Under the pieces are notes generated by a model that was given only the letters and a program-made list of their open reading frames with translations, was not told the origin of the DNA and did not search any database. The translations under genes and the position numbers were made by a program. Shown here one piece after another: positions 1 to 64,000 of a DNA stretch of 64,000 bases. The first letter of the stretch is position 1. Every line of letters starts with the position of its first letter. The DNA comes from Rhodospirillaceae bacterium MC! (GTDB lineage Bacteria; Pseudomonadota; Alphaproteobacteria; MC1), in contig NQOV01000011.1 in the NCBI GenBank assembly GCA_002632265.1, positions 102,566 to 166,565 on the forward strand, in the 5' to 3' direction.

Positions 1-1420
1 TAAGATTCTCGGATAGCTCGTTGATATTTGATATCATGGCTTTACTTTCAAGTAATGACGCATAAAGTTCGGATTTAACTTCCTTGGCGATATTTTTAGG
101 AGATTGTTTTTCTTTTATGAAATCCATAATGATCGGCTCGGCTAAAAGCCACATATTAACGTTGGGATTTAACTTTCGCCCTACCCCTTCGGTAACAAGC
201 ATGGTTTTTTGTAATTGTAAAAGTTGGGGTTGGGTTTCCATATTAAATTGTTCTGTTATCTTAAACATTTGAGTTAAAAGCTTGGCGATAGAAATTTCTT
301 CTTGCGGTAATTCAAGAATCGGTAAGGCGATACTGCGTAATGCTTGGGCGAAATCGTCAATATTGGTATCTTTTGGCACCCACCCAGCGTCATAATGGGC
401 TTGAGCCGAGGCTTTATAATCATTTTTCAACGTACCTGCGAACGATTTCAAAAGATTCACGCTTGTATCTTTGGATAAACGGCAACATATACCGAAATCT
501 AGCAAGCCTATATCTCCTGATTCGGTGATTAAGACGTTACCTGGATGTAAATCAGCATGAAAAAATCCATCTCGATAGATCATTTTAAAAATCATTTCCG
601 CAAGATTCTTTAAAACAGAATCAGGGGTAAGATTGAATTTTTTTATGGCTAGTAAATTATCAATACGCTCGCCTGCGATATATTCTTGGGTTAGAACGTT
701 CTTACTCACTAAAAGCCAATGTATTTTAGGGATTTTAACACCCGAATCATTGGCGAAATTTTCTGCCATTTCGTAACATGCTGATCCCTCAAGACGTAAA
801 TCAAGTTCTCTATATACGGTGCGTTCGATTTCGTTTATGCTTTCTTGAAAGCGTAATCTCTGGGTTTTGGCAGGGGATACGCATTCGATAACTTTAGCAA
901 CCCAACGGATTGTTTTAAATTCACTACGAAACTTTTCTTCCACCTTAGGGCGGATAACTTTGATGATAACTTGATCGCCCTGAATGGTCGTAGCTCTATG
1001 GACTTGAGCAATGGAGGCCGCAGCAATGGGAATCTCTTCGATACTTCTGTATAATTCTGTTACAGGTTTTCCGAGATCCTTTTCAATGATTCTTTTGATC
1101 TTTTTAAAGGATATATAAGTAACATTATCATGCAGATTGGCTAAATATTCGGCGATGTCGTCTCCTACGATATCGGGTCTGGTGGCTAACACTTGCCCGA
1201 ATTTGATACTAAAAGGAGATATGCTCTCTAACATCATTGTCAAACGTTTACCAATGTGTTCATGCTTAAATTTGCGTTTTTTTGGTATGGGGATTAATCT
1301 AATAAGAGTGTAAACCATAGGCGATACATTGGTCTGTTTTAGTATGGGAGCTACGTTATATCGCTTGATTTTCACTAGAATTTTTACAAGATACCCTATT
1401 TTATTAAATGATAAAAGCAT
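1..1420 (-). CDS. ubiB: UbiB-family atypical kinase/ATPase, 3' end cut by window edge
   Basis: This reading frame runs leftward off the window, so about 473 codons and the N-terminus are visible. UbiB proteins are membrane-associated atypical kinases or ATPases needed for ubiquinone biosynthesis. Visible hallmarks are the KxGQ-type motif (KFGQVLATRPD, near residue 72), the alanine-rich loop AAASIAQVHRA in place of a glycine-rich loop, and the HADLHPGN and LLDFG catalytic and metal-binding motifs. The start ATG overlaps the ubiE stop by one base (TAATG), so translation is probably coupled. The ubiE-ubiB order is common in alphaproteobacteria and supports aerobic or respiratory metabolism. The C-terminal membrane helices lie outside the window. 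Identification is firm. Confidence 0.93.
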   Translation of the reverse strand, partial: MLLSFNKIGYLVKILVKIKRYNVAPILKQTNVSPMVYTLIRLIPIPKKRKFKHEHIGKRLTMMLESISPFSIKFGQVLATRPDIVGDDIAEYLANLHDNVTYISFKKIKRIIEKDLGKPVTELYRSIEEIPIAAASIAQVHRATTIQGDQVIIKVIRPKVEEKFRSEFKTIRWVAKVIECVSPAKTQRLRFQESINEIERTVYRELDLRLEGSACYEMAENFANDSGVKIPKIHWLLVSKNVLTQEYIAGERIDNLLAIKKFNLTPDSVLKNLAEMIFKMIYRDGFFHADLHPGNVLITESGDIGLLDFGICCRLSKDTSVNLLKSFAGTLKNDYKASAQAHYDAGWVPKDTNIDDFAQALRSIALPILELPQEEISIAKLLTQMFKITEQFNMETQPQLLQLQKTMLVTEGVGRKLNPNVNMWLLAEPIIMDFIKEKQSPKNIAKEVKSELYASLLESKAMISNINELSENL

Positions 1421-2166
1421 TATTCTTTCATCCCCCAATGAATAGCACAAATACCGCCAGTTTGATTCTTAAAGCCGACGTTTTTAAAGCCTGCCTTTGT
1501 GATCATGTGAGCGAATTCCTCTTGTGGGGGGAATTGGCGAATGGATTCGGCTAGATAACGGTAAGAATCTTCATCCTTTGCCACGAACTTACCGATTTTT
1601 GGTAAGATATTAAAAGAATATGTATCATATAACTTATCAAGCACAGGGGCTTCAACCTTGGAAAATTCTAGGCAGAAAAAACGTCCACCAGGTTTTAGGA
1701 CTCTGTAAGCTTCATTTAAAGCTTCTTGAATTTCGGTAACATTGCGGATACAAAAAGAAATGGTATAGGCAGAAAATGTCTCATCTTCAAAGGGTAATTC
1801 TTGAGCATTTTCGCACATCCATTCCATATTAGAAACTATACCCTTATTTAAAGCTCGTTTTTTCCCTTCTTCAAGCATATTCTCATTAATATCAAGGACA
1901 GTTACCTTAGCTAGCCCTTTGGTCTTCTTGTGGATCTTAAAAGCTATATCTCCAGTACCACCACCCACATCTAGAACATTATCCTTTTCACGTGGATGTA
2001 ATAGGCGGACAAACTCTTCTTTCCATACTCTATGCAAGCCACCACTCATGATATCATTCATGAGATCGTATTTGGATGCTACACTATTAAAGACATCTTT
2101 TACTAGCTTTTCCTTATCACTACTAAATATTTCCTTAAAGCCGAAATGGGTTTTTTTATCTGACAT
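1420..2166 (-). CDS. ubiE: Demethylmenaquinone/ubiquinone C-methyltransferase UbiE
   Basis: This SAM-dependent class I methyltransferase adds the C-methyl group to the quinone ring in ubiquinone (or menaquinone) synthesis. At 248 residues it has the usual length. The N-terminal VNSVASKYDLMNDIMSGGLHR segment is the UbiE signature, followed by the SAM loop DVGGGTGDIAF (around residue 65) and the second signature SFCIRNVTEIQEAL (around residue 137). A purine-rich stretch on the minus strand about 15 bases upstream of the ATG is a plausible ribosome site. It is the first gene of the ubiE-ubiB pair. The 75-base gap to the cytochrome c gene holds imperfect C-rich direct repeats. Identification is firm. 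Confidence 0.96.
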   Translation of the reverse strand: MSDKKTHFGFKEIFSSDKEKLVKDVFNSVASKYDLMNDIMSGGLHRVWKEEFVRLLHPREKDNVLDVGGGTGDIAFKIHKKTKGLAKVTVLDINENMLEEGKKRALNKGIVSNMEWMCENAQELPFEDETFSAYTISFCIRNVTEIQEALNEAYRVLKPGGRFFCLEFSKVEAPVLDKLYDTYSFNILPKIGKFVAKDEDSYRYLAESIRQFPPQEEFAHMITKAGFKNVGFKNQTGGICAIHWGMKE

Positions 2167-2241
2167 GATCTATAATCTTTCTTTGTTTGGTGTTTGGTGG
2201 GGATTGTTTGATGTGGGTTGTTAAGTGGGGATTGTTAAGTG

Positions 2242-3015
2242 TTATTTTATGAGATACTGTACGGAATCTTTGGGGGATTCTTTTGAGTTCTTATTAGAAG
2301 TGTTCTTATTGGAAGTATTCTTGCTAGAATCTTCTTTGGGGGAATCTCCTGTGGTAGCATTATCTTTTGTCGAATCTGTCTTGTTAGAAGTTGGCTTGCT
2401 AGCAACTGCCTTGCTAGAAACTGCCTTGCTAGCAGGATTCTTCGGCGTTGTATTTGCTTTGGAAGAATCTTGCTTGCTATCTGTGGTTGTGGACGGGTTC
2501 TGATCTGTGGGAATTGTCTGCGAATAGTCATCAGTGGCATGAATGGTATCGAGATCCGTAGGCAGGGTAATTTTTAAAATGCGTTGGCGTTCTTTTATGT
2601 ATGGTTTGGGCAGACCGTAAATGATATAGGTAATGATATCTTTTACCTGATCTTCCTTAAGCATACCGGCGAAAGAAGGCATTTTACTATCCTTTTGTAT
2701 TAGCGAGCTAAAGAGAATCTTTTTTGCAATATTATTACTTGATAACTTCCACACATTACCGAATTGATTTAAAGGTGGAGCGTTATCTGATCCCTTTTCG
2801 TCGGTCTCCAATTCGCCATGACAAGAATAGCAATATCTATGATATAGGGATTCTCCGTTAGCATATTTGTGTTCTCCGTATATTTCGGCGGATGATGCGT
2901 CTATTAGGATGTTATCTTGCGGTTTTATGGTAATTTTATTCTTAAAGACTAATGCTAAAATTCCTAACAAAGCTATAGTAATAAGCACAATCCAAAAACG
3001 TTTAGTTAATATCAT
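2242..3015 (-). CDS. Membrane-anchored class I cytochrome c with low-complexity tail
   Basis: The 257-residue protein begins with one hydrophobic helix (about residues 9-25) that anchors a periplasmic haem domain. A single CxxCH site (CYSCHG, near residue 62) binds haem c, and the methionine in DSKMPSF is the likely distal ligand, so this is a mono-haem electron carrier. From about residue 170 the sequence is a Ser/Thr/Lys/Asn-rich tail with repeated SKN, SNKN and SKAV units encoded by short imperfect repeats; its role is unknown. The ATG overlaps the stop of the upstream dGTPase gene (TAATG), which suggests coupled translation. The partner oxidase or reductase is not in this window, so the specific electron pathway cannot be named. 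Confidence 0.85.
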   Translation of the reverse strand: MILTKRFWIVLITIALLGILALVFKNKITIKPQDNILIDASSAEIYGEHKYANGESLYHRYCYSCHGELETDEKGSDNAPPLNQFGNVWKLSSNNIAKKILFSSLIQKDSKMPSFAGMLKEDQVKDIITYIIYGLPKPYIKERQRILKITLPTDLDTIHATDDYSQTIPTDQNPSTTTDSKQDSSKANTTPKNPASKAVSSKAVASKPTSNKTDSTKDNATTGDSPKEDSSKNTSNKNTSNKNSKESPKDSVQYLIK

Positions 3016-4430
3016 TAGAAAGTTACTCCTTGAACTTGTTTGTAAATGGCTAAAGCCGTATGATCTGATAATGTGGAAACAAAATCTAAGGTTTCCATGA
3101 TGATTTCGTAGCGATTTATCCCTTTTTTATCGGGCGACTTTATAAGAGTGCGTAAAACCGCTTCATTCTTGGGAATGGGGACTTCATTTTCTTCTCTATC
3201 GATTATGGCAGTGCAAACTAAATTTAATATTTCCCCAATTATGCCAAAGGTTGCTATTTCAATATATCTACCGCCACCCATACGAGCATGAAAGATATAA
3301 TCTCGAGCATAATTTTTACAGGCCGTTAGATATACTTCATATTCTGTACCTTTTAAAAGATCTCCTTGAAAAGTCCCTGCTAGGATTTCATTTTCATGAT
3401 CGATAAACTTTTTAATTGTTCTTGATACCATATTATGTATGGCTTTACTACGTAAGAATCCTAACTTCTCTTCTTGATCCTTTTCTTGATACCAAGGTGA
3501 AGACTTTATTACTTCCACTTGAGCAGTAATGTTATCATATTTGGTGATATCCACACTTAAAGGCAGTAATAGAGCCTCTACATTATCAAAATCTACTACA
3601 TTAATAGTAACACCGTCTTCTAAATCGGCGATACTATAGCAGATGTCATCGGCGGCCTCTGTAAGATAAACCAGTGGATGACGCACCCACAATCCCGTAT
3701 CATGAGCCTTGATTAATCCTGTGGTTTGGGCGATATCTTCAAATACTTCTCGCTCTGTTTGAAAGATACCGATTTTTTTACTGCAGATATTACTCTCATC
3801 TTCTGGACGAACATAAGATGAAAGCCTCGGATATTTAACAAATGTTCCCAAAGTCGCATATGTTAAGCGAAATCCACCATAATTTTTATACATGCCTAAG
3901 TTGTTGAGAATCCTAAAGCCATGGGCGTTACCGTCGAAATGTAAGAGATCCGCCTTTTGTGTGTCCGAAATTTCCGAGCGGGATTTCTGATCCTTATTTA
4001 AATGATCCATAACCCAGGCTTTAATAGTTTCTTCTCCTTGATGTCCGAACGGGGGATTGCCAATATCATGAGCTAAACAAGCTCCTTGAATGATATAGCC
4101 GAAATCCATTTTAGTAATGTCTCGCTCTTGGAGTTTGGGATTGTTCTTAATGATATGATCGCCCACTCCCATTCCTAAAGATCTACCAACGGACGCCACT
4201 TCAATGGAATGAGTTAAGCGAGAGCGTACTCTCGCCTCTTTATTTAGCGGATGTACTTGGGTTTTATCTTGTAATGTGCGGAAGAAGTTGGAAAAGGTAA
4301 TGCGATCAATATCAAGCAAAAACGGCGAGCTATCGTGCATTTTTTCATTTTCAGAAAGTGGATTGAAATCATACCTTGATGTACTAATGAGTTTATTCCA
4401 ATCCATGATTGATTCGTTGTTGTTAACCAT
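3015..4430 (-). CDS. dgt: Deoxyguanosinetriphosphate triphosphohydrolase (dGTPase)
   Basis: This HD-domain enzyme hydrolyses dNTPs, classically dGTP to deoxyguanosine and tripolyphosphate, and helps control nucleotide pools. The 471-residue sequence shows RVRSRLTHSIEVASVGR near residue 67 (the first HD-domain histidine), CLAHDIGNPPFGHQGE (the HD dyad), and the later D in EAADDICYSIADLEDG, all typical of the Dgt family. The ATG at 4430 has an AGAAG stretch about 12 bases upstream. An internal ATG eight codons later is an alternative start, with the family-like sequence WNKLISTSRYD just after it. It is coupled to the cytochrome c gene, although no functional link is obvious. Confidence 0.93.
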   Translation of the reverse strand: MVNNNESIMDWNKLISTSRYDFNPLSENEKMHDSSPFLLDIDRITFSNFFRTLQDKTQVHPLNKEARVRSRLTHSIEVASVGRSLGMGVGDHIIKNNPKLQERDITKMDFGYIIQGACLAHDIGNPPFGHQGEETIKAWVMDHLNKDQKSRSEISDTQKADLLHFDGNAHGFRILNNLGMYKNYGGFRLTYATLGTFVKYPRLSSYVRPEDESNICSKKIGIFQTEREVFEDIAQTTGLIKAHDTGLWVRHPLVYLTEAADDICYSIADLEDGVTINVVDFDNVEALLLPLSVDITKYDNITAQVEVIKSSPWYQEKDQEEKLGFLRSKAIHNMVSRTIKKFIDHENEILAGTFQGDLLKGTEYEVYLTACKNYARDYIFHARMGGGRYIEIATFGIIGEILNLVCTAIIDREENEVPIPKNEAVLRTLIKSPDKKGINRYEIIMETLDFVSTLSDHTALAIYKQVQGVTF

Positions 4431-4506
4431 TATTTTTAATTCTTCTCTTGTTATTTGTCTAGATCTTGTTGTGTGTTCTTTTATTGCAATTTAGCGTTGG
4501 TTTTAA

Positions 4507-4566
4507 TATGAAATTAAGTGTGATATTAAGTATGAAATTAAATATGAAATTAAGTGTGAGATAATC
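4507..4566. repeat. 12-bp tandem repeat, five units
   Basis: Five head-to-tail copies of a 12-base unit related to TATGAAATTAAG lie between dgt and dgkA and run into the last codons of dgkA, so the C-terminal tail of that protein is partly repeat-encoded. Units differ at one to four positions. Confidence 0.85.
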
Positions 4567-4993
4567 TAAGTATGGGATTTAATACAGGATAATTGTGTAA
4601 GATAATCCCTATCCACACCACAAGGGCAATAATGATAGCAAAAAATACCGCACACGACCCCATATCCTTAGCACATCCTGATAACTCATGACGCTCTAAC
4701 CCTATACGATCCACCACCGCCTCAATGGCAGAGTTTATCAGCTCAATTATTATAACTAATAATATGGATGATATCATAAGAATATATTGCAGATAATTTT
4801 TACCCAAAATAAAACTAACAACCACAGCAACACCTAACACAAACGTCTCTTGACGCACCGCCGACTCCCGTATAAACGCCCATCGATACCCCTTAAACGA
4901 ATATCTAAACGCTTTTACAATACGTATAAACCCCGTACTTTTAAGCTTTACCTTGTTATTGTTATTACTATTCCCATGACCCCTATCACTCAT
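4550..4993 (-). CDS. dgkA: Diacylglycerol kinase (prokaryotic DgkA type)
   Basis: This small integral membrane kinase phosphorylates diacylglycerol (or undecaprenol) with ATP and recycles lipid from membrane-derived glycan synthesis. The 147-residue protein carries the DgkA arrangement of a short amphipathic N-terminal helix (RYSFKGYRWAFIRESAVRQE) followed by three membrane segments. The signature LVIIIELINSAIEAVVDRIG with the catalytic and metal-binding glutamates is visible. The first 20 residues are polar and Asn-rich and may be an extension; a start at the methionine is the only clear choice. Its last codons overlap a 12-bp tandem repeat. Identification is firm. Confidence 0.93.
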   Translation of the reverse strand: MSDRGHGNSNNNNKVKLKSTGFIRIVKAFRYSFKGYRWAFIRESAVRQETFVLGVAVVVSFILGKNYLQYILMISSILLVIIIELINSAIEAVVDRIGLERHELSGCAKDMGSCAVFFAIIIALVVWIGIILHNYPVLNPILRLSHT

Positions 4994-5251
4994 ACTCTTC
5001 CACTCACTCTCCTAGCTTATTCTTTTTTACTCGTTAATTCATCTATAAACTCACCTATAAATTGAACAATAAAAATATCATTTGCCTAGAGTATATCATG
5101 ATTATATTACTATTACTAGAAAAATTAACTATAATTTATCTATTACTTAAGAAAATAATAAAATACCATCTTTTTTCCACCTTATTACACATTCGTTTCG
5201 CTATCGATACATTTACTTGAAATGTATAAAAATAAATAGCATATAAACTTC

Positions 5252-6880
5252 CTAATTATTTAGCTTTACGGAAACGTTGTTGTTAGAGGGGGATGGTGTG
5301 GGGTGGATGGTGTGGGTGTGGGGGGGGTGGGTTGTGGTGGGGGTGAAGCCGAGGGTGGGGAGGGTGGTTTTTATGGGGGTGTTTTTGGGGGTGGGGATGT
5401 AGGATATGGTTAGGGGTTTGTTTAGGTCGGTAAGGAAGGAGGTTAGGAAGGCGTTTTCTACTTGTTTGCCCATGGCTCTACAGCTCATGAGAAAAGTGTC
5501 TATATTATATATTTGTTTGTTGGTTTTATCGATTATGGCAAGGATGACGATTCCGTATTCGCCGAATTTGTCTTTTACTGATCCAGTATAGATAGTATGA
5601 TCAGGGGAAGCTATGAAGTTTGTGATATCTTGTTCGGAATAGCGTTTGGTGGAGAAGTTGAATTGGTTGGTTTTTTGGGTGAGTTGGGCGATTCTTGGGA
5701 TGTGGTCTGTATTATCCTTAAAGATTTCCAACTCTATATTTAAGGATTTTATATAATCATCAAAAGTAGTAAAGGATTTTTGTGCGTTGAAGCGTTGTTT
5801 GTTTTGTTGATATTGGGCGGTTTTATGGATATCTTCTTCAGATAGAGAATATTTACTAAAATAATCAGCGTCAACCTTAGAGATGAAATCTAGCATATCT
5901 TCGGGATTTTTTGGGAAATCTGGGACGATAGCGTCGGTATTAGTTTTAACAAGTTCTCTTTCCATGGGATTATCGTCAAGAAAGACCAAACTATCTTCGC
6001 CGATGTTCAGTTCTTGAGCTATTTCTTTGATGTTTTGATCCTTTAAGTTCCAATTAACCTTATGGACGATAAAATCATCCCAAGCGAATTGAATATCGCC
6101 ATGTTTATCAAAAACTTCTTTGGCGTCCTGTTCGTTGTTTTTGGAACATATGGCCAGTAGGATGCCTTTATCTTTGATTTTCTTAATTTCCTTTTGCAGA
6201 TTCTTAAAGGCTAAGCCATTTTTTTCGTTAGATAAAGCTATGCCATTGATACCGTCTTCACCAATAACTCCGCCCCACATGGTATTATCAAGATCAAGGA
6301 CTAAGCATTTAGCGGTTTGATTTAAAATATATTTAATAGTATTTTGAATTTGCTTAGCAATTAGATTATTACCAAGTTTTGTATAGCGTAATTTGGCAAA
6401 AACCCATGTGCTATTATTAAAGATATCTTTTGTGCCATGTTCTTCAATTATGCTTAGAATATCAACAATAAAGATTTTCTTATTATCTACGGCAAGTTTT
6501 TCTAGGAATAGATTTATTTCCAACTGTAATCCTTTTGCGGATAATTTTTTGTTATAATTATCCATACTATTTACCAAATTAGGAAAATATACATTGGTAA
6601 AAAGCACATAACTATTGGCAAAATTCAGCTTAATATTTTGTACTAATAGGGATAAATGTTCTTTGATCTCTTGAACATCGCCCACATTTAACAGTTCTTC
6701 GCCGTCTAGATCTATGACGATATATTCAGGGTCGTAAGCAAGTAATCCGCTTGTAGGAGCAGATACATCAAACATATATTGATTGTATTCTCCCGTAAAG
6801 ATCTGCCCATTGCCTGATATCTTTTTATAGGCGTGAGCTATGAAATTAACTGTTTTATTGCTAATAAATCCTATCTTCAT
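5252..6880 (-). CDS. FkbH-like HAD superfamily IIIC protein
   Basis: The 542-residue protein has an N-terminal region of about 170 residues (SGNH-like in comparable proteins), then a HAD subclass IIIC phosphatase domain with LVLDLDNTMWGG near residue 193 (nucleophile and acid-base aspartates), ICSKNN (motif II) and VFLDDNPMERE (motif III), and then an acetyltransferase-like C-terminal region (LTQKTNQFNFSTKRYS). FkbH proteins load glyceryl units from 1,3-bisphosphoglycerate onto acyl carrier proteins, but no ACP, KS or methoxymalonate genes are nearby, so the substrate is unknown here. The last 30 or so codons are extremely C-rich, with a run of eight C and a Thr/His/Pro-rich tail. It is transcribed away from guaC. 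Confidence 0.82.
   Translation of the reverse strand: MKIGFISNKTVNFIAHAYKKISGNGQIFTGEYNQYMFDVSAPTSGLLAYDPEYIVIDLDGEELLNVGDVQEIKEHLSLLVQNIKLNFANSYVLFTNVYFPNLVNSMDNYNKKLSAKGLQLEINLFLEKLAVDNKKIFIVDILSIIEEHGTKDIFNNSTWVFAKLRYTKLGNNLIAKQIQNTIKYILNQTAKCLVLDLDNTMWGGVIGEDGINGIALSNEKNGLAFKNLQKEIKKIKDKGILLAICSKNNEQDAKEVFDKHGDIQFAWDDFIVHKVNWNLKDQNIKEIAQELNIGEDSLVFLDDNPMERELVKTNTDAIVPDFPKNPEDMLDFISKVDADYFSKYSLSEEDIHKTAQYQQNKQRFNAQKSFTTFDDYIKSLNIELEIFKDNTDHIPRIAQLTQKTNQFNFSTKRYSEQDITNFIASPDHTIYTGSVKDKFGEYGIVILAIIDKTNKQIYNIDTFLMSCRAMGKQVENAFLTSFLTDLNKPLTISYIPTPKNTPIKTTLPTLGFTPTTTHPPHTHTIHPTPSPSNNNVSVKLNN
5281..5400. repeat. G-rich tract including an 8-G run in the 3' end of the FkbH-like gene
   Basis: On the plus strand this stretch is dominated by G and T, with many runs of three to eight G (an 8-G run at 5320-5327). 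It stands out in AT-rich DNA, could fold into G-quadruplexes, and lies in the template strand of the gene's last codons. Confidence 0.7.
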
Positions 6881-7111
6881 GGTGCTATATAATCCTGCTT
6901 TAATGTGTAAAAGTTGTTGTTATTATACTAATAAGTATATACATTTAAGAGGAAAATACAAGTATTTTTTTCTGCTGTCAATAAATTAATTGACTAAGTT
7001 TACAAACATGTTACAATAATATAAGGAATGGTTCATATTCCTTAACATGCAATTAACTATTAATTTGATTGTATGAATTTGAGTAATTTAATTCAGGGGG
7101 CGTCATAAAGG

Positions 7112-8239
7112 ATGCGTATAGATAACGAAATAAAGTTAGACTTTAAAGATGTACTTTTTAGACCGAAAAGATCAACACTAGCTTCAAGGTCTGATGTAAA
7201 TCTTGAGCGTACATATAAGTTTTTACATTCAAAAAAATCGTGGCGTGGAATACCGATAATTTCTGCTAATATGGATACTGTCGGAAGTATTCCCATAGCC
7301 CATGAGCTAGGCAAAGAGGGATGTTTAACGGCTTTGCATAAGTTTTATACCATAGAAGAGTTAGTGGATTTTTGGACGGATAGTGATGAGAAGATTTTGC
7401 AAAATGTCTTTTATAGTATCGGTATTGTGCAAAAGGATGTGGATAAACTAGCAGAAGTTACAAGAATTCTTAAGGATAAATTTCCCCAGAATGAAAATAG
7501 ACAGATTCAAAATATTTGTATCGATGTTGCCAACGGTTATTCGGAAAACTTTTCCACATTTATCAAAAAATTTAGAAAAGAAAATCCAACACTTACCATA
7601 ATGGCGGGGAATGTTGTTACTGGCGAAATGGTGGAAGAACTTGTGTTGTGTGGTGCTGATATTGTTAAGATCGGCATTGGTCCAGGTTCTGTCTGTACCA
7701 CAAGAAAGATGACTGGGGTTGGTTATCCGCAACTTTCGGCAATTATCGAATGTGCTGATGCGGCCCACGGTTTAGGAGCGTTAGTGTGTGGCGATGGTGG
7801 TTGTACCACTCCTGGGGATGTGGCTAAGGCTTTCGGCGGTGGTGCAGATTTCGTCATGCTTGGCGGTATGTTGGCAGGACACAACGAATGTAACGGCGTA
7901 CTTCATGCTGACGGTAAAGAAGCCCCACGCACAGCCGATGGTTCGCCTAATTGGGATAAAATTCCAAATAATGCCACCTTAACCATGAGATTCTACGGTA
8001 TGAGCAGTAAAGAGGCCATGAATACGCACATGGGCGGAGTCAAGAAATATCGAGCATCCGAAGGGAAATCCGTAGAAGTTCCCTACCGTGGAGCGGTACA
8101 TGATACTATTCTTGAAATATTAGGCGGAGTCCGTTCCACTTGTACCTATGTGGGAGCTAAACGCTTAAAAGAGTTATCTAAAAGAACAACCTTTATAAGA
8201 GTAACCCAACAAATAAATGAGATTTTTGGTAAATCATAA
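7112..8239 (+). CDS. guaC: GMP reductase
   Basis: GuaC converts GMP to IMP with NADPH, feeding guanine nucleotides back to the purine branch point. The 375-residue protein aligns by eye with the E. coli type from the start ([25 protein letters not shown]). It has the catalytic cysteine loop [20 protein letters not shown] near residue 190 and the phosphate-binding [26 protein letters not shown]. The absence of CBS domains separates it from IMP dehydrogenase. The ATG follows AAAGG very closely, with a G-rich stretch about 10 bases further upstream. A stem-loop begins directly at its stop codon and an intrinsic terminator lies about 190 bases downstream, suggesting a monocistronic unit. Confidence 0.95.
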
Positions 8240-8313
8240 GGGTAAGGGCATGCAAAATGAACTAATATACATCTTATATCTTGATTAGTTTGAGTTGATT
8301 TTTCCTACCCTTA
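8237..8313 (+). other. Long imperfect stem-loop starting at the guaC stop codon
   Basis: The arms TAAGGGTAAGG and CCTACCCTTA, with inner arms AACTAAT and ATTAGTT, enclose a short loop containing CTTATATC. The hairpin begins at the stop codon, as the hairpin arrays elsewhere in the window do, so it may be a diverged member of that family; the core is too altered to be sure. Confidence 0.5.
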
Positions 8314-8420
8314 AGGTTTTGTATTAAGTTGGAGCTAAGGTTTTATCTTAATTTAGGGGCTAAGGTGGGGATGTTGGTATTTTAGTATTTTGTCTGATAA
8401 AAATGGTTGTAATGTAATTA

Positions 8421-8466
8421 AAATAGCATTTGAATATGTATTGCATATTTAAATGCTATTTTTTTC
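8421..8466 (+). terminator. Intrinsic terminator after guaC
   Basis: AAATAGCATTT pairs with AAATGCTATTT and is followed by a run of T. The stem is AT-rich but long. It would end transcription from guaC. The rest of 8314-8583 shows no gene that I can support. Confidence 0.75.
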
Positions 8467-8583
8467 TTTTATTCTTGACAAGATCAATTTTTTATGCTAT
8501 ATTTTAATTACAATATAATTTTAGATTTCCTTTGTTGTGATAATTCGTATCATGGCAAGTTAAAAGTGGAAAGGATCAACATT

Positions 8584-8796
8584 ATGACAACGTTAAAAAA
8601 TCCAGTAGAAAATAGCTCAATGGAAAAAAATCCAACAGATCAAGATTTTAGTAAACAGTATTCAGCAAAACAACATCCAACAAATAAAGTATTTAGCTTT
8701 TTACGTAAGAATTTCGTAGTTGGGAGTAATTTTATGTCAATATTTTCTATGATGATGAATACGGTAGTTGCTCAATCAACTAGCTTTTATTTATAA
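8584..8796 (+). CDS. Small hypothetical protein with signal-like C-terminal part
   Basis: The 70-codon frame starts at an ATG preceded by GAAAGG at a good distance; the longer frame upstream has no ribosome site. The first 40 residues are polar (Lys/Asn/Gln/Thr-rich) and the last 25 (SFLRKNFVVGSNFMSIF onward) look like a basic hydrophobic segment ending in VVAQS, similar to a signal-peptide end placed at the wrong terminus. I do not recognise it. It may be a remnant left by decay of a secreted-protein gene like the OppA-type gene just downstream, or a small membrane peptide. No downstream partner is coupled to it. Confidence 0.35.
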   Translation: MTTLKNPVENSSMEKNPTDQDFSKQYSAKQHPTNKVFSFLRKNFVVGSNFMSIFSMMMNTVVAQSTSFYL

Positions 8797-8822
8797 CTAA
8801 AACTTACATAAGGATCAAGATT

Positions 8823-8945
8823 ATGAAGATTTCGCAGATTAAATTCATATGGTTAATAAAACATTTAATAATAAAATATTTCGCAATAAGTGGAGAGTGT
8901 ATGTGTACATTTCCTACTATTATGATGTGTACTCATGTAGCATAA
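8823..8945 (+). pseudogene. 40-codon ORF resembling the signal-peptide start of the next gene; possible remnant
   Basis: This frame begins MKISQIKF after AAGGATCAAG, and the nearby OppA-type protein begins MKLSQSKF after AAGGAATCATAATC. The likeness of start codon context and first eight residues suggests a duplicated and decayed 5' end of a binding-protein gene. The remaining 32 residues show no domain. Between this ORF and 9118 lie short direct repeats related to AACATAAAGCCTTATGG and otherwise nothing that I can call. A chance ORF is the alternative. Confidence 0.3.
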
Positions 8946-9118
8946 ATCCTTATGAAACATAAAACCTTATGGAACATAAAGCCTTATGGAACATGAAACA
9001 TAAATCATATGAACATTTTTACTTAAAAAAGATGTAATATTGCAAGAATAATTATGTATAAACATTTGTATATACATAACCATTAACAGAACAGAATAAA
9101 ATAAAAGGAATCATAATC

Positions 9119-10741
9119 ATGAAACTTTCACAGAGTAAATTTTTACATGGAATCTTAATAGGTACAGCGGTATTAAGTTATTCACTTGTAATAAATCAAG
9201 CCATAGCGAAAACAAACCCAATTAAAAAGGATACGGTAAGATTCATCAATGAAGATGAAGTTAAGACCTTAAATCCTTACTTTAACACAGGCGATCAAGC
9301 TATTAATATTTCGCAAAATATTTTTACTGGTCTAGTAACTGCCGACGAGAATGGGAAGAAAATACCAGGTATCGCCAAAAGTTGGGGCGTTAGTAAGAAT
9401 GGCAAAACATATACCTTTCATCTAAGAAATAATCTCAAATGGTCTGACGGTACAAGCTATAATGCTCACGATATTGTTGAGAGTTTTCTTTATGCTTTAG
9501 ATCCGAAAACCGCATCAACCAATGTACCTCCTTTGTTAGCTCCTGTAAAAGGGGCAACTGCTTATAATAGTAATAAAGGTTCAAGATCAGCAGTGGGCAT
9601 TAAGGCAGTGAATCCGCACACGGTACAAATTACGCTCATTCAACCAACCGCATATTTTTTATCTAGCTTAGAGAATTCGCAAATGGTGCCATTACCGTTA
9701 AAAGTCATGAAAAAATACGGTAAATCATGGATGAGAACGCATTTTGTCGGCAATGGGCCTTATAAGGTGGCAGAATTTAAGTATCTTAATCATTTAAAGC
9801 TTGTGAGAAACAAGTATTTTTACGATCAAAAGGGTATCACAATTAATAATGTCTTCTTTTATCCTGTGGCAAATAGAGACACCGCTTTAAATATGATGAT
9901 CACAGGTAAAGCCGATATTATGCAACGATTCGCTTCAAATCAAATATCACTTATTAACAAACATATTCCTAAGTTTTTAAATTCAGGTCCGATCATGGCC
10001 ATTTATCAATATGTCTTTAATACTACAAGACCGCCATTTAATAATAAGGATGTACGCTTAGCCATATCTATGGTGATTAATAGAAAGATTATAACTAACA
10101 AGATCTTAAAAACAGGGGAAACACCTGCTTATAATCTTATTCCTAGTAAGACAGAAAATTATTTGCCAGGTGCTAAATCCTATTGGGCGAAGTTATCTTA
10201 TGCTGGACGCATAAAAGAAGCCAAACGCTTACTTGCTAAGGCAGGATACACCGCAAAACATCCTTTACAATTTACCTTAAGTTATAATACTACTTCAGAT
10301 AACGCCCATATTGCAGTAGCTGCAAGATCCATGATGATGGCTAAGCATTTACCTGTAAAAATGAAAATCGCAACTGCCGAATGGAAATCACACATTGAAA
10401 ATATTGACAAAGGTAATTTCGATATGGCCCGTATAGGTCAAGGTGGATATAATGATCCCTTTGCTATCTTAAGATTATTTGTCTCGGAAAAACATCATTT
10501 TATTAATCATTCTCGCTATTCCAATAAAAAGTACGATGATCTCATCATTAAAGCCAACAAGCTAACAGACTTTAAAAAACGAGCTAAATTATTACAACAA
10601 GCCGAACAAATCATTCTTGATGATTCGCCAAGTGCTGTCTTATATTTCTTCGCATCTAAAGATCTATCTAACCCTAACTTATCGGGCTATGTTGTTAATC
10701 CACCAGAAGATCACCCGATCCGCTTTATGCACTGGAAATAA
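9119..10741 (+). CDS. OppA-type oligopeptide-binding protein of an ABC importer (orphan)
   Basis: This periplasmic family 5 solute-binding protein of 540 residues would deliver oligopeptides, possibly murein peptides, to an ABC importer. A basic start, a hydrophobic core and an AIA cleavage site near residue 30 form a Sec signal peptide without a lipobox cysteine. Family features are LNPYFNTGDQAINISQNIFTGL near the mature N-terminus, KNGKTYTFHLRNNLKWSDG, and the PPFNNKDVRLAISMVINR block around residue 305. No permease or ATPase gene is adjacent, so it must work with components encoded elsewhere. A strong ribosome site (AAGGAATC) precedes the ATG, and an intrinsic-type hairpin follows at about 10837-10877. 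The exact substrate is unknown. Confidence 0.88.
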   Translation: MKLSQSKFLHGILIGTAVLSYSLVINQAIAKTNPIKKDTVRFINEDEVKTLNPYFNTGDQAINISQNIFTGLVTADENGKKIPGIAKSWGVSKNGKTYTFHLRNNLKWSDGTSYNAHDIVESFLYALDPKTASTNVPPLLAPVKGATAYNSNKGSRSAVGIKAVNPHTVQITLIQPTAYFLSSLENSQMVPLPLKVMKKYGKSWMRTHFVGNGPYKVAEFKYLNHLKLVRNKYFYDQKGITINNVFFYPVANRDTALNMMITGKADIMQRFASNQISLINKHIPKFLNSGPIMAIYQYVFNTTRPPFNNKDVRLAISMVINRKIITNKILKTGETPAYNLIPSKTENYLPGAKSYWAKLSYAGRIKEAKRLLAKAGYTAKHPLQFTLSYNTTSDNAHIAVAARSMMMAKHLPVKMKIATAEWKSHIENIDKGNFDMARIGQGGYNDPFAILRLFVSEKHHFINHSRYSNKKYDDLIIKANKLTDFKKRAKLLQQAEQIILDDSPSAVLYFFASKDLSNPNLSGYVVNPPEDHPIRFMHWK

Positions 10742-10836
10742 TGCTAGAAAAATACATGAAAAACACATGAAAAATACATAAGGGAAAAAATATTTTTTAT
10801 GAATGCTTTTTCCAGTAAATTTTAGCAAGATACTTT

Positions 10837-10877
10837 TAAAAATCAAGTACTTTTAATTAATAAAAGGCTTGATTTTT
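10837..10877 (+). terminator. Intrinsic terminator-like hairpin after the OppA-type gene
   Basis: AAAAATCAAG and CTTTTA pair with TAAAAG and CTTGATTTTT, leaving a T-rich 3' side. Confidence 0.65.
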
Positions 10878-10933
10878 ATTTGCGTAAATTCTGTAAAGAA
10901 ATTCCATAGCTAGCATATTTCCGCAAAAAACCA

Positions 10934-10961
10934 TAGACATTTGTATAATATGTGATATCAT
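10934..10961 (+). promoter_or_regulatory. Candidate pst operon promoter with TAGACA -35 shared with phoU
   Basis: TAGACA, a 16-base spacer and TATCAT resemble a sigma-70 promoter. The context CATAGACATTT is repeated before phoU, which suggests a common regulator site overlapping the -35 region. The 150-base leader to pstS holds an AT-rich dyad at 11015-11036 and no other recognisable element. Confidence 0.4.
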
Positions 10962-11014
10962 AATAAAAGAGTTGAAAAAAAAATGAACTAAATACAAAAT
11001 ATTAAGTGAAAATT

Positions 11015-11036
11015 ATATAGTAAAGTATTACTATAT
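11015..11036. promoter_or_regulatory. Dyad in the pstS leader
   Basis: ATATAGTAA, a 4-base spacer and TTACTATAT form a perfect inverted repeat in the pstS leader. It could be an operator or a small hairpin. It does not match the classic Pho box well. Confidence 0.35.
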
Positions 11037-11117
11037 AAACAGTATAAAGCAAAACATATAAAATAACATATAAGCGAGATATTTTTATAGGATAAAGTTA
11101 ACTAGGATAAAATTAAT

Positions 11118-12209
11118 ATGGACAAATTTAAGCTAAAAGGGATAGTCAGTCGAATGAGGTTTAGTCTTATGATGATCAGCCTTATGACGGTCAGTCTTAT
11201 GATGATCAGTCTTATGACTGCTACTGCTCATGCTACTACTATTATTAATGGTTCAGGATCTTCCTTTCAAGCTCAATTGCAACAGGTATGGGCGTATTTT
11301 TACAATAACGAAAATAGGGTAAAAGTCAATTACCAATCGGTGGGAAGTTCCAGCGGTATTAAGCAAACCTTAAGTACCATTGTTGATTTCGGCGGAACGG
11401 ACGCTCCGCTTAACTTAAAAGAATTAAGCAAGAGTAATCTTTACCAACTGCCCCTTGTGGCAGGGGGGATTATTCCTGTAACTAACATTGAGGGAATCCA
11501 TACAGCCATAAGGCTTAATGGTAAGATTCTCGCAGGCATATATATGGGAACACTCAAAACATGGGATAATAAGGAAATTCAAAAGCTTAACCCTAAGATT
11601 AAGCTTCCCCATAAGGATATCATAACCATTCACAGATCCGACGGTTCAGGAACTACCTTTAATTTTACCGCCTATTTATCATCTGTAAGCCCCAAATGGA
11701 AATCCAGCTACGGCACACATAAATCTCTTGATTGGATTAATGGTATTGGCGGTAACGGTAATCCAGGCGTGGCCTCTTCGGTGCAAAGCACGAAAAATTC
11801 CATTGGTTATGTGGAACTTTCCTACGTGGAAAAGGGTGTGAAAAATCATCAGTTCTTAGATGTGATCATGGAAAACCAAGCCCACGAATTCGTAAAAGCC
11901 ACAAGCGAAAGCATTGCCGATACCATAAGCAATTATCAATGGCAAAAAAGCGTAAACGGTTGGTTTTTAGATAGCGAAAACCTAAAAATTAATCCGAGCA
12001 AAAAATCATGGCCCATATGTGCAGTATCTTTTATTATCCTTAAACGGAATAACCCATATATCACAGACATAGGAAAATACATCATAAACGCCCTAAACGA
12101 AAAAGGGGCATCATATCCCGCAAAGGTTGGCTTAACGCCCCTGTCCCCCCAATTATCTAAAGAAATAACCGCATTCATTAAGAAGAACTTTACACTATCT
12201 AACAAATAA
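11118..12209 (+). CDS. pstS: Phosphate-binding protein PstS
   Basis: This is the periplasmic phosphate receptor of the high-affinity Pst importer. Mature-protein hallmarks are INGSGSSFQAQLQQVW, VDFGGTDAPL, and the phosphate-binding TIHRSDGSGTTFNFTAYL near residue 175. The signal peptide is unusual: its hydrophobic core is built from four exact-length copies of a 15-base repeat (SLMMI, SLMTV, SLMMI, SLMTA) before an AHA cleavage site. An AGGAT stretch about 11 bases upstream supports the ATG. It heads pstSCAB, with pstC 23 bases downstream. Phosphate starvation control by PhoB would be expected from the family, but no clear Pho box is seen and phoB/phoR are not in the window. Confidence 0.95.
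   Translation: MDKFKLKGIVSRMRFSLMMISLMTVSLMMISLMTATAHATTIINGSGSSFQAQLQQVWAYFYNNENRVKVNYQSVGSSSGIKQTLSTIVDFGGTDAPLNLKELSKSNLYQLPLVAGGIIPVTNIEGIHTAIRLNGKILAGIYMGTLKTWDNKEIQKLNPKIKLPHKDIITIHRSDGSGTTFNFTAYLSSVSPKWKSSYGTHKSLDWINGIGGNGNPGVASSVQSTKNSIGYVELSYVEKGVKNHQFLDVIMENQAHEFVKATSESIADTISNYQWQKSVNGWFLDSENLKINPSKKSWPICAVSFIILKRNNPYITDIGKYIINALNEKGASYPAKVGLTPLSPQLSKEITAFIKKNFTLSNK
11163..11222. repeat. 15-bp tandem repeat, four units, inside the pstS signal sequence
   Basis: Four consecutive 15-base units related to AGTCTTATGATGATC encode the hydrophobic core of the PstS signal peptide. A gain or loss of one unit would keep frame and change the core length by five residues. Confidence 0.9.
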
Positions 12210-12232
12210 TTATCCCATAAGAATAACAACAT

Positions 12233-13168
12233 ATGAAACACTTGATTAAAAAATACAATCGTAACGATAAAATAAGCAAGATTCTCACAAAAGGATCAGG
12301 CATGTTATTTTTACTTATCGTTATTACACTATTTGCGGTACTGCTTATCCAGTCGTACCCAGTGATTCATCATGTGGGGATTTTAGATCTCTTTACCAAT
12401 AGTGCATGGCAACCCAACCATAATCATTTTGGTATTATCATACCCTTAACAGGAACATTACTCACTACGCTTATTGCTGGGGTTATTGCCATTCCTGTCG
12501 GTATCGGCACGGCCTTATTTATTTCCGAATACTGTCCCTTTAAAATTCGTGCTATCTTAAGTATAGCCATTGAGCTACTGGCAGCTATTCCTTCGATTGT
12601 TTACGGCTTATGGGGTTATAAATCCTTAGCTCCTTTTTCTGCCAACTATATCCAACCGCTAATTACTAACACCTTAGGCAAACTTCCTTTCGTAGGATCG
12701 TTTTTCTCATCAGCAGACGCCATAGGCACATCGGCATTTGTTGCAGGTTTAGTCCTTGCGATTATGATTATCCCGTTTATTGCCAGTTTCACACGGGATT
12801 CCCTTAATCAAGTCCCAGCGGTTATCCGAGAGAGTGCTTTCGCTTTAGGAGCAACCCATTACGAAGTAGTCCGAGATGTCATGCTCCCTTTCGCCATGCG
12901 TGGCTTAATGACAGGCATAATAATGGCCATAGGGCGTGCCTTAGGCGAAACCATGGCCGTGGCTTATGTTATTGGTAATTCTCCCCATTGGATCAATAAT
13001 ATATTCCAACCCTTTGCCACTATCACATCGACCATTACTGCCGAATTTAAAGAGGCTTCAGGCGTTCACATTTCAGGATTATTATTCTTAGCTTTGATTC
13101 TCTTAATCGTAAACACTATCACCATTCTACTAGCCAAACGCTATGCAAATAAAAGGAGTAAAGTATAA
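12233..13168 (+). CDS. pstC: Phosphate ABC transporter permease PstC
   Basis: This inner-membrane subunit forms half of the phosphate channel. The 311-residue protein has an N-terminal anchor helix, a periplasmic loop, and then the ABC-permease core with the LIAGVIAIPVGIGTALFISEY segment and the cytoplasmic EAA loop (RESAFALGATHYEVVRDVMLPFAMRGLMTG, around residues 200-230) that docks on PstB. Six membrane segments can be traced. The start lies 23 bases after pstS, and the stop overlaps the pstA start (TAATG), so the two permeases are translationally coupled. Length and motifs are normal for the family. Confidence 0.95.
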   Translation: MKHLIKKYNRNDKISKILTKGSGMLFLLIVITLFAVLLIQSYPVIHHVGILDLFTNSAWQPNHNHFGIIIPLTGTLLTTLIAGVIAIPVGIGTALFISEYCPFKIRAILSIAIELLAAIPSIVYGLWGYKSLAPFSANYIQPLITNTLGKLPFVGSFFSSADAIGTSAFVAGLVLAIMIIPFIASFTRDSLNQVPAVIRESAFALGATHYEVVRDVMLPFAMRGLMTGIIMAIGRALGETMAVAYVIGNSPHWINNIFQPFATITSTITAEFKEASGVHISGLLFLALILLIVNTITILLAKRYANKRSKV

Positions 13169-14001
13169 TGTCGAGCCTACACTTAAGAAAGCTTAAAAGC
13201 TTTATTTTTCTCATATTTTGTTTAGTTAGTGCAAGTATTGCTTTGTTCTTTTTGCTATTTATCTTATATGAAGTAATAAAAAACGGCTTACAAGCCTTTA
13301 ACATCGCCCTATTTAGCGAGGATTTCAAACCTGCATTCTTAGGCGGTGGTGGTTTGCGTCATGCTTTAGTTGGACAATTCCTTATGACCATAGTAGCCTC
13401 TATCATTGGGATTCCCTTAGGGATAGCAGGTGGTATCTACGTCGCCGAATACGGCAAAGGCACACGCACGGCGAAATTACTTTCTAATATATCCGATATG
13501 GCCATATCCGTACCAAGTATTATCGTAGGCACATTTATTTTCGGTCTAATTGTTATGCCCTTTCACGGATTCAGCGGATGGGCAGGTACGATCTCGCTAA
13601 TTATTCTACTCTTGCCAATCATCATCAGATCCACAGAAGAAAACATCAACCAAGTATCGCCCCTACTTAGAGAAACCGCTTACGCTCTCGGTGCTCCAAG
13701 ATATCTTGTAATAAAAGACGTAGTTCTCAAATCGGCAAAACAAGGGATAATTACTGGAGTAATTCTCGCCATATCCCGCATTGCAGGGGAAACCGCCCCC
13801 CTTTTATTTACTTCGGCAAACTTTTCTCAACTTACCTTTGATATGTCCAACGTTATCCCAAGTTTAACCATTACCATATACGATTACACAAATTTACCCG
13901 ATCAAGTATATTTAAATCTCGCATGGTCTGGCTCTTTACTGGTAACAATTGTGATTTTATTCATTAATATTCTCGCTCGATACATCTTTACAAAGAAATA
14001 A
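13168..14001 (+). CDS. pstA: Phosphate ABC transporter permease PstA
   Basis: This is the second permease half of the Pst importer, at 277 residues. The conserved [27 protein letters not shown] region follows the first helices, and the EAA loop ([32 protein letters not shown], around residues 167-200) is clear. The [15 protein letters not shown] motif is characteristic of PstA. Its ATG overlaps the pstC stop, and pstB begins 70 bases later with its own ribosome site. Identification is firm. Confidence 0.95.
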
Positions 14002-14071
14002 CACTCCTTATACTTCATATTACACAACTTACTCCTTACAACTCATTAACAAAAGAAAAGACTTAAACATC

Positions 14072-14824
14072 ATGACAAATAGCATAATAGAATTTAAAAA
14101 TCTAGATTTTTCCTACAAGCAAAATCAAGTAGTATTTAACATCAACGCCATAATAAGAGAAAATCAAGTAACCGCTTTTATCGGTCCGTCAGGATGTGGA
14201 AAATCGACTATTTTACGTTGTATCAATCGCATTCATGATTTATACGACTATCCAGTCTATGGAGGCGAAATTCTCTTCCACGGCGAAGATATCCTAAAGG
14301 AAAAGGATCTCATCACCCTACGCACAAGGATCGGCATGGTATTCCAAAAACCAACCGCCTTTCCCATTTCCATATATGAAAATGTCGCTTATGGTTTACG
14401 CATGAAAGGGATTAAAGATAAAAAGATCTTAGATGAAAAAGTCGAACTAGCCCTAAGAAATTCCGCTCTCTGGGATTTCGCCAAAGATAAATTAAAACAA
14501 CTCGGCACAGAACTTTCAGGTGGTCAACAACAACGGCTATGTATAGCAAGAGCCTTAGCTCCCGAACCAGAAGTGATCTTATTTGACGAACCAACATCCG
14601 CACTTGATCCCGTATCCACCGCACAGATCGAAAACTTCATCCAAACCATAAAGAAAAAAGTAACCGTTGTAATCGTAACCCACAGCATGCAACAAGCCGC
14701 ACGTATTTCCGATAGAACCGCCTTTTTTCTCGACGGTGAACTCTTGGAATGCGACACCACCGACAATATATTTACCAACCCACAAGATCAACGCACCGAG
14801 GATTATATTTCTGGTAGATTCTAA
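14072..14824 (+). CDS. pstB: Phosphate ABC transporter ATPase PstB
   Basis: This is the cytoplasmic ATPase that powers phosphate uptake. The 250-residue protein shows Walker [10 protein letters not shown] near residue 36, the PstB-specific [10 protein letters not shown] and the Q-loop [11 protein letters not shown], the signature LSGGQQQRL near residue 150, and Walker [14 protein letters not shown] followed by the H-loop [10 protein letters not shown]. The tail [17 protein letters not shown] is the usual PstB C-terminus. The 3' half of the gene uses many more C-ending codons than the 5' half. phoU follows after 128 bases with its own candidate promoter. Confidence 0.97.
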
Positions 14825-14841
14825 AAAATACCACAAAAACA

Positions 14842-14870
14842 TAGACATTTCATAAAAATTATGCTAATAT
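14842..14870 (+). promoter_or_regulatory. Candidate phoU promoter with the same CATAGACATTT context as pstS
   Basis: TAGACA, a 17-base spacer and TAATAT lie about 80 bases before phoU. The block ACATAGACATTT is the same as in the pstS upstream region, which suggests shared control of the pst genes and phoU. Confidence 0.4.
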
Positions 14871-14952
14871 GGATCATATATAACAAAATTAAGCTTACGA
14901 ATCAACTATTTTAATCATAGCTTCAACATTAAAGAAAAACATAGGATATCCC

Positions 14953-15645
14953 ATGAGACACATCATAAAAAAATTCGATAAAAATTTCAATAAAGTCCAT
15001 AAGCAGATTTTATCAATGGTCTTAATTTGCCAAGAACAAATGAATCTTATTTTAGAAGTTATCGCCTTTAATGACGAAGAGAAACGTGAACAAGTACGAA
15101 TATTAGAACGTGAATCCGACGCTCTCGAAGAAACCGTAACTAAAGAAATAACCACATTCATCGCTCGTCAACAACCCATGGCCGGCGATCTGCGTGTGCT
15201 ACTTTCTTCCTTACACATGGCAAGATCTCTCGAACGCATCGCCGATAACTGCCGAACCCTAGGACGCTTAGGCGGTCATATCAAACAAGAATACGATGGC
15301 AAAATCCCCAGAAAACAACTCCGTGAAATGATCGAACACCTAAATAATCAACTCCAACTATTCTACACCGCCTTCGAAGAAGAAACCCTCGACACCCTTA
15401 AAGAAATCGCCATCTCCGATAACGACCTTGATAACATGTTCGAATCCCTATTTAGTAGCTACCTAGAATACATGATCGAACACCCCGACACCATCCAACT
15501 CAACACCAGACTACTCTTCGCAGGCAAAAACCTCGAACGCATCGGCGACCACATCACCCACCTCGCCCAAAACGCCTACTACGCCATAACCGGCGACAAC
15601 ATCCAACACATCCTCGAAAACCAACCCCAAAACAAAGAAATGTAA
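14953..15645 (+). CDS. phoU: Phosphate transport regulator PhoU
   Basis: PhoU links the Pst transporter to the PhoR/PhoB sensor system and keeps phosphate uptake in check. The 230-residue all-helical protein shows the duplicated three-helix PhoU fold, with the metal-binding motifs EREsDaLEE in the first half and DNDLDNMFESL in the second. RSLERIADNCRTLGR and KNLERIGDHITHLAQN are the matching repeats. It follows pstB in the common pstSCAB-phoU order. The second half of the gene is strikingly C-rich compared with its AT-rich first half. A bidirectional terminator follows directly. Confidence 0.95.
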   Translation: MRHIIKKFDKNFNKVHKQILSMVLICQEQMNLILEVIAFNDEEKREQVRILERESDALEETVTKEITTFIARQQPMAGDLRVLLSSLHMARSLERIADNCRTLGRLGGHIKQEYDGKIPRKQLREMIEHLNNQLQLFYTAFEEETLDTLKEIAISDNDLDNMFESLFSSYLEYMIEHPDTIQLNTRLLFAGKNLERIGDHITHLAQNAYYAITGDNIQHILENQPQNKEM

Positions 15646-15652
15646 ACCACAA

Positions 15653-15720
15653 AATAAAATAAGCTAAGCTAAGATATGCCCTAAATTAGAAATAATTTAG
15701 GGCATATCTTAGCTTATTTT
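15653..15720. terminator. Bidirectional terminator between phoU and the glycosyltransferase
   Basis: A hairpin with a stem of more than 20 bases (GATATGCCCTAAATTA pairing with TAATTTAGGGCATATC, plus flanking AAAATAAGCTAAG/CTTAGCTTATTTT) has A-tracts and T-tracts on both sides. The stop codon of the minus-strand glycosyltransferase lies within the stem. Confidence 0.85.
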
Positions 15721-16769
15721 GTGCGTTTCTTTCTAAAGAGTTTTGTTAGTTTGTTGTAGAGGATGTGGGTGTAGTAGCGGCGGAGGGTTAGGGGGGGGAG
15801 GAGTTTGGTTTCGATTAGGGTGGCGATTTTGAAGACGGGGCTACGGTGGAGGCTTTTTATTAGGTGGGGGTGGGGGATGTGTTCTAGGAGATAGTTAAAG
15901 GCTTGGTAATATAGATCTTCAGAGAGTTTGCCACGTTGGAGGTTGCTGATTAGGTAGTAGGATTGTTGGATATAGCGATTGTTGTAGTCTTCTCGGAGGT
16001 GGGAGTAGAGAGATTTTTTGTTGAGTAAGTTTTTGATTTCGTTCATTACTATGATGATATCGTCTGCTCGTTTTTTAAATGTGGCAAAGGAAAAATCGTT
16101 GGTCATGCTGGCGGTATTTAGGAAGTAGTTATATAAGGGAGCGTTAATTAAGGAAACCGATTGAGCTTGCAAAAAGGCGTAAGAATTAAAGAGTAAATCT
16201 TCCGATTGATTTACTGATGAGCTAACTTCTAAGATCTGTGAATCCATAAGGATTTGTTTTTTATAGAGTTTGTTCCATACGCAGTGTCTGATTTCTTCCT
16301 TATAAATGGCGTTTGTAACTTCTTTGTTGCCGTGGATCTGGGATTTATCGTTGCTAAGATTGGGAGTGGATTTCATTTTATTGCGATTGTTTTTGGCGTA
16401 ATAAAATCCTGATACGGCGATATCACTATCATTTTTAGTGATAGTATGATGTAGTTTGGCTAAATACTGCGATTCTAACCAATCATCGGAGTCAACAAAG
16501 CATATATACGGGGTTTTCGCCTTGCTTAATGCTGTTAAGCGAGATTGAAAGAGTCCTTTATTTTGTTCGTGTCTTATAAGGGTAATTTTGTTCTTCTCGT
16601 AGGATTCTATGATCTCGTTTACAGATTCCTGATGGTGGTTACATGGAGAATTGTCATCTACTATGATAATTTCGTAATCCTTAAAGGATTGTTTAAAGAT
16701 ACTATTTAGACATCGCTCTAAGTATTGTTCGCTATTATATAAAGGGATGGCTATGGTAATTGTGTTCAT
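15714..16769 (-). CDS. Family 2 glycosyltransferase
   Basis: This GT-A fold enzyme of 351 residues probably transfers a sugar to a surface polysaccharide or lipid-linked glycan. It starts with the family signature ITIAIPLYNSEQYLERCLNSI, has the nucleotide-binding VDDNSP near residue 39 and the metal-binding DSDDW near residue 117, and carries the ED acceptor-base motif (QSEDLLFNSYAF). The stop lies within the shared terminator. galU follows upstream in the same direction 32 bases away, so the pair may act in one pathway using UDP-glucose or a derivative. The last 40 codons are C-rich with an 8-C run, a possible slippage site. The acceptor and donor are not known. Confidence 0.88.
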   Translation of the reverse strand: MNTITIAIPLYNSEQYLERCLNSIFKQSFKDYEIIIVDDNSPCNHHQESVNEIIESYEKNKITLIRHEQNKGLFQSRLTALSKAKTPYICFVDSDDWLESQYLAKLHHTITKNDSDIAVSGFYYAKNNRNKMKSTPNLSNDKSQIHGNKEVTNAIYKEEIRHCVWNKLYKKQILMDSQILEVSSSVNQSEDLLFNSYAFLQAQSVSLINAPLYNYFLNTASMTNDFSFATFKKRADDIIIVMNEIKNLLNKKSLYSHLREDYNNRYIQQSYYLISNLQRGKLSEDLYYQAFNYLLEHIPHPHLIKSLHRSPVFKIATLIETKLLPPLTLRRYYTHILYNKLTKLFRKKRTK

Positions 16770-16801
16770 AGGTGGATGTTCTCTAGTAACTAGGTAATGT
16801 T

Positions 16802-17668
16802 TTAGTAGCTTTTTAAAACTTTAAGGATGTCATCGTGCATATCGTTTCGCTTTAGGGCTTCGGCGATGTTCGCTTCGAGAAAGCCGATTTTTGAGCCACA
16901 ATCAAAGCGTTGGCCTTCGAATGAGTATCCGTATAGATCGATGTTGCTTAGGGATTTGGAAATGGCGTCAGTGAGTTGAATTTCGCCCCCAACTCCTGCT
17001 TGCTGATCGCTTAAGATGTTAAAGATTTCAGGTTGTAAAATGTATCTACCGATTACCGCATGGGTAGACGGAGCGTCTTCTTGCTTGGGTTTTTCTACGA
17101 TACCTTTAGCGTGGAATGTTCTGTTGTCTTCAGACATGATATCAAGTACGCCATATTTGGATATTTCTTTGATGTCCACTTCTTCGGTGGCAAGCATGTT
17201 GCCCCCTGTGGTTTCCCATGCGTCAACCATTTGTTTTAGGCAACCTTTTTTGTAGCCATGGATGAAATCATCGGCAAGTAATACCGCAAATGGTTCGTTG
17301 CCTACCCATTCTTTAGCACAATATACCGCATGACCTAAGCCATTGGGTTCTTGTTGACGTGTGTAAATGATGCTACCAGGTTGGGGCAAGGCTTTTTCTA
17401 ATTCTTCCAATACCTTATACTTTTTACGATCTTGTAAGATAGCTGTTAGCTCGAATGATTTATCAAAGTAATCTTCCAAGCTCGCCTTTCCCCTACCTGT
17501 TACGAAGATGAATTGTTCGATCCCTGCTTCTTTGGCTTCATTAACCGCATATTGGATTAAAGGTTGATCTACAATGGTTAGCATTTCTTTGGGGATAGAT
17601 TTTGTAACTGGTAAAAATCTTGTACCCAATCCGCCCACAGGGAACACCGCTTTTTTAATTTTTGTCAT
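16802..17668 (-). CDS. galU: UTP-glucose-1-phosphate uridylyltransferase
   Basis: GalU makes UDP-glucose from UTP and glucose-1-phosphate for surface polysaccharides and other glycosylations. The 288-residue protein has the nucleotidyltransferase start KAVFPVGGLGTRFLPVTKSIPKEM, EAGIEQFIFVTGRGK, the LADDFIHGY aspartates near residue 131, and the sugar-binding GIVEKPKQEDAPS near residue 190. It is followed on the same strand by a family 2 glycosyltransferase, consistent with supply of the activated sugar. The gene has a normal length and no anomaly. Confidence 0.96.
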   Translation of the reverse strand: MTKIKKAVFPVGGLGTRFLPVTKSIPKEMLTIVDQPLIQYAVNEAKEAGIEQFIFVTGRGKASLEDYFDKSFELTAILQDRKKYKVLEELEKALPQPGSIIYTRQQEPNGLGHAVYCAKEWVGNEPFAVLLADDFIHGYKKGCLKQMVDAWETTGGNMLATEEVDIKEISKYGVLDIMSEDNRTFHAKGIVEKPKQEDAPSTHAVIGRYILQPEIFNILSDQQAGVGGEIQLTDAISKSLSNIDLYGYSFEGQRFDCGSKIGFLEANIAEALKRNDMHDDILKVLKSY

Positions 17669-17800
17669 GGGGATATCTCTTATTATACTTATATATTCAT
17701 AGTGTTAATCATATGATAACATATTGATAATCATATATCAAGCAAATAAAAGAACATAATATAATACAATACAACAGTGTGAAAGATATCCACTTGATAT

Positions 17801-17835
17801 TTAGCCCCAAAGTTTAGGTTAAACTTTGGGGCTAA
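17801..17835. terminator. Terminator hairpin after the first BMP gene
   Basis: TTAGCCCCAAAGTTTA and TAAACTTTGGGGCTAA form a perfect 16-base stem with a 3-base loop, about 35 bases after the stop of the minus-strand BMP gene. No long T run follows. Confidence 0.7.
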
Positions 17836-17869
17836 AGGTTAGGTATATATTAGCTAATATTACTAATAA

Positions 17870-18907
17870 TTATTTCTTTCTTGCTTCTTTGACAGAAGTT
17901 GGGATGTGAATTTTACCTGCTATGATTTTTTTGGTAGCTAGGGCTACTTGGTTTTGGACAGCTTTAGGAACAATTTTACTAAAAGAATGATAAGGAGCTA
18001 AGCCTACACCTTTATCTTTTAAGCCAACGTTTAGAGATTTAGGTAATGCTTTACCTTTGTATGAAATGGCGATTGCTTGATATACTGATGTGGTAATGTT
18101 TTTCATAGCAGATGTTAGAATAGTATTAGGAGCGACTGCGTTTTGATCTTGATCTACGCCGATGGCTAAAATATGATGTTGTTTAGCACTACTAATAGCT
18201 CCTAAGCCAGCACTTCCTGCCAGTGGGAATACAATATCAGTTCCTTTGCTGATTAAAGCGTCGGTTGCGGCTTTACCTTTTGACGGATCGCTAAAGCTAC
18301 CGATAGTTGTGGTTAAAACCTTAATTTTAGGATCTACAGAGTGAACCCCAGCAATAAAGCCTGCCACGTAGGTTTCCACTGGTGGGATATCCATTCCTAG
18401 AACAGCTCCAACAACTTTTTTTCTATTAAGTTTTTTAGATTTGCTACTATATTTATAGGTCATATTACCCGCAACTATACCAGCTAAATAGCCCACTTCT
18501 TCGGTTCTGTAAGTGATACCTGAAAGATTTTTTAGTTTTGTGCTTGATGTATCGCTATCCACAATCACAAATTGACTTTTAGGATAGTTTGCGGCTACTT
18601 CTTGGATAGCGTCGCCCATTAGGTATCCTACACCTAGAATGAAGTTGTTACCGTCATCGGCTGCACCGCTTAGATTGGTAACGAAATCGCTTTGTGCTTT
18701 TGATTGTGTTACATTAATTGTTACACCTAATTTAGAATGAGCCATTTTTAAGCCTGCGTAAGCACCATCATTAAAAGATTTATCGCCTATTCCGCCTGTA
18801 TCAGTAACCATTACCGATGTAAATTTTTTAGCATAAGTATTGCTTGCAAGTAATCCACTAGATATCATAGTAGCCGAGATCAAAGAGTTTAATAATATTT
18901 TCTTCAT
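17870..18907 (-). CDS. BMP/PnrA-type nucleoside-binding protein of an ABC importer
   Basis: This 345-residue periplasmic protein belongs to the basic membrane protein family (Med/PnrA/TmpC type), which binds purine nucleosides for ABC import. A Sec signal peptide ends at TYA near residue 26; there is no lipobox cysteine. Family features are VTDTGGIGDKSFNDGAYAGL at the mature start, ITYRTEEVGYLAGIVAGN around residue 134, VGAVLGMDIPPVETYVAGF, and the binding-site aspartate in IGVDQDQNA. It is about two-thirds identical by eye to the next gene upstream, so the two are tandem paralogues. No permease or ATPase gene is adjacent. Each copy has its own terminator and a long 5' intergenic region. Confidence 0.87.
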   Translation of the reverse strand: MKKILLNSLISATMISSGLLASNTYAKKFTSVMVTDTGGIGDKSFNDGAYAGLKMAHSKLGVTINVTQSKAQSDFVTNLSGAADDGNNFILGVGYLMGDAIQEVAANYPKSQFVIVDSDTSSTKLKNLSGITYRTEEVGYLAGIVAGNMTYKYSSKSKKLNRKKVVGAVLGMDIPPVETYVAGFIAGVHSVDPKIKVLTTTIGSFSDPSKGKAATDALISKGTDIVFPLAGSAGLGAISSAKQHHILAIGVDQDQNAVAPNTILTSAMKNITTSVYQAIAISYKGKALPKSLNVGLKDKGVGLAPYHSFSKIVPKAVQNQVALATKKIIAGKIHIPTSVKEARKK

Positions 18908-19247
18908 TGTAGTAAGACCTTAAATTATATTTATTCCATAAAAAAACCTGATATTGAGAATTGTAACCATTTCTTGAAAAAGATAGTTTAAAGACTAAAA
19001 TTACAAGATAAACCATTAAAATTTAAGTATTTATATTTTAATTGTTAAGAATTCGTTAATATCATCCTAGAGACTACTATATTTTGCATTAAGAATCAAG
19101 AAAATTACTTAGTATACGAAAAATATAAGAAAAAAATATGCTTTAACTCTAAGGTTAAAGCATATTTTTTTCTTGTATCATATATACTTGCTAGCTTACA
19201 TTGATAGGGTAAATTTTAATAAAGTTAACTTTATTTTTAAAAATTAT
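18908..19247. other. Intergenic region between the two BMP genes
   Basis: AT-rich DNA without a supported ORF. It contains the terminator of the upstream copy (19131-19170) and must hold the promoter of the downstream copy, read leftward, but no -35/-10 pair stands out. Confidence 0.6.
19131..19170. terminator. Bidirectional terminator after the second BMP gene
   Basis: AAAAAATATGCTTTAAC and GTTAAAGCATATTTTTT form a 17-base stem with a 6-base loop; A and T tracts on both sides allow termination in either direction. Confidence 0.85.
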
Positions 19248-20303
19248 CTATTTAGGTATTGTAGTAGGTATTTTGATTTTGTGATGAATAATATCGGCAG
19301 TGGCTTTTTTTACTTGATTGTTAACATCAGCAGGAATAATCTTGCTTAGTTTGTGGAATCCTGAAATTTTCACGCCCTTATTAGCCAAGCTAAATTCTAG
19401 ATTATGCGGTAATTTCTTGCCAGCATAAGACATTTGGATAGTTTGGAATACCGAGCTTGAGATGTCTTTTTCTGCCGAGAATAAAATTGTATTCGGAGCA
19501 ATATGAGCTTGATCCACATCAACGCCAATCGCTAAAACTCCATGTTGTTTAGCACTATTGATCGCACCAAGACCCGCTTTTCCTGCCACTTGGAAGATAA
19601 TATCAGCTCCCTTGCTGATCAAAGCGTCGGTTGCGGCTTTACCTTTGGATTGATCGGTAAATGAATCAAGATTAGTAGTTAAAACCTTAATGGTAGGATC
19701 TACAGAATGAGCTCCAGCAATGTAGCCAGCTACGTAAGTTTCCACAGGCGGGATCTTCATTCCCAAGACCGCACCAATTACCTTTTTAGCATTAAGCTTT
19801 TTAGATTTATTATGATATTTATATGTCATATTCGCCGCAACTATACCCGCTAAATATCCAGCCTCTTCGGTTTTATAAGTGATACCTGTTAAGTTCTTTA
19901 ATTTAGATTTAGACATGTCGAAATCAACAATGGCGAATTGGGTTTTAGGATAGTTTGCTGCAACTTCTTTAATGGCGTCCGCCATAAGGAAACCTACGCC
20001 CAAAACAAAGTTGGCGTTATTATCGTTTACCGCACCTTCCAAGTTCGGCACATAATCATTTTGCTTTTTAGAAGGAGTAGCATGGACAGTAATACCCATT
20101 TTAGATTTTGCCAACAACATCCCCGCATATGCACCATCATTAAAAGATCCGTCTCCCAAACCGCCAGTATCAACCACCGTTACCGCAGTATATTTTTTAG
20201 CCTGTGCTTCCGAGTTCATAGCGAAAATGAGTGATAATAAAAACGAAGTTCCCACAAGTGTGCTTAAAGTTTTTAATGTGGTTAAAATTTTGTTCATAGT
20301 CAT
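19248..20303 (-). CDS. BMP/PnrA-type nucleoside-binding protein, tandem paralogue
   Basis: This 351-residue second copy of the BMP family receptor has a Sec signal (cleavage near AQA, residue 35) and the family blocks VVDTGGLGDGSFNDGAYAGM, ITYKTEEAGYLAGIVAAN, VLGMKIPPVETYVAGYIAG and LAIGVDVDQAH. It differs from its neighbour mainly in the C-terminal third (KGVKISGFHKLSKI), as expected if ligand preference has diverged. Purine nucleosides are the usual ligands of the family; the ligand of this copy is not known. The upstream region contains a perfect 10-base palindrome ATGTTAACAT at 20422-20431, a possible operator. Confidence 0.87.
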   Translation of the reverse strand: MTMNKILTTLKTLSTLVGTSFLLSLIFAMNSEAQAKKYTAVTVVDTGGLGDGSFNDGAYAGMLLAKSKMGITVHATPSKKQNDYVPNLEGAVNDNNANFVLGVGFLMADAIKEVAANYPKTQFAIVDFDMSKSKLKNLTGITYKTEEAGYLAGIVAANMTYKYHNKSKKLNAKKVIGAVLGMKIPPVETYVAGYIAGAHSVDPTIKVLTTNLDSFTDQSKGKAATDALISKGADIIFQVAGKAGLGAINSAKQHGVLAIGVDVDQAHIAPNTILFSAEKDISSSVFQTIQMSYAGKKLPHNLEFSLANKGVKISGFHKLSKIIPADVNNQVKKATADIIHHKIKIPTTIPK

Positions 20304-20460
20304 AATTCCATAGTTCCTTAAATGTTATGTAATGATTATATACTAAAGATTCTTATTTATGATTAATGTGATAAAAATAATATATTAACTATTTTATAAA
20401 ATAAGATTTCATATGTTGACCATGTTAACATAAATTTAACTAATAAGCAAATAAAAAAAT

Positions 20461-20510
20461 AGGGGCGTGGGGTGGGGTGTGAAAAAGCACGCATTGTCGC
20501 AGTTTTTAGG
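20461..20510 (-). repeat. Decayed half of the hairpin element
   Basis: Read on the minus strand, downstream of the Sel1 gene, GCGACAATGCGTGCTTTTTCACACCC resembles in order the right arm of the hairpin at 56588-56698. No pairing partner is preserved. Confidence 0.4.
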
Positions 20511-20562
20511 TGATATTTATAAGTGATTTTTATAAATGATTTTTATGAATGATTTTTATAAG
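20511..20562. repeat. 13-bp tandem repeat, four units
   Basis: Four consecutive 13-base units related to TGATTTTTATAAG lie just beyond the stop of the Sel1-repeat gene. Confidence 0.9.
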
Positions 20563-20582
20563 CGGTCTTTATGTAAGGGGGG

Positions 20583-21419
20583 TTATAATATATTTAGCCA
20601 TTTGTTTTTGTTTCTTTCTTCTTTGATTTGTTCTTCGATGGCTTGGATTATGGGTGGGACTTCGGCAAGATCTTTTTCTTGGAGGAAGTTTTTTAGGGTT
20701 GTTACTGCTTGGAGATTATTTTCAAGTTGGAGTTTGTCTTGTTCTTCTTTTTCTTGGGAGTTGGCGTCTTTTAGGGCGATAGTTAGCCAGACAAAGGCTT
20801 GTACTACGTCTTGTTTTACCTCTGCTAAGCCGTTTAGGTAAAATTGAGATCGGCGATAATATGCAGAAACGATTCCCAATTGTGAGGCTCTTTTTATTAG
20901 ATTATAAGAAGTTTTTAGATCTTGTAGATTGTCGTCAGTGAAGTAGAATTCCCCTAGATCGTTATAAGCGTGAGGATAGTCGAGATCTTGGGCTATGCTC
21001 ATATTTTTTAGATATTCCGCTTGATTTTGTTTTGTTCCCACTCCTGTTTTATAGCATAAGGCCAGTTGATAAAAGCTCGGAGCATGACCTTTTATGGCAC
21101 TGTCCTTTATGAGAGAAAAGCCTTTTTTAAGATTCTGTTGCAAGTCTTTACCTGCAATATATAACAAACCTAAGCTCAATTGAGCAGGAGCGTATTCGTG
21201 ATCTGCGAGAATCTGCAACATTTCAAGAGAGCTTTCTTTGTGATTCGCATAGTTTAGTTCAGCGACAATATTAATAGCAACTTGATTGCCTTTCTTAGCT
21301 TCTTCTTGCCATTTGCTGATATCTTCACCGCATAAGAATTTTAATTTAGTAAGATTTTGTTCTATTGTTTCCCAAGTTAGCCTTTTAATTATCATTCTAC
21401 GGAAAAATTTCTTTATCAT
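20583..21419 (-). CDS. Sel1-repeat protein
   Basis: The 278-residue protein is an array of about five Sel1-like (TPR-related) helical repeats, seen as recurring A-x-x-x-L-G-x-x-Y-x-x-G units: APAQLSLGLLYIAGKDL, APSFYQLALCYKTGVGT, PHAYNDLGEFYFTDD, VSAYYRRSQFYLNGLAE. Such proteins act as scaffolds for protein-protein contacts, often in signalling or envelope complexes. There is no signal peptide, but the first 12 residues are strongly basic. No partner can be inferred from the neighbourhood. A strong divergent intergenic region separates it from the next plus-strand gene. Confidence 0.82.
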   Translation of the reverse strand: MIKKFFRRMIIKRLTWETIEQNLTKLKFLCGEDISKWQEEAKKGNQVAINIVAELNYANHKESSLEMLQILADHEYAPAQLSLGLLYIAGKDLQQNLKKGFSLIKDSAIKGHAPSFYQLALCYKTGVGTKQNQAEYLKNMSIAQDLDYPHAYNDLGEFYFTDDNLQDLKTSYNLIKRASQLGIVSAYYRRSQFYLNGLAEVKQDVVQAFVWLTIALKDANSQEKEEQDKLQLENNLQAVTTLKNFLQEKDLAEVPPIIQAIEEQIKEERNKNKWLNIL

Positions 21420-21634
21420 AATGGGTTAGTACCTATCTTTTTATTTGTGTTGACATTCTAATATAAATGCAATATTCTTATATTGTTCTTGTTGTGTTCT
21501 ATTGCTGGAACTTAAAAGGAACATTGTAAAATTACTTTAATTCATTGGAAATAAGATTGCTTGCATAGATTCTAGTTTTTTTATTTCGTAATTATTGTAT
21601 CATTTTTTTATAAAAAAAGAAAGGACGTATTTTT

Positions 21635-21988
21635 ATGACATTATTTCAATATAAAAACGAAGAACAACCCTTTGAAAATGCTAGTGAGGCTTGGTTCTGG
21701 TATTGTAATTCTCAAAATGCTCGTTACAATTGTAGTAATCTAGCCAATGATCATTATACTACCATTGTTCGCCCTTGCGATCCCGATGATATTTATTTAT
21801 GTGTGGCCCGTCTGATTGCCGAAGGTGAGATCTCGCAAGATCAAGTAATGGTTCTTGTGAAATATGGCGAATATCAATTCTCGCCACCTGCCAACGATAA
21901 CGGAGATCTAACAAGCGAATCTAAATTGTGGGATTCGGCGATGAAAACCATTGAGAAGACTCTAAGAGCAAAAAAAATTATATTGTAA
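21635..21988 (+). CDS. Conserved hypothetical protein, 117 residues
   Basis: This small soluble protein has a tryptophan- and aromatic-rich N-terminal block (EAWFWYCNSQNARYN), a central RPCDPDDIYLCVARLI segment and the basic end IEKTLRAKKIIL. The layout reminds me of a small conserved alphaproteobacterial family of unknown function, but I cannot name it. It has a clear ribosome site (GAAAGGA) and lies just upstream of the promoter of the virion module. It could be an ordinary chromosomal gene marking the left edge of that module or, less likely, a small packaging protein; nothing in the sequence resembles the helix-turn-helix of a small terminase. Confidence 0.6.
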   Translation: MTLFQYKNEEQPFENASEAWFWYCNSQNARYNCSNLANDHYTTIVRPCDPDDIYLCVARLIAEGEISQDQVMVLVKYGEYQFSPPANDNGDLTSESKLWDSAMKTIEKTLRAKKIIL

Positions 21989-22032
21989 ATCAAGAGCTAA
22001 CAACAAAAAGAACAAATAGAGAATAAAAACTC

Positions 22033-22061
22033 TTGACTTTCTTGTTTTGTTCTTGTATGAT
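22033..22061 (+). promoter_or_regulatory. Near-consensus sigma-70 promoter upstream of the virion module
   Basis: TTGACT, a 17-base spacer and TATGAT form the best housekeeping-type promoter noticed in the window. Transcription would begin near 22068, about 440 bases before the portal start, giving a long leader or a separate small RNA. Confidence 0.65.
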
Positions 22062-22067
22062 ATAAGA

Positions 22068-22178
22068 GTGTTAGGGAAAGCTATAACTAAATATACTAAC
22101 GCAAAGTAAAAGACAAATCTAATCTATTTAAGATTCTTTATGGTTACTATGAGACCGTAAAAGGTAACAGTTTTTTAT
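22068..22178 (+). ncRNA. Candidate small RNA or structured leader before the portal gene
   Basis: The interval between the strong promoter and a terminator-like hairpin (GTTAC at 22143-22147 with GTAAC at 22164-22168, then six T) would give an RNA of about 110 bases. It has a GTTAG...CTAAC pairing enclosing the first 30 bases and the string ACGCAAAG, but no complete match to a riboswitch class that I know. The terminator stem is weak, so read-through into the portal gene is likely. Confidence 0.35.
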
Positions 22179-22370
22179 TTGTGTGTTAAGTATATAAGTT
22201 TATTTCTAATCTATTTCGAATCCTTTAAGAGCCTCCATTTAGTAATGATTCATTTGCAGAAGTATTTTAGGAAGACAAATCCTAACACAATAACATCCCA
22301 TAATGGTATCCCACGCCATGAAATAAGATCTTTAACTTTACAATTAGTTGAGGATCTTTTTTATTGTTTT

Positions 22371-22480
22371 GTGAAAATTAGCCAGTATGTATTTACATAG
22401 TGAAAAATATTCCACACTATACCACACTACATTTTATTTTATATTTAGCATTATGTAAATACATACTAGCTAATTTTCAC
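22371..22480. repeat. 29-bp inverted repeat with embedded palindromes upstream of portal
   Basis: Arms at 22371-22399 and 22452-22480 match at 28 of 29 positions. Each arm contains the palindrome TATGTA-TT/AA-TACATA, so the region also presents two operator-like dyads with centres 66 bases apart. It ends 28 bases before the portal start. No transposase is linked to it. A regulator binding site or an mRNA hairpin are both possible. Confidence 0.8.
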
Positions 22481-22508
22481 AATCTTTAAAAACACGAAAG
22501 GAAATAGC

Positions 22509-24164
22509 ATGAAACATGAGAAATCCTTGGAGTTTTATATTAAGAAATATACTATTGCCAATGATAATAAGCAGAAATGGAAAAGTTATTGGGAGGATTG
22601 TTATAAGTTCGCTTTGCCGAGTAAATCCGAATTAGCTTTTGAAAATAGTAGCCTGATTTATGACGCTACCGCATGCGATTGTAGTGAGAATCTTGCGTCT
22701 TCCTTAAGTTCGGCGTTAACGCCCACATGGGGACGGTGGTTTAGTGCTGATCTTTTGATTCCAGAAGATCAGCAAGATAAAGAAACTTTGAATAAACTAA
22801 ACAATGAAATAAGCAGTGAGAAGATAGAGAAGACTTTATCTTCTCATTTTTTATATTCTAATTTTAGCTTGGAGATTCATCAAGCTTATCTTGATTTAGT
22901 TGTGGCTGGTACTGCGGTTATGATGTTTGAAGAAAATGATCCTGGAGAATCTTCAGCTTTTAGTTTTCGCACTCTGCCCTTAAAGGATGTAGTTCTTGAA
23001 GAAAACTCTAAAGGCTTGATTAACAATTTATATTATGCCTGTGAGTTTTCCTATGATCAACTAAGAGAGCAATGGCGAGATTATGTGATTGATGATGATC
23101 TTAAGGAAAAATGTTTGCAAGATCCGAGCTTAAGATTTTCCCTATTACAGGCCATAGGCGAGTTGGAAAATGGAGCTTATGAAGTTCTTACCATTTTAAG
23201 ATCTGATCCGTGTGGCGATCTTGATGAGCCGTATTTATTAAGTAGAAAGGTTTTAAATAGTTGTCCATTTATTGCCTTTCGTTGGTTGAAAGCGTCAGGC
23301 GAAGTTTATGGACGCTCGCCGATTATGAAAGTCTTACCTGATATCAAGACATTAAATAAGGCCGTAGAACTTACCTTAAAAAATGCTTCCCTTGCGGTAA
23401 CAGGCATATGGTTGGCAGATGATGACGGAGTTTTAAACCCGTCGACAGTACGGCTAGTCCCTGGGGCTATCATTCCAAAAGCCATAGGATCTTCGGGCTT
23501 AACGCCTTTGAAGTCGGCGGGTAATTTTGATGTATCGCAATTGATCATTTCCGATCTGCGAACACGCATAAAGGAAGCTTTATTGGTTAATTATTTTAGT
23601 AGTAACACAGTGGCTCAAACAGCCACCGAAGTTTTACAAAAATCAAGCGATATCTCAAGAATCTTAGGAGCTACCTTTGCTCGTTTACAAACCGAGTTAC
23701 TCATGCCCTTGTTAAAGCGTGCATGGGATATTCTCGAAAAACGTGGCGAAGTGCCAACCTTAAGTTATGGACATCACGATCTCGAAAGAGTATCCATTAG
23801 CTTAAGTCCCGTAACTGTAGGATCACAAGAATGGAAGAAAAATAAAGCACGTGATATTTTATTATGGCTTTCTTCTGTTTCCTCCCTAGGAGTTAAGATT
23901 CATGACGTGATGGATATTAACAAAATTGTTGATAATCTTGCCGAATCTTACGGCGTAGATAAACAATTCATCCTTGCAAACACTGATAGCGGTCAGACTG
24001 ATACTAATCCAAGTGATAATAATCCAAGTGATAATAATCAGGCTAATACAAATCAGCAAGATAACAATCCAAGCGATAGTAATGGTTTGCACAGGGTAGC
24101 CCAGAGTAGCGGATCACAAGGAACACCGCAAACAGTGGGGGCTTTTAATGGATCAAGAACATAA
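22509..24164 (+). CDS. Podovirus-type portal (head-tail connector) protein
   Basis: The 551-residue protein resembles the head-tail connector family of T7-like and BPP-1-like podoviruses: an N-terminal helical part ending WKSYWEDCYKFALPSKSE, the block CSENLASSLSSALTPTWGRWF near residue 60, YGRSPIMKVLPDIKTLNKAVELTLKNASLAV around residue 270, and LLMPLLKRAWDILEKRGEVP near residue 400. The portal forms the dodecameric ring at the capsid vertex and is the docking site of the packaging motor. The last 60 residues are a low-complexity tail of NNPSD and NNQ repeats. It overlaps the next gene by 17 bases. The reading frame is intact, with no sign of decay. Confidence 0.88.
   Translation: MKHEKSLEFYIKKYTIANDNKQKWKSYWEDCYKFALPSKSELAFENSSLIYDATACDCSENLASSLSSALTPTWGRWFSADLLIPEDQQDKETLNKLNNEISSEKIEKTLSSHFLYSNFSLEIHQAYLDLVVAGTAVMMFEENDPGESSAFSFRTLPLKDVVLEENSKGLINNLYYACEFSYDQLREQWRDYVIDDDLKEKCLQDPSLRFSLLQAIGELENGAYEVLTILRSDPCGDLDEPYLLSRKVLNSCPFIAFRWLKASGEVYGRSPIMKVLPDIKTLNKAVELTLKNASLAVTGIWLADDDGVLNPSTVRLVPGAIIPKAIGSSGLTPLKSAGNFDVSQLIISDLRTRIKEALLVNYFSSNTVAQTATEVLQKSSDISRILGATFARLQTELLMPLLKRAWDILEKRGEVPTLSYGHHDLERVSISLSPVTVGSQEWKKNKARDILLWLSSVSSLGVKIHDVMDINKIVDNLAESYGVDKQFILANTDSGQTDTNPSDNNPSDNNQANTNQQDNNPSDSNGLHRVAQSSGSQGTPQTVGAFNGSRT
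24003..24080. repeat. In-frame short repeats in the portal C-terminal tail
   Basis: Repeated CCAAGTGATAATAAT-like units encode NPSDNN motifs at the end of the portal protein. Confidence 0.75.
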
Positions 24165-24426
24165 CAAGGAGAATAAAAATGTTACCACTTCTAATAGTAC
24201 TACTATTAATGGCAATAACCGTCCTCTTCACAATTTAGATGAGATCCATAATTCTCTAGTGAGAATCTTTTCATCTCAAGACGGTAAAAAGATTCTAAAT
24301 TATTGGCAATCATCAATTCTAGAGCGTTCCCTAGGGAGTGATACAAATGTGAATCATATGTATTATCACGCAGGAGAACGCAACTTTATTTTAAAAATCA
24401 AAAGGATACTTAATAATGACAAATAA
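24148..24426 (+). CDS. Bbp19-like small phage protein
   Basis: The 92-residue protein has a polar N-terminus and a conserved core, LVRIFSSQDGKKILNYWQSS, followed by MYYHAGERNFILKIKRIL. This resembles the Bbp19 family found between portal and scaffold genes in podoviruses such as Bordetella phage BPP-1; its function in those phages is not established. It overlaps the portal gene at its start and the scaffold gene at its end (the scaffold ATG lies within its last codons), so the three are translationally coupled. The match is by motif order and gene position only. Confidence 0.65.
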   Translation: MDQEHNKENKNVTTSNSTTINGNNRPLHNLDEIHNSLVRIFSSQDGKKILNYWQSSILERSLGSDTNVNHMYYHAGERNFILKIKRILNNDK

Positions 24427-25045
24427 CGAAAACCCTATGGATAAAGGTAATAATCCCTCAAATGATCTTGATAACAATCAAGATCAAAACTCGCAAGTGG
24501 ATTCCAAAGCCGTAAACAATAGCGAATCACCAAGCGATCAACAAGATAATGCCATGGAAAGTGATAAAGAGAACAAAGCAACAGATTATGACACCAGTGA
24601 TCTAATCAAATATCTCGAAAGCAATGACTTCACCAAAGCACAACAAGAAATTGTTATAACCATCATAAATCAACTAGTGCCACATTTAGCCAGTGAAATG
24701 GTCGATCATTTCAAGCAAGATAATCATCTAAAACGCTTAGAACAACATTTCGGCGATCCCAAACGTTGGCAAGTGATTCGCTCCCAGCTAAAAAAGTGGG
24801 GTAAAGCCAATCTAGATCCAAAAACCTACAACGCCCTAGCCTCATCATTTGACGGCATACTTTCCATGCACAAGCTAATGACAGGGGAATCCGAAAACAA
24901 CACCATAAAAACAGGTAACAGCGAAGACTCAATCCTAAGCGAAGACCAGCTACTACAAATGATGAAAGACCCCAAATACTGGAAGACCAAAGATCCCCAA
25001 TTTATAGCAAAGGTAAAGGCAGGTTTCCAAAAAATCTACGACTAG
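24416..25045 (+). CDS. Capsid scaffolding protein
   Basis: This 209-residue acidic protein is rich in Asn, Asp, Gln and Ser in its first 65 residues, then mostly helical, and ends DPKYWKTKDPQFIAKVKAGFQKIYD in the style of podovirus scaffold proteins (a D-P-x-Y-W...D-P-x-F motif with a basic C-terminal hook that binds coat protein). Scaffold directs assembly of the procapsid and then leaves. It sits between the Bbp19-like gene and the capsid gene, as expected. Its stop codon TAG is part of the first hairpin element of the following array, separating it from the capsid gene by 637 bases, which is unusual for a phage operon. Confidence 0.75.
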   Translation: MTNNENPMDKGNNPSNDLDNNQDQNSQVDSKAVNNSESPSDQQDNAMESDKENKATDYDTSDLIKYLESNDFTKAQQEIVITIINQLVPHLASEMVDHFKQDNHLKRLEQHFGDPKRWQVIRSQLKKWGKANLDPKTYNALASSFDGILSMHKLMTGESENNTIKTGNSEDSILSEDQLLQMMKDPKYWKTKDPQFIAKVKAGFQKIYD

Positions 25046-25151
25046 GATTGGGGTAAATGGGCTAATCTGCACTTGGAAGCGGTACTAGTGTAAGCATTAA
25101 GTACACGTCGCCCTAAGGTAAGGCACACCTTATCCCATTTCTCCCAATCCT
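25044..25151 (+). repeat. Hairpin element, chimeric core (array A, unit 1)
   Basis: The outer arms pair (AGGATTGGGGTAAATGGGC with GCCCATTTCTCCCAATCCT-type sequence, here TATCCCATTTCTCCCAATCC). The left inner arm AGCGGTAC and the GTGTAAGC core belong to core type II, whereas the right inner arm GCCCTAAGGTAAGG belongs to type I, so this unit is a hybrid. It begins within the scaffold stop codon. Confidence 0.85.
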
Positions 25152-25159
25152 GCGGATTT

Positions 25160-25266
25160 GGGATCGTGATAAATGGGCTAATCTGCACCTTACTTTAGGG
25201 CTTATGTAGACGTGAATACACGTCGCCCTAAGGTAAGGCACATCGCACGACCTTTCTCCCAATCCT
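25160..25266 (+). repeat. Hairpin element, type I core (array A, unit 2)
   Basis: The inner arms ACCTTACTTTAGGGC and GCCCTAAGGTAAGG pair with one mismatch around the TTATGTA bulge and the GACGTG-AATA-CACGTC tip; the outer arms pair with several mismatches near the right end. Confidence 0.88.
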
Positions 25267-25269
25267 GCG

Positions 25270-25448
25270 GATCGGAGTAAGTGGGGTAATCTGTATTTGG
25301 GAGTGGTACTAGTGTAGGCATTTAGTACACGGCGTACCGCTTACAAGTATGTTTTAGTTAGTTTTTCTTGATTTTATGGATTTGAGTGGGGTAAAGTGGG
25401 CTAGTTTGTGCCTGATTAGGTATATTTTGGCTTATTTTCCCACTTTTG
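25270..25448 (+). repeat. Hairpin elements, type II core and a short coreless copy (array A, units 3-4)
   Basis: Unit 3 has inner arms GTGGTAC and GTACCGC around GTGTAGGCATTTAGTACAC and a decayed right outer arm. Unit 4 (25384-25448) keeps only outer-arm-like sequence (GTGGGGTAAAGTGGGCTA with TGGCTTATTTTCCCACTT). Confidence 0.7.
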
Positions 25449-25471
25449 ATTATTTGAAAGGTAATTAATTT

Positions 25472-25582
25472 ATGGATAATCTTTTATTAATAGTCTCGCA
25501 TTGTGTGAGTCTTATTTTTTATAGCCATGTTAGCCATGGTATCGAGCATATACTTAATAAAGTATGGTGCTATTTTTTTTAA
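25472..25582 (+). CDS. Small ORF of 36 codons before the capsid gene
   Basis: The ORF has a GAAAGG ribosome site about 10 bases upstream. Its product is hydrophobic at the start (LLLIVSHCVSLIF) and could be a one-helix membrane peptide. A holin-like or leader role is conceivable, but the length is below what can be judged. From here to 25682 only a short hairpin (AAAGGGTC...GATCCTTT) is visible. Confidence 0.25.
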   Translation: MDNLLLIVSHCVSLIFYSHVSHGIEHILNKVWCYFF

Positions 25583-25682
25583 TCTTAAGGTTTGTAAAAG
25601 GGTCTGTAAAAGATCCTTTATATTTTAACTTTATTTTTTCACATTTCACATTTTACATTAACACACATAAGGATATAAACAT

Positions 25683-26504
25683 ATGACAAACTCTATTGCT
25701 AAATCGTTTTCCAAGCATTATCAAGCGGAAGTTATTTTACAGTTTCAACAAATGGGATCTCGTTTACGTAACACCGTAAGATCGCAAAACAATGTTCGTG
25801 GAGCGTCGACCACTTTCCAAAAAATTGGGGTTGCTCAAGCTACAACTAAAGGACGTGATAGTCAGATCTCGCCGATGAATGTTAGTCATGAGAGCGTTGA
25901 ATGTATGCTTGAAGACTACTATGCTGGCGATTGGGTTGATAAATTAGATCAACTTAAACAAAATCATGACGAATTGCAAGCCTTGGCAAAAACAGGAGCT
26001 TACGCCTTAGGACGTAAAACCGATGAGCTTATCATTAAGGCCCTATCGAAAGTTGCTCCCCTTAATACAGGAGCAACAACAACAGGTATGACCCTAGATA
26101 AAGCTCTAGAATGTTTTGAAGAAGCTGGCAACTCGAACATCCCAGATGATGGACAATCTTTTGTAATTGTTGGCTGGCGTCAGTGGGCCGAGTTGTTGCA
26201 AATTCCACAGTTTGCCAGCACAGATTACATTAGTGATGATCAACTACCATTTAGTGGTATTCAAGCTAAACGCTGGCTTGGAGCATTATGGATGCCCAAT
26301 TCTGATCTTCCGTTAAAGGGTAATGTTAGAACATGCTATTGGTATCATAAACATGCGGTAGGACATGCAATCGGTCAAGAAATCACAACCGATATCACAT
26401 GGCATGGCGACCGTGCGTCGCACTTTGTGAATTCTATGATGTCCCAAGGTGCTGTAGCAATTGAACAAAATGGCATTATCGCTTTCGATTGTAAAGAAGC
26501 TTAA
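25683..26504 (+). CDS. Major capsid protein (podovirus type)
   Basis: The 273-residue protein matches the layout of short podovirus capsid proteins of the family seen in BPP-1-like phages: SKHYQAEVILQFQQMGSRLRNTV at the N-terminus, the Q-x-x-S-P-M-N region (DSQISPMNVSHESVECMLEDYYAGDWVD), the spine helix LDQLKQNHDELQALAKTGAYALGRKTDELI, and the C-terminal WHKHAVGHA-like segment (YWYHKHAVGHAIGQE) followed by VNSMMSQGAVAIEQNGI. It would form the icosahedral shell. The ribosome site AAGGATATAAACAT is clear. The frame is complete and undamaged. Confidence 0.85.
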   Translation: MTNSIAKSFSKHYQAEVILQFQQMGSRLRNTVRSQNNVRGASTTFQKIGVAQATTKGRDSQISPMNVSHESVECMLEDYYAGDWVDKLDQLKQNHDELQALAKTGAYALGRKTDELIIKALSKVAPLNTGATTTGMTLDKALECFEEAGNSNIPDDGQSFVIVGWRQWAELLQIPQFASTDYISDDQLPFSGIQAKRWLGALWMPNSDLPLKGNVRTCYWYHKHAVGHAIGQEITTDITWHGDRASHFVNSMMSQGAVAIEQNGIIAFDCKEA

Positions 26505-26524
26505 TTCTTTCATAGTTTTCCCTA

Positions 26525-26585
26525 ACACACACCTTACACCTTACATCCCCTTACACCTTACACCCCCTTACACCTTAAACATCCC
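26525..26585. repeat. C-rich short direct repeats between capsid and next gene
   Basis: Repeats of CACCTTACA and CCCCTTACA fill the gap after the capsid gene. Confidence 0.75.
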
Positions 26586-26624
26586 CATTATTAAACAATT
26601 ATTATTTATAAGGAATTTACCCCC

Positions 26625-26870
26625 ATGAAAGATACTCACAATTTATCAGTATTAGCCTATTCAAATGGTTTCGCTTTATGGTTATTTAAATCGGATCTTG
26701 ATGAAGCTACCTTTAAAACATCTTTAACAAAAGAGTTTTCACAGGTTAGTTATATGTTAAGCAAGAATGATGAAATCGTCGTGATAACAAGTGATGATAA
26801 ACATATTAATGTTGTTGTAACATCCGTAGATCGTAAAAATAAAAGCGTTGTCGTAGCTTTAAAACCTTAA
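26625..26870 (+). CDS. Small hypothetical protein in the virion module
   Basis: The 81-residue protein has a regular alternation of hydrophobic and polar residues (LSVLAYSNGFALWLFKS, DEIVVITSDDKHINVVVTSVD, SVVVALKP) that suggests a small beta-rich fold. It lies between capsid and tail tubular protein A, where T7-like and BPP-1-like phages often carry a small head-completion or decoration gene. I do not recognise the family. A ribosome site (AAGGAATTTACCCCC) precedes the ATG. A perfect 11-base-pair hairpin follows the stop. Confidence 0.6.
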   Translation: MKDTHNLSVLAYSNGFALWLFKSDLDEATFKTSLTKEFSQVSYMLSKNDEIVVITSDDKHINVVVTSVDRKNKSVVVALKP

Positions 26871-26890
26871 AGTTCTTCACTAACACAAGA

Positions 26891-26920
26891 GCCATGATAA
26901 TCTTCACAAATTATCATGGC
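26891..26920 (+). other. Intergenic hairpin before tail tubular protein A
   Basis: GCCATGATAAT and ATTATCATGGC form a perfect 11-base stem with an 8-base loop. There is no T run, so it is more likely an RNA-processing or stability hairpin than a terminator. Confidence 0.7.
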
Positions 26921-26944
26921 TTGACATATGAAAGATATTAACAG

Positions 26945-27532
26945 ATGAACAATCTTACAAATCTCGATATTAACCCCGTATATTTATGTTCTCAAGCCTT
27001 AATCATGCTCGGAGCATTGCCCATTAATTCCTTTGATGAAGGAAGTGTAGAATCCGAAGTAGCCTCTACTTTGTTTGCTACCATTTATAACCGTCTCTTA
27101 AGTGCGTCCAATTGGAGCTTTAGCGAGGCCCAAGCTTGTTTGCAAAATCCCCAAGCAAGGGACATATCAGGAAAATATAGCTATAGCCTGCCCTATAATT
27201 TATTGCGTTTGCAATCGGTTGGCTATCACGATCCTAAAGAGAATCGCACAGATTACGAACTTGTGGGCAAATGGCTTAAGATCGATTCGCAAAAGGTTGC
27301 CATATCATACTTCGCTCGTGTGGATTGTAGCGATTTACCTGATTGGTTTATCTATACAGTGGTTACCACTTTAGCCAGCGAATTTTGCTTGCCAATTACA
27401 GGTAGTCCAAGCCGTACCAACGAACTCCGTGCCATCGCCCTTAAAGCCCTAGAAGACGCCAAATTACTCGACAAACGCCAAGAACCCAACAAATCCCTAG
27501 ATGCAGGTTACGAACTCATAGACGTACGTTAA
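26945..27532 (+). CDS. Tail tubular protein A (adaptor)
   Basis: The 195-residue protein matches T7 gp11-like adaptor proteins, which form the ring between portal and nozzle. Features are LCSQALIMLGALPINSFDEGS at the N-terminus, RLLSASNWSFSEAQACL around residue 55, the SYSLPYNLLRLQSVGY block, and LASEFCLPITGS followed by a long C-terminal helix. The length is typical. It is followed by the nozzle (tail tubular B-like) gene after 83 bases. Reading frame intact. Confidence 0.87.
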   Translation: MNNLTNLDINPVYLCSQALIMLGALPINSFDEGSVESEVASTLFATIYNRLLSASNWSFSEAQACLQNPQARDISGKYSYSLPYNLLRLQSVGYHDPKENRTDYELVGKWLKIDSQKVAISYFARVDCSDLPDWFIYTVVTTLASEFCLPITGSPSRTNELRAIALKALEDAKLLDKRQEPNKSLDAGYELIDVR

Positions 27533-27615
27533 ACTGCTGACTAAATACTTTTTTATTTTCTCACTTTCTCATTCTCACTTTCTCATAACATTTTAGATAT
27601 AAGGATATTATTATC

Positions 27616-29598
27616 ATGCCTAGATATTTTGAACAAAAAACATCTTTTAGTTCTGGTCAGGTTTCGCCCGATTTAATTGGTCGGAGTGGAATCAAAGCTC
27701 ACAATGAGGGCATGCTAGAATTGAAAAATGTCTATATTAAACCGTCAGGAGCAATTCAAAGACGATACGGAACATTTTTTGTCTCTAACTTTTCTTCCCA
27801 TGCTCGTTTAGTACCGTTTTCCATGGGTGGGATTCGTGGTTTAATCGGTATTACCATGGAAGGGCTTTGGATCAATGAAGAAAACGGTATTGTTGTAGAA
27901 TATGAAATGGATCATTTAAGCGAATTAGTAGTCGATCAGTTATCCATTACCTATAACGATAGTCGCATATATATTGCCAATCCGAATTCTCCTTTGATGT
28001 ACATTGAGTTTAACCCCATGTATCTTGACGCTAGCACCTTAAAAAAACGTTGGGTTTTTAAAGAGTTAGAGTTCGAAACACGTGGATTTCGCACATTAGA
28101 ACCCACACGCAAAGCCCCTAAAGGCACAACTCTTACCTTAAGCGATACCCAGACCATAGACTCCCAAAGCAAAGTTCCCATATATAAGATCACATCCAAC
28201 ACGCCATTTTTCATCTATCGTCATACCAACTCCAACACGTTCATATATTCTAAGGATGATTGTTCCTTTCAAATATATGAATATATTGATCCCTATACCG
28301 TTCACGCCTTGTTTCAAGGAGATCTTAAGGGTAAAACTAGTTTAAATGATACGGAGTGGGATTATTCGGCTTTTTCCAATGCTTACGGATATCCTGCAGT
28401 GGTGGGCTTTCATCAAGGACGCTTAGTCTTATCAGGCAATAGCGAAGCTTTATCCACAATATGGTTTTCAAAAAGTGGCAATCCTGAATCCTTTGATTAC
28501 GGTACAGGTTTAGACGATGAAGCTATCGATGTTAACCTTGCCGATGGGCAAATGAATATTGTGAAATCTTTAGTTTCATCCACTAATTTAATTGTCTTTA
28601 CCACTAATGGGGTTTGGTCGATTACAGGATCTCCGATTACGCCGACAAATACCAGTTATAGTCTACTCACAAGCATTCCTACCTTTTCTTCTGTTCAACC
28701 TTTGCAAATGGAAAACAGTTTTATTTATGTTGGTGGAGATTCGAATATTTATCAGCTAACGCCCTCTCTTGATGGTTTATTTAATGCTACTAATTTATCC
28801 TATGTCTGCGGAGATCTCATTAAGAATCCCCGAGATATGTGCTATGATTCAAGACATTCCTTATTACAAGTAGTTAATGAAGATGGAACTCTTGCGGTTA
28901 TGTCCTACTATAAGGATTCGCAAACGGTGGCTTGGTCCACATGGGAAACTAAAGGCAAATATTACGGCATAGCTAGGGTTAATGAAACAATGTATTATTG
29001 TATTATTCGCTCCATGGTTAATCTTGAAGTGGGAGGCGAGAATCTTAAGCTAGATTGCCTATGTTCGCCCTATTCCTTAAACGAGAATATGCCTGTTGTT
29101 CAAACATACATTAAGAAGATGTTAAGCCATAGCCAAAATTGGGAGATTCCCGTATATGAAACTGACTTTCAATATAATTCCTTAGGTTCGCTTAATCTCG
29201 ATTATTATAGCCCTGACGATAGCCAAAATGATTTACTCTACCAAGGTAAATATTTAGGCTTATCCTATGATGTCTCAATAAAACCCCTGCCCGTTTCTGG
29301 TGCAGTGGCTGGAGCAAGCGTTCAAGGGGGAAGATTAAGAGTAGTATCGGCGACCTTTAGATTACAAAATACTTCCCTTTTATCCATAGAAAAAGAGAAT
29401 AATAAAAGTTATAACGTCCCTTTAAATTATCTCGAAAAAAACCCCAATAGCCAAAACGTCGAATATAGCGGAGATGTGAAAGTCAGCTTACTTGGATGGA
29501 AAAAAGGTGCATATAAACCCTCATGGCACATCAAAATTAGCGAACCTACGAACTTCTGCCTAATATCAGTTAACACTAATATAATGGCTTCCAGTTAA
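27616..29598 (+). CDS. Tail tubular protein B-like / tail nozzle protein
   Basis: The 660-residue protein starts with the segment FSSGQVSPDLIGRSGI...LKNVYIKPSGAIQRRYGTFFV, a hallmark of podovirus nozzle or stabilisation proteins of the BPP-1 type. The middle contains TFIYSKDDCSFQIYEY, GYPAVVGFHQGRLVLSGNSEALSTIWFSKSGNPESFDYG, and beta-propeller-like blades (VWSITGSP, ENSFIYVGGDSNIYQLT), which are common in this family. Such proteins form the hollow nozzle below the adaptor ring. The frame is complete. The next gene, a fibre, starts 70 bases later after a good ribosome site. Confidence 0.85.
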   Translation: MPRYFEQKTSFSSGQVSPDLIGRSGIKAHNEGMLELKNVYIKPSGAIQRRYGTFFVSNFSSHARLVPFSMGGIRGLIGITMEGLWINEENGIVVEYEMDHLSELVVDQLSITYNDSRIYIANPNSPLMYIEFNPMYLDASTLKKRWVFKELEFETRGFRTLEPTRKAPKGTTLTLSDTQTIDSQSKVPIYKITSNTPFFIYRHTNSNTFIYSKDDCSFQIYEYIDPYTVHALFQGDLKGKTSLNDTEWDYSAFSNAYGYPAVVGFHQGRLVLSGNSEALSTIWFSKSGNPESFDYGTGLDDEAIDVNLADGQMNIVKSLVSSTNLIVFTTNGVWSITGSPITPTNTSYSLLTSIPTFSSVQPLQMENSFIYVGGDSNIYQLTPSLDGLFNATNLSYVCGDLIKNPRDMCYDSRHSLLQVVNEDGTLAVMSYYKDSQTVAWSTWETKGKYYGIARVNETMYYCIIRSMVNLEVGGENLKLDCLCSPYSLNENMPVVQTYIKKMLSHSQNWEIPVYETDFQYNSLGSLNLDYYSPDDSQNDLLYQGKYLGLSYDVSIKPLPVSGAVAGASVQGGRLRVVSATFRLQNTSLLSIEKENNKSYNVPLNYLEKNPNSQNVEYSGDVKVSLLGWKKGAYKPSWHIKISEPTNFCLISVNTNIMASS

Positions 29599-29668
29599 GA
29601 GCGTAACTCTCATCAATCATAAATCAATAAAACCAACAAAACCAACATTAATTTTTAGGAGAAATATT

Positions 29669-31009
29669 ATGAGCAACTATAATACAATGGTCAACGATGT
29701 ATTAAATGAATACAGTGTAAGCTATACAGCAGACGGGATTAATAATAACTTTTATTTTCCTTTCCATGAATTATATATGGATCACATTCAAGTATTTGTA
29801 AATTCTGTTTTGCAATATCCCTTTGATTCTCGAGCAGGATATTCGGTAAAAGCCCCTTATACGGTACAAGGGGGATTTATTACCTTTAACAATATCCCTA
29901 AAGCAGGCAGTAAAATTTTAATTTGCGAGAATGTAGCCTTTAAAAAGATTGTGAATTTCTTTGCCTCGTCATCTTTTACCGCAAAGGATCTGAATGCAGA
30001 GTTTGACAATATCTATAAAATTCTAGGAATCTTAAATGCCAACAGCATAAAAACCCTACGTATTTACAATAGCGATTCCGTTCAAGATCTAGCAGATTTA
30101 CAAGACGGCGTAATCATGAAAAATGGCAAAGACGTTATCACAAAAAACTTTGATGTAGATAACATAATGGCTAAATTAGACGACGTTTCCCATAAATACG
30201 ACGATATCAAAGTCCTATTAATTACCGCCTTTAATAAACTATCCTCTAGCGGTGGCGGGACTGTGATAAAAAATGCTCTAGTATCGCAAAACAACTTAAA
30301 CGATGTAATAGATATTAAAGAAGCTCGTAAAAATCTCGGTTTAGGCGATGTAGCCACCCTAAATCAAATAACATCCGCCCAAGTCGATGATTCCCTAGTA
30401 AAGCAAAATTTAGCCAACATATCAGATACCGCTTTAGCACGCCAGAATCTCGGCTTAAGCGATCTAGCCACAGTTTCCCAAGCGGATTTAATAGTGCTAA
30501 TAGACCAAAAGATAAACGACGGATTCACAGTCCCAGTCATATCCGTAGGTATTTATAGCGTCAATAAAGATATAGATATGAAAGTTGATCTACATTCCGA
30601 TAGTTACCAACAAATCCAAATCGCCAGCCATACCTTTCTTTCATCCCAACAAGATCTCCTATTCGTAGATGATAATAATTACTCCATGCACATAGGAGTA
30701 AGTGGCACATATACCATAAATGGCTTTATTAGTATGCACGGAGCTTATAACGTAGTAGCAAAAATAGAAGCAAGACAGCAATCAGATTCGGCTCTAGTAG
30801 ATAGTTTTGTCTCAAATCACATTAATTCCAACCTAAAATATTCAAGCCCAGGAGTCTGCATGTTCAACGAAATTCTTATAGTAAACGAACCCGTAACACT
30901 CCGCTTATTTCTAATGGGCGATAACTCTAAAAACAGTAGCCTAATGCTAGACTCTCCCCTAGACACCGACTATGTAGGTAAGTTCACCATCCAAAAAATT
31001 CTCAACTAG
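29669..31009 (+). CDS. Tail fibre protein with T7-fibre-like N-terminus
   Basis: The 446-residue protein begins with a particle-binding domain like that of T7 gp17 (residues 10-110: YTADGINNNFYFPFHELYMDHIQVFVN, then KAPYTVQGGFITFNNIPKAGSKILICENVAF and FTAKDLNAEFDNIYKIL). A coiled-coil-prone middle carries fibre repeats (ARKNLGLGDVATL, ARQNLGLSDLATV), and the last 150 residues look like a beta-sandwich tip of the C1q type. It would recognise the cell surface. Its presence, intact, argues that released particles still need to bind cells. The stop codon lies two bases before hairpin array B. Confidence 0.85.
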   Translation: MSNYNTMVNDVLNEYSVSYTADGINNNFYFPFHELYMDHIQVFVNSVLQYPFDSRAGYSVKAPYTVQGGFITFNNIPKAGSKILICENVAFKKIVNFFASSSFTAKDLNAEFDNIYKILGILNANSIKTLRIYNSDSVQDLADLQDGVIMKNGKDVITKNFDVDNIMAKLDDVSHKYDDIKVLLITAFNKLSSSGGGTVIKNALVSQNNLNDVIDIKEARKNLGLGDVATLNQITSAQVDDSLVKQNLANISDTALARQNLGLSDLATVSQADLIVLIDQKINDGFTVPVISVGIYSVNKDIDMKVDLHSDSYQQIQIASHTFLSSQQDLLFVDDNNYSMHIGVSGTYTINGFISMHGAYNVVAKIEARQQSDSALVDSFVSNHINSNLKYSSPGVCMFNEILIVNEPVTLRLFLMGDNSKNSSLMLDSPLDTDYVGKFTIQKILN

Positions 31010-31011
31010 TT

Positions 31012-31142
31012 AGGATTGTGATAAATGGGCTAATTAGGATTGTGATAAATGGGCTAATATGCACCTTAAACTAGGGCTTATGTAGACGTGAGTACACGTC
31101 GCCCTAGTTTAAGGCACATCTTATCCCATTTCTCCCAATCCT
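31012..31142 (+). repeat. Hairpin array B: short duplicated left end plus full type I unit
   Basis: A 23-base copy of the left arm (31012-31034) precedes a full unit (31036-31142) with inner arms CACCTTAAACTAGGGC and GCCCTAGTTTAAGG around TTATGTA and GACGTG-AGTA-CACGTC. The outer arms pair with few mismatches. Confidence 0.9.
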
Positions 31143-31144
31143 AA

Positions 31145-31290
31145 GGGATAGTGTTAAATAAGTTAGGGTGGATTTTGGATTGGGGCTTATGTAGACGTGA
31201 GTACACGGCGTACCGCTTACAGGCACATCTTAGCCCATTTCTCCCAATCCTAAGGGTTGCGGATTGGGATAAATGGGGTAATCTGTGTTT
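31145..31290 (+). repeat. Hairpin array B: chimeric unit and partial unit
   Basis: The unit at 31145-31251 has a type I left core (GGGGCTTATGTAGACGTGAG) but the type II right inner arm GTACCGCT, the reciprocal of the hybrid in array A. A partial left arm follows at 31257-31290. Confidence 0.8.
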
Positions 31291-31335
31291 TATGAATTAT
31301 AACTCAAGGAACTACTAAGGATAAAAGGAGGTTAA

Positions 31336-32844
31336 ATGTATTGTTTGAATTTTTATGATTTTATGTATGAGTGGTATGAACAACAAGATCTCTTGCCCAT
31401 ACCGCCACATCATAGTAAGATATCAGCATGGTTGGATGAAGATCTAAGCCATGCAAGGAAGTTACTCATGGCCTTTCGTGGAGCAGGTAAATCGACGGTG
31501 GTTGGTTTGTTTTGTGCTTGGTTGTTGGCAAGAGATCCCAATTGTCGGATTTTAATTATCGGAGCAGAGTTAAATTTAGCTAAGAAAATGCTTTCCAACA
31601 CAAAAAGAATCATAGAAAGTCATGAGGCTTGTCAGTTTTTAATTCCAGAAAAGAAAGAAATATGGTCCAATGAGCAAATTATAGTTAATCGTACAAAAGA
31701 ATGGAGAGATCCGTCATTACTGGCTCGTGGTGTTAGATCCAACATTACAGGCACAAGAGCCGAATGGATCATATGCGACGATGTGGAAGTGAAAACCACT
31801 TGCGATACTGCACGAAAAAGAGAGAATCTCCGAGATCTCTTAAGTGAGTGTGAATATATTCTCACACCAACAGGATCGCAATTATATGTTGGGACGCCCC
31901 ACACATCCCAATCCATATATGCCAACGAAAACACCGTATTATATGAAGAGAATCAACCCTTTTTATCTGGCTATAACCGTTTAGTAATTCCCCTAATTAA
32001 TGAGCATGGGAAAAGTGCATGGGAACGACATTTCAGCATGGAACGTATAAGCCAACTTCGTCAAGCCAACGGCGAGGCCAAGTTTAAAACTCAAATGCTA
32101 TTGCAATTCGTAGATTATAGCGAGGCTACTCTTAATTCATCCTTACTTGGTATTTATAATGAAGATCCACAAGTATATATTAGCAATAACGCTACAAATT
32201 ACACTTTATTTTCCCAGCAACTCATGGGGGTATCTTGCTGGTGGGATCCGTCTTTGGGCTTATCTGGGGGCGACGGTAGTGCGGTGGCGATTGTCTTCCA
32301 TGGGGAAAACGGAGCTAATTTCATTCATCGAGTCCATTACATATCCTTTAAAAAGGATGTTTCCAATTCTATCCAACATCAGATTATGGAAGTGGGGAGC
32401 TTAATAAGTCAATATCGTTTACCGTCCATTCACATAGAGCAAAATGGAGTTGGCGGATTCATACCGTCTTTATTGCGTGAACATTTGGCTAAATTGGGAA
32501 TTGCTTGCTCGGTGGTGGCGGTTCATAACACTAAGAATAAACAAGAAAGGATAATCTCAAATATGGGCGAGCGTTTATATGCAGGTAAGATATTTATTCA
32601 TGAACATCTACAAAAAAGCCGATTTATGGAAGAGATCCAAATGTGGAACATGAAAGATAAATACGCCAAAGACGACGGACTCGACGCCGTATCAGGATGT
32701 TTAAGCTTAGCCCCCATGCCTTCACAAGTATCTAAGACCATGAGCAAAGATAAAAATGGTTTCATTGCCCCCAAAAAAACCTACAAAAGCACCCAAGCCC
32801 ATAACTCTCAAGTCATCGCCCCCACCAATTTTACCCCCCTTTAG
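31336..32844 (+). CDS. Terminase large subunit (T7 gp19-like packaging ATPase/nuclease)
   Basis: The 502-residue motor protein has the Walker A-type motif AFRGAGKST near residue 49, the Walker B region EWIICDDVEVKTTCDT near residue 145, and a C-terminal nuclease part with acidic residues (SCWWDPSLGLSGGDGSAVAI around residue 305; HIEQNGVGG; KDDGLDAVSG near the end). It would pump DNA into procapsids through the portal and cut it. The strong ribosome site AAAGGAGG supports the ATG at 31336. No small terminase gene is recognisable, as often happens because these are poorly conserved. The last 40 codons are strongly C-biased. The frame is intact. Confidence 0.88.
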   Translation: MYCLNFYDFMYEWYEQQDLLPIPPHHSKISAWLDEDLSHARKLLMAFRGAGKSTVVGLFCAWLLARDPNCRILIIGAELNLAKKMLSNTKRIIESHEACQFLIPEKKEIWSNEQIIVNRTKEWRDPSLLARGVRSNITGTRAEWIICDDVEVKTTCDTARKRENLRDLLSECEYILTPTGSQLYVGTPHTSQSIYANENTVLYEENQPFLSGYNRLVIPLINEHGKSAWERHFSMERISQLRQANGEAKFKTQMLLQFVDYSEATLNSSLLGIYNEDPQVYISNNATNYTLFSQQLMGVSCWWDPSLGLSGGDGSAVAIVFHGENGANFIHRVHYISFKKDVSNSIQHQIMEVGSLISQYRLPSIHIEQNGVGGFIPSLLREHLAKLGIACSVVAVHNTKNKQERIISNMGERLYAGKIFIHEHLQKSRFMEEIQMWNMKDKYAKDDGLDAVSGCLSLAPMPSQVSKTMSKDKNGFIAPKKTYKSTQAHNSQVIAPTNFTPL

Positions 32845-32923
32845 GATTGCTAAAATTCTCTAAGATGTGGATATGCTTGAAAGTATGTGCTTGAGTATGA
32901 TCTTGAGTATGCTCTTTAGTAAG

Positions 32924-33601
32924 TTATTTTGAGTTTTTCTGGTAGGCTTGATCCATATGTTCTTGACAGTAAGGCGAATCAGAAATAGACGGCTCGCCAC
33001 AGAAATGGAATTCGTAATCATCAGGATCGCCGATGGGCCAGTGGCACTGGCTGGATTTTATGTTATGTAATTGAATTCCTTTGCGTTTTTCTTTGATCTT
33101 CTGGCTTTTCTTAAAGGCTTGGATGTCAATGGACACATGAATCTTAGATTTATCACGTGGTTTATTTTCGATTATCTCAAGTTCATGTTGTGGAAGACTA
33201 TCCATTAACATGGATTGTATATTCTTACTTTCAGCAAAGGATTTCTTTTTTGGCGGACGTGGAACGATATCAGGATGTTCAGTTTTATGATGATGTTCTT
33301 TTTTAGCCTTTTCGACAATTTTAGGCTCTTCTTTGGGCGGTTGTTGTTCTTTTTCCTTTTCCTTTTCCTTTTCTTTAGGAGCGGATTTCTTAGGGCTTTG
33401 TGATTCTTTAGCACTAGGAGGATTCTTAGATGAAAGCTGACGTTTAGTTAAATTCAAGCGGTGGACTTTACCCACGACCGAATTTTTAGTAACGCCTAAA
33501 AGTTCGCCAATTTCTACAGTTGGTAAACCTTGCGACCAAAGTTTTTTCAGTTGTTCAACACGTTCGGAAGTCCAAGTATTATTAGGGGGAAGAGCTGTCA
33601 T
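32924..33601 (-). CDS. gcrA: GcrA-family cell cycle regulator
   Basis: GcrA binds RNA polymerase holoenzyme and methylated GANTC promoters to control S-phase genes in alphaproteobacteria. The 225-residue protein has the N-terminal DNA-binding part WTSERVEQLKKLWSQGLPTVEIGELLGVTKNSVVGKVHRL, a long Lys/Glu/Pro-rich linker, and the C-terminal sigma-interacting part with CHWPIGDPDDYEFHFCGEPSISDSPYCQEH. Length and ends are typical; the linker has KEKEKE repeats. It lies on the opposite strand between the terminase and the internal-protein gene, which is an unusual place for an essential regulator. Confidence 0.93.
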   Translation of the reverse strand: MTALPPNNTWTSERVEQLKKLWSQGLPTVEIGELLGVTKNSVVGKVHRLNLTKRQLSSKNPPSAKESQSPKKSAPKEKEKEKEKEQQPPKEEPKIVEKAKKEHHHKTEHPDIVPRPPKKKSFAESKNIQSMLMDSLPQHELEIIENKPRDKSKIHVSIDIQAFKKSQKIKEKRKGIQLHNIKSSQCHWPIGDPDDYEFHFCGEPSISDSPYCQEHMDQAYQKNSK

Positions 33602-33855
33602 TCGTACATTGCCTTATGCTAAGTGTGAAAATAAGTGTGATATATATTATATCATAAAAAAAGACTATCACAAGCCTTTTTTTGTGTTTTTTATCTTTTT
33701 TCCTAAGGCATTGAGTTTTTAGATCTTTAACCAATAGATATTCAAGGAGTATGTAATATGTAATATCTCATTTTAATGGCTGGATTGTTGCCATTTTTAT
33801 CCACTACCAACAATCATTTTTATTAATTTTTCCAAAAAGTACAGGAGAATATATT

Positions 33856-34368
33856 ATGGCTGATTTTTTTTCAAGTTTTAGTTCAGGTTTAGGAAACGCC
33901 CTAAGTGGTGCTTTAGCAGGTCTGATAGTTAACACACTCACAGACAAAAACGACAACAAAAAACAAGCAAAAGATTATTATCAGGAACGACGAGACCAAG
34001 AAAAACGTCAAGAGAAACGCCAAGCAGAATTGCGTCAGTTTGTCGACCGAGCTAATCTCGCACAAGATAATTTATTAACAAGCATTAATAAATCCAACGA
34101 TCTACTAGAACGCAAGTACGATCAAACACGCAAGGAGAATCTAGATAGTTCCAAAAAACGTCTAGCCACTATCCGAGCTTATGCAGGTCTGCACGGTACA
34201 GCAGGAACAAACGCCATTCGCAACCAGTTGGAAAACGTTCAAGACCAAAACAACGACAAGATCTCCGATCTTAAATATAACATTAAACATCAAATAGACG
34301 CCAACGCCGACAAGTTTAAAAGCTTCATGGCCAATCAGAAGTTAGATTATAAAGGACTGCTTCTGTAA
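33856..34368 (+). CDS. Putative internal virion / DNA-ejection protein
   Basis: The 170-residue protein has a small glycine- and alanine-rich hydrophobic N-terminus (SGLGNALSGALAGLIVNTL) followed by long charged helices with coiled-coil character (YYQERRDQEKRQEKRQAELRQF; LLERKYDQTRKENLDSS) and a conserved-looking IRAYAGLHGTAGTNAIRNQ. This resembles the short internal core proteins of podoviruses that line the portal and help eject DNA, such as those near gp14-gp15 of T7. The assignment rests on architecture and position next to the terminase. The ribosome site is AGGAG. It is the last phage-type gene on the right; gcrA lies between it and the terminase. Confidence 0.6.
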   Translation: MADFFSSFSSGLGNALSGALAGLIVNTLTDKNDNKKQAKDYYQERRDQEKRQEKRQAELRQFVDRANLAQDNLLTSINKSNDLLERKYDQTRKENLDSSKKRLATIRAYAGLHGTAGTNAIRNQLENVQDQNNDKISDLKYNIKHQIDANADKFKSFMANQKLDYKGLLL

Positions 34369-34375
34369 AAAGTAG

Positions 34376-34440
34376 CGTAAAAAAGCACTTACTTCCGTCT
34401 CTTTTATCCTGCGTCCTTAAGTGGGGCTTATGTAAACCTG
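34376..34440 (+). repeat. Decayed half hairpin element after the internal-protein gene
   Basis: AAAAAAGCACTTAC, GCGTCCTTAAG and GGGGCTTATGTAAAC follow in the same order as the left half of the hairpin at 56588-56698, ending in the TTATGTA core; the right half is missing. Confidence 0.6.
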
Positions 34441-34525
34441 TTAAAAAAATCTTGCTTATCTTTCATATTCATAATATAATTATGTTTATGAAAGATAACT
34501 AAAGATATTTAAAGGAGATTTTATA

Positions 34526-35536
34526 ATGTCCCAATCCAAATCCCTATTATTGCAGATATTAGAAGAAGTTGGCAAAACTAACAATTATGAGATCGAAAAT
34601 CTTGATGAGATATCAGGATACTTAATGAAAGTCATTGATATCAAAAGTAATAAAAGTTTTATCACTTCGGCGGGGGATTGTTGTGCTTATCCTTTAAATA
34701 GTGCCACATCATACGGATTATCGAAGGATAAAACCCATACAATCAACATTTTACGCAGAGCCAATCTTCGCACACCACAGGGAGATTATTTCTTTCTAAC
34801 CGATAAATATAGTGCCGTAAGAGGCAACGGCAAAACCCTACTCGATAGCCAAGATTATGCCAATTCCCTAGGATATCCCCTAATAGTCAAACCAAATAAA
34901 GGGAGCTTAGGTAAAGATATAGCACTTGTAAATAACGATGTTCAATTGGAAAAAGCCTTACTTAAAGTAAAAGAAAGCGAACCACTAGCACGTATAGAAG
35001 AGTTTATCGCAGGCGATGAAATGCGTATCTTTGTTTTTGATGATAAAATTCAATTCTCATATCTACGCACAAGACCAAAACTCACAGGCAACGGTATAGC
35101 CACCATTGGCGAATTATTAGCTAAGATAAATAATAATCTTTATCTATCAGGTAATTCAAGCATAGCAGAAGATGACGCTTGGCTCTTAAATTCGTTAAAA
35201 TCCAAAAATTTAAGCTTAAATTCTGTCTTAAAACAAGGGCAAACCATAGAATATACAGTAAGAGCAAACCTCCACGGTGGTGGCGAAGTGGAAGAATTCA
35301 TCTTCGAACCCCCACAAGAAATCCAAGACATCGCCATACAAGCAACAAAACTCCTAAATTTAAGAATCGCAGGCATAGACATAATCCTCCCTAAAGGAAT
35401 CGCAGACCCTAAGAATTACTATATTTTAGAAATTAACGGCAATCCATGGATCTCATCCCTATACAACAGCCCCCACAGAAATAAAGTATATGAGTTATGG
35501 GCAGATGTCTGCAATAAATATTTCGGACCGTGTTAA
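34526..35536 (+). CDS. ATP-grasp ligase (cyanophycin synthetase/glutathione synthetase-like)
   Basis: The 336-residue enzyme has the ATP-grasp order SLGKDIALV and YPLIVKPNKG near residue 120 (ATP-binding lysine), RIEEFIAGDEMRIFVFDDK near residue 155, and YYILEINGNPWI near the end (metal-binding Glu and Asn). The closest style is the C-terminal ligase of bifunctional glutathione synthetases and cyanophycin synthetases (TIGELLAKINNN, VANLHGGG-like RANLHGGGEVEEF). Such enzymes join an amino acid or peptide to a carboxylate through an acyl phosphate. The substrate is unknown. It stands alone, facing two LysE-type exporter genes whose 3' ends touch its own, which suggests that a made amino-acid derivative could be exported. 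It overlaps the neighbouring stop by a few bases. Confidence 0.72.
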   Translation: MSQSKSLLLQILEEVGKTNNYEIENLDEISGYLMKVIDIKSNKSFITSAGDCCAYPLNSATSYGLSKDKTHTINILRRANLRTPQGDYFFLTDKYSAVRGNGKTLLDSQDYANSLGYPLIVKPNKGSLGKDIALVNNDVQLEKALLKVKESEPLARIEEFIAGDEMRIFVFDDKIQFSYLRTRPKLTGNGIATIGELLAKINNNLYLSGNSSIAEDDAWLLNSLKSKNLSLNSVLKQGQTIEYTVRANLHGGGEVEEFIFEPPQEIQDIAIQATKLLNLRIAGIDIILPKGIADPKNYYILEINGNPWISSLYNSPHRNKVYELWADVCNKYFGPC

Positions 35537-36255
35537 ATATGTAAAACAGTCTTAATATCGTCTATGGGTAAAAGGAACAGAGAGTATATTACTAGGGTTA
35601 GACCCATGATGATGTTAAATATTTGGGCGTTGCGTTTACTGGTTAGGAATTTGGAAAGAACAGAACCAAAGATGATCCAAGTATTGCCAGTAACCAAAAT
35701 AGCCGAAAGTGTTACCACAAATAAGAAAACATAAGTATCTAATATGTTAGATTTATGATAAATACTCGCAATGGAAAAGGCGATCATAATGGCTTTTATG
35801 TTAGAAAATTGTAGCAATGTTAAAGTAAACATACTTAAGGGTTTATTTTTTGTAGATCTTTTATTATCTTTTAGCGTAGATTTGCTTAAGGCCATCTTAC
35901 AGCCAAGATAGATTAAAAACATAACTCCTAAAACCGAAACAATCACATGAACAGTTTTATACTTGTTAAAAAGACTAGTAAAGCCAAAAATAGCAGTAAG
36001 TAAAAAGACGTTAATACCGATGATAACAGGTATGAGTAATCTTATGGTTCTTTTGTAGCCGAAATTTAATCCTGCATTTGCGAGTATTATATTGTTAGGT
36101 CCTGGAGTGATTGCCATGATGAAATAACAGAACACAGCTCCGCTGAATCCCGTCCATAAGGTTGGCGATAATAAATCCATACTTTTCTCACTTTTATGTT
36201 GTTGCATATTTTTATTATATATCAGTAATGATAATAACACATTATACACAAGCAT
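35533..36255 (-). CDS. LysE/RhtB-family exporter
   Basis: This inner-membrane exporter of amino acids or their derivatives has about six membrane helices. The family signature TPGPNNIILANAGLNFGYKRT follows the first helix, and LGVMFLIYLGCKMAL closes the third. The long frame has 25 residues ahead of MDLLSPTLW; the methionine at the latter (about 36180) matches the start of the paralogue and is probably the true start, giving about 215 residues. The gene converges with the ATP-grasp gene, overlapping it by four bases, and is a tandem paralogue of the next gene. The substrate is not known. Confidence 0.82.
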   Translation of the reverse strand: MLVYNVLLSLLIYNKNMQQHKSEKSMDLLSPTLWTGFSGAVFCYFIMAITPGPNNIILANAGLNFGYKRTIRLLIPVIIGINVFLLTAIFGFTSLFNKYKTVHVIVSVLGVMFLIYLGCKMALSKSTLKDNKRSTKNKPLSMFTLTLLQFSNIKAIMIAFSIASIYHKSNILDTYVFLFVVTLSAILVTGNTWIIFGSVLSKFLTSKRNAQIFNIIMGLTLVIYSLFLLPIDDIKTVLHI

Positions 36256-36313
36256 ACAAGGTATTTTTATATGTCTGACTTTTTTACTGTAATTATAGTA
36301 TGTTAGTTGGCTC

Positions 36314-37030
36314 TTAAGAAAGATTTAAAAAAGTTTTAATGTCGTCTATGGGTAGAAGTGAGAGAGAATATACAACTAAAGTTAAACCCATAACAATATT
36401 AAATATCTTGGCATTTCTCGGATTCTTTAGGAATCTTGCAAGAATAGAACCAAATAGTATCCAAACATTACCAGCAAGAACAATCGCTATAAGAGTAACA
36501 GCAGAAAGAAAAATATAAGTATCAAGCATGGTATCTTTATGATACAAGCTGGCAAGAGAAACCCCTACTATCATGGATTTAATGTTGGAAAACTGGAATA
36601 ATATCATGGTTATTACACTAAGGGGTTTTTGCTGGCTAGTGCTATTGGTCTTGTTGCTCTTATTAGCCTTATTAGTACTGTTATCTGTATTATCAGTGTT
36701 ATCAGTATTGTCAGCATTGAGGTTAGTGGTTTTAGTCATAGCCATTTTAATACCAAGATAGACTAAAAACATCACTCCTAATATGCTGATTATCACATGT
36801 ATTATTTTGTAAGTATTAAAGATGTGGGAAAAGCCTAGAATTGCTAGGAGCAAGAAGAGATTAACCCCAATCATAATCCCAATGATTAGCTTAACAGTTT
36901 TCCTATAGCCAAAATTTAGCCCAGCATTCGCAAGGATGAGATTATTAGGACCGGGTGTGCTTGCCATAATTAAATAATACACAAACGCCCCGCTAAAACT
37001 CGCCCATATGTTTGGAGAAAATAAATCCAT
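36314..37030 (-). CDS. LysE/RhtB-family exporter, tandem paralogue with repeat-expanded loop
   Basis: The 238-residue paralogue of the preceding exporter starts MDLFSPNIW and shares the TPGPNNLILANAGLNFGYRKT signature. The cytoplasmic loop between the third and fourth helices is enlarged by an Asn/Asp/Thr-Lys repeat (about residues 105-130, DNTDNTDNTDNS), where its sister has a much shorter basic loop. The repeat is encoded by 9-base units, so its length may vary between strains. The two copies are otherwise very similar by eye, indicating a recent duplication. It has about 60 bases to its sister, so the pair is likely one transcript. Confidence 0.82.
   Translation of the reverse strand: MDLFSPNIWASFSGAFVYYLIMASTPGPNNLILANAGLNFGYRKTVKLIIGIMIGVNLFLLLAILGFSHIFNTYKIIHVIISILGVMFLVYLGIKMAMTKTTNLNADNTDNTDNTDNSTNKANKSNKTNSTSQQKPLSVITMILFQFSNIKSMIVGVSLASLYHKDTMLDTYIFLSAVTLIAIVLAGNVWILFGSILARFLKNPRNAKIFNIVMGLTLVVYSLSLLPIDDIKTFLNLS
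36648..36725. repeat. 9-bp in-frame repeats in the exporter loop
   Basis: Minus-strand coding repeats of AATACTGATAAC-type units encode DNTDNTDN in the cytoplasmic loop of the exporter. Confidence 0.8.
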
Positions 37031-37054
37031 ATGTGTATCCCTATACTTATTTTA

Positions 37055-37088
37055 ATTTTTGCTCTTAACTTTTGCTCTTAACTTTTGA
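37055..37088. repeat. 13-bp tandem repeat upstream of the exporter pair
   Basis: ACTTTTGCTCTTA is repeated two and a half times between the exporter genes and recR. Confidence 0.8.
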
Positions 37089-37132
37089 TATCAATCCCTG
37101 ATCCCAATTTCTGATCTTAATACTTAATAAAA

Positions 37133-37729
37133 TTAAAACTTTACTCTTGATTGAAAGGCGGTTGAGATTGTACCTTCGTCTAAATAATCCAGTTCGCCAC
37201 CAAAGGGGATTCCCACCGCAGGACGAGATATCTTAAGCTCTAACTTTTTTAGCTCTTCTGATATTAAATATGCGGTAGTCTGCCCGTCCATGGTAGCAGG
37301 TAGGGCGATGATGATTTCTTTTACCACATCATTACTTGCTCGTGTTATTAATTGCTCAATTCTAAGATCTTCCACATTTACCCCATTTAACGCCGAAAGA
37401 ACCCCACCGAGAACATGATATAACCCCTTAAAGGTTTTACTACGCTCTAAGGCCCATATATCGGCAACATCGGCTACTACACAAATAATACTTTGATCTC
37501 GTGTTTTATCCACACATATGGGACAGCTTTCCCCTATGGTTATATTGCCACACTCTTCACAGATAGAAACATTTTCCGCCACCTTTAACATTTGCTTAGC
37601 TAAAGGTTTCATTAAAGCATCATTTTGTTTAAGCAGTTGTAAAATCATACGATTGGAAGAACGCTTGCCTAGACCTGGTAAATGAGTCAGCAATCTTGCC
37701 AATTCTTCTAGTTCTTTATTGTGATTCAT
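37133..37729 (-). CDS. recR: Recombination mediator RecR
   Basis: RecR acts with RecF/RecO to load RecA on gapped DNA. The 198-residue protein has the N-terminal helix-hairpin-helix (LLTHLPGLGKRSSNRM), a zinc finger CEECGNITIGESCPICVD near residue 55, and a Toprim domain (ICVVADVADIWALERS, then the IIIALPATMDGQTTAYLI block) ending in the Walker-like GELDYLDEGTISTAFQSR. It lies 33 bases after ybaB, the usual alphaproteobacterial and enteric neighbour pair. Identification is firm. Confidence 0.96.
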   Translation of the reverse strand: MNHNKELEELARLLTHLPGLGKRSSNRMILQLLKQNDALMKPLAKQMLKVAENVSICEECGNITIGESCPICVDKTRDQSIICVVADVADIWALERSKTFKGLYHVLGGVLSALNGVNVEDLRIEQLITRASNDVVKEIIIALPATMDGQTTAYLISEELKKLELKISRPAVGIPFGGELDYLDEGTISTAFQSRVKF

Positions 37730-37762
37730 GTTGTGAGAATATGCTTTCTTGATTGTGTTCTT

Positions 37763-38083
37763 TTAAAAGGGCAGTTCTAGACCGGGGATGTTTAATCCGC
37801 CTGTTACTTCTTTCATCTTATCGCCTTTAACTTTTTCGGCATTTTCTAAAGCGTTATTGATTCCTGCCATGATGAGATCTTCTAACATTTCCTTATCGTC
37901 CACACTTATAATTGTTGGATCAAGATTCAAATGAGTCATTTTACCATTGGCTGTCATGGAAACTTTAACCAGACCACCACCAGCCAGACCTTCGACAATG
38001 GTGGATTCTAATTCTTCTTGCATTTCTGCCATTTTGCCTTTCATTTGGCTAGCTTGTTTCATGATTTTTGCAAAATTCATCAT
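37763..38083 (-). CDS. YbaB/EbfC nucleoid-associated protein
   Basis: This 106-residue DNA-binding protein of the YbaB/EbfC family forms a dimer that clamps DNA. It has the N-terminal helix MKQASQMKGKMAEMQEEL, then VEGLAGGGLVKVSMTANGKMTHLNLDP and the C-terminal helix DLIMAGINNALENAEKV. It precedes recR in the common ybaB-recR arrangement; dnaX, often next, is not in the window. The start ATG is followed two codons later by another Met and has AAGGAGA upstream on the minus strand. Identification is firm at family level. Confidence 0.94.
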   Translation of the reverse strand: MMNFAKIMKQASQMKGKMAEMQEELESTIVEGLAGGGLVKVSMTANGKMTHLNLDPTIISVDDKEMLEDLIMAGINNALENAEKVKGDKMKEVTGGLNIPGLELPF

Positions 38084-38230
38084 GGTAAAATCTCCTTGTA
38101 AAATACTGTTATCTTCTTATAAATCTAATGAGTATTTATTATAATACAAAAAAAAGCTTGAGTTAGCAACAAATAAATTATATATTATACAAAGCGATTA
38201 TTTTTTACAGATAAAAGAAACGGATTCCTA

Positions 38231-38542
38231 ATGCCTCAATTGATAGCCTACGTATTTCATTTTCTCTTACTTATCTTGGGATTTTACAAGTACTTGTTAA
38301 TAGCTTCTGTTATTTCCAGTTGGTTGTTAGCTTTTAACATTATTAATACCAATAGCGAAGTAGTAAGAAGGATTCTCTATATTCTTCATAGGGCTACCGA
38401 TCCGATTCTCTCTCCTATCCGCAGATTCTTGCCAGCATTTGGAGGCATAGACTTCTCCCCCTTATTGGCGTTTTTTCTCTTGGGATTAATAGAAATCGGT
38501 TTGAGTTCTATCGGTAATTTCTTGATCAACTCTTTTATATAG
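38231..38542 (+). CDS. YggT-family membrane protein
   Basis: This 103-residue inner-membrane protein has the YggT core: a first helix pair (LLLILGFYKYLLIASVISSWLLAF), then the conserved loop RILYILHRATDPILSPIRRFLP and a final helix region (FSPLLAFFLLGLIEIGLS). Family members are linked to osmotic tolerance or cell shape in some bacteria, but the molecular role is not settled. It is on the opposite strand from ybaB, separated by an AT-rich divergent promoter region. Confidence 0.88.
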   Translation: MPQLIAYVFHFLLLILGFYKYLLIASVISSWLLAFNIINTNSEVVRRILYILHRATDPILSPIRRFLPAFGGIDFSPLLAFFLLGLIEIGLSSIGNFLINSFI

Positions 38543-38628
38543 ATGATTTTAATATACGCTGTAATATATAAGAATTGATAAAATTATAACAGAATCAAGC
38601 ACAGAAACGAAATGAAAGACTTTTACAT

Positions 38629-39504
38629 ATGTTATACAAAATAATAATAGAATTTATATCTGATTACTTGCATATTCTCATGGGCATAGATATCATACTT
38701 TTTTGTGTTGTTCTTATGTTATTTAAAAAATCCTTTGAGTCTCTTTCGGAAAAATTGATAAAAAACAAAATAGGTCTTTTAGGCGAATTGCGAGTACTTA
38801 ACGAATTAAAATCCTTGGAATTACCGCTCTTACATGATGTTTACATCCCCATGGCCAATTCAGCGAATCCCACACAAATCGATATTCTAGTGCGATTCTA
38901 TGATTCTATCTTAGTAGTAGAAGTTAAAAACATCGGCGGATACATCAAAGGCAAGCTTACAGATCCCAAATGGTTATCCACTAAAGGACGAAGTAAACAC
39001 GCCTTTTATAATCCGATCATGCAAAATAATGTACATTGTCATGGTGTTACCGTGATCGGCGACAATCGTATTAAATTACAAAGTGCAATAGTCTTTTGTG
39101 GCAATGTGAAATTCGGCGAATCTATGCCGAGCAATGTTTTCACTTTAAAATCTTTCATGGAATACGTGCGAATCCTAAAAAAAGCCCAACGTCCTAAACG
39201 TACCATATTTGGTCATAAAACATCCTTTATTGTGGAAGAAACATGGGCCGCTATCCGATCAGGTCAAGGATGGTTCAATAAAAGAAAACTAATCAAGCAA
39301 CACAAAGCTACTACAATCAAGAAATACTATCAGAAAATAACCGCTCTAAAGAAATTATGCGTTTATTTGGCGATATTTATAGCTTTTCTTATTTTAACCT
39401 ATCTCCAATATACAGGATTCATAACTCCTTATATAGATCTGATAGTGAAATATATTAATATCGTAATTCAGTATTTTGTAGCTTTATATCATAGTTTCGC
39501 ATAG
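38629..39504 (+). CDS. NERD-domain membrane protein
   Basis: The 291-residue protein has an N-terminal helix (IDIILFCVVLMLF), a NERD domain (about residues 45-165: GLLGELRVLNELKSLELPLLHDVYIP, then TQIDILVRFYDSILVVEVKNIGG with the E-V-K nuclease-type motif, and HAFYNPIMQNNVH), and a C-terminal helix (LAIFIAFLILTYLQYTGF). NERD domains are restriction-nuclease-related folds of unclear role. It may act in DNA processing or as a phage-related function, but its neighbours (yggT, hsp15) are housekeeping genes. It nearly abuts hsp15 (two bases), so the pair is probably co-transcribed. Confidence 0.82.
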   Translation: MLYKIIIEFISDYLHILMGIDIILFCVVLMLFKKSFESLSEKLIKNKIGLLGELRVLNELKSLELPLLHDVYIPMANSANPTQIDILVRFYDSILVVEVKNIGGYIKGKLTDPKWLSTKGRSKHAFYNPIMQNNVHCHGVTVIGDNRIKLQSAIVFCGNVKFGESMPSNVFTLKSFMEYVRILKKAQRPKRTIFGHKTSFIVEETWAAIRSGQGWFNKRKLIKQHKATTIKKYYQKITALKKLCVYLAIFIAFLILTYLQYTGFITPYIDLIVKYINIVIQYFVALYHSFA

Positions 39505-39506
39505 TT

Positions 39507-39992
39507 ATGAATGATAACAAAAACATCCTAAAAGCTCCCAAAATCAAAAGCCCCATTGATGAAACTATCACAAGCCAGCGTATTGATAAATGGCTACATC
39601 ATGCCAGATTCTTCAAAACAAGATCCCTAGCTAGTAGTAAATGCAAAGGCGGAATTATAAAGATCAACGGAGTTACCACAAAGAAAAGTTCCACCACTCT
39701 ACAAGTGGGCGACATGCTAAGCTTTTTCAAAAGCGACAAGGACTATGTAATCGAAGTCCTAGCCTTCGCCAAATCTCGCCTAGGAGCAAAATGGGCCATA
39801 GATCTCTACAAAGACCACTCCCCAACCCCCACCCCATGCGAAAAAGAAAAAACTACTCCCCTATTCACTCGAGAACGTGGCACTGGTCGCCCCACTAAAA
39901 AACAAGCCCGAGACATTCGTAAGCTACTGAATACTTGGCACAATAGCGATTGGGACAATAGCGAATCAATCCAGAATGATAAGGAAATTTAA
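39507..39992 (+). CDS. hslR: S4-domain RNA-binding heat-shock protein (Hsp15 type)
   Basis: The 161-residue protein has an S4 RNA-binding domain (QRIDKWLHHARFFKTRSLASSKCKGGIIKINGVTTKKSSTTLQVGDMLSF) as in Hsp15, which frees stalled nascent chains from 50S subunits after heat stress. The C-terminal 60 residues are basic and Pro/Thr-rich with the conserved RERGTGRPTKKQARDIRKL segment. The N-terminal 25 residues extend beyond the core. It begins two bases after the NERD gene, so they share a transcript. The 3' half is C-rich in codon choice. Identification is good. Confidence 0.87.
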   Translation: MNDNKNILKAPKIKSPIDETITSQRIDKWLHHARFFKTRSLASSKCKGGIIKINGVTTKKSSTTLQVGDMLSFFKSDKDYVIEVLAFAKSRLGAKWAIDLYKDHSPTPTPCEKEKTTPLFTRERGTGRPTKKQARDIRKLLNTWHNSDWDNSESIQNDKEI

Positions 39993-40244
39993 ATCAGATT
40001 TAAACATTGATAAAATATCTAATAATAGAAAAAAAATATGCTATTATCAAGTAAAAACCTAAAGACAATTAATTTTAATTGACATAATAGTATTATAACA
40101 ACAGATTCCCATGAATATAATCGCTTTAATATATTAAATTTGATCTAAAATAAAATATATATTGTATTTTAGATTAAAATATTGTATATTGAATATATCG
40201 TAATTAATTAACATTGAATATTGAAAATATAAGGAATAACTAAA
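39993..40244. other. AT-rich intergenic region before gapN
   Basis: No gene is seen. Visible structures are a hairpin after hsp15 (AATAATAG...CTATTATC) and a second hairpin GATCTAAAATA...TATTTTAGAT before gapN, either of which could act in termination or as an operator. Confidence 0.5.
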
Positions 40245-41702
40245 ATGTTTAAAGATATTATCAAAAATAACGTATATCCCAACTTTATCGACGGTAAATG
40301 GGTAACTACAGAACAAACTATCGACGTTATATCGCCCATTGACGGTAAACTAGTGGGCAAAACATCAGCAATGTCGCAAGATGATGTTGATAGAGCCACC
40401 GCAAGCAATCTTGAGGCCTATAAAACATGGCGAAATACTGATCTTATGGAACGTGGCGAAATTATCATTAAAGCAGCGGATATCTTAGAAGAAAATGCGG
40501 AGATGATTTCCGATATCATGGTAACCGAAATTGCCAAAGGGAAAAAGGACGCTCTTAAAGAAATAGTACGTACTGCATTTATTATGCGTCAAACGGTTGA
40601 ATATGGGAAACAGTTATATAATAAAATCCTGCGTGGTGATGAAACTACACCAGGGGCAAAAAATACCATATGCGTAACAAGAAGAGATCCTTTAGGAATC
40701 GTTCTTTCCATTGCTCCTTTTAACTATCCTGTGAATTTATCAGGTTCGAAATTAGCTCCTGCGTTAATGACAGGGAACGTTGTTCTATTTAAGCCACCAT
40801 CACAAGGGGCTATCTCGGCACTTCATTTGGTGCGAGCTTTCGAACTTGCAGGCGTACCAAAAGGCGTAATTAATACTGCCATGGGTCGTGGGAGTGTCAT
40901 CGGCGATTATCTAGGATCTCATAAGGATGTACGTATGATCAACCTAACAGCGTCATCAGATGTGGGGCATACGGTGGCTAAGGCCTCGGGCATGGTAAGT
41001 ATGATCATGGAACTAGGGGGGAAAGATCCTGCTATCGTGCTAGAAGATGCGGATATGGACTTAACTGTCTCGCAAATTGTCGGCGGAGCGTTCTCGTATT
41101 CTGGTCAACGTTGTACAGCGGTTAAGCGTGTGTTTGTCTTAGATCATATGGCGGATGATCTAGCTAAAAGATTAAAGGCAAAAGTCGAAACTCTAACCGT
41201 AGGCAGCCCGTGGGATAATTGCACAGTTACCCACGTAATCAACGAAAAATCAGCAGATTTCATCATGAGCCTAGTGGAAGACGCTAAAGCCAAAGGAGCA
41301 ACAATCCTAACAGGCGATAAACGTGAGGGAAACCTAATCCAGCCAACCCTAATCGATCACGTTACTACAGATATGAAAATTGCATGGGAAGAACCATTTG
41401 GCCCTGTTTTACCTATCATTCGTGTTAAATCTATCGAAGAGGCTATCGAACTTTCTAACCAATCGGAATTCGGCTTACAAGCTTCTGTATTCACAAGAGA
41501 TATCAACAAAGCCATGACTATTGCTGATAGATTAGAGGCAGGATCTGTCCAAATCAACAACGCCCCATCCCGTGGCCCCGACCACTTCCCATTCTCTGGC
41601 GTAAAAAATTCAGGAATCGGCGTTCAAGGTATCCAATACAGCCTTGAGGCCATGACCCAAGTTAAAGCCACAATCCTAAATATCAAGTCATCAGATTTAT
41701 AG
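40245..41702 (+). CDS. gapN: Non-phosphorylating NADP-dependent glyceraldehyde-3-phosphate dehydrogenase
   Basis: GapN oxidises glyceraldehyde-3-phosphate directly to 3-phosphoglycerate, making NADPH without ATP. The 485-residue aldehyde dehydrogenase starts FIDGKWV, has NAD(P)-binding APFNYPVNLSGSKLAPALMTGNVVLFKPPSQ, the general-base motif ELGGKDPAIVL and the nucleophile loop SYSGQRCTAVKRV near residue 290, all in the GapN style (compare the Streptococcus type GQRCTAVKRV). It pairs logically with the Entner-Doudoroff-type breakdown at the right end, which makes glyceraldehyde-3-phosphate, although it is not in that operon. An intrinsic terminator follows. Confidence 0.88.
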   Translation: MFKDIIKNNVYPNFIDGKWVTTEQTIDVISPIDGKLVGKTSAMSQDDVDRATASNLEAYKTWRNTDLMERGEIIIKAADILEENAEMISDIMVTEIAKGKKDALKEIVRTAFIMRQTVEYGKQLYNKILRGDETTPGAKNTICVTRRDPLGIVLSIAPFNYPVNLSGSKLAPALMTGNVVLFKPPSQGAISALHLVRAFELAGVPKGVINTAMGRGSVIGDYLGSHKDVRMINLTASSDVGHTVAKASGMVSMIMELGGKDPAIVLEDADMDLTVSQIVGGAFSYSGQRCTAVKRVFVLDHMADDLAKRLKAKVETLTVGSPWDNCTVTHVINEKSADFIMSLVEDAKAKGATILTGDKREGNLIQPTLIDHVTTDMKIAWEEPFGPVLPIIRVKSIEEAIELSNQSEFGLQASVFTRDINKAMTIADRLEAGSVQINNAPSRGPDHFPFSGVKNSGIGVQGIQYSLEAMTQVKATILNIKSSDL

Positions 41703-41728
41703 ATACTTATAGATATTTACAGATAAAC

Positions 41729-41760
41729 ATAAGATCATGAATGTTAGTTCATGATCTTAT
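41729..41760 (+). terminator. Intrinsic terminator after gapN
   Basis: ATAAGATCATGAA and TTCATGATCTTAT make a perfect 13-base stem with a 6-base loop, followed by TGTTG. Confidence 0.8.
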
Positions 41761-41871
41761 TGTTGCTTAAAGTGTATGTAAAGTAGTGTTATGCATACTT
41801 ATATTATATCTATGTTTAGGCCAGCAAATAAAATAACCAGCACAGTATAACAGAGCATAGCACATCACAGC

Positions 41872-41941
41872 ACAGTACAGTACAGTACAGTACAGCATAA
41901 CATATGATATCGTATCATATCGTATCGTATCGTATCGTATC
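41872..41941. repeat. Pentanucleotide microsatellites between gapN and modB
   Basis: Four to five copies of CAGTA (41872-41895) are followed by copies of CGTAT (41911-41941), with spaced CAGCA-like copies just upstream. Pure pentamer runs of this kind are uncommon in bacteria. Confidence 0.92.
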
Positions 41942-41950
41942 ACATCCCCC

Positions 41951-42592
41951 TTATTTATCGTGGTTCTTATTTAGGGTGTAGATTGAGTATATGATTATGA
42001 ATGAGATTGTTACTAGGATAATCGAATTAATATGAGCGGAGTGGAAGTTTAGTTGTTCGATGTCGTCGAATATGGCGATTGATGCCACTTGGGTTTTGGC
42101 GGGGATGTTTCCGCCTATAATAAGGACTAAGCCGAATTCTCCCATGGTGTGGCCTATGCCGAGGATTAGGGCGGATATATAGGCACGAAAGCATAGGGGG
42201 ACGATAATAAAGCGTAGGATCTGGAGTTTGGTGGCACTTAGCATATGGGCTTCTTCGAAGTATCCCTTATGTAGGTCGGCGAACGAGTTGTATATGGGTT
42301 GGAAAACGAATGGCAGATTAAATATAATAGATACAACAACTAATCCTTGAAAACTAAAGGCGAGATGAAGAAAGCTTAATATTCCGTTGTTACCTAAAAG
42401 CAGTAGCAAGTAAAATCCCAAGACAGTCGGCGGTAAAACAAGGGGTAGGCTTATGAATGTTTTTAGGATGTTTTTTCCCTTAAAATTCTTAAAGCTGATT
42501 AAACATGCCAAAGGGGTTACTATAATGATTGTTATTATGGTAGTTACTAGGGCAAGTTTTAAGCTTAAAATTAGGGCGGTGAAATCAAACAT
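41951..42592 (-). CDS. modB: Molybdate ABC transporter permease ModB
   Basis: This 213-residue inner-membrane permease would form the molybdate channel as a homodimer. It has five to six helices, the ABC-permease segment LISLPLVLPPTVLGFYLLLLLG near residue 46 (ModB/CysT style), and the EAA loop EEAHMLSATKLQILRFIIVPLCFRAYISALILGIGHTMGEFG around residue 112. It follows modA across a gap of pentamer repeats (about 80 bases). No ModC ATPase gene is present here, so an ATPase from elsewhere must serve it. The family also includes sulphate and tungstate permeases, and the binding protein beside it is the better guide to substrate. Confidence 0.87.
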   Translation of the reverse strand: MFDFTALILSLKLALVTTIITIIIVTPLACLISFKNFKGKNILKTFISLPLVLPPTVLGFYLLLLLGNNGILSFLHLAFSFQGLVVVSIIFNLPFVFQPIYNSFADLHKGYFEEAHMLSATKLQILRFIIVPLCFRAYISALILGIGHTMGEFGLVLIIGGNIPAKTQVASIAIFDDIEQLNFHSAHINSIILVTISFIIIYSIYTLNKNHDK

Positions 42593-42599
42593 CTTTATT

Positions 42600-42670
42600 A
42601 CTTTTTACCTTACTTTGCTTTGCTTCATTTTACTTCACTTCACTTTATTTCATTTCATTTTACTTTAATT
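42600..42670. repeat. Pentamer-like CTTTA/CTTCA/TTTCA repeats between modA and modB
   Basis: Irregular runs of 5-base units (CTTCA, CTTTA, TTTCA) fill the modA-modB gap on the plus strand; on the coding strand they are purine-rich and may include the ribosome site for modB. Confidence 0.8.
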
Positions 42671-42675
42671 TTACT

Positions 42676-43461
42676 TTATTTTACATGTTCTTTAGGGATT
42701 ACATAGCCATTATGTTGTATTATCTTGATTATGGTTGGCTTGTGCATGAAATCAATGACTTTATGGGCTAGGGTGTTATTTTTTAAGATAACCGCATATT
42801 GTAAAATGGGATTATAGCCGTCATTTAGAATCTTATATTGGCTGGTAGGGATTTTTTTTGTGATAATACTGGAATAAGCCACAAAGCCACTATTGACATT
42901 TCCCATATAGACAGCGGAAAAGGTTAAGCTGATGTTACTACGTAATACAGTGTGATTTTTAATGGTGTTCATATTAATCTTTAAAGCGTTGCTAATATAT
43001 TCTTTGGATGCCAAGCCGTAAGGAGCTTTTTTCGGATTCGCCATAACAAAAGCGTCCTTAAGCAGGGTATTTTTTATGCTGGCGTTGGTAAATGCTTTCT
43101 TATTTTTATGATAGCTATAATATACTAACTTCCCTTGAGCATAGGCAAAGGGCTTTTCCATATTCTTAAAGTGTTTTTTACTTTTTGCGTATATGTAAGT
43201 GGGTTTTTGTTGATCGGCACTGAAGAACAAATCAATATCTGCTCCATTTTGTATCTGTGCAGTTAGGACGGTAGAACTTCCCTTTATGATTGTGAAATTG
43301 ATGTTATGATCTTCGGCGTGTAGTTTATCGGTAATGGTTTTTATGGTACTGTAAAAATTACTTGCTACTCCAATGGTTAAAGTTTGCGACAAACCAATAC
43401 TCGGCAATCCTAAGATTACTACAGTTGACGCTAAAGCTAAAATTCTGTTATTATGTTTCAT
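42676..43461 (-). CDS. modA: Molybdate-binding protein ModA
   Basis: This periplasmic oxyanion receptor has 261 residues. A signal peptide ends near LSQ (residue 25). ModA-type features are the mature start LTIGVASNFYSTIKTI, FTIIKGSSTVLTAQIQNGADIDLFFSADQQKP near residue 57, the MANPKKAPYGLASKEYI segment around residue 140, and VAYSSIITKK near residue 200. The gene overlaps the upstream MFS gene by 11 bases, so they are translationally coupled, an uncommon pairing. modB follows. Molybdate is the likely ligand, with tungstate possible. Confidence 0.87.
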   Translation of the reverse strand: MKHNNRILALASTVVILGLPSIGLSQTLTIGVASNFYSTIKTITDKLHAEDHNINFTIIKGSSTVLTAQIQNGADIDLFFSADQQKPTYIYAKSKKHFKNMEKPFAYAQGKLVYYSYHKNKKAFTNASIKNTLLKDAFVMANPKKAPYGLASKEYISNALKINMNTIKNHTVLRSNISLTFSAVYMGNVNSGFVAYSSIITKKIPTSQYKILNDGYNPILQYAVILKNNTLAHKVIDFMHKPTIIKIIQHNGYVIPKEHVK

Positions 43462-44638
43462 TTTGATAAATTCCTTTTGATAAGTTCCTGTTAATTAGTG
43501 AGTATATGGTCAGTAGGGAGAGAGCGATCACATAAAATAAAAATTCGTATTGTATGCCTGATATGATAAATCCTACAGTTCTTGTTAATATGGGCGATGA
43601 GAACATCCCCAAATAAGTAGCTGAAAGACCAATTGAAGTATATACATGGGCATTTTCCTTATATTTTGCTGATGTAATGATTCTAAAGTTAATTTCCGAT
43701 GAAAGCAAGCCCCAACATATACCAGAAAGACAAAAGGCCAGATAGAAAGCGTATAAATTAATGAAGAATACAGGAATGGATAAGGCTATCACTTGTAAGA
43801 TAATTTTTACGCTAATACTATAACTTTTTAGCCAAGCATTAATTTTCACAGTACTCAAAGCTCCTACGGTTGCCGATATGCCTGATATGGCAATACATAT
43901 ACCAGCAATATCCGAATCTCCTAGGTGGAAATTCTTTAAGTATAGAGAGGCATGGCTTATAAATGCGTAGTATCCGCCTGATATGAGTAAGATAGCAATG
44001 GATAAAAATATCGCTTTACGGTTAAATTTCTCTGTCATTTCCCCTTTTTTCTTGGGTGGGAGCGGTGGAAGAATAAAAATCACAAGAAAGAAAACCACAA
44101 TCGCCAAGCCATAAATGGCAAAGGCATATTGCCAACTGGTATGCTTGACCAAATAGCCAATGAATATGGATGAAATGGTTATGGATGAATTACTAAAAGC
44201 TTTAGCATAAGCCGTATACTTTTGCTTGTTGCCTGCGGGCAGTAAGATAGCTATTAAAGATAAGGTATAAGGTGTTATCAATCCCACACTCAAGCCAAAA
44301 ACAAACCTAGCTATAAGCATTACATAGATATTAGTGATAAACATGGACGCCAATCCCACAAGAGCGTAACTCAAAAGACCCCAGAGTATAATATATTTAG
44401 CATTGATCTTGCTACCGATATACATGGAGATTAAACTTCCTGGAATCTGTGCCAAGGATGTGGAAGATAAAATCAATTGAATCAAAGTAGTATCATGCAC
44501 ATGTAAAGCATTTTTCATGAGAGTTAAGGCTGGAGCTATGGCGGTATTACTTATCACAACTACGATAGTAAGAGCTAATACTAAGGAAAATTTAAGAGCG
44601 TTATTATGGTGAGTGTTATTTTTTTTGTCTGTAATCAT
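43451..44638 (-). CDS. Major facilitator superfamily transporter
   Basis: This 395-residue transporter has twelve predicted helices. The MFS loop motif after helix 2 is modified (SMYIGSKINAKYIILWGLLSY), and helix 5 has a motif-C-like glycine pattern. It most resembles drug or metabolite efflux MFS proteins (AraJ/YdhP-type), but the substrate cannot be read from sequence. It lies directly downstream of fliP (13 bases) on the same strand and overlaps modA, so it joins a flagellar gene and molybdate genes in one possible transcript without obvious logic. Confidence 0.78.
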   Translation of the reverse strand: MITDKKNNTHHNNALKFSLVLALTIVVVISNTAIAPALTLMKNALHVHDTTLIQLILSSTSLAQIPGSLISMYIGSKINAKYIILWGLLSYALVGLASMFITNIYVMLIARFVFGLSVGLITPYTLSLIAILLPAGNKQKYTAYAKAFSNSSITISSIFIGYLVKHTSWQYAFAIYGLAIVVFFLVIFILPPLPPKKKGEMTEKFNRKAIFLSIAILLISGGYYAFISHASLYLKNFHLGDSDIAGICIAISGISATVGALSTVKINAWLKSYSISVKIILQVIALSIPVFFINLYAFYLAFCLSGICWGLLSSEINFRIITSAKYKENAHVYTSIGLSATYLGMFSSPILTRTVGFIISGIQYEFLFYVIALSLLTIYSLINRNLSKGIYQNET

Positions 44639-44651
44639 AATTTAAAGGATC

Positions 44652-45479
44652 TTAGTTGCCTGTTACACTCTTGACGACCGTAAGAGACGATGGTATCACT
44701 ACAGTTTTCACTAAAGATCCTGACATCATATACCAACCGTCGATCAATACAAAGTAAATGATTTTAAAGGGAAGTGAAATCACTACAGGCGGTAACATCA
44801 TCATACCCATGGCCATAAGTACCGAAGCTACTACCATATCGATAACCAAAAAAGGAATGAACATCAAGAAACCCGCCTCAAATCCACGCTTGATTTCCGA
44901 TATCATATAAGAGGGAATTACTACATAAAAGGGTAAATCTAGCTTTTTGATTTTAGGATCAACTTTCGCCATGCCAGAAAATAACGATAAATCCTTATCT
45001 CGAGTGTTGGCAATCATGAACTTACGGAATGGCTCGGATGTGGCCTTAATTCCTTCCATTTCCGTAAGATCGCCCTCTATCATCGGCGAGATTCCAGTGG
45101 TCCAAGAAGACTGTAAGACAGGCATCATAGCGAATATGGTTAAAAATAACGCCAAAGAAGCTAAAACCTGTGTCGGTGGTGATTGTTGTACTCCCATGGC
45201 CGTACGCAATAAACCAAAGATAATAATAAAGCGAGTAAAACATGTACACATCAACATAATACTAGGAGCTACAGATAAAACCGTTAATAAGCCCAATAAT
45301 TGGATCATTCTTGAGGCTGTTGATCCTTGCCCATAAACATCTTTACCCAAATCAAAACTCACAGTTTGAGCCAAAGCAGGATGAGATATTAAGGTTAAAG
45401 CAATAGCCACCACACATGTAAGCATAAGATATAAACCCATACGAGATAGCTTTTTTAATCTTTTAATAAATGATTTCAT
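44652..45479 (-). CDS. fliP: Flagellar export apparatus protein FliP
   Basis: FliP forms, with FliQ and FliR, the export gate of the flagellar type III secretion apparatus. The 275-residue protein has an N-terminal signal/membrane segment and the FliP core: MIQLLGLLTVLSVAPSIMLMCTCFTRFIIIFGLLRTAMGVQQSPPTQVLASLALFLTIF, and then VVIPSYMISEIKRGFEAGFLMFIPFLVIDMVVASVLMAMGMMMLPPVVISLPFKI, both diagnostic. The N-terminal part is slightly longer than in E. coli, which is common in alphaproteobacteria. It lies downstream of fliO with a 209-base gap holding a decayed hairpin element. Confidence 0.96.
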   Translation of the reverse strand: MKSFIKRLKKLSRMGLYLMLTCVVAIALTLISHPALAQTVSFDLGKDVYGQGSTASRMIQLLGLLTVLSVAPSIMLMCTCFTRFIIIFGLLRTAMGVQQSPPTQVLASLALFLTIFAMMPVLQSSWTTGISPMIEGDLTEMEGIKATSEPFRKFMIANTRDKDLSLFSGMAKVDPKIKKLDLPFYVVIPSYMISEIKRGFEAGFLMFIPFLVIDMVVASVLMAMGMMMLPPVVISLPFKIIYFVLIDGWYMMSGSLVKTVVIPSSLTVVKSVTGN

Positions 45480-45559
45480 TTTTTATAGATTCCCCATTAG
45501 TTTTTCATTAGTAATCATAATTATAATCTAAAATATACAAAAGTAAAGAATTATTTTTA

Positions 45560-45605
45560 GAAAAGAGCATGAAAAAGCATTCATTGTAGAGATTTTAAGC
45601 CATAC
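45560..45605 (-). repeat. Decayed half hairpin element between fliO and fliP
   Basis: Read on the minus strand, GGCTTAAAATCTCTACAATGAATGC and the following TTTTTCATGCTCTTTT correspond in order to the right half of the hairpin at 56588-56698. The partner arm is missing. Confidence 0.45.
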
Positions 45606-45688
45606 TCTTTGATAGTGTTTTTATATGTGTTCATTTTCATATGTGATGTGTTCATTCTCATATGTGTTTATATTTGTATGAGTTTCTA

Positions 45689-46162
45689 CTATTTTTTGAG
45701 TTCGTCCTGTATGGCAGTGTTGAAGTTAATGGGGGTAGGATCGTGTTTGATGTTTTGTTCGACAACTGTAACTCTACCTTGGGAGTTTATGGCAAGTAAA
45801 TGTTCATTTTTATCTCGGCGGACAAGTACAAGTTTGGTTTTGGTATCTACTCCTATGGAATCCATGATCTCCAAACGATGGCCAGGACTTTTTCTGTTGG
45901 AAAGGCGTTTTGTGATTCCCAGTTTTTTTAAGATATAAAATCCACCCCACATGACGCCGATCATTACCACTAAAATAATCAGCATATTCACATACGCTCC
46001 TAAGGTTATGAAATCCGTATTCGTATGCTTTAAAACAGGCGACGGATGAAATCCTTTAGCTTCTACAGTTTTATGTATCTGTTTATTATGTATCTGTTTG
46101 TGTGCGTTTGTCTGCGTATGGTTAGTGGCTTGCGTATTGCTCTTCTGTGTTGGATTGCCCAT
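45689..46162 (-). CDS. fliO: Flagellar biosynthesis protein FliO
   Basis: FliO helps stabilise assembly of the FliP ring. The 157-residue protein has a single membrane helix (MLIILVVMIGVMWGGFYIL, about residue 59-77) and a cytoplasmic part with the FliO signature RLEIMDSIGVDTKTKLVLVRRDKNEHLLAI. The first 55 residues are polar, with Thr/Asn/His/Lys-rich repeats, and may be an extracellular or periplasmic extension. fliP lies downstream on the same strand, in the usual fliO-fliP order. Assignment rests on topology, signature and position. Confidence 0.85.
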   Translation of the reverse strand: MGNPTQKSNTQATNHTQTNAHKQIHNKQIHKTVEAKGFHPSPVLKHTNTDFITLGAYVNMLIILVVMIGVMWGGFYILKKLGITKRLSNRKSPGHRLEIMDSIGVDTKTKLVLVRRDKNEHLLAINSQGRVTVVEQNIKHDPTPINFNTAIQDELKK

Positions 46163-46203
46163 TGTTTAAGATCCTGATCCTTATGTGATTGGTTGATGTG
46201 ATA

Positions 46204-46545
46204 TTATAATCTTTTTTTGCCATATGCTTTTTTTGCTTTGGCGTTGGTGGCTTTAGTGTTGGATTTTTTGGATGTTTCCGAATCTATTACTCCTTGAATA
46301 CGTTTTTCGAGAATGGTTGTATATTCTAAAATACTTGCTACAATATTTGAAAGGATTATCTTTTGATCCATATTCAAGGTGGGAATGGTTTTTTTTACCA
46401 AAGCACAATATTTTTGTACTGCGGTCATGATCATGGTAAAGTTGAAAGTTTTATCGGCTTGCGGTTGGTTTATGGCCTCATTTAAGGATAATTCCAACGC
46501 TCGCCCTTGCTGGACTAAAGTTATTAGATCGCTCTCATTACTCAT
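46204..46545 (-). CDS. Hypothetical helical protein in the flagellar cluster
   Basis: The 113-residue protein is mostly helical (ALELSLNEAINQ; MIMTAVQKYCALVKKTIPTLNMDQKIILSNIVASILEYTTILEKRI) with a basic, Lys/Ala/Thr-rich tail. The size and helix pattern fit a FlgN/FliT-like export chaperone, but no signature supports that. It lies between flhX and fliO with gaps of nine and about 40 bases, so it is in the same transcript as flagellar genes. Confidence 0.55.
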   Translation of the reverse strand: MSNESDLITLVQQGRALELSLNEAINQPQADKTFNFTMIMTAVQKYCALVKKTIPTLNMDQKIILSNIVASILEYTTILEKRIQGVIDSETSKKSNTKATNAKAKKAYGKKRL

Positions 46546-46554
46546 TATATATAC

Positions 46555-47058
46555 CTATCTCTCTATAAATTTATTCTTAGCTTGATGATCTATTACAGAT
46601 AGTATATCATTATCGCTATTTTCATTCGTATTTTCCTTTGCTTGAGAATTCTTCTCTTTCATGAGCATGGCGGTTTTGTATCCTTTAACTTGGTTTTGCA
46701 TTTCGCCCTTAAGGATCTGATTAAAATCCAAGAGCGGAGCATTGATCCCGCTTTCCCTATAAAGATAAAAGATAATTTCTGCCACGGCCTCAAAGGCTTG
46801 GGGTGGAATATACTGCCCAATTTCCAAAGCAGATAAAACTTCCGTAAGATCAGGATCTTGCTTGACTTTGATTCCCAATTTAAAAGCATTATCTATGAGT
46901 ATCTTAGCAGATTCGCCCATGGCCGATTGATTAACTTGTGGTAATAATTCCTCTCCTTCATAAACGATCCCTACGGCTTTCATATTATCCGTATTAGTTT
47001 TTAAGATAAGAGTATCATCATCTTTAATGTAAATGTGATTCTGGGTTGATTTTTTCAT
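46555..47058 (-). CDS. FlhB C-terminal-domain homologue (FlhX type)
   Basis: The 167-residue protein resembles the cytoplasmic domain of the export switch FlhB: AVGIVYEGEELLPQVNQSAMGESAKILIDNAFKLGIKVKQDPDLTEVLSALEIGQYIPPQAFEAVAEIIFYLY covers most of that domain. It lacks the membrane part and the NPTH autocleavage motif. Such stand-alone versions (FlhX) can partly replace the C-terminal part of FlhB in some bacteria. The following 60 residues are Asn/Glu-rich and of unknown role. It lies 20 bases after fliQ, in a flagellar run. Confidence 0.8.
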   Translation of the reverse strand: MKKSTQNHIYIKDDDTLILKTNTDNMKAVGIVYEGEELLPQVNQSAMGESAKILIDNAFKLGIKVKQDPDLTEVLSALEIGQYIPPQAFEAVAEIIFYLYRESGINAPLLDFNQILKGEMQNQVKGYKTAMLMKEKNSQAKENTNENSDNDILSVIDHQAKNKFIER

Positions 47059-47078
47059 CTTATTTATTTCATCTTAGC

Positions 47079-47351
47079 TTATGAGAATCCTAAAGCGATC
47101 AAGCGATCAAACATGCTATTGCCTAGGGCTAATATTTGATGTATCATAAATGGTAACATAAGTAATAACGCAGTGAAGATCCCAAAAATTTTAGGAATAA
47201 ATGTTAATGTTTGTTCTTGAATTGATGTGATCGTCTGAAATATGGATACAACCAAACCGATGATCAAGCCCACAAATAATATAGGACCACCGACTTTTAG
47301 AATCGTTATAAAAGCCTCACGTCCGATATCAATAATTACGGTATCATTCAT
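47079..47351 (-). CDS. fliQ: Flagellar export apparatus protein FliQ
   Basis: FliQ is a two-helix hairpin of the export gate. The 90-residue protein shows the family form: VIDIGREAFITILKVGGPILFVGLIIGLVVSIFQTITSIQEQTLTFIPKIFGIFTALLLMLPFMIHQIL, including the conserved QEQTLTFIPK loop. It is transcribed away from flgB, whereas in many alphaproteobacteria flgB-flgC-fliE-fliQ form one operon, so the cluster has been rearranged here. Identification is firm. Confidence 0.95.
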   Translation of the reverse strand: MNDTVIIDIGREAFITILKVGGPILFVGLIIGLVVSIFQTITSIQEQTLTFIPKIFGIFTALLLMLPFMIHQILALGNSMFDRLIALGFS

Positions 47352-47559
47352 ATTATATTCCTTAGGTGTATTGCTATGGATTTAAGTTAATGTTTTCCAT
47401 ATGTATTATAAGAAAAAAATTGTTAATAAAAAATTTATATAATTTTGTTATTGTAGAATCATATAAAGTTTGTCATAATAATATTATTGTACTAGATTAG
47501 AATGCTAAATACAAGATCAAATCATAAATTATTTTCTTAAGAGATAATTATAAATGATA

Positions 47560-47575
47560 TGGCATAAGAATTGCA
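47560..47575 (+). promoter_or_regulatory. Sigma-54 promoter for flgBC-fliE
   Basis: TGGCATA, four bases (AGAA) and TTGCA match the -24/-12 consensus TGGCAYR-N4-TTGCW at every defined position. It ends about 75 bases before the flgB start. Sigma-54 control of flagellar genes is well known in alphaproteobacteria such as Caulobacter. The surrounding region 47352-47649 holds no gene. Confidence 0.75.
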
Positions 47576-47649
47576 TATAATCTTGCATAAGACAATGATA
47601 TTTAGATATTATTCATATAACAAATTTTTAGATATAAAAGGAGGAAAAT

Positions 47650-48054
47650 ATGGCACTTGGTGGATTATTAATGTTCGATGCGTTAGTAACTAAGCGTAAT
47701 TATCTGGAAAAACGTAACACAACCGTTACAGAAAATATTGCTAATGTAAATACTCCCGGATATATTGAACACGATATAGGCAAGTTTAATTTCAAAGCCG
47801 ATGTTTTAAATTCAAACGCTTATAAAGGGCAAGTCGTGATGACTAACGGCCGCCACTTCAATAAGTTGTTACATCTTCCAGATGGAATACCAGAATCAAA
47901 GCATATCAAATCAGCTTATGAAAGTAAACCGACAGGGAATAACGTATCTTTAGAAGAACAAGCAGCCCTAGCAGGTCAAATATCAGTTAATCATGATCTA
48001 ATGACGAGCTTATATAAAAAACAAATCCAACTCTATCAGATGGTATTGAAATAG
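47650..48054 (+). CDS. flgB: Flagellar basal-body rod protein FlgB
   Basis: This proximal rod protein of 134 residues has the FlgB start with LVTKRNYLEKRNTTVTENIANVNTPGYIEHDI (including the conserved ANxxTPGY motif), a central variable part and the C-terminal helix EEQAALAGQISVNHDLMTSLYKKQIQLYQMVL. The strong ribosome site AAAAGGAGG lies just upstream. It is preceded by a sigma-54 promoter and followed by flgC and fliE, the rod genes. The first 30 residues and the last 30 form the usual coiled-coil pair. Confidence 0.94.
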   Translation: MALGGLLMFDALVTKRNYLEKRNTTVTENIANVNTPGYIEHDIGKFNFKADVLNSNAYKGQVVMTNGRHFNKLLHLPDGIPESKHIKSAYESKPTGNNVSLEEQAALAGQISVNHDLMTSLYKKQIQLYQMVLK

Positions 48055-48176
48055 GCAAATTTAGTTACATAAGAAAAGTAACTAGCTAATTCATAAATAA
48101 GAGTAAGTGATACAATCAAGAATGATAAAATCACTTTGTAATTAATAACAAAAAATAATTTTTAGGTGTAATAAAT

Positions 48177-48614
48177 ATGTTTAGTCAAGGCGTACAAGAT
48201 AATTCAATCCGTGGTATGTATATTGCTACTTCAGGCATTAAGGTTCAAAGTGCAAGAATGCGAGTGATATCAGAGAATATCGCCAACGCAAACACTTTAG
48301 CCATAAAAAAAGGCGGATTGCCTTATGCAAGAAAAACAATTACATTTCAAGATAAGTTAAATAAAGCTTTAGGTGTGGATCTTGTGAGAGTTCGTAAGAT
48401 CAATCAAAATAAAGATCCAAGCCAATTTAAAAAACGCTATGAGCCAAGTAATCCAGTGGCCGACAAAGATGGCTACGTTCTAGCTCCTAACGTTAGTAGC
48501 CTAGTGGAAATTACCGACATGCAAGAGGCAATGCGTTCCTACACAGCGAATCTAAACATGGTTAAGAATTCAAAAACCATGCTAAATCAACTAATTGGCT
48601 TGCTAAAAACCTAA
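48177..48614 (+). CDS. flgC: Flagellar basal-body rod protein FlgC
   Basis: This rod protein of 145 residues shows MYIATSGIKVQSARMRVISENIANANTLA near the start (the rod/hook N-terminal motif), the central YARKTITFQDKL, and the C-terminal helix VEITDMQEAMRSYTANLNMVKNSKTMLNQLIGLL, which are typical. The 122-base gap after flgB contains a hairpin (TAGTTAC...GTAACTA). Identification is firm. Confidence 0.95.
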   Translation: MFSQGVQDNSIRGMYIATSGIKVQSARMRVISENIANANTLAIKKGGLPYARKTITFQDKLNKALGVDLVRVRKINQNKDPSQFKKRYEPSNPVADKDGYVLAPNVSSLVEITDMQEAMRSYTANLNMVKNSKTMLNQLIGLLKT

Positions 48615-48827
48615 AAGCTCAAACTAACAGATTAAGAGAACGAGGAAGAGAATCCTCAAAGAAATCCAAACAGGTTAAAATTATCTTAAGATTTTAGCCT
48701 ATTCTCAAAGAAATATTGAATATTTAAGAGAAAATTAATATTTATATGCTATACTTTTAGAATCAAATATGATATACTTGATGACAATTAAGAATATTCA
48801 AAAGAAATAACAAATAAGGAAAGTAAC

Positions 48828-49175
48828 ATGGCTTATACTTCAGGACTTGGCGGAGCAGCATCAGCATACGGTAACGCCAACCAATTAAAAGAAAAATTAC
48901 CCACACGCCAAGGATATGAAAAATCTATCCTAGAAGACGGCAAGACCGTATCTAAAGGCCCAAGTTTCACCTCCTATCTAGAAGGTGCATTCCAAAACGT
49001 CCAAGACGTAACCCACAGATCCGAAAGAATGTCAATTGCCGCCGCCGCAGGTAAAGCAAACCTATCAGACGTAGTCCAAGCAGTGAATGACGCAAGTATC
49101 ACCCTGCAAACCGTAACCGCCGTACGTGATAAAGTTATCCAGTCTTACCAACAAATCGCACGTATGCCATTGTAG
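48828..49175 (+). CDS. fliE: Flagellar hook-basal body protein FliE
   Basis: FliE is the adaptor between the MS ring and the rod. The 115-residue protein has a glycine-rich start and the FliE C-terminal half: FTSYLEGAFQNVQDVTHRSERMSIAAAAGKANLSDVVQAVNDASITLQTVTAVRDKVIQSYQQIARMPL, ending in the family's characteristic I-x-R-M-P-x motif. It follows flgC after about 210 bases of AT-rich spacer, so it may also have its own promoter. A decayed hairpin-like sequence (TTCTCACAATCTTACGGC) begins at its stop codon. Confidence 0.94.
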   Translation: MAYTSGLGGAASAYGNANQLKEKLPTRQGYEKSILEDGKTVSKGPSFTSYLEGAFQNVQDVTHRSERMSIAAAAGKANLSDVVQAVNDASITLQTVTAVRDKVIQSYQQIARMPL

Positions 49176-49297
49176 GATCTTTCTCACAATCTTACGGCTT
49201 TTGTGAGTGGGGATATTGAGTTTTAGCCCGTTTGTGCGATTCTAGGGAGTTGTTTGAATGGGTGTTCATGTAATATACGAATGGGAAAGAATTTCTT

Positions 49298-49960
49298 ATG
49301 GTAGATATTTTGTTGGCGTTTAGGCAGGAGTCGGTTTCTTTGATGTTTGAGGAATTGATTACCAGTCTAACGGATTTTGATGTGTTCACGTTTCCCCAAG
49401 GGGATAACTTATTGCAAGATCATTTTGATGTACTAATCGTTGAGCCAGAAATTCAAGATGTAAAAGAAATTATAAAAAAAGCCAATACAATTTTATGGGC
49501 AGGCCTAAAGCCAAAGCATATAACCATAGGTAGCGAAATGCCCGTGCCAATCAATTATAAAAAACTCATAGCCTTTCTAGAGAAAAAAGTAAAGCAAAAC
49601 AATCGTATGCTCCGCACAGGAGTTTTCCTAGATATGGAATCCCAACTAATATCAATAATGACTCTCGAAGACAACATAAAAAATAACGACAATAACACAA
49701 ATAACGATATAGACGAAAACAATAACATTCAACTAACAGAAAAAGAAACCCTACTACTTGATTTTTTACTAAATAATCCAAAAGGCGTATCTCGTAGTCT
49801 AATCCTAAAAGAAGTATGGGGCTACGATGAAGACGCAGAAACCAAAACAGTAGAGACCCACATCTCCAAACTCCGCAACAAACTAGAAAATAACCTAGCC
49901 CACATAACAATTAAAGTTTCCGATTCCAAATATCAACTTTTCACCGAATCCCAAACCTAA
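49298..49960 (+). CDS. OmpR-type winged-helix regulator with degenerate receiver domain
   Basis: The 220-residue protein has an N-terminal region of about 110 residues with receiver-like secondary structure (VDILLAFRQESVSLMFEELI, FDVLIVEPEIQ) but the phospho-acceptor aspartate expected after the third strand is replaced by Glu-Pro. A variable Asp/Asn-rich linker follows, and then a winged-helix DNA-binding domain (LTEKETLLLDFLLNNPKGVSRSLILKEVWGYDEDAETKTVETHISKLRNKLE). It belongs to the OmpR/PhoB group and probably works without phosphorylation. It sits just after fliE on the same strand and may regulate flagellar genes, but no partner kinase is nearby. Confidence 0.8.
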   Translation: MVDILLAFRQESVSLMFEELITSLTDFDVFTFPQGDNLLQDHFDVLIVEPEIQDVKEIIKKANTILWAGLKPKHITIGSEMPVPINYKKLIAFLEKKVKQNNRMLRTGVFLDMESQLISIMTLEDNIKNNDNNTNNDIDENNNIQLTEKETLLLDFLLNNPKGVSRSLILKEVWGYDEDAETKTVETHISKLRNKLENNLAHITIKVSDSKYQLFTESQT

Positions 49961-50046
49961 TTGCAAAACATACTTGATTTTTTCATATTTATATTTTATA
50001 CTGTCTATAATTTTTAATATAAAACATAAACATGAAAGGCACTCCA

Positions 50047-50313
50047 ATGGAAACCGATAAAACACTATCATCCACCGAATTATCAAAAAACAAAGAAGAA
50101 GACCACGCAGTAATTCACGCAAGAATGGTAGTAATTTTTAGAAAAGTAATGCTATGTTTCGCCATAGTAATAATCCTAATTACCGCCCTTTTCGTCTATT
50201 TCGCCAACCTCACCCTATACATTTCCCTAGCCCTATTCGCCTTTTCCCTATTTCTACCCGCTTTTATCTATAAAATTAGCATAGGGACAATCCGCACCTA
50301 CCCCCTAGACTAA
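50047..50313 (+). CDS. Small two-helix membrane protein
   Basis: The start at 50047 is preferred over an in-frame ATG at 50032 because GAAAGG lies seven bases before it. The 88-residue protein has a charged N-terminal half (SSTELSKNKEEDHAVIHARM) and two membrane helices (MLCFAIVIILITALFVYFA; LYISLALFAFSLFLPAFIY). I do not recognise the family. It begins about 85 bases after the winged-helix regulator. Two bases after its stop the hairpin array C begins. Confidence 0.55.
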   Translation: METDKTLSSTELSKNKEEDHAVIHARMVVIFRKVMLCFAIVIILITALFVYFANLTLYISLALFAFSLFLPAFIYKISIGTIRTYPLD

Positions 50314-50315
50314 TT

Positions 50316-50422
50316 AGGATTGGGAGAAATGGGCTAATCTGCACCTTAAACTAGGGCTTATGTAGACGTGAGTACACGTCGCCCTAGTTTAAGGTGCAGA
50401 TTAGCCCATTTCTCCCAATCCT
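50316..50422 (+). repeat. Hairpin element, perfect 42-bp arms, type I core (array C, unit 1)
   Basis: This is the best preserved unit. The first 42 bases and last 42 bases are exact reverse complements. The central 23 bases are TTATGTA (unpaired on the left side only) followed by GACGTG-AGTA-CACGTC, a 6-base stem with a 4-base loop. It begins three bases after the upstream stop codon. Confidence 0.97.
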
Positions 50423-50423
50423 G

Positions 50424-50580
50424 CGGATTGTGATAATTGGGCTGATCTGTACCTTACTTTAGGGCTTATGTAGACGTGAGTACACGTCGCCCTAAGTTAA
50501 GGCACATCTTAGCCCATTTCTCCCAATCCTAAGGCTTGCGGATTGTGATGAGTGGGCTAATCTGCACTTTAAACTAGGGT
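50424..50580 (+). repeat. Hairpin elements, type I core and a partial unit (array C, units 2-3)
   Basis: Unit 2 (50424-50530) has the same core, with inner arms TACCTTACTTTAGGGC and GCCCTAAGTTAAGG and slightly mismatched outer arms. The partial unit (50538-50580) ends within the left inner arm at TTAAACTAGGGT. Confidence 0.93.
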
Positions 50581-50632
50581 TTGTTGTGTTGTGTTGTGGT
50601 TGTTTGTCAAGAGATTATACCGTACTAGATCT

Positions 50633-50660
50633 TGATTTTTATTCTTTTGTATGCTACATT
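50633..50660 (+). promoter_or_regulatory. Candidate promoter of gsiA
   Basis: TTGATT, 16 bases and TACATT precede gsiA by about 37 bases. It lies downstream of the hairpin array, consistent with the array closing the preceding transcript. Confidence 0.4.
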
Positions 50661-50697
50661 TAACAATAGCACAACCTAGACTACAGGGGAATTGTCA

Positions 50698-52605
50698 ATG
50701 TCGAAGTTATTGGAAGTAAATAATTTAAATGTAAGTTTTCGCACTTTACTTAGTAAGAAGCATGTACTTAAAAATATATCTTTAGATGTTTATAAAAATG
50801 AAGTTTTAGCCATAGTAGGCGAGAGTGGGTCGGGGAAGTCGGTAACTATTAAGTCTATTATGGGGATTGCAGGCACTAACGCCACTAGTAAGGGCGAGAT
50901 AAAGTTCATTGCTAAGGATTCCGATTGTGGTGAGCGTCCTAAGGGCGAGAGTATTCAGATTAAAGAAGAAGAAGAAAAAGAAGATCCCAACAAGTATCTA
51001 GATATTTTAAAGCTTTCCCGTTCTCAAGCTCAACATTTACGTGGGAGTGAGATATCTATGATTTTCCAAGATCCCATGACGTCCTTAAACCCTGTATTTA
51101 CTGTAGGTAATCAAATTGCCGAAGTTATAAGAGAACACCAAGGAAAGAACAGCAAGCAAGCCATGGAAGAGGCTGGTAATTTATTGGATCTTGTACGAGT
51201 TCCTGGTGGAAGAAAGATTTTGAAATCCTATCCTCATCAATTATCTGGCGGTATGCGTCAAAGAGTGGTTATTGCCATGGCGTTAGCGTGTAAGCCTAAG
51301 TTACTCATAGCCGACGAGCCGACAACTGCTCTTGATGTTACCATTCAAGCCCAAATTCTCGGATTAATCAAAGAGTTACAAAAGGAATTATGTATGGGCG
51401 TAATTTTTGTAACTCACGATATGGGAGTAGTAGCCGAAATTGCTGACCGTGTAGCGGTTATGTATAAGGGCGAGATCGTGGAAACCAATAGCGTTAAGGA
51501 AGTTTTTACCGCTCCGCAACATCCGTACACCCAAGCACTTCTTAAATCTGCTCCCAAGTTGGGAAGTATGGCAGGACGAGACTTACCCCATTCTTTTCCT
51601 GTACTTAATATGGAAGAGAGCCTTAAAAGTACAAGCGATGATCCCATTTTGGAAATCGCAGGAAATAAAGTTGATTATGGGCAGAAGCCATTACTTACGG
51701 TTAATGATTTAAGCGTAACTTTTAACATCGCAAAAAATTTCTTTGGACGCCCACAAAAACAAATTCATGCCGTAAGAAATATTTCCTTTGATCTCTTTCA
51801 GGGCGAAACCGTAGGGATAGTAGGAGAAAGCGGATCAGGTAAATCCACCATAGGCAACGCCATTTTAGGATTATTACCACTCAACGCCTGCGGTGATATT
51901 TCCTATGATAACATCGATCTTTTACGAGAAAGAAACGATCATCGAGATCGCATTTATCAAGATATATCTTTTGTCTTTCAAGATCCCATGGCCTCCCTTA
52001 ATCCACGTGTAACCATTGGCAGATCCATTGAAGAACCGCTAAAAATTCACACTAATTTATCCCCAAGCGAACGTTTTAAAAAAGTACAAACACTTCTTAA
52101 AAAGGTTGGGATAGATCCAAGTCTATTTAATCACTACCCCCATGAATTTTCTGGGGGAATGCTCCAACGTGTGAATATAGCAAGAGCCTTATCCACAGAT
52201 CCGAAAATTATTATTGCCGATGAATCAGTATCAGCCTTAGACGTATCAGTCCAAGCTACCGTATTAAATCTGATGATGGAATTACAAAAGGAATTAAAAG
52301 TCTCATTCATCTTCATCTCCCACGATATGGCCGTGATTGAGCGTGTGTGTCATCGTGTCTTAGTCATGACCAAGGGGCAGTTGGTAGAAGTCGGCACTCG
52401 CAAGGATATTTTTGAAGATACAAGACATTGCTACACTAAAAAGCTTTTAAACGCCATCCCGATCATGGATTTCAACAGCCCGAAAAAAACTTTCGAACTT
52501 CTCACTGACGATATTTCCGATCCCATATATCCAGTTGGCGTCAAGCCCCCACAAGTTTCTATGGTTAATGTTTCCAATTCCCACATGTACGCAAAGGCTC
52601 AATAA
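50698..52605 (+). CDS. gsiA: Glutathione-type ABC importer, duplicated ATPase
   Basis: This protein fuses two ATPase domains of the Dpp/Opp family. The first has Walker A GESGSGKSVT near residue 43, signature LSGGMRQRV and Walker B LLIADEPTTALDV; the second has GESGSGKSTIG near residue 378, signature FSGGMLQRVN and IIIADESVSALDV. Length (635 residues from the ATG) and order gsiA-B-C-D match the E. coli glutathione importer. The ATG at 50698 is chosen over a TTG six bases earlier because AGGGGA sits seven bases before it. Each ATPase half ends with the oligopeptide-family C-terminal motif (HPYTQALL, CYTKKLLNAIP). Confidence 0.92.
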   Translation: MSKLLEVNNLNVSFRTLLSKKHVLKNISLDVYKNEVLAIVGESGSGKSVTIKSIMGIAGTNATSKGEIKFIAKDSDCGERPKGESIQIKEEEEKEDPNKYLDILKLSRSQAQHLRGSEISMIFQDPMTSLNPVFTVGNQIAEVIREHQGKNSKQAMEEAGNLLDLVRVPGGRKILKSYPHQLSGGMRQRVVIAMALACKPKLLIADEPTTALDVTIQAQILGLIKELQKELCMGVIFVTHDMGVVAEIADRVAVMYKGEIVETNSVKEVFTAPQHPYTQALLKSAPKLGSMAGRDLPHSFPVLNMEESLKSTSDDPILEIAGNKVDYGQKPLLTVNDLSVTFNIAKNFFGRPQKQIHAVRNISFDLFQGETVGIVGESGSGKSTIGNAILGLLPLNACGDISYDNIDLLRERNDHRDRIYQDISFVFQDPMASLNPRVTIGRSIEEPLKIHTNLSPSERFKKVQTLLKKVGIDPSLFNHYPHEFSGGMLQRVNIARALSTDPKIIIADESVSALDVSVQATVLNLMMELQKELKVSFIFISHDMAVIERVCHRVLVMTKGQLVEVGTRKDIFEDTRHCYTKKLLNAIPIMDFNSPKKTFELLTDDISDPIYPVGVKPPQVSMVNVSNSHMYAKAQ

Positions 52606-52608
52606 AAA

Positions 52609-52636
52609 TAGCCCTTATATACTTACTCTTGGGCTA
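52609..52636 (+). terminator. Short hairpin after gsiA
   Basis: TAGCCC and GGGCTA pair around a 16-base loop, four bases after the gsiA stop. It is weak; it may reduce read-through into gsiB. Confidence 0.4.
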
Positions 52637-52718
52637 GATAAAATAATTGTTAATTATTAAAACCTATTGATGTTAACTATCTTTTATATTAAAGATAAAT
52701 TTAAAAATGAAAAAAAAG

Positions 52719-52747
52719 TTGCAAAAAATACGCATTTGTACTACACT
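52719..52747 (+). promoter_or_regulatory. Candidate promoter of gsiB
   Basis: TTGCAA, 17 bases and TACACT lie about 118 bases before gsiB. A separate promoter for the binding protein is common, as it is needed in excess. Confidence 0.45.
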
Positions 52748-52864
52748 TATATTTAGTTGCTAGGAAATGAGTTAGATTTAAACTAGTATCCCATGGATAA
52801 AGGCTTTGAAATTTATATTCTAGCAAATGATATTTAAACCAAACTAATTTATTTGAGAATTATT

Positions 52865-54397
52865 ATGAGAAATATATATAAGACATCCCTTACAGCTTTA
52901 GCCCTAACAACCTTATTAATGGGTTGTAGCGAAAAAGCTCAAGAGAATAAGAATGTTACAATCGCAATCGATAGTACAACTACCACTTTAGATCCGCAAA
53001 ATGCAACCGTAGGTAATGATATGTCCATTGCTCGTAGTGCTTACGAATCACTATTTGCTTTCAATTCGGATATGAAAGTAATACCCCAATTAGCTACAGA
53101 TTACAAGATCAACGATAACGCCGATGTATATACAATTAATTTACATCCAAATATTAAATTTACTGACGGCTCTCCATTTAACGCCACCGCAGTAAAAGCC
53201 AACTTCGATAGAGAGTTAACACATCAATTAAAACGCTCTAATGTGGTTAGTAATGTGAAAAGTGTAGAAGTTGTTAGTGATCTAGTTGTGGCTATTCATT
53301 TAAAGTCGCCATCAACAACATTTATAAATTCCTTAGCACACGTTTCGCAAGTTATGGAAAGTCCTAAATTATTAACTCATGATGATACATATATCAGAAG
53401 TCATCCAGTGGGTACAGGGAGATTTATTTTCAAATCGTGGGAAAACGGTTCTAAAATTGTCTTTACAAAAAATCCAAACTATTGGGGCGAAGATAAAGCA
53501 GAAGTTGATTCTATTACCTTTAAGCCAGTCCCAGAAAATGGTGCGAGAGTATCGATGTTGAAATCAGGTCAAGCACAAGTTATTTATCCGCTTCCAGTTG
53601 AAACCATGGATACAATCAAAAAAGATGAGAAACTATCAACCATAGCCGTACCGTCTATCATGATTCGCTATTTTGCCATGAATACACACGTGAAACCATT
53701 TTCCGACGTACGAGTACGCCAAGCCTTAAACTATGCCTTTGATAAAACATCATATATTAAAGTAGTTTATAATGGTCATGCAAAACCTATGCAATCAGTA
53801 TTGCCAACAAAAATCGAGGGTTTCAAAGCTCAAGCACCATATTCATATAATGTGGATAAAGCAAAAGCCCTATTGAAAAAAGCAGGCTACGCAAATGGTT
53901 TCAAAACTACCATATGGTCTAAAGATGACACCCGCTCAATGAACGGTGCACAATTCTTACAACAGCAATTAAGCATGCTAAACATTAAAGCCGACATCTC
54001 TCCTATGGATTCATCTTCCCATTATGCTCGTGCAAGAGGATTAAAGAACAAGCCAGAACAAAATGTAATTATTCAAGCAGCTTGGTCAGCCTCTTCAGCT
54101 ACTGCCGATTGGTCAATCCGTCCGTTATTATATTCCGATCCAGCCCAAGCAACAGCAAACTTCTCTTTATACAATAATCCTAGTATTGATACTCAATTAA
54201 TCACAGGCTTAAAAACAGTAGACAAAGATAAGAAAACAGATATATACAACAACATCCAAAAAACCCTATGGCAAGACGCCCCTTGGATATTTGGTGCTAC
54301 AGATACATCTTACCTAGCTAAATCTAAGAACCTATCAGGCGTTAGCTTGCTACCTGATAATACACTAGTTATCGGTGCAGTAAAATACACCAAGTAA
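52865..54397 (+). CDS. gsiB: Glutathione/peptide-binding lipoprotein of the Gsi importer
   Basis: This 510-residue family 5 binding protein has a lipoprotein signal ending LLMGC (cysteine near residue 22), unlike E. coli GsiB, which is a soluble periplasmic protein. Family features are TTTLDPQNATVGNDMSIARSAYESLFAF, NADVYTINLHPNIKFTDGSPFNATAVKANFDRE, MNTHVKPFSDVRVRQALNYAFDKTSYI around residue 280 and LLKKAGYANGF. The ATG at 52865 is preferred over an upstream in-frame TTG. Its stop is adjacent to hairpin array D, which separates it from gsiC. Glutathione is the family ligand, but other gamma-glutamyl or short peptides are possible. Confidence 0.87.
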   Translation: MRNIYKTSLTALALTTLLMGCSEKAQENKNVTIAIDSTTTTLDPQNATVGNDMSIARSAYESLFAFNSDMKVIPQLATDYKINDNADVYTINLHPNIKFTDGSPFNATAVKANFDRELTHQLKRSNVVSNVKSVEVVSDLVVAIHLKSPSTTFINSLAHVSQVMESPKLLTHDDTYIRSHPVGTGRFIFKSWENGSKIVFTKNPNYWGEDKAEVDSITFKPVPENGARVSMLKSGQAQVIYPLPVETMDTIKKDEKLSTIAVPSIMIRYFAMNTHVKPFSDVRVRQALNYAFDKTSYIKVVYNGHAKPMQSVLPTKIEGFKAQAPYSYNVDKAKALLKKAGYANGFKTTIWSKDDTRSMNGAQFLQQQLSMLNIKADISPMDSSSHYARARGLKNKPEQNVIIQAAWSASSATADWSIRPLLYSDPAQATANFSLYNNPSIDTQLITGLKTVDKDKKTDIYNNIQKTLWQDAPWIFGATDTSYLAKSKNLSGVSLLPDNTLVIGAVKYTK

Positions 54398-54505
54398 TTA
54401 GGGATGTGAAAAATAGCTATTAGGCACTTAAAATAGGGCTAAAGTAAACAAGAGTACATGTCGCCCCATTTAAAGCACCTACTAACTATTTTTCCCTATC
54501 CCTAA
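54398..54505 (+). repeat. Hairpin element with diverged arms and core (array D, unit 1)
   Basis: Outer arms TTAGGGATGTGAAAAATAG and CTATTTTTCCCTATCCCTAA pair, and inner arms GCACTTAAAATAGGGC and GCCCCATTTAAAGC pair with mismatches. The core keeps the GTA...AGTACATG pattern (TAAAGTAAAC, GAGTACATGTC). Arms differ at most positions from array C, but the shape is the same. Confidence 0.85.
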
Positions 54506-54508
54506 GTG

Positions 54509-54632
54509 TTGGGATGTGAAAAATAGTTTAGACACTTAAAATAGGGCAACATGTTTACCTTAGCCCCATTTAAAGCACCTACTAACTATTTTTCCTTATC
54601 TCTAAGTGTTGGGGTGTGGAAAACAGGCATTA
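54509..54632 (+). repeat. Hairpin element with inverted core and a partial unit (array D, units 2-3)
   Basis: Unit 2 (54509-54605) has the same arms as unit 1, but the core CAACATGTTTACCTTAGCC is the reverse complement orientation of the GGCTAAAGTAAACA type core of unit 1. A partial left arm follows at 54609-54632. Confidence 0.8.
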
Positions 54633-54681
54633 GCTTTTATTAAACTTTAAAATAATTTAATAAAATCTTGATATATTGTAA

Positions 54682-54744
54682 AATTAGGGTTATAATTATT
54701 TATATATATGATTATGTATATAATGTAATATTATAACCCTAATT
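54682..54744 (+). promoter_or_regulatory. 15-bp inverted repeat before gsiC
   Basis: AATTAGGGTTATAAT and ATTATAACCCTAATT are exact reverse complements 33 bases apart, about 60 bases before gsiC. The spacer is nearly pure A+T. It may be an mRNA-stabilising hairpin or a protein-binding site tuning permease levels relative to gsiB. Confidence 0.75.
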
Positions 54745-54807
54745 GATATTTAAAAATTATAAATTAATAAAAAAGAAAAGAATAGAATAGAAGAAAGGAG
54801 ATAGAAG

Positions 54808-55725
54808 ATGTTTAAGTACATTATTAAGCGTTTGCTTGGAATGATAGTTGTAATGTTTTTTGTCTCTGTTGTTGTTTTTTTCTTTATTCATTTATTACCA
54901 GGCGATCCTGCACAGGTTATCGCAGGGCCCGAGGCTACGGATGCGGATATTCAAAACATTAGAATATCCTTAGGTTTGGATAAATCCTTATTTTATCAAT
55001 ATTGCCATTTCATTACAAACCTGCTTTCCTTAAATTTAGGCACGTCAATTTCCTACGATAAACCAGTATGGGATATTTTAGAAAAAAGATATCCAGTATC
55101 GTTAACCTTAGCATGTTGTAGTTTATGGTTTATTCCTGTGGGGATTCTAATAGGAGTACTATCAGCAGTATATAAAAACAAATTTATTGACTATATGGCC
55201 ATGACTTTCGCCATTTCAGGCATATCAATACCCGATTTCTGGTTAGGATTGTTATTAATGATCGTATTTTCTTCCGAACTCGGTTGGTTTAATTCCACAG
55301 GATACGACTCACTTAAAGATATGGTCTTACCTGCCATAACCCTAGGAACTATAGGCACAGCAATTATAGCTCGTTTTACTCGTTCGGCGTTTTTAGATAT
55401 CTTATCGGAAAACTACATCAACACCGCACGAGCTAAAGGCCTACGAGAAACCCAAGTAATTTGGAAACACTCCTTTAAAAATGCCGTACTACCGATTATT
55501 ACGGTGGTAGGTCTCCAAGTGGGCGGACTCATGGGCGGATCGATCGTGGTTGAGCGTATATTTAGCCTACCAGGTCTTGGCTCGCTTTTACTGGATGCGG
55601 TAAACAGTCGAGATTATCCGATTATCCAAGTGCTATTGTTATTGTATTCATTTCATTTTATTGTTATTAATTTCATGGTTGATGTGCTGTACATAGTAAT
55701 AAACCCCCAAATTAGACTAAAATAA
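54808..55725 (+). CDS. gsiC: Glutathione-type ABC importer permease GsiC
   Basis: This 305-residue permease aligns closely by eye with E. coli GsiC from end to end: YIIKRLLGMIVVMFFVSVVVFFFIHLLPGDPAQVIAGPEA at the N-terminus, ARFTRSAFLDILSENYINTARAKGLRE at the EAA loop near residue 195, and GGSIVVERIFSLPGLGSLLLDAVNSRDYPIIQ near residue 250, ending in INPQIRLK. It is the first permease of the pair with GsiD. The strong ribosome site AAAGGAGATAGAAG precedes the ATG. gsiD begins 14 bases later. Confidence 0.93.
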   Translation: MFKYIIKRLLGMIVVMFFVSVVVFFFIHLLPGDPAQVIAGPEATDADIQNIRISLGLDKSLFYQYCHFITNLLSLNLGTSISYDKPVWDILEKRYPVSLTLACCSLWFIPVGILIGVLSAVYKNKFIDYMAMTFAISGISIPDFWLGLLLMIVFSSELGWFNSTGYDSLKDMVLPAITLGTIGTAIIARFTRSAFLDILSENYINTARAKGLRETQVIWKHSFKNAVLPIITVVGLQVGGLMGGSIVVERIFSLPGLGSLLLDAVNSRDYPIIQVLLLLYSFHFIVINFMVDVLYIVINPQIRLK

Positions 55726-55739
55726 AGAAAGGATTACTT

Positions 55740-56588
55740 ATGGAAAACAAACAAATATCCCCTTTTACTCTCTTTTTATTGCGATTCAAAAAGCAAAAGC
55801 CTGCCATATTAGCCTTAATTATCCTTTTGCTCATTTTAGCTATCGCCATATTTGCCCCACTCTTAGCCCCTTACGATTATACAACTCCCAACTATAGCAA
55901 CAGATTATTAAGCCCGTCATTTAGCCATTTTGCAGGCACAGATAATACAGGAAGAGATGTTTTTAGTCGCCTATTATTCGGAGCGAGAGTCTCTCTAAGT
56001 ATCGGCTTTATTTCCGTAACCATGGGTATGGTAGTGGGAACAGTCTTAGGGATAATAGCAGGATTCGTCGGAGGGGTCTTCGATAGTATAGTCATGCGTA
56101 TAGCCGATGTTCTCTTCGCCTTTCCCAGTATCTTACTAGCTATAGGCATTGTCGCAGTGTTAGGACAAGGAATCGTAAACGTGATTCTTGCCATAGCCAT
56201 ATTTAGCTCGCCAGTATTTGCAAGAATCGTCCGTGGTAGTACTCTAGCCATTCGCAACACCCAATACATAAAAGCCGCCGAAACCATGGGAGCAAGCAAA
56301 AGACGTATTATGTTCATTCATATTTTCCCAGGAACAATAAGTAGTATCTTAGTATATTTTACCATGAGAATCGGCACATCAATCCTAACAGCCGCAGGTC
56401 TAAGCTACCTAGGTTTAGGAGCAAAAGAACCATCACCAGAATGGGGAGCAATGCTCGCCTCCGGCCGTGATCTCATGTATGGCCACCCCTATTTAACCAT
56501 ATTCCCCGGTATCGCCATATTTATAACCGTCCTATCATTTAACATCCTAGGCGATGGTCTCCGCTCCGCCCTAGACCCCAAAGATTAA
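55740..56588 (+). CDS. gsiD: Glutathione-type ABC importer permease GsiD
   Basis: This 282-residue partner permease of GsiC has a basic N-terminus before the first helix, DNTGRDVFSRLLFGARVSLSIGFISVTMG near residue 63, the EAA loop AIRNTQYIKAAETMGASKRRIMFIHIFPGTISSILVYF and the closing LSYLGLGAKEPSPEWGAMLASGRDLM and FNILGDGLRSALDPKD, all family-typical. The ribosome site AGAAAGGATTACTT precedes the ATG. The last codons run into hairpin E, whose left arm starts at the stop codon. Confidence 0.93.
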   Translation: MENKQISPFTLFLLRFKKQKPAILALIILLLILAIAIFAPLLAPYDYTTPNYSNRLLSPSFSHFAGTDNTGRDVFSRLLFGARVSLSIGFISVTMGMVVGTVLGIIAGFVGGVFDSIVMRIADVLFAFPSILLAIGIVAVLGQGIVNVILAIAIFSSPVFARIVRGSTLAIRNTQYIKAAETMGASKRRIMFIHIFPGTISSILVYFTMRIGTSILTAAGLSYLGLGAKEPSPEWGAMLASGRDLMYGHPYLTIFPGIAIFITVLSFNILGDGLRSALDPKD

Positions 56589-56698
56589 AGGGCTGGGAAA
56601 AAGCACTCATTCAGCGTCCTTAAGCCATGCTTATGTAGGCGTGTAGTACACGACGCATGTCTTAAGGACGCTGACTAAGCACTTTTTCCCAGCCCTTA
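56588..56698 (+). repeat. Hairpin element, diverged arms, conserved bulge (locus E)
   Basis: Arms of 43 bases (AAGGGCTGGGAAAAAGCACT... and ...AAGCACTTTTTCCCAGCCCTT, with CAGCGTCCTTAAG/CTTAAGGACGCTG inside) pair with few mismatches. The core is TTATGTA followed by GGCGTGT-AGT-ACACGAC. Arm sequence is almost unrelated to array C yet the bulge is identical. A partial core copy (GGGCTTGTGTAGGTGTG) follows at about 56703-56720. Confidence 0.95.
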
Positions 56699-56779
56699 GG
56701 TGGGCTTGTGTAGGTGTGTAAGTACTTTTCCTATTTTAGACCAATAGAGCTTAAATTTTAAAGAGAGAGAGATAACATC

Positions 56780-57544
56780 ATGAGTGATAACAAAGTGCAG
56801 AATGTGGATTTACCTAAAGGCTACCAACTATATTTATTTGATGAACTGCCAAGTACTAACGACCATCTTAAAGAGTTGGCAGATAGTGGCTATGCTCATA
56901 AAAGTATCGTTTGTGCCAGATCGCAAAGCAAAGGTAAGGGACGTTTGGGCAGATCTTGGGTATCAGCTAAGGGGAATCTCTTTATAAGTTATTTGTTTCG
57001 CCCTGATGTTACCTTAGAAAAAGCAGGAGAGTTATCTTTTGTAGCCTCTCTAGCGGTGGCGAATGTGTTATCTAAGTTTACGGATAAAGTAGCATGCAAA
57101 TGGCCCAATGACATCTTAATAAATCGTAAAAAAGTATCAGGAGTTTTGTTGGAAACAAAATTAAATGGAGAAAATAATCTTGAATATATCGTCATGGGAA
57201 TTGGCATAAATTTACGCACAAACCCCACAGATACCCCCTATCAAGCGACGAATCTTAATGACGAACTCGGAGGAAAATTTAATACTGATCTATTAAAAAT
57301 AATAGAACTATTGACAAATGAAATCGAAACAGTGTATACTATATGGAATAATGAATCGTTATCAAGTATATTAGATAATTTAAGAAGATATATGATAGGA
57401 ATTGGCGAAAAAATAGAAATACGTCGCCCTACTGGTAATGATAAAGGTATTTTGTTAAATATAACAGACAAAGGTTTATTGGTTTTAGAAAAAACCAATG
57501 GCGAAATTGAAGAAATATCCGTAGGCGATGTTTTTTGGCAATAA
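56780..57544 (+). CDS. birA: Biotin-[acetyl-CoA-carboxylase] ligase
   Basis: BirA attaches biotin to carboxylase carrier proteins. The 254-residue protein has DELPSTNDHLKEL, the catalytic AxxQxxGxGRxGRxW motif (ARSQSKGKGRLGRSW near residue 48), the substrate lysine/tryptophan region CKWPNDILINRKKVSGVLLE near residue 108 and MGIGINLRTNP, followed by the C-terminal SH3-like domain. There is no N-terminal helix-turn-helix, so it is a ligase without repressor activity. The birA-rnj neighbourhood is usual in alphaproteobacteria. Identification is firm. Confidence 0.95.
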   Translation: MSDNKVQNVDLPKGYQLYLFDELPSTNDHLKELADSGYAHKSIVCARSQSKGKGRLGRSWVSAKGNLFISYLFRPDVTLEKAGELSFVASLAVANVLSKFTDKVACKWPNDILINRKKVSGVLLETKLNGENNLEYIVMGIGINLRTNPTDTPYQATNLNDELGGKFNTDLLKIIELLTNEIETVYTIWNNESLSSILDNLRRYMIGIGEKIEIRRPTGNDKGILLNITDKGLLVLEKTNGEIEEISVGDVFWQ

Positions 57545-58002
57545 AATTTGTTTCTTATATAATATTAACCTAATAGCTAACAACATTAATATGATTATAA
57601 ATAAGATATCTGTAAAAAGTAATTAATATGTTTATAATTAAAAAATGGTATATGCAAATAAGTGTATATACTGTTGAAAATAAGGATATGTAAAATCTTG
57701 ATTTTAAAATATCAAAATTTTATGTAAGGATAAATGTATATGTAGTATGGTGCTATTTTAATATACATACGTGATTGTGCAAAACATTTCTTAAGAATTA
57801 TGGGTTTTTAAGCGATGTAATAGAATTGTGTTCTTTAACATCTTACTATTTTGTCATTTTAAATTACTTGGAATAAGTAATGGGGATGTTTAGTATAATC
57901 ACTAAAGATAATAACTGAAGTATCAAGCTTGTGGGTTTTCTATCAAAAGTGATAGCAGAAAAACCAATAGGCATGATTTTGTAAAAAAGAAAGTCGACAA
58001 CA
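57545..58002 (+). other. 458-base intergenic region and leader of RNase J gene
   Basis: No ORF is supported. Visible elements are small AT hairpins near 57700 and a stem-loop at 57934-57965 (GGTTTTCTATCA with TGATAGCAGAAAAACC, loop AAAG), which sits about 40 bases before the rnj start and could be a site of autoregulation by the nuclease. Confidence 0.55.
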
Positions 58003-59703
58003 ATGTCAAATAGTAAAGAAAAAGAGTTTGTATATTTACCTTTAGGTGGATGTGGCGAAATTGGTATGAATCTAGGGTTGTACGGATACGGCGAACCTGA
58101 AAAAGAAAAATGGTTAATGGTTGATTGCGGTATTACTTTTGGCGATCCGTCATTATATCCAGGGGTCGACGTGATGACCGCTGATACAACATTCATCGAA
58201 GCACCTGATAATATTAAGAATCTAGAAGGTATTGTTATCACTCATGGCCATGAAGATCACATCGGTGGTTTACCATATTTATGGTCTAAATTTAAGGTAA
58301 ATATTTACGCTACTCCGTTTACATTGGAACTAATTCGCTCTAAATTCGAAGATGTGGAATTAATCGACGAAGTAACTCCATTCCTAAAAGAAGTGGATAT
58401 TAATGGCTCAAGACAAGTTGGCGATTTCAAAGTAACATGGATAGGCTTTACTCACTCTATTTTAGAGCCAACATCTTTACTTATTGAAGTTTCATGCGGT
58501 AAGGCCTTGCATACTGGGGATTGGAAGTTCGATGATCAACCTATGGTAGGTAAACCTGTGGACCGCTCGGCGTTTTCGGCGTTAGCTCCGCTAAAAATTG
58601 ACGCTATTTTCGGTGATTCAACAAATGTCAGCTCGGTAGAACCTGCAGGGAGTGAGGGCGAAATCGAAAAGGATTTACTAACTCTAGTAAAAGCTCAAGA
58701 ACAAAAAATCATCGTAACTTTCTTCGCCTCTAACTTGGCTCGTTTGGATACCGTAGCAAAAATTGCCGATAAATCAGGAAGAAAATTAGTTCTTCTAGGG
58801 CGTTCAATGTGGCGTATGTATAATGTGGCGAAAAAACTCGGTTATCTTGAAGGCATGCCCCAACCGCTGGACGATAACTCTCTAGAAGACTACAAAGAAA
58901 GCGAATTACTTGTAGCTTGTACAGGTAGCCAAGGCGAACCACGTGCGGCCCTATCTCGTATGGCTCGTGGTAATCATCCAAGAGTATCCTTTAATCCAGG
59001 CGATACTGTGATCTTCTCATCAAGAGTTATTCCCGGCAATGAAACATCAATCAATAGAATCTACAACTCTTTAGCTAGATTGGAAGTGAAATTCATTAAG
59101 CCAACCGAAGCACATATCCACGTATCTGGTCATCCGTCTCGTACGGAAATCGAAGAGCTTTATACTCTGGTAAAACCTCGTGCGATTGTGCCAGTACATG
59201 GCGAATATATCCATTTACAAAAACATATGCACTTGGCGGAAACTATGGGCTTTGAGTCTACCCTAATCGAAAATGGCGACATCGTAAAAATCGCCCCTGG
59301 TAAATTGGAAGTGGTGGACAAAGTCGACGAACAGTATATCGGACGTTATGGGCGTGAAGGTAACCGTATGTTAAAACTTAATGGCGATGTAATGTTATCA
59401 CGCCGTAGAGCTTTATATAAGGGTGCTATTACCATTTCTGTAGTCGTAGATTATAACGGAAAACTGCGTGCCGAACCTGAAATTACAAGCTCTGGCGTTT
59501 TCGATTATGAAACAGATAAGGAACTACTTAAAGAATTCCACGAACGTATCACTAAACATCTACGCAAAAACGTAAAAGAAACCCTAAATTCTCCAAGAAC
59601 CCTAAAAGAAAATCTCCGCTCATACATGAGAAGATTCCTACATCATCATTTAGATTTACGTCCTGTAATTAGCGTTCACCTGCTAAAAATCGCCGTAAGA
59701 TAG
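58003..59703 (+). CDS. rnj: Ribonuclease J
   Basis: RNase J is a metallo-beta-lactamase/beta-CASP nuclease with 5'-to-3' exonuclease and endonuclease activity in RNA maturation and decay. The 566-residue protein shows PLGGCGEIGMN near residue 14, the zinc motif THGHEDHIGG near residue 83, HTGDWKFD near residue 166, GDSTN, the beta-CASP motif TGSQGEPRAALSRMA, and PVHGEYIHLQKH near residue 400. It follows birA in the common alphaproteobacterial order. A strong intrinsic terminator follows. Identification is firm. Confidence 0.96.
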   Translation: MSNSKEKEFVYLPLGGCGEIGMNLGLYGYGEPEKEKWLMVDCGITFGDPSLYPGVDVMTADTTFIEAPDNIKNLEGIVITHGHEDHIGGLPYLWSKFKVNIYATPFTLELIRSKFEDVELIDEVTPFLKEVDINGSRQVGDFKVTWIGFTHSILEPTSLLIEVSCGKALHTGDWKFDDQPMVGKPVDRSAFSALAPLKIDAIFGDSTNVSSVEPAGSEGEIEKDLLTLVKAQEQKIIVTFFASNLARLDTVAKIADKSGRKLVLLGRSMWRMYNVAKKLGYLEGMPQPLDDNSLEDYKESELLVACTGSQGEPRAALSRMARGNHPRVSFNPGDTVIFSSRVIPGNETSINRIYNSLARLEVKFIKPTEAHIHVSGHPSRTEIEELYTLVKPRAIVPVHGEYIHLQKHMHLAETMGFESTLIENGDIVKIAPGKLEVVDKVDEQYIGRYGREGNRMLKLNGDVMLSRRRALYKGAITISVVVDYNGKLRAEPEITSSGVFDYETDKELLKEFHERITKHLRKNVKETLNSPRTLKENLRSYMRRFLHHHLDLRPVISVHLLKIAVR

Positions 59704-59716
59704 TAATTTATAATGC

Positions 59717-59755
59717 AAAAAAGATTAGCCATATTTATGGTTAATCTTTTTTTTG
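59717..59755 (+). terminator. Intrinsic terminator after RNase J
   Basis: AAAAAGATTAGCCATA and ATGGTTAATCTTTTTTTT pair with one small irregularity and a T-run of eight. Confidence 0.88.
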
Positions 59756-59784
59756 CTTACAGGCGTCTAGCTAAGATGTAAAAA

Positions 59785-59821
59785 AAACAGACTAATTTTA
59801 TTGTATAAAATTAGTCTGTTT
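59785..59821. terminator. Bidirectional terminator after eda
   Basis: AAACAGACTAATTTTA and TAAAATTAGTCTGTTT form a perfect 16-base stem with a 5-base loop. The A-tract on its left gives the T-tract for the minus-strand uronate operon. Confidence 0.88.
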
Positions 59822-59896
59822 GCGTTAGATCTGGAATAATAGTGTAGTGTGTTTATTGCCCTGTGATCTATGGGTTAAGCTTATGAGTTTGAGCTA

Positions 59897-60538
59897 TTAG
59901 TGAGATAGGTCGTAAGCTTCTTTGGCTTTTTTCTTGATAGAGTCGAAGTCTTTATTTTTTTCTTCGTCGGCTGTTACTAACCAAGTACCACCACAACATA
60001 GTACATTAGGTTGGCTTAGATAGTCTTTAAGGTTATGGGTTTTAACTCCGCCTGTAGGACAGAATTTAATAGAAGATAGAGGACCATTAATTCCTTTTAG
60101 AACGTTAATACCGCCTGCAGCTTCAGCAGGGAAGAATTTTAGGAAGTCGTAACCGATAGATTTAGCTACAATTACTTCAGATGCAGTAACACAACCAGGT
60201 AAGAATGGTAAATCGATTTTTTTAGCGTGTTCTAGCAGTTCCACTGTACCACCTGGGCTTACGGCGAAATCTAGATTTAAGCTTTTTAGTTTATCCAGCT
60301 CTTCGGTAGTTGTAACAGTACCAGCACCTACGATACTTGTTGGGATTGCTTTTTTAATTGCTACCATAGCGTCCCATGCTTCAGGTGTTCTTAATGTGAT
60401 TTCTAGCACATTTAAGCCACCATCTACCAATGCTTGAGCGATACCTACAGCAGTTTCAACATTATTTAATGCTAATACAGGTACAACTTTTGCACTTAGG
60501 CAACTTTTTTTCATATCTTCAAATTTTTGACTAATCAT
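59897..60538 (-). CDS. eda: 2-keto-3-deoxy-6-phosphogluconate (KDPG) aldolase
   Basis: Eda cleaves KDPG to pyruvate and glyceraldehyde-3-phosphate, the last step of the Entner-Doudoroff route. The 213-residue protein has PVLALNNVETAVGIAQALVDGGLNVLEITLRTP (with the conserved E of EITLRT), VGAGTVTTTEELDK, PGCVTASEV and the Schiff-base lysine in LKFFPAEAAGG near residue 133. It is last in the minus-strand operon lyase-kdgF-kdgK-eda. Two hairpins lie between it and kdgK. It directs carbon to glyceraldehyde-3-phosphate, which GapN, encoded elsewhere in the window, could oxidise. Confidence 0.95.
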   Translation of the reverse strand: MISQKFEDMKKSCLSAKVVPVLALNNVETAVGIAQALVDGGLNVLEITLRTPEAWDAMVAIKKAIPTSIVGAGTVTTTEELDKLKSLNLDFAVSPGGTVELLEHAKKIDLPFLPGCVTASEVIVAKSIGYDFLKFFPAEAAGGINVLKGINGPLSSIKFCPTGGVKTHNLKDYLSQPNVLCCGGTWLVTADEEKNKDFDSIKKKAKEAYDLSH

Positions 60539-60570
60539 AATAGATCCTTATATATTATTGTGTGTGTTAC

Positions 60571-60645
60571 TGATCTCATGAATTGGAATTCGTGAGATCA
60601 ATTATTATTTGTCATGTTGGCATGCTTTAATTATAAGCATGCCAA
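60571..60645 (-). other. Two hairpins between kdgK and eda
   Basis: TGATCTCATGAATT/AATTCGTGAGATCA (60571-60600, 2-base loop) and TTGGCATGCTT/AAGCATGCCAA (60617-60645) lie in the intercistronic gap. Such hairpins often tune the amount of downstream gene or mark a processing site. Confidence 0.75.
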
Positions 60646-60684
60646 ACTTACCTTATGCCCCATACGGTTGTATGGTTAATATGG

Positions 60685-61617
60685 TTAAAATTTCGGCATA
60701 ACGTCTTTATTGATTAAAGCACCCTTATGTAGAATTACAGTACTAGCAAGCTTGTGAGCTTGTTGGATTGATTCATGGGGAGTCTTACCGTCTAATCTAC
60801 CTGCTAGATAACCACCAGCAAAAGAATCGCCTGCGGCAGTTGTGTCTACTACCTTGTCGATTTTGCTTAGAGTAACTTCTTCTACTTTACCGTTTAAGCA
60901 ATATGTTACTAATCCGCCACCGTTTTTAATAACAATTTCTTCTACGCCAACGCCTTTATAGTAGTTAATGCAATCGGCATTGGTTTTAAATTCAGGCATT
61001 AGAATTTGTTCATCATCAAAGCTAGGCATAACTGTTGTAGCTATTGAAGTGAATCTTTTATAACATTCGCTTGCATGCTTTGGAGATTTCCAACCTGCTT
61101 TACGGTAGTTATTATCAATGATGATTTTACCGCCGTTTGCTTTGTATGTTGTTAAAAATTCGTGGAATTTATTTAAGGCTTGTTCCGAATATAAAGATAA
61201 GGTAATAAGAGAGAAATAAATATTATCAAATTTAGCTAATTTTTTGAAGTAATCTTCAGCACCGTCGAATTCAAATAATCTACGAGCAGGCGATTGACTA
61301 CGCCAAAATTCAAATGTACGTTCGCCTGTATCGTCGTTAGTTATGATATATAACCCAGGTAATTCGTTATCAATGCGTTTTACTAGGGATGTATCTACAT
61401 TTTCATCATTCCATAGATCTAACATTTTTTGACTGTACATATCTTGCCCTAAAGCTGTAGCATATGATACTTTTCCGCCTAAACGTGCTAAATATACTGA
61501 TGTGTTTAAGGTATCCCCACCAAATGATAGTTGATAATGGGGTAAACCATTTTCGCTATTACAGTCTACGGATGCGAGTTCAATCATACACTCGCCAATG
61601 CTAGCAATACTTTGCAT
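60685..61617 (-). CDS. kdgK: 2-keto-3-deoxygluconate kinase
   Basis: This PfkB-family sugar kinase phosphorylates 2-keto-3-deoxygluconate (KDG). The 310-residue protein has SIGECMIEL at the N-terminus (KdgK style), GGDTLNTSVYLARLG, IIIDNNYRKAGWKS near residue 160, VVKNGGG-like VIKNGGGLVTY and the ATP-binding and catalytic DTTAAGDSFAGGYLAG near residue 260. It is third in the uronate operon, after the KdgF-type cupin. Gene context and motifs agree on KDG as substrate. Confidence 0.92.
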   Translation of the reverse strand: MQSIASIGECMIELASVDCNSENGLPHYQLSFGGDTLNTSVYLARLGGKVSYATALGQDMYSQKMLDLWNDENVDTSLVKRIDNELPGLYIITNDDTGERTFEFWRSQSPARRLFEFDGAEDYFKKLAKFDNIYFSLITLSLYSEQALNKFHEFLTTYKANGGKIIIDNNYRKAGWKSPKHASECYKRFTSIATTVMPSFDDEQILMPEFKTNADCINYYKGVGVEEIVIKNGGGLVTYCLNGKVEEVTLSKIDKVVDTTAAGDSFAGGYLAGRLDGKTPHESIQQAHKLASTVILHKGALINKDVMPKF

Positions 61618-61716
61618 AGTGTTATCCTTGTTGTTAAGGTTAGTTCTTGTTTGTTTTTTTTATTAATTATAAAGTTGTGAAAAGAGAATAACTCTCTACA
61701 TTCCAACACCACTATT

Positions 61717-61750
61717 AAAGAGTGGGAAAAAGTGCTTTTTCACGCTCTTT
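61717..61750 (-). repeat. Coreless mini-hairpin after kdgF
   Basis: On the minus strand, one base after the kdgF stop, AAAGAGCGTGAAAAAGCAC pairs with TTTTTCCCACTCTTT-type sequence. The outer arm pieces GAAAAAGCAC and CTTTTTCCCA match the arms of hairpin E, so this looks like a small derivative without the core. Confidence 0.6.
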
Positions 61751-61751
61751 A

Positions 61752-62081
61752 TTATAAAAAGTCATCTCTTCTAGGATTGAACATATCAATTAAAGTACCA
61801 GCTTCTAAGCATACAGCACCGTGAAGTAGATCTTTAGGAGCGATGAAAGCGTCGCCTGCTTTAAGGATTACTTTTTTACCGTCCACTTCTGCTTCAAACT
61901 TGCCCGATTGTACGTAACCGATTTGATCGTGAATGTCGTGAATGTGAGCAGTACCGATTGCTCCTTTTTCGAATTTTACTTCGCAAGCCATTAAGCCTTC
62001 TGTATGACCAATAATTTTACGTTTAATACCGTCGCCTAGATCGTTGTATTCTACGTCATCTGCAATGAAAAAATGTTTCAT
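61752..62081 (-). CDS. kdgF: KdgF-type cupin (unsaturated uronate cyclisation)
   Basis: KdgF speeds the ring opening of 4,5-unsaturated uronates released by pectate or alginate lyases to the linear keto form used next. The 109-residue cupin has the metal-binding HIHDIHDQIGYVQSGKFEAEVDGKKVILKAGDAFIAPKDLLHGAVCLE. The start is placed at the methionine of MKHFF because AAGGAAG precedes it by seven bases; the longer frame upstream has no ribosome site. It lies between the lyase and kdgK, and a coreless hairpin begins one base after its stop. Confidence 0.85.
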   Translation of the reverse strand: MKHFFIADDVEYNDLGDGIKRKIIGHTEGLMACEVKFEKGAIGTAHIHDIHDQIGYVQSGKFEAEVDGKKVILKAGDAFIAPKDLLHGAVCLEAGTLIDMFNPRRDDFL

Positions 62082-62170
62082 GTTGTGTCTTCCTTGTTGT
62101 TTTATATTGTGTATAATATTGTGTGTAATGTTTTGTCTTATCATATACTACGTATATTGTTAACGTATGA

Positions 62171-62216
62171 ATTATACAACATAATATTTTATATGTCAAT
62201 ATTAATGTTGTATAAT
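62171..62216. promoter_or_regulatory. Dyad operator between the lyase and kdgF genes
   Basis: ATTATACAACAT (62171-62182) and ATGTTGTATAAT (62205-62216) are exact inverted repeats with centres 34 bases apart, about three helical turns. TACGTAT-like palindromes flank them. A GntR-type uronate repressor site is the likeliest reading, given the neighbouring genes. No regulator gene is in the window. Confidence 0.65.
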
Positions 62217-62259
62217 TTTATTTATTTGTCATACGTATTATACGGGCGTATTATATGGG

Positions 62260-62366
62260 GTGTACAAAAGATTTTAGTATGCACCTTAAAATTATGGCTA
62301 ATCTAAGCAATGACTAATCTTAAGGCAGATTTTGCAATCTTTTTTTACAATCTTTTTCCACCCTTT
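62260..62366 (-). repeat. Decayed hairpin element after the lyase gene
   Basis: On the minus strand, just after the lyase stop, AAAGGGTGGAAAAAG resembles the left outer arm of the family, and TGCCTTAAG...TTAAGGTGCA form an inner stem around a loop with a direct repeat of GATTAG. The conserved core is not recognisable. Confidence 0.5.
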
Positions 62367-62370
62367 ATTA

Positions 62371-64000
62371 TTAGGATTGATGTTTTATGATCTTATGGCT
62401 ACCTTGCCAAGAGAAATGCTGATTTTTTTCCGAGATGATACTATGTTGAGTATTATCATCCACATTATCGATGTTACTAACCATAACAGTATATCTAACG
62501 CCTGATTTTAATCTAATACATACGATAGTACCTTGTTCATTTGTTGCTAACATGTGAGTAATATCGATCTTAGAGAAAGAATTTTGAGCCACTTCTTGAG
62601 CTTCATCGAACATACCATGACTTTCTAAAACACTGGCGAAAGCGTGAGTTTTACCTGTTTGTCTTAGGATAATGTAAGGTTCTGGACGTAAATGATCTTC
62701 AGGGTCATTAGCTCCGATAGTTCCGTATATTACTTTAGTGTTGTTGGTAACAGATGAATTGATAGAGTAGAATCTACCCTCATGTAACCATGTATAACCA
62801 AAGTTCACACGTGGATCGCCTGTACCTTCACGCCATAAATGTTGATAGCCAAAGCCGTCGCCCGCTGGAGTAAGTTGAGTATTAGACGCAGCTTTAGGGA
62901 AATTATATTCCACCGCTTGACCTAGATAATGAAATGGTAAATCGTATGTGTGATTTGCTTTAGAGATGATTTTAAAGATATCAATTAAAATCGGATGTTC
63001 AAACTCTTCGTAATCTTCAAATAAGATTACAGATCTCTGCATATCGCAACCGTCAGCATATTCGCTAGTTTTCGCACTCATTAATTGAGCTTTAGGATCT
63101 GACGTGTTAAAGATATGACATTTACCGTCGTGCTTTTCGGCGGTTCTACCGTTGGCGAAGTGATGTGTGGCTTTATCAACAACGATTGTATTATGTGCTA
63201 CTGTATGTTTGGCATAACTAAAGTTTTCAGGTGCATAAGTACCCTCATACTTTTGAGTTAGATTCGCCCATCTTGCACAGCCGTAATCTGTTAAGACGCT
63301 ACTATCATTCATGTTAACCATGATAGATAAGCCGTCATAGTGTCCATGTTCTCGCATACCGTGAGTACCGTAACTCATTAGCACACGATATTCTTTGCCA
63401 TTGCCGTCTTTAGAGCGTAAAACGCCGATAGCTCCAGCAGTTCCGCTTTTCCCTGCTTTGATCTCACAACTTTCAGGAGCTTTATATTCTAAGCATTTAC
63501 CTTTAGTTTTAAGATCTTCTAAAGCATTCGAAATATTAAGACCTGCAATATTGATCATAACTTCATCTTGTTTTTGTGCGATCCATAATAGTTTATCATC
63601 AGCACCATAACGACAGTAAATTAATGCAGTGGCATATAAGAAACCCACACACGGGCCACCAACTTCATAGATAGATGTTGATCTATAAGCATCATTTAAG
63701 CTTGGTAGTTGACCGTCGTTTAAAACCATATCCATCATAGAATATAATGTTTTCTTGATGATTTGATCTCTGTATTCAAAGATCTTGTAATCAGGGCAAT
63801 GACGCTCTAAAGCTTCAGCAAATAAATACATAGGCCATAGGGCGAATCTTAGATAGTAAGGACCTTCTTCATAGTAGCCATCTGGCGATAATAGATTGTC
63901 AAGTTGTGCTCTAAATCCACCTGTTTTACTATCAAGTTTTAGTCCTTTTACAGCTTTTTCCACATAATCATCCTTACCCATGATGATCCCTGCAATACCA
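62371..64000 (-). CDS. Heparinase II/III-like polysaccharide lyase (alginate/uronate type), 5' end outside window
   Basis: At least 543 residues are visible; the frame stays open to the window edge upstream of the first in-window ATG at 63981, so the true start lies outside. The alpha-toroid N-terminal part carries DGYYEEGPYYLRFALWPMYLFAEAL, and the beta-sandwich part carries HGMREHGHYDGLSIMVNMNDSSVLTDYG and HTVAHNTIVVDKATHHF, the family's catalytic His/Tyr neighbourhood. Architecture resembles PL17/PL15 oligoalginate lyases. With KdgF, KdgK and Eda downstream it would release unsaturated uronates that flow into the KDG pathway. Alginate is the most likely substrate; other uronate glycans are possible. 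Confidence 0.82.
   Translation of the reverse strand, partial: GIAGIIMGKDDYVEKAVKGLKLDSKTGGFRAQLDNLLSPDGYYEEGPYYLRFALWPMYLFAEALERHCPDYKIFEYRDQIIKKTLYSMMDMVLNDGQLPSLNDAYRSTSIYEVGGPCVGFLYATALIYCRYGADDKLLWIAQKQDEVMINIAGLNISNALEDLKTKGKCLEYKAPESCEIKAGKSGTAGAIGVLRSKDGNGKEYRVLMSYGTHGMREHGHYDGLSIMVNMNDSSVLTDYGCARWANLTQKYEGTYAPENFSYAKHTVAHNTIVVDKATHHFANGRTAEKHDGKCHIFNTSDPKAQLMSAKTSEYADGCDMQRSVILFEDYEEFEHPILIDIFKIISKANHTYDLPFHYLGQAVEYNFPKAASNTQLTPAGDGFGYQHLWREGTGDPRVNFGYTWLHEGRFYSINSSVTNNTKVIYGTIGANDPEDHLRPEPYIILRQTGKTHAFASVLESHGMFDEAQEVAQNSFSKIDITHMLATNEQGTIVCIRLKSGVRYTVMVSNIDNVDDNTQHSIISEKNQHFSWQGSHKIIKHQS

Follow-up and report, generated by a model that had tools for sequence, protein, structure and literature searches.

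The Correia element (CREE/NEMIS) resembles the repeat family described here in being a dispersed, long imperfect hairpin with a short form of 104-108 bp, and perhaps also in its conserved directional core; its mobilising mechanism was left undetermined (PMC2649163). It also has a form of 153-157 bp, whereas the units of the present family measure 107-110 nt, and it carries 26-bp terminal repeats (TATAGTG...CACTATA), to which the arms in four carrier genomes (G000, the genome that holds the stretch analysed, G197, G094 and G344) are unrelated. Correia elements have a TA target, which is duplicated; TA often flanks the units of G000 but not those of G197. Tandem arrays are formed by the present family and were seen in none of the Correia elements examined. 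Correia elements are located mostly upstream of genes (PMC10969869), and their RNA is a substrate of RNase III.

REP/BIME sequences are likewise palindromic, present in many copies and for the most part located 3' of genes, in many cases no more than 15-20 nt from the stop codon. In E. coli they lower translation when they lie at most 15 nt from the stop (PMC12306157), and REPs can supply the stop codon (PMC3733652). They are however 20-60 nt long, tagged by GTAG or CGTC and mostly arranged as inverted dimers, and their GTAG families are tied to a Y1 transposase, whereas the units here are 107-110 nt long and head-to-tail, with no Y1 gene in five of the six carriers. The RPE of Rickettsia, also alphaproteobacterial long hairpins (105-146 bp; PMC2229807), are known to be inserted in frame within genes, whereas the present family lies at stop codons behind intact upstream proteins; the two were set apart by their descriptions. 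ERIC and YPAL, of Yersinia and enterobacteria, are palindromes of 127 and 168 bp, co-transcribed and with an orientation-dependent effect on upstream mRNA stability (PMC2229807), but they have no known shared core with the family, occur in other hosts and are not arrays anchored to stops. The CIR of Caulobacter is an alphaproteobacterial repeat of about 110 bp with RNA structure (PMC2229807); it has two arms and GANTC motifs, whereas the family here is a single hairpin without conserved GANTC. Effects on RNA have been published for REP, ERIC and Correia repeats (PMC12306157, PMC2229807, PMC2649163, PMC10969869). A relation to attC sites was considered and dropped, as cassettes are absent and conservation falls on the tip instead of on end boxes. 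The sequence-only reading of this DNA knew of no described family with this design, which is right of the element as a whole. Its core and length, however, are like those of the Correia element (104-108 bp; PMC2649163), and its placement resembles that of REPs (PMC3733652, PMC12306157).

The whole stretch of DNA analysed, 64 kb, is referred to below as the window, and its coordinates are used unless a contig is named. D-type denotes a second arm subfamily, whose type copy lies at 56588-56697 and which occupies at least 40 places in the genome. The copies in the window are as follows.

25044-25151, plus strand: unit 1 of an array, hybrid core (B-type left, A-type right); its first bases complete the TAG stop of prophage ORF 24416-25045
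25160-25266, plus strand: unit 2 (covariance model)
25268-25375, plus strand: unit 3, B-type core (covariance model)
25376-25448, plus strand: coreless hairpin closing the array (read from the sequence)
31010-31033, plus strand: truncated left half, immediately 3' of the TAG of ORF 29669-31009 (sequence)
31036-31142, plus strand: unit 1, the top-scoring copy of the genome (covariance model, 129.9 bits)
31145-31251, plus strand: unit 2, recombinant arms (covariance model)
31254-31292, plus strand: truncated left half closing the array (sequence)
34369-34438, plus strand: truncated D-type left half after ORF 33856-34368 (read from the sequence)
50316-50422, plus strand: unit 1 of an array, perfect 42-bp arms; starts 2 nt past the TAA (50311-50313) of the 88-aa ORF 50047-50313
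50424-50530, plus strand: unit 2, core as in unit 1, imperfect arms (covariance model, 113.9 bits)
50532-50580, plus strand: third unit, truncated left half (read; BLAST 86% over 43 nt to C18:153105-153147)
54400-54503, plus strand: unit 1, diverged core GTAAACAAGAGTACATG; 2 nt past the TAA of solute-binding protein ORF 52853-54397
54511-54602, plus strand: unit 2, decayed core (covariance model, 29.7 bits)
56588-56697, plus strand: single D-type unit, beginning at the TAA of permease ORF 55740-56588 (covariance model)
61714-61751, minus strand: coreless D-type hairpin, immediately after minus-strand ORF 61752-62144 (read from the sequence)
62257-62354, strand not assigned: weak decayed copy by the 3' end of ORF 62371-63981 (covariance model, 22.4 bits)

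The description that had been given of 50316-50422 was found to be exact: 42-base arms that are perfect reverse complements (50316-50357 and 50381-50422), the sequence TTATGTA after the left arm, then a GACGTG-AGTA-CACGTC tip. The related units that had been proposed were recovered by the covariance model with E-values from 2e-30 to 7e-5 (25044-25375, 31036-31251, 50424-50530, 54400-54602 and 56588-56697). Among the suggested decayed or coreless copies, those at 34376 and 61717 could be read in the sequence and that at 62260 was recovered weakly (22 bits, E = 0.005), while those at 20461 and 45560 gave no model match. Two of the arrays lie between genes of a prophage-like block (21635-34368, with portal-, capsid-, tail- and terminase-like ORFs), and the elements therefore entered or spread after prophage integration. 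The 54400 array is followed by a permease ORF at 54808, co-directional with the solute-binding protein ORF. At 59897-63981 lies a row of KDPG aldolase-, sugar kinase-, cupin- and polysaccharide-lyase-like ORFs, possibly for uronate use, some with coreless or decayed hairpins at their 3' ends. A 24-bp perfect hairpin at 15651-15730, with convergent ORFs on either side, gave a weak false match to the covariance model and is probably a bidirectional intrinsic terminator.

The unit at 50316-50422 is an atypical copy, with perfect arms amid a family whose arms are imperfect. Set against the family consensus, it has the outer right-arm sequence in its left arm and the inner left-arm sequence in its right arm. 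Because ordinary copies are predicted to fold far less stably (-25 to -60 kcal/mol, against -88.9 kcal/mol for this unit), its perfect arms look like the product of a single, recent hairpin-templated mismatch correction of a quasi-palindrome.

The ordinary unit is about 107 nt long. Its outer helix leads through an internal loop, in which GCAC often faces GCAC, to an inner helix of 10-14 bp that varies freely in sequence while staying paired; above this come an asymmetric loop, with UUA opposite CGNC, and a near-invariant tip UGUA(C)...(G)UACA, with a closing pair that varies from C-G to U-A; the family core is CTTATGTAC-N5-GTACACGGCG. The GCAC facing GCAC beneath the inner helix is common to G000 and G197, despite wholly different helix sequences. 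In one G197 subfamily AAUAC/GUAUU stands in place of the UGUA/UACA tip, and GTAG is found ahead of the tip in A- and D-type copies of G000 only, the other carriers being without it. Covariance model R1 was built from 29 copies of G000. The GUA/UAC tip pairing is present in 29/29 rows and the GACGTG/CACGTC pairing in 18-29/29 rows per pair. The latter is a second, mutually exclusive pairing of the tip, found in the A and C subfamilies of G000. The conserved asymmetric core proposed earlier stands; the GACGTG/CACGTC tip does not hold in some subfamilies.

Covariation was evaluated on three sets of copies. In the R1 copies of G000, two-sided changes were observed in 20 of 35 pairs. With R2, a shorter model built from G000, G197 and G094, the inner helix showed two-sided changes in 13 of 15 pairs, 91.6% of its cells being paired, compared with 28-48% on sliding, and neither the paired fraction nor the covariation score observed in these three genomes was reached in any of 500 shuffles. 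In an alignment of 54 rows from six genomes, which was fitted to the model, 18 of 20 pairs were changed on both sides, and the paired cells amounted to 88.7%, compared with 33-50% in the slid controls. The claim that the arms differ between copies yet remain self-complementary is borne out by these counts, and in the alignments the structure is conserved across carriers, with an invariant tip and a strongly covarying stem. The arms would stay paired by selection together with hairpin-templated mismatch correction, although pairing could also persist via correction at the DNA level without any RNA function.

Copies are not limited to the window, BLAST and covariance matches being found throughout the genome (2.05 Mb, alphaproteobacterial). 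A BLAST search of this genome with the 50316 unit gave at least 154 matches among those listed, both strands counted, and at least about 99 arrays of 1-6 head-to-tail units were enumerated by collapsing R1 and D-type matches by hand (at least 150 R1 candidates) in a draft assembly of 19 contigs with simple ORF calls. The tandem period is 107-117 bp and a truncated left half often ends the array; the tandem units would arise through local duplication. The family is not a named Rfam family: the window gave no Rfam match above the gathering threshold, and in related loci only neighbouring tmRNA and SRP RNA were matched, not the element.

In BLAST the 50316 unit had no match in 40 other alphaproteobacteria (same-class relatives only), nor among phages and plasmids, and the exact core TTATGTAGACGTGAGTACAYG was absent from the GTDB genomes and viral contigs scanned, which may omit the window's own genome. 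The covariance search of related alphaproteobacteria that had been suggested alongside that of the genome extended the family to 4-5 further alphaproteobacterial genomes of 1.3-1.7 Mb. R1 gave matches in G197 and G267 over 289 members of the class, and R2 gave 26 copies in G197, 15 in G344, 5 in G094, 4 in G267 and 1 in G150 (marginal score, full hairpin), with no copy in about 380 other alphaproteobacteria. The pattern TTATGTAN{6,12}TACACGNCG, searched in 385 genomes, was matched 57 times in G000 and six times in G197 (always forward), and elsewhere gave only single matches, at the level of the reversed-pattern control. Those of G107 and G178 were treated as chance, given weak inner helices and control-level counts. 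A non-alphaproteobacterial covariance match, in G522, was the sole addition from a phylum-wide sample and was rejected as a perfect hairpin without the asymmetric loop. In G344 (L112, L115, L132-L134, L136), near-identical copies abut a prepilin leader-like sequence on the opposite strand (RSMVEMLGVLAII), to which they perhaps contribute leader codons.

The G267 locus L125 was compared with the same-genus genome G171, in which both sides of query 1473-1617 were aligned and 145 nt were missing, the adjacent bases being 85083/85084. The element lies within these 145 nt, absent from G171 at the orthologous stop. The upstream gene ends with TAA in all four relatives, and a plain intrinsic terminator is found there in G047 and G344. 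At this one site, the alignment speaks for the element having been gained immediately 3' of a stop codon.

Arrays of G000 are placed at stop codons, with the core in sense orientation. In 53 of 64 arrays (52 counted arrays plus the 50316 array, behind the 88-aa ORF ending at 50313) the start lies between -25 and +15 nt from the stop of the upstream same-strand ORF, and 32 of the 64 begin within -2 to +3, while stretches up to 15 nt from a stop make up only 7% of the 3'-intergenic sequence. The stop bases are supplied by the element itself in the -1, -2 and -10 cases. Forty upstream proteins were found to cover all functional classes, including those of intact housekeeping genes (release factor, LepA, PriA, adenylate kinase, LeuA), and to be complete wherever Pfam reports completeness; natural gene ends are therefore involved, and not truncated genes. 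Copies in G197, G094 and G267 are likewise often located at stops in sense orientation. Non-coding genes can carry the element too, since one G197 copy (L090) lies 3' of tmRNA, in sense orientation. A U-tract follows the hairpin in 2 of 35 array regions in a simple scan that is too insensitive to decide, and canonical terminators are present elsewhere in the window.

Arrays also show a co-directional, leading-strand bias. The strand of the elements is nearly uniform on each contig (C7, 19/19 minus; C2, 9/9 plus; C11, 14/15 minus; C19, 7/8 plus). As a general rule, not derived from this species, the leading strand is the one of positive GC skew. Four contigs have a clear GC skew, and on these the G-rich strand carries 49 of 51 arrays. 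When third-codon-position skew, corrected for gene direction, was used to define the leading strand, and thus independently of the elements, arrays were found after 32 of the 400 genes on that strand and 3 of the 261 on the lagging strand (P=5e-5). An earlier version of this test (34/401 vs 1/260) was dropped as circular, the leading strand having been set from the elements themselves. In G197, all 26 copies are on one strand, in a region with a skew of +0.2 (gene strand alone, P=2e-8); they are confined to C2:555k-989k and C1:30-75k, about half of the genome, and three sampled stretches of the remainder have a skew of 0 to 0.1 and no copies. On C18, the contig of the window, GC skew is near zero and the strand claim thus rests on the other contigs. 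The element strand switches there from minus to plus between C18:101,980 and 127,609 (window 1-25043), so that with the near-zero skew a replication origin or terminus may lie in this interval. In a search for an origin at the switch, DnaA boxes were not clearly enriched; dut and ubiE-like genes are located near it.

The search for a Y1/RAYT gene that had been suggested was negative in five of the six carriers: Y1_Tnp (PF01797) is absent from G000, G197, G094, G344 and G267, in which positive controls were found, while the sixth carrier, G150, has one such gene. Because five carriers are without the transposase, the family was not assigned to the REP/RAYT elements.

A pattern scan of viral contigs led to provirus contigs with Correia-type elements (L209, L210, L223, L246, L253, L293, L295 and L309), which BLAST placed in Neisseriaceae (74% over 107 nt with Neisseria gonorrhoeae, 81% with Conchiformibius). 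Most of the 118 viral-contig pattern matches are probably due to chance, and only the Correia-type ones hold up. The Correia-type centre, for example CAACGCCC-TTATGTACCACGCGTACACGAC-GGGCGTTG (or CAACGCCC-TTATGTAC-CACGC-GTACACGAC-GGGCGTTG), has an inner helix, asymmetric loop and tip as in the G000 elements, and the Neisseriaceae copies hold the family core within the same asymmetric loop; the core is common to these copies and diverged in N. gonorrhoeae. In Conchiformibius the element is in sense orientation and overlaps a nuclease gene's stop codon. Twenty-four gonococcal Correia elements showed no placement at stop codons and agreement of strand with skew in a ratio of only 15:9, and a shared core may therefore not mean shared behaviour. 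These likenesses suggest that the family and the Correia elements are of the same kind, perhaps with a shared recognition core.

Taken with the features that go beyond the sequence-only reading (stop-codon placement, sense and leading-strand orientation, occurrence in other alphaproteobacteria and a core common to Correia-type elements), these data lead us to favour, with a probability of about 0.5, the reading that these hairpin repeats are non-autonomous and form a new REP/Correia-like family, whose copies enter with replication polarity and persist at the 3' ends of mRNAs. Spreading would occur while the sense strand is the single-stranded lagging-strand template, through a trans-acting factor that would recognise the hairpin tip. 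Insertions would be retained mainly at gene 3' ends because the hairpin of the sense transcript then sits against the stop codon, where it could hold up exonucleases that act from the 3' end or serve as an RNase III substrate, and could slow terminating ribosomes. By analogy with E. coli REPs and with Correia and ERIC RNAs, a probable role of the hairpin is control over the stability of mRNA ends or over the termination of translation.

Sense orientation, the exact distance to the stop, a tip that is invariant across families while the stem covaries, and arrays between co-directional genes such as those for the binding protein and permease (54398-54602) would also fit a cis-acting 3'-UTR RNA under selection and no longer mobile, a tip-recognised terminator or protector of mRNA ends that spread long ago and was kept by its function. 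This alternative is serious but rather unlikely, as presence is patchy within families, a same-genus presence/absence pair exists, a general RNA device would not predict near-absence after lagging-strand genes, and U-tracts follow only 2 of 35 arrays, in the insensitive scan. The elements would be still less probably a remote branch of the Neisseria Correia/NEMIS MITEs moved by the same factor. The 104-108 bp length, the tip and asymmetric loop, the sense copy over the Conchiformibius stop codon and the fact that the two best covariance matches among 80 pattern-bearing viral contigs were both Correia-type speak for such a descent; yet these matches are modest (E 0.001-0.03) at loci picked by the same sequence pattern, the TATAGTG repeat and, in G197, the TA flank are missing, and gonococcal copies are not at stops and are described as mostly upstream of genes (PMC10969869).

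Mobilisation by a RAYT (Y1 HUH) transposase as REP/BIME proper, with which the hairpin, the position near stops, the GTAG before the tip in A-type copies and a replication polarity as in single-strand transposition would agree, is largely refuted by the five carriers without Y1_Tnp, and units of 107 nt and not 20-60, head-to-tail and not inverted, with GTAG missing from the other carriers, leave it very improbable. Strong strand polarity and the restriction of G197 copies to one region would also suit a replication or segregation signal, with polar sites like KOPS or Chi for which gene ends were merely a safe place; this too is a very poor candidate, since random placement would not give more than 80% of arrays within 15-25 nt of stops and carriers have anything from 1 copy to well over 100.

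Beyond the favoured reading of a new REP/Correia-like family, a wider one is possible, although we advance it tentatively and think it somewhat doubtful. There may be a superfamily of small mobile hairpins in Alphaproteobacteria and Neisseriales, Correia elements included, defined by the tip UUAUGUAC/GUACACGNCG and read by a common mobilising factor; in alphaproteobacteria its members would insert with replication polarity at gene ends and would now serve as a 3'-end RNA device. The presence of the same tip in a second, distant bacterial group gives a comparative handle on the mover of Correia elements, among the proteins of carriers that are missing from close non-carriers. The arrays, with 1-6 tandem units at a fixed distance from the stop, form a natural series for testing the action of hairpins on mRNA and ribosomes, and the family joins three subjects that are usually kept separate, namely palindromic repeats, mRNA 3' ends and replication polarity.
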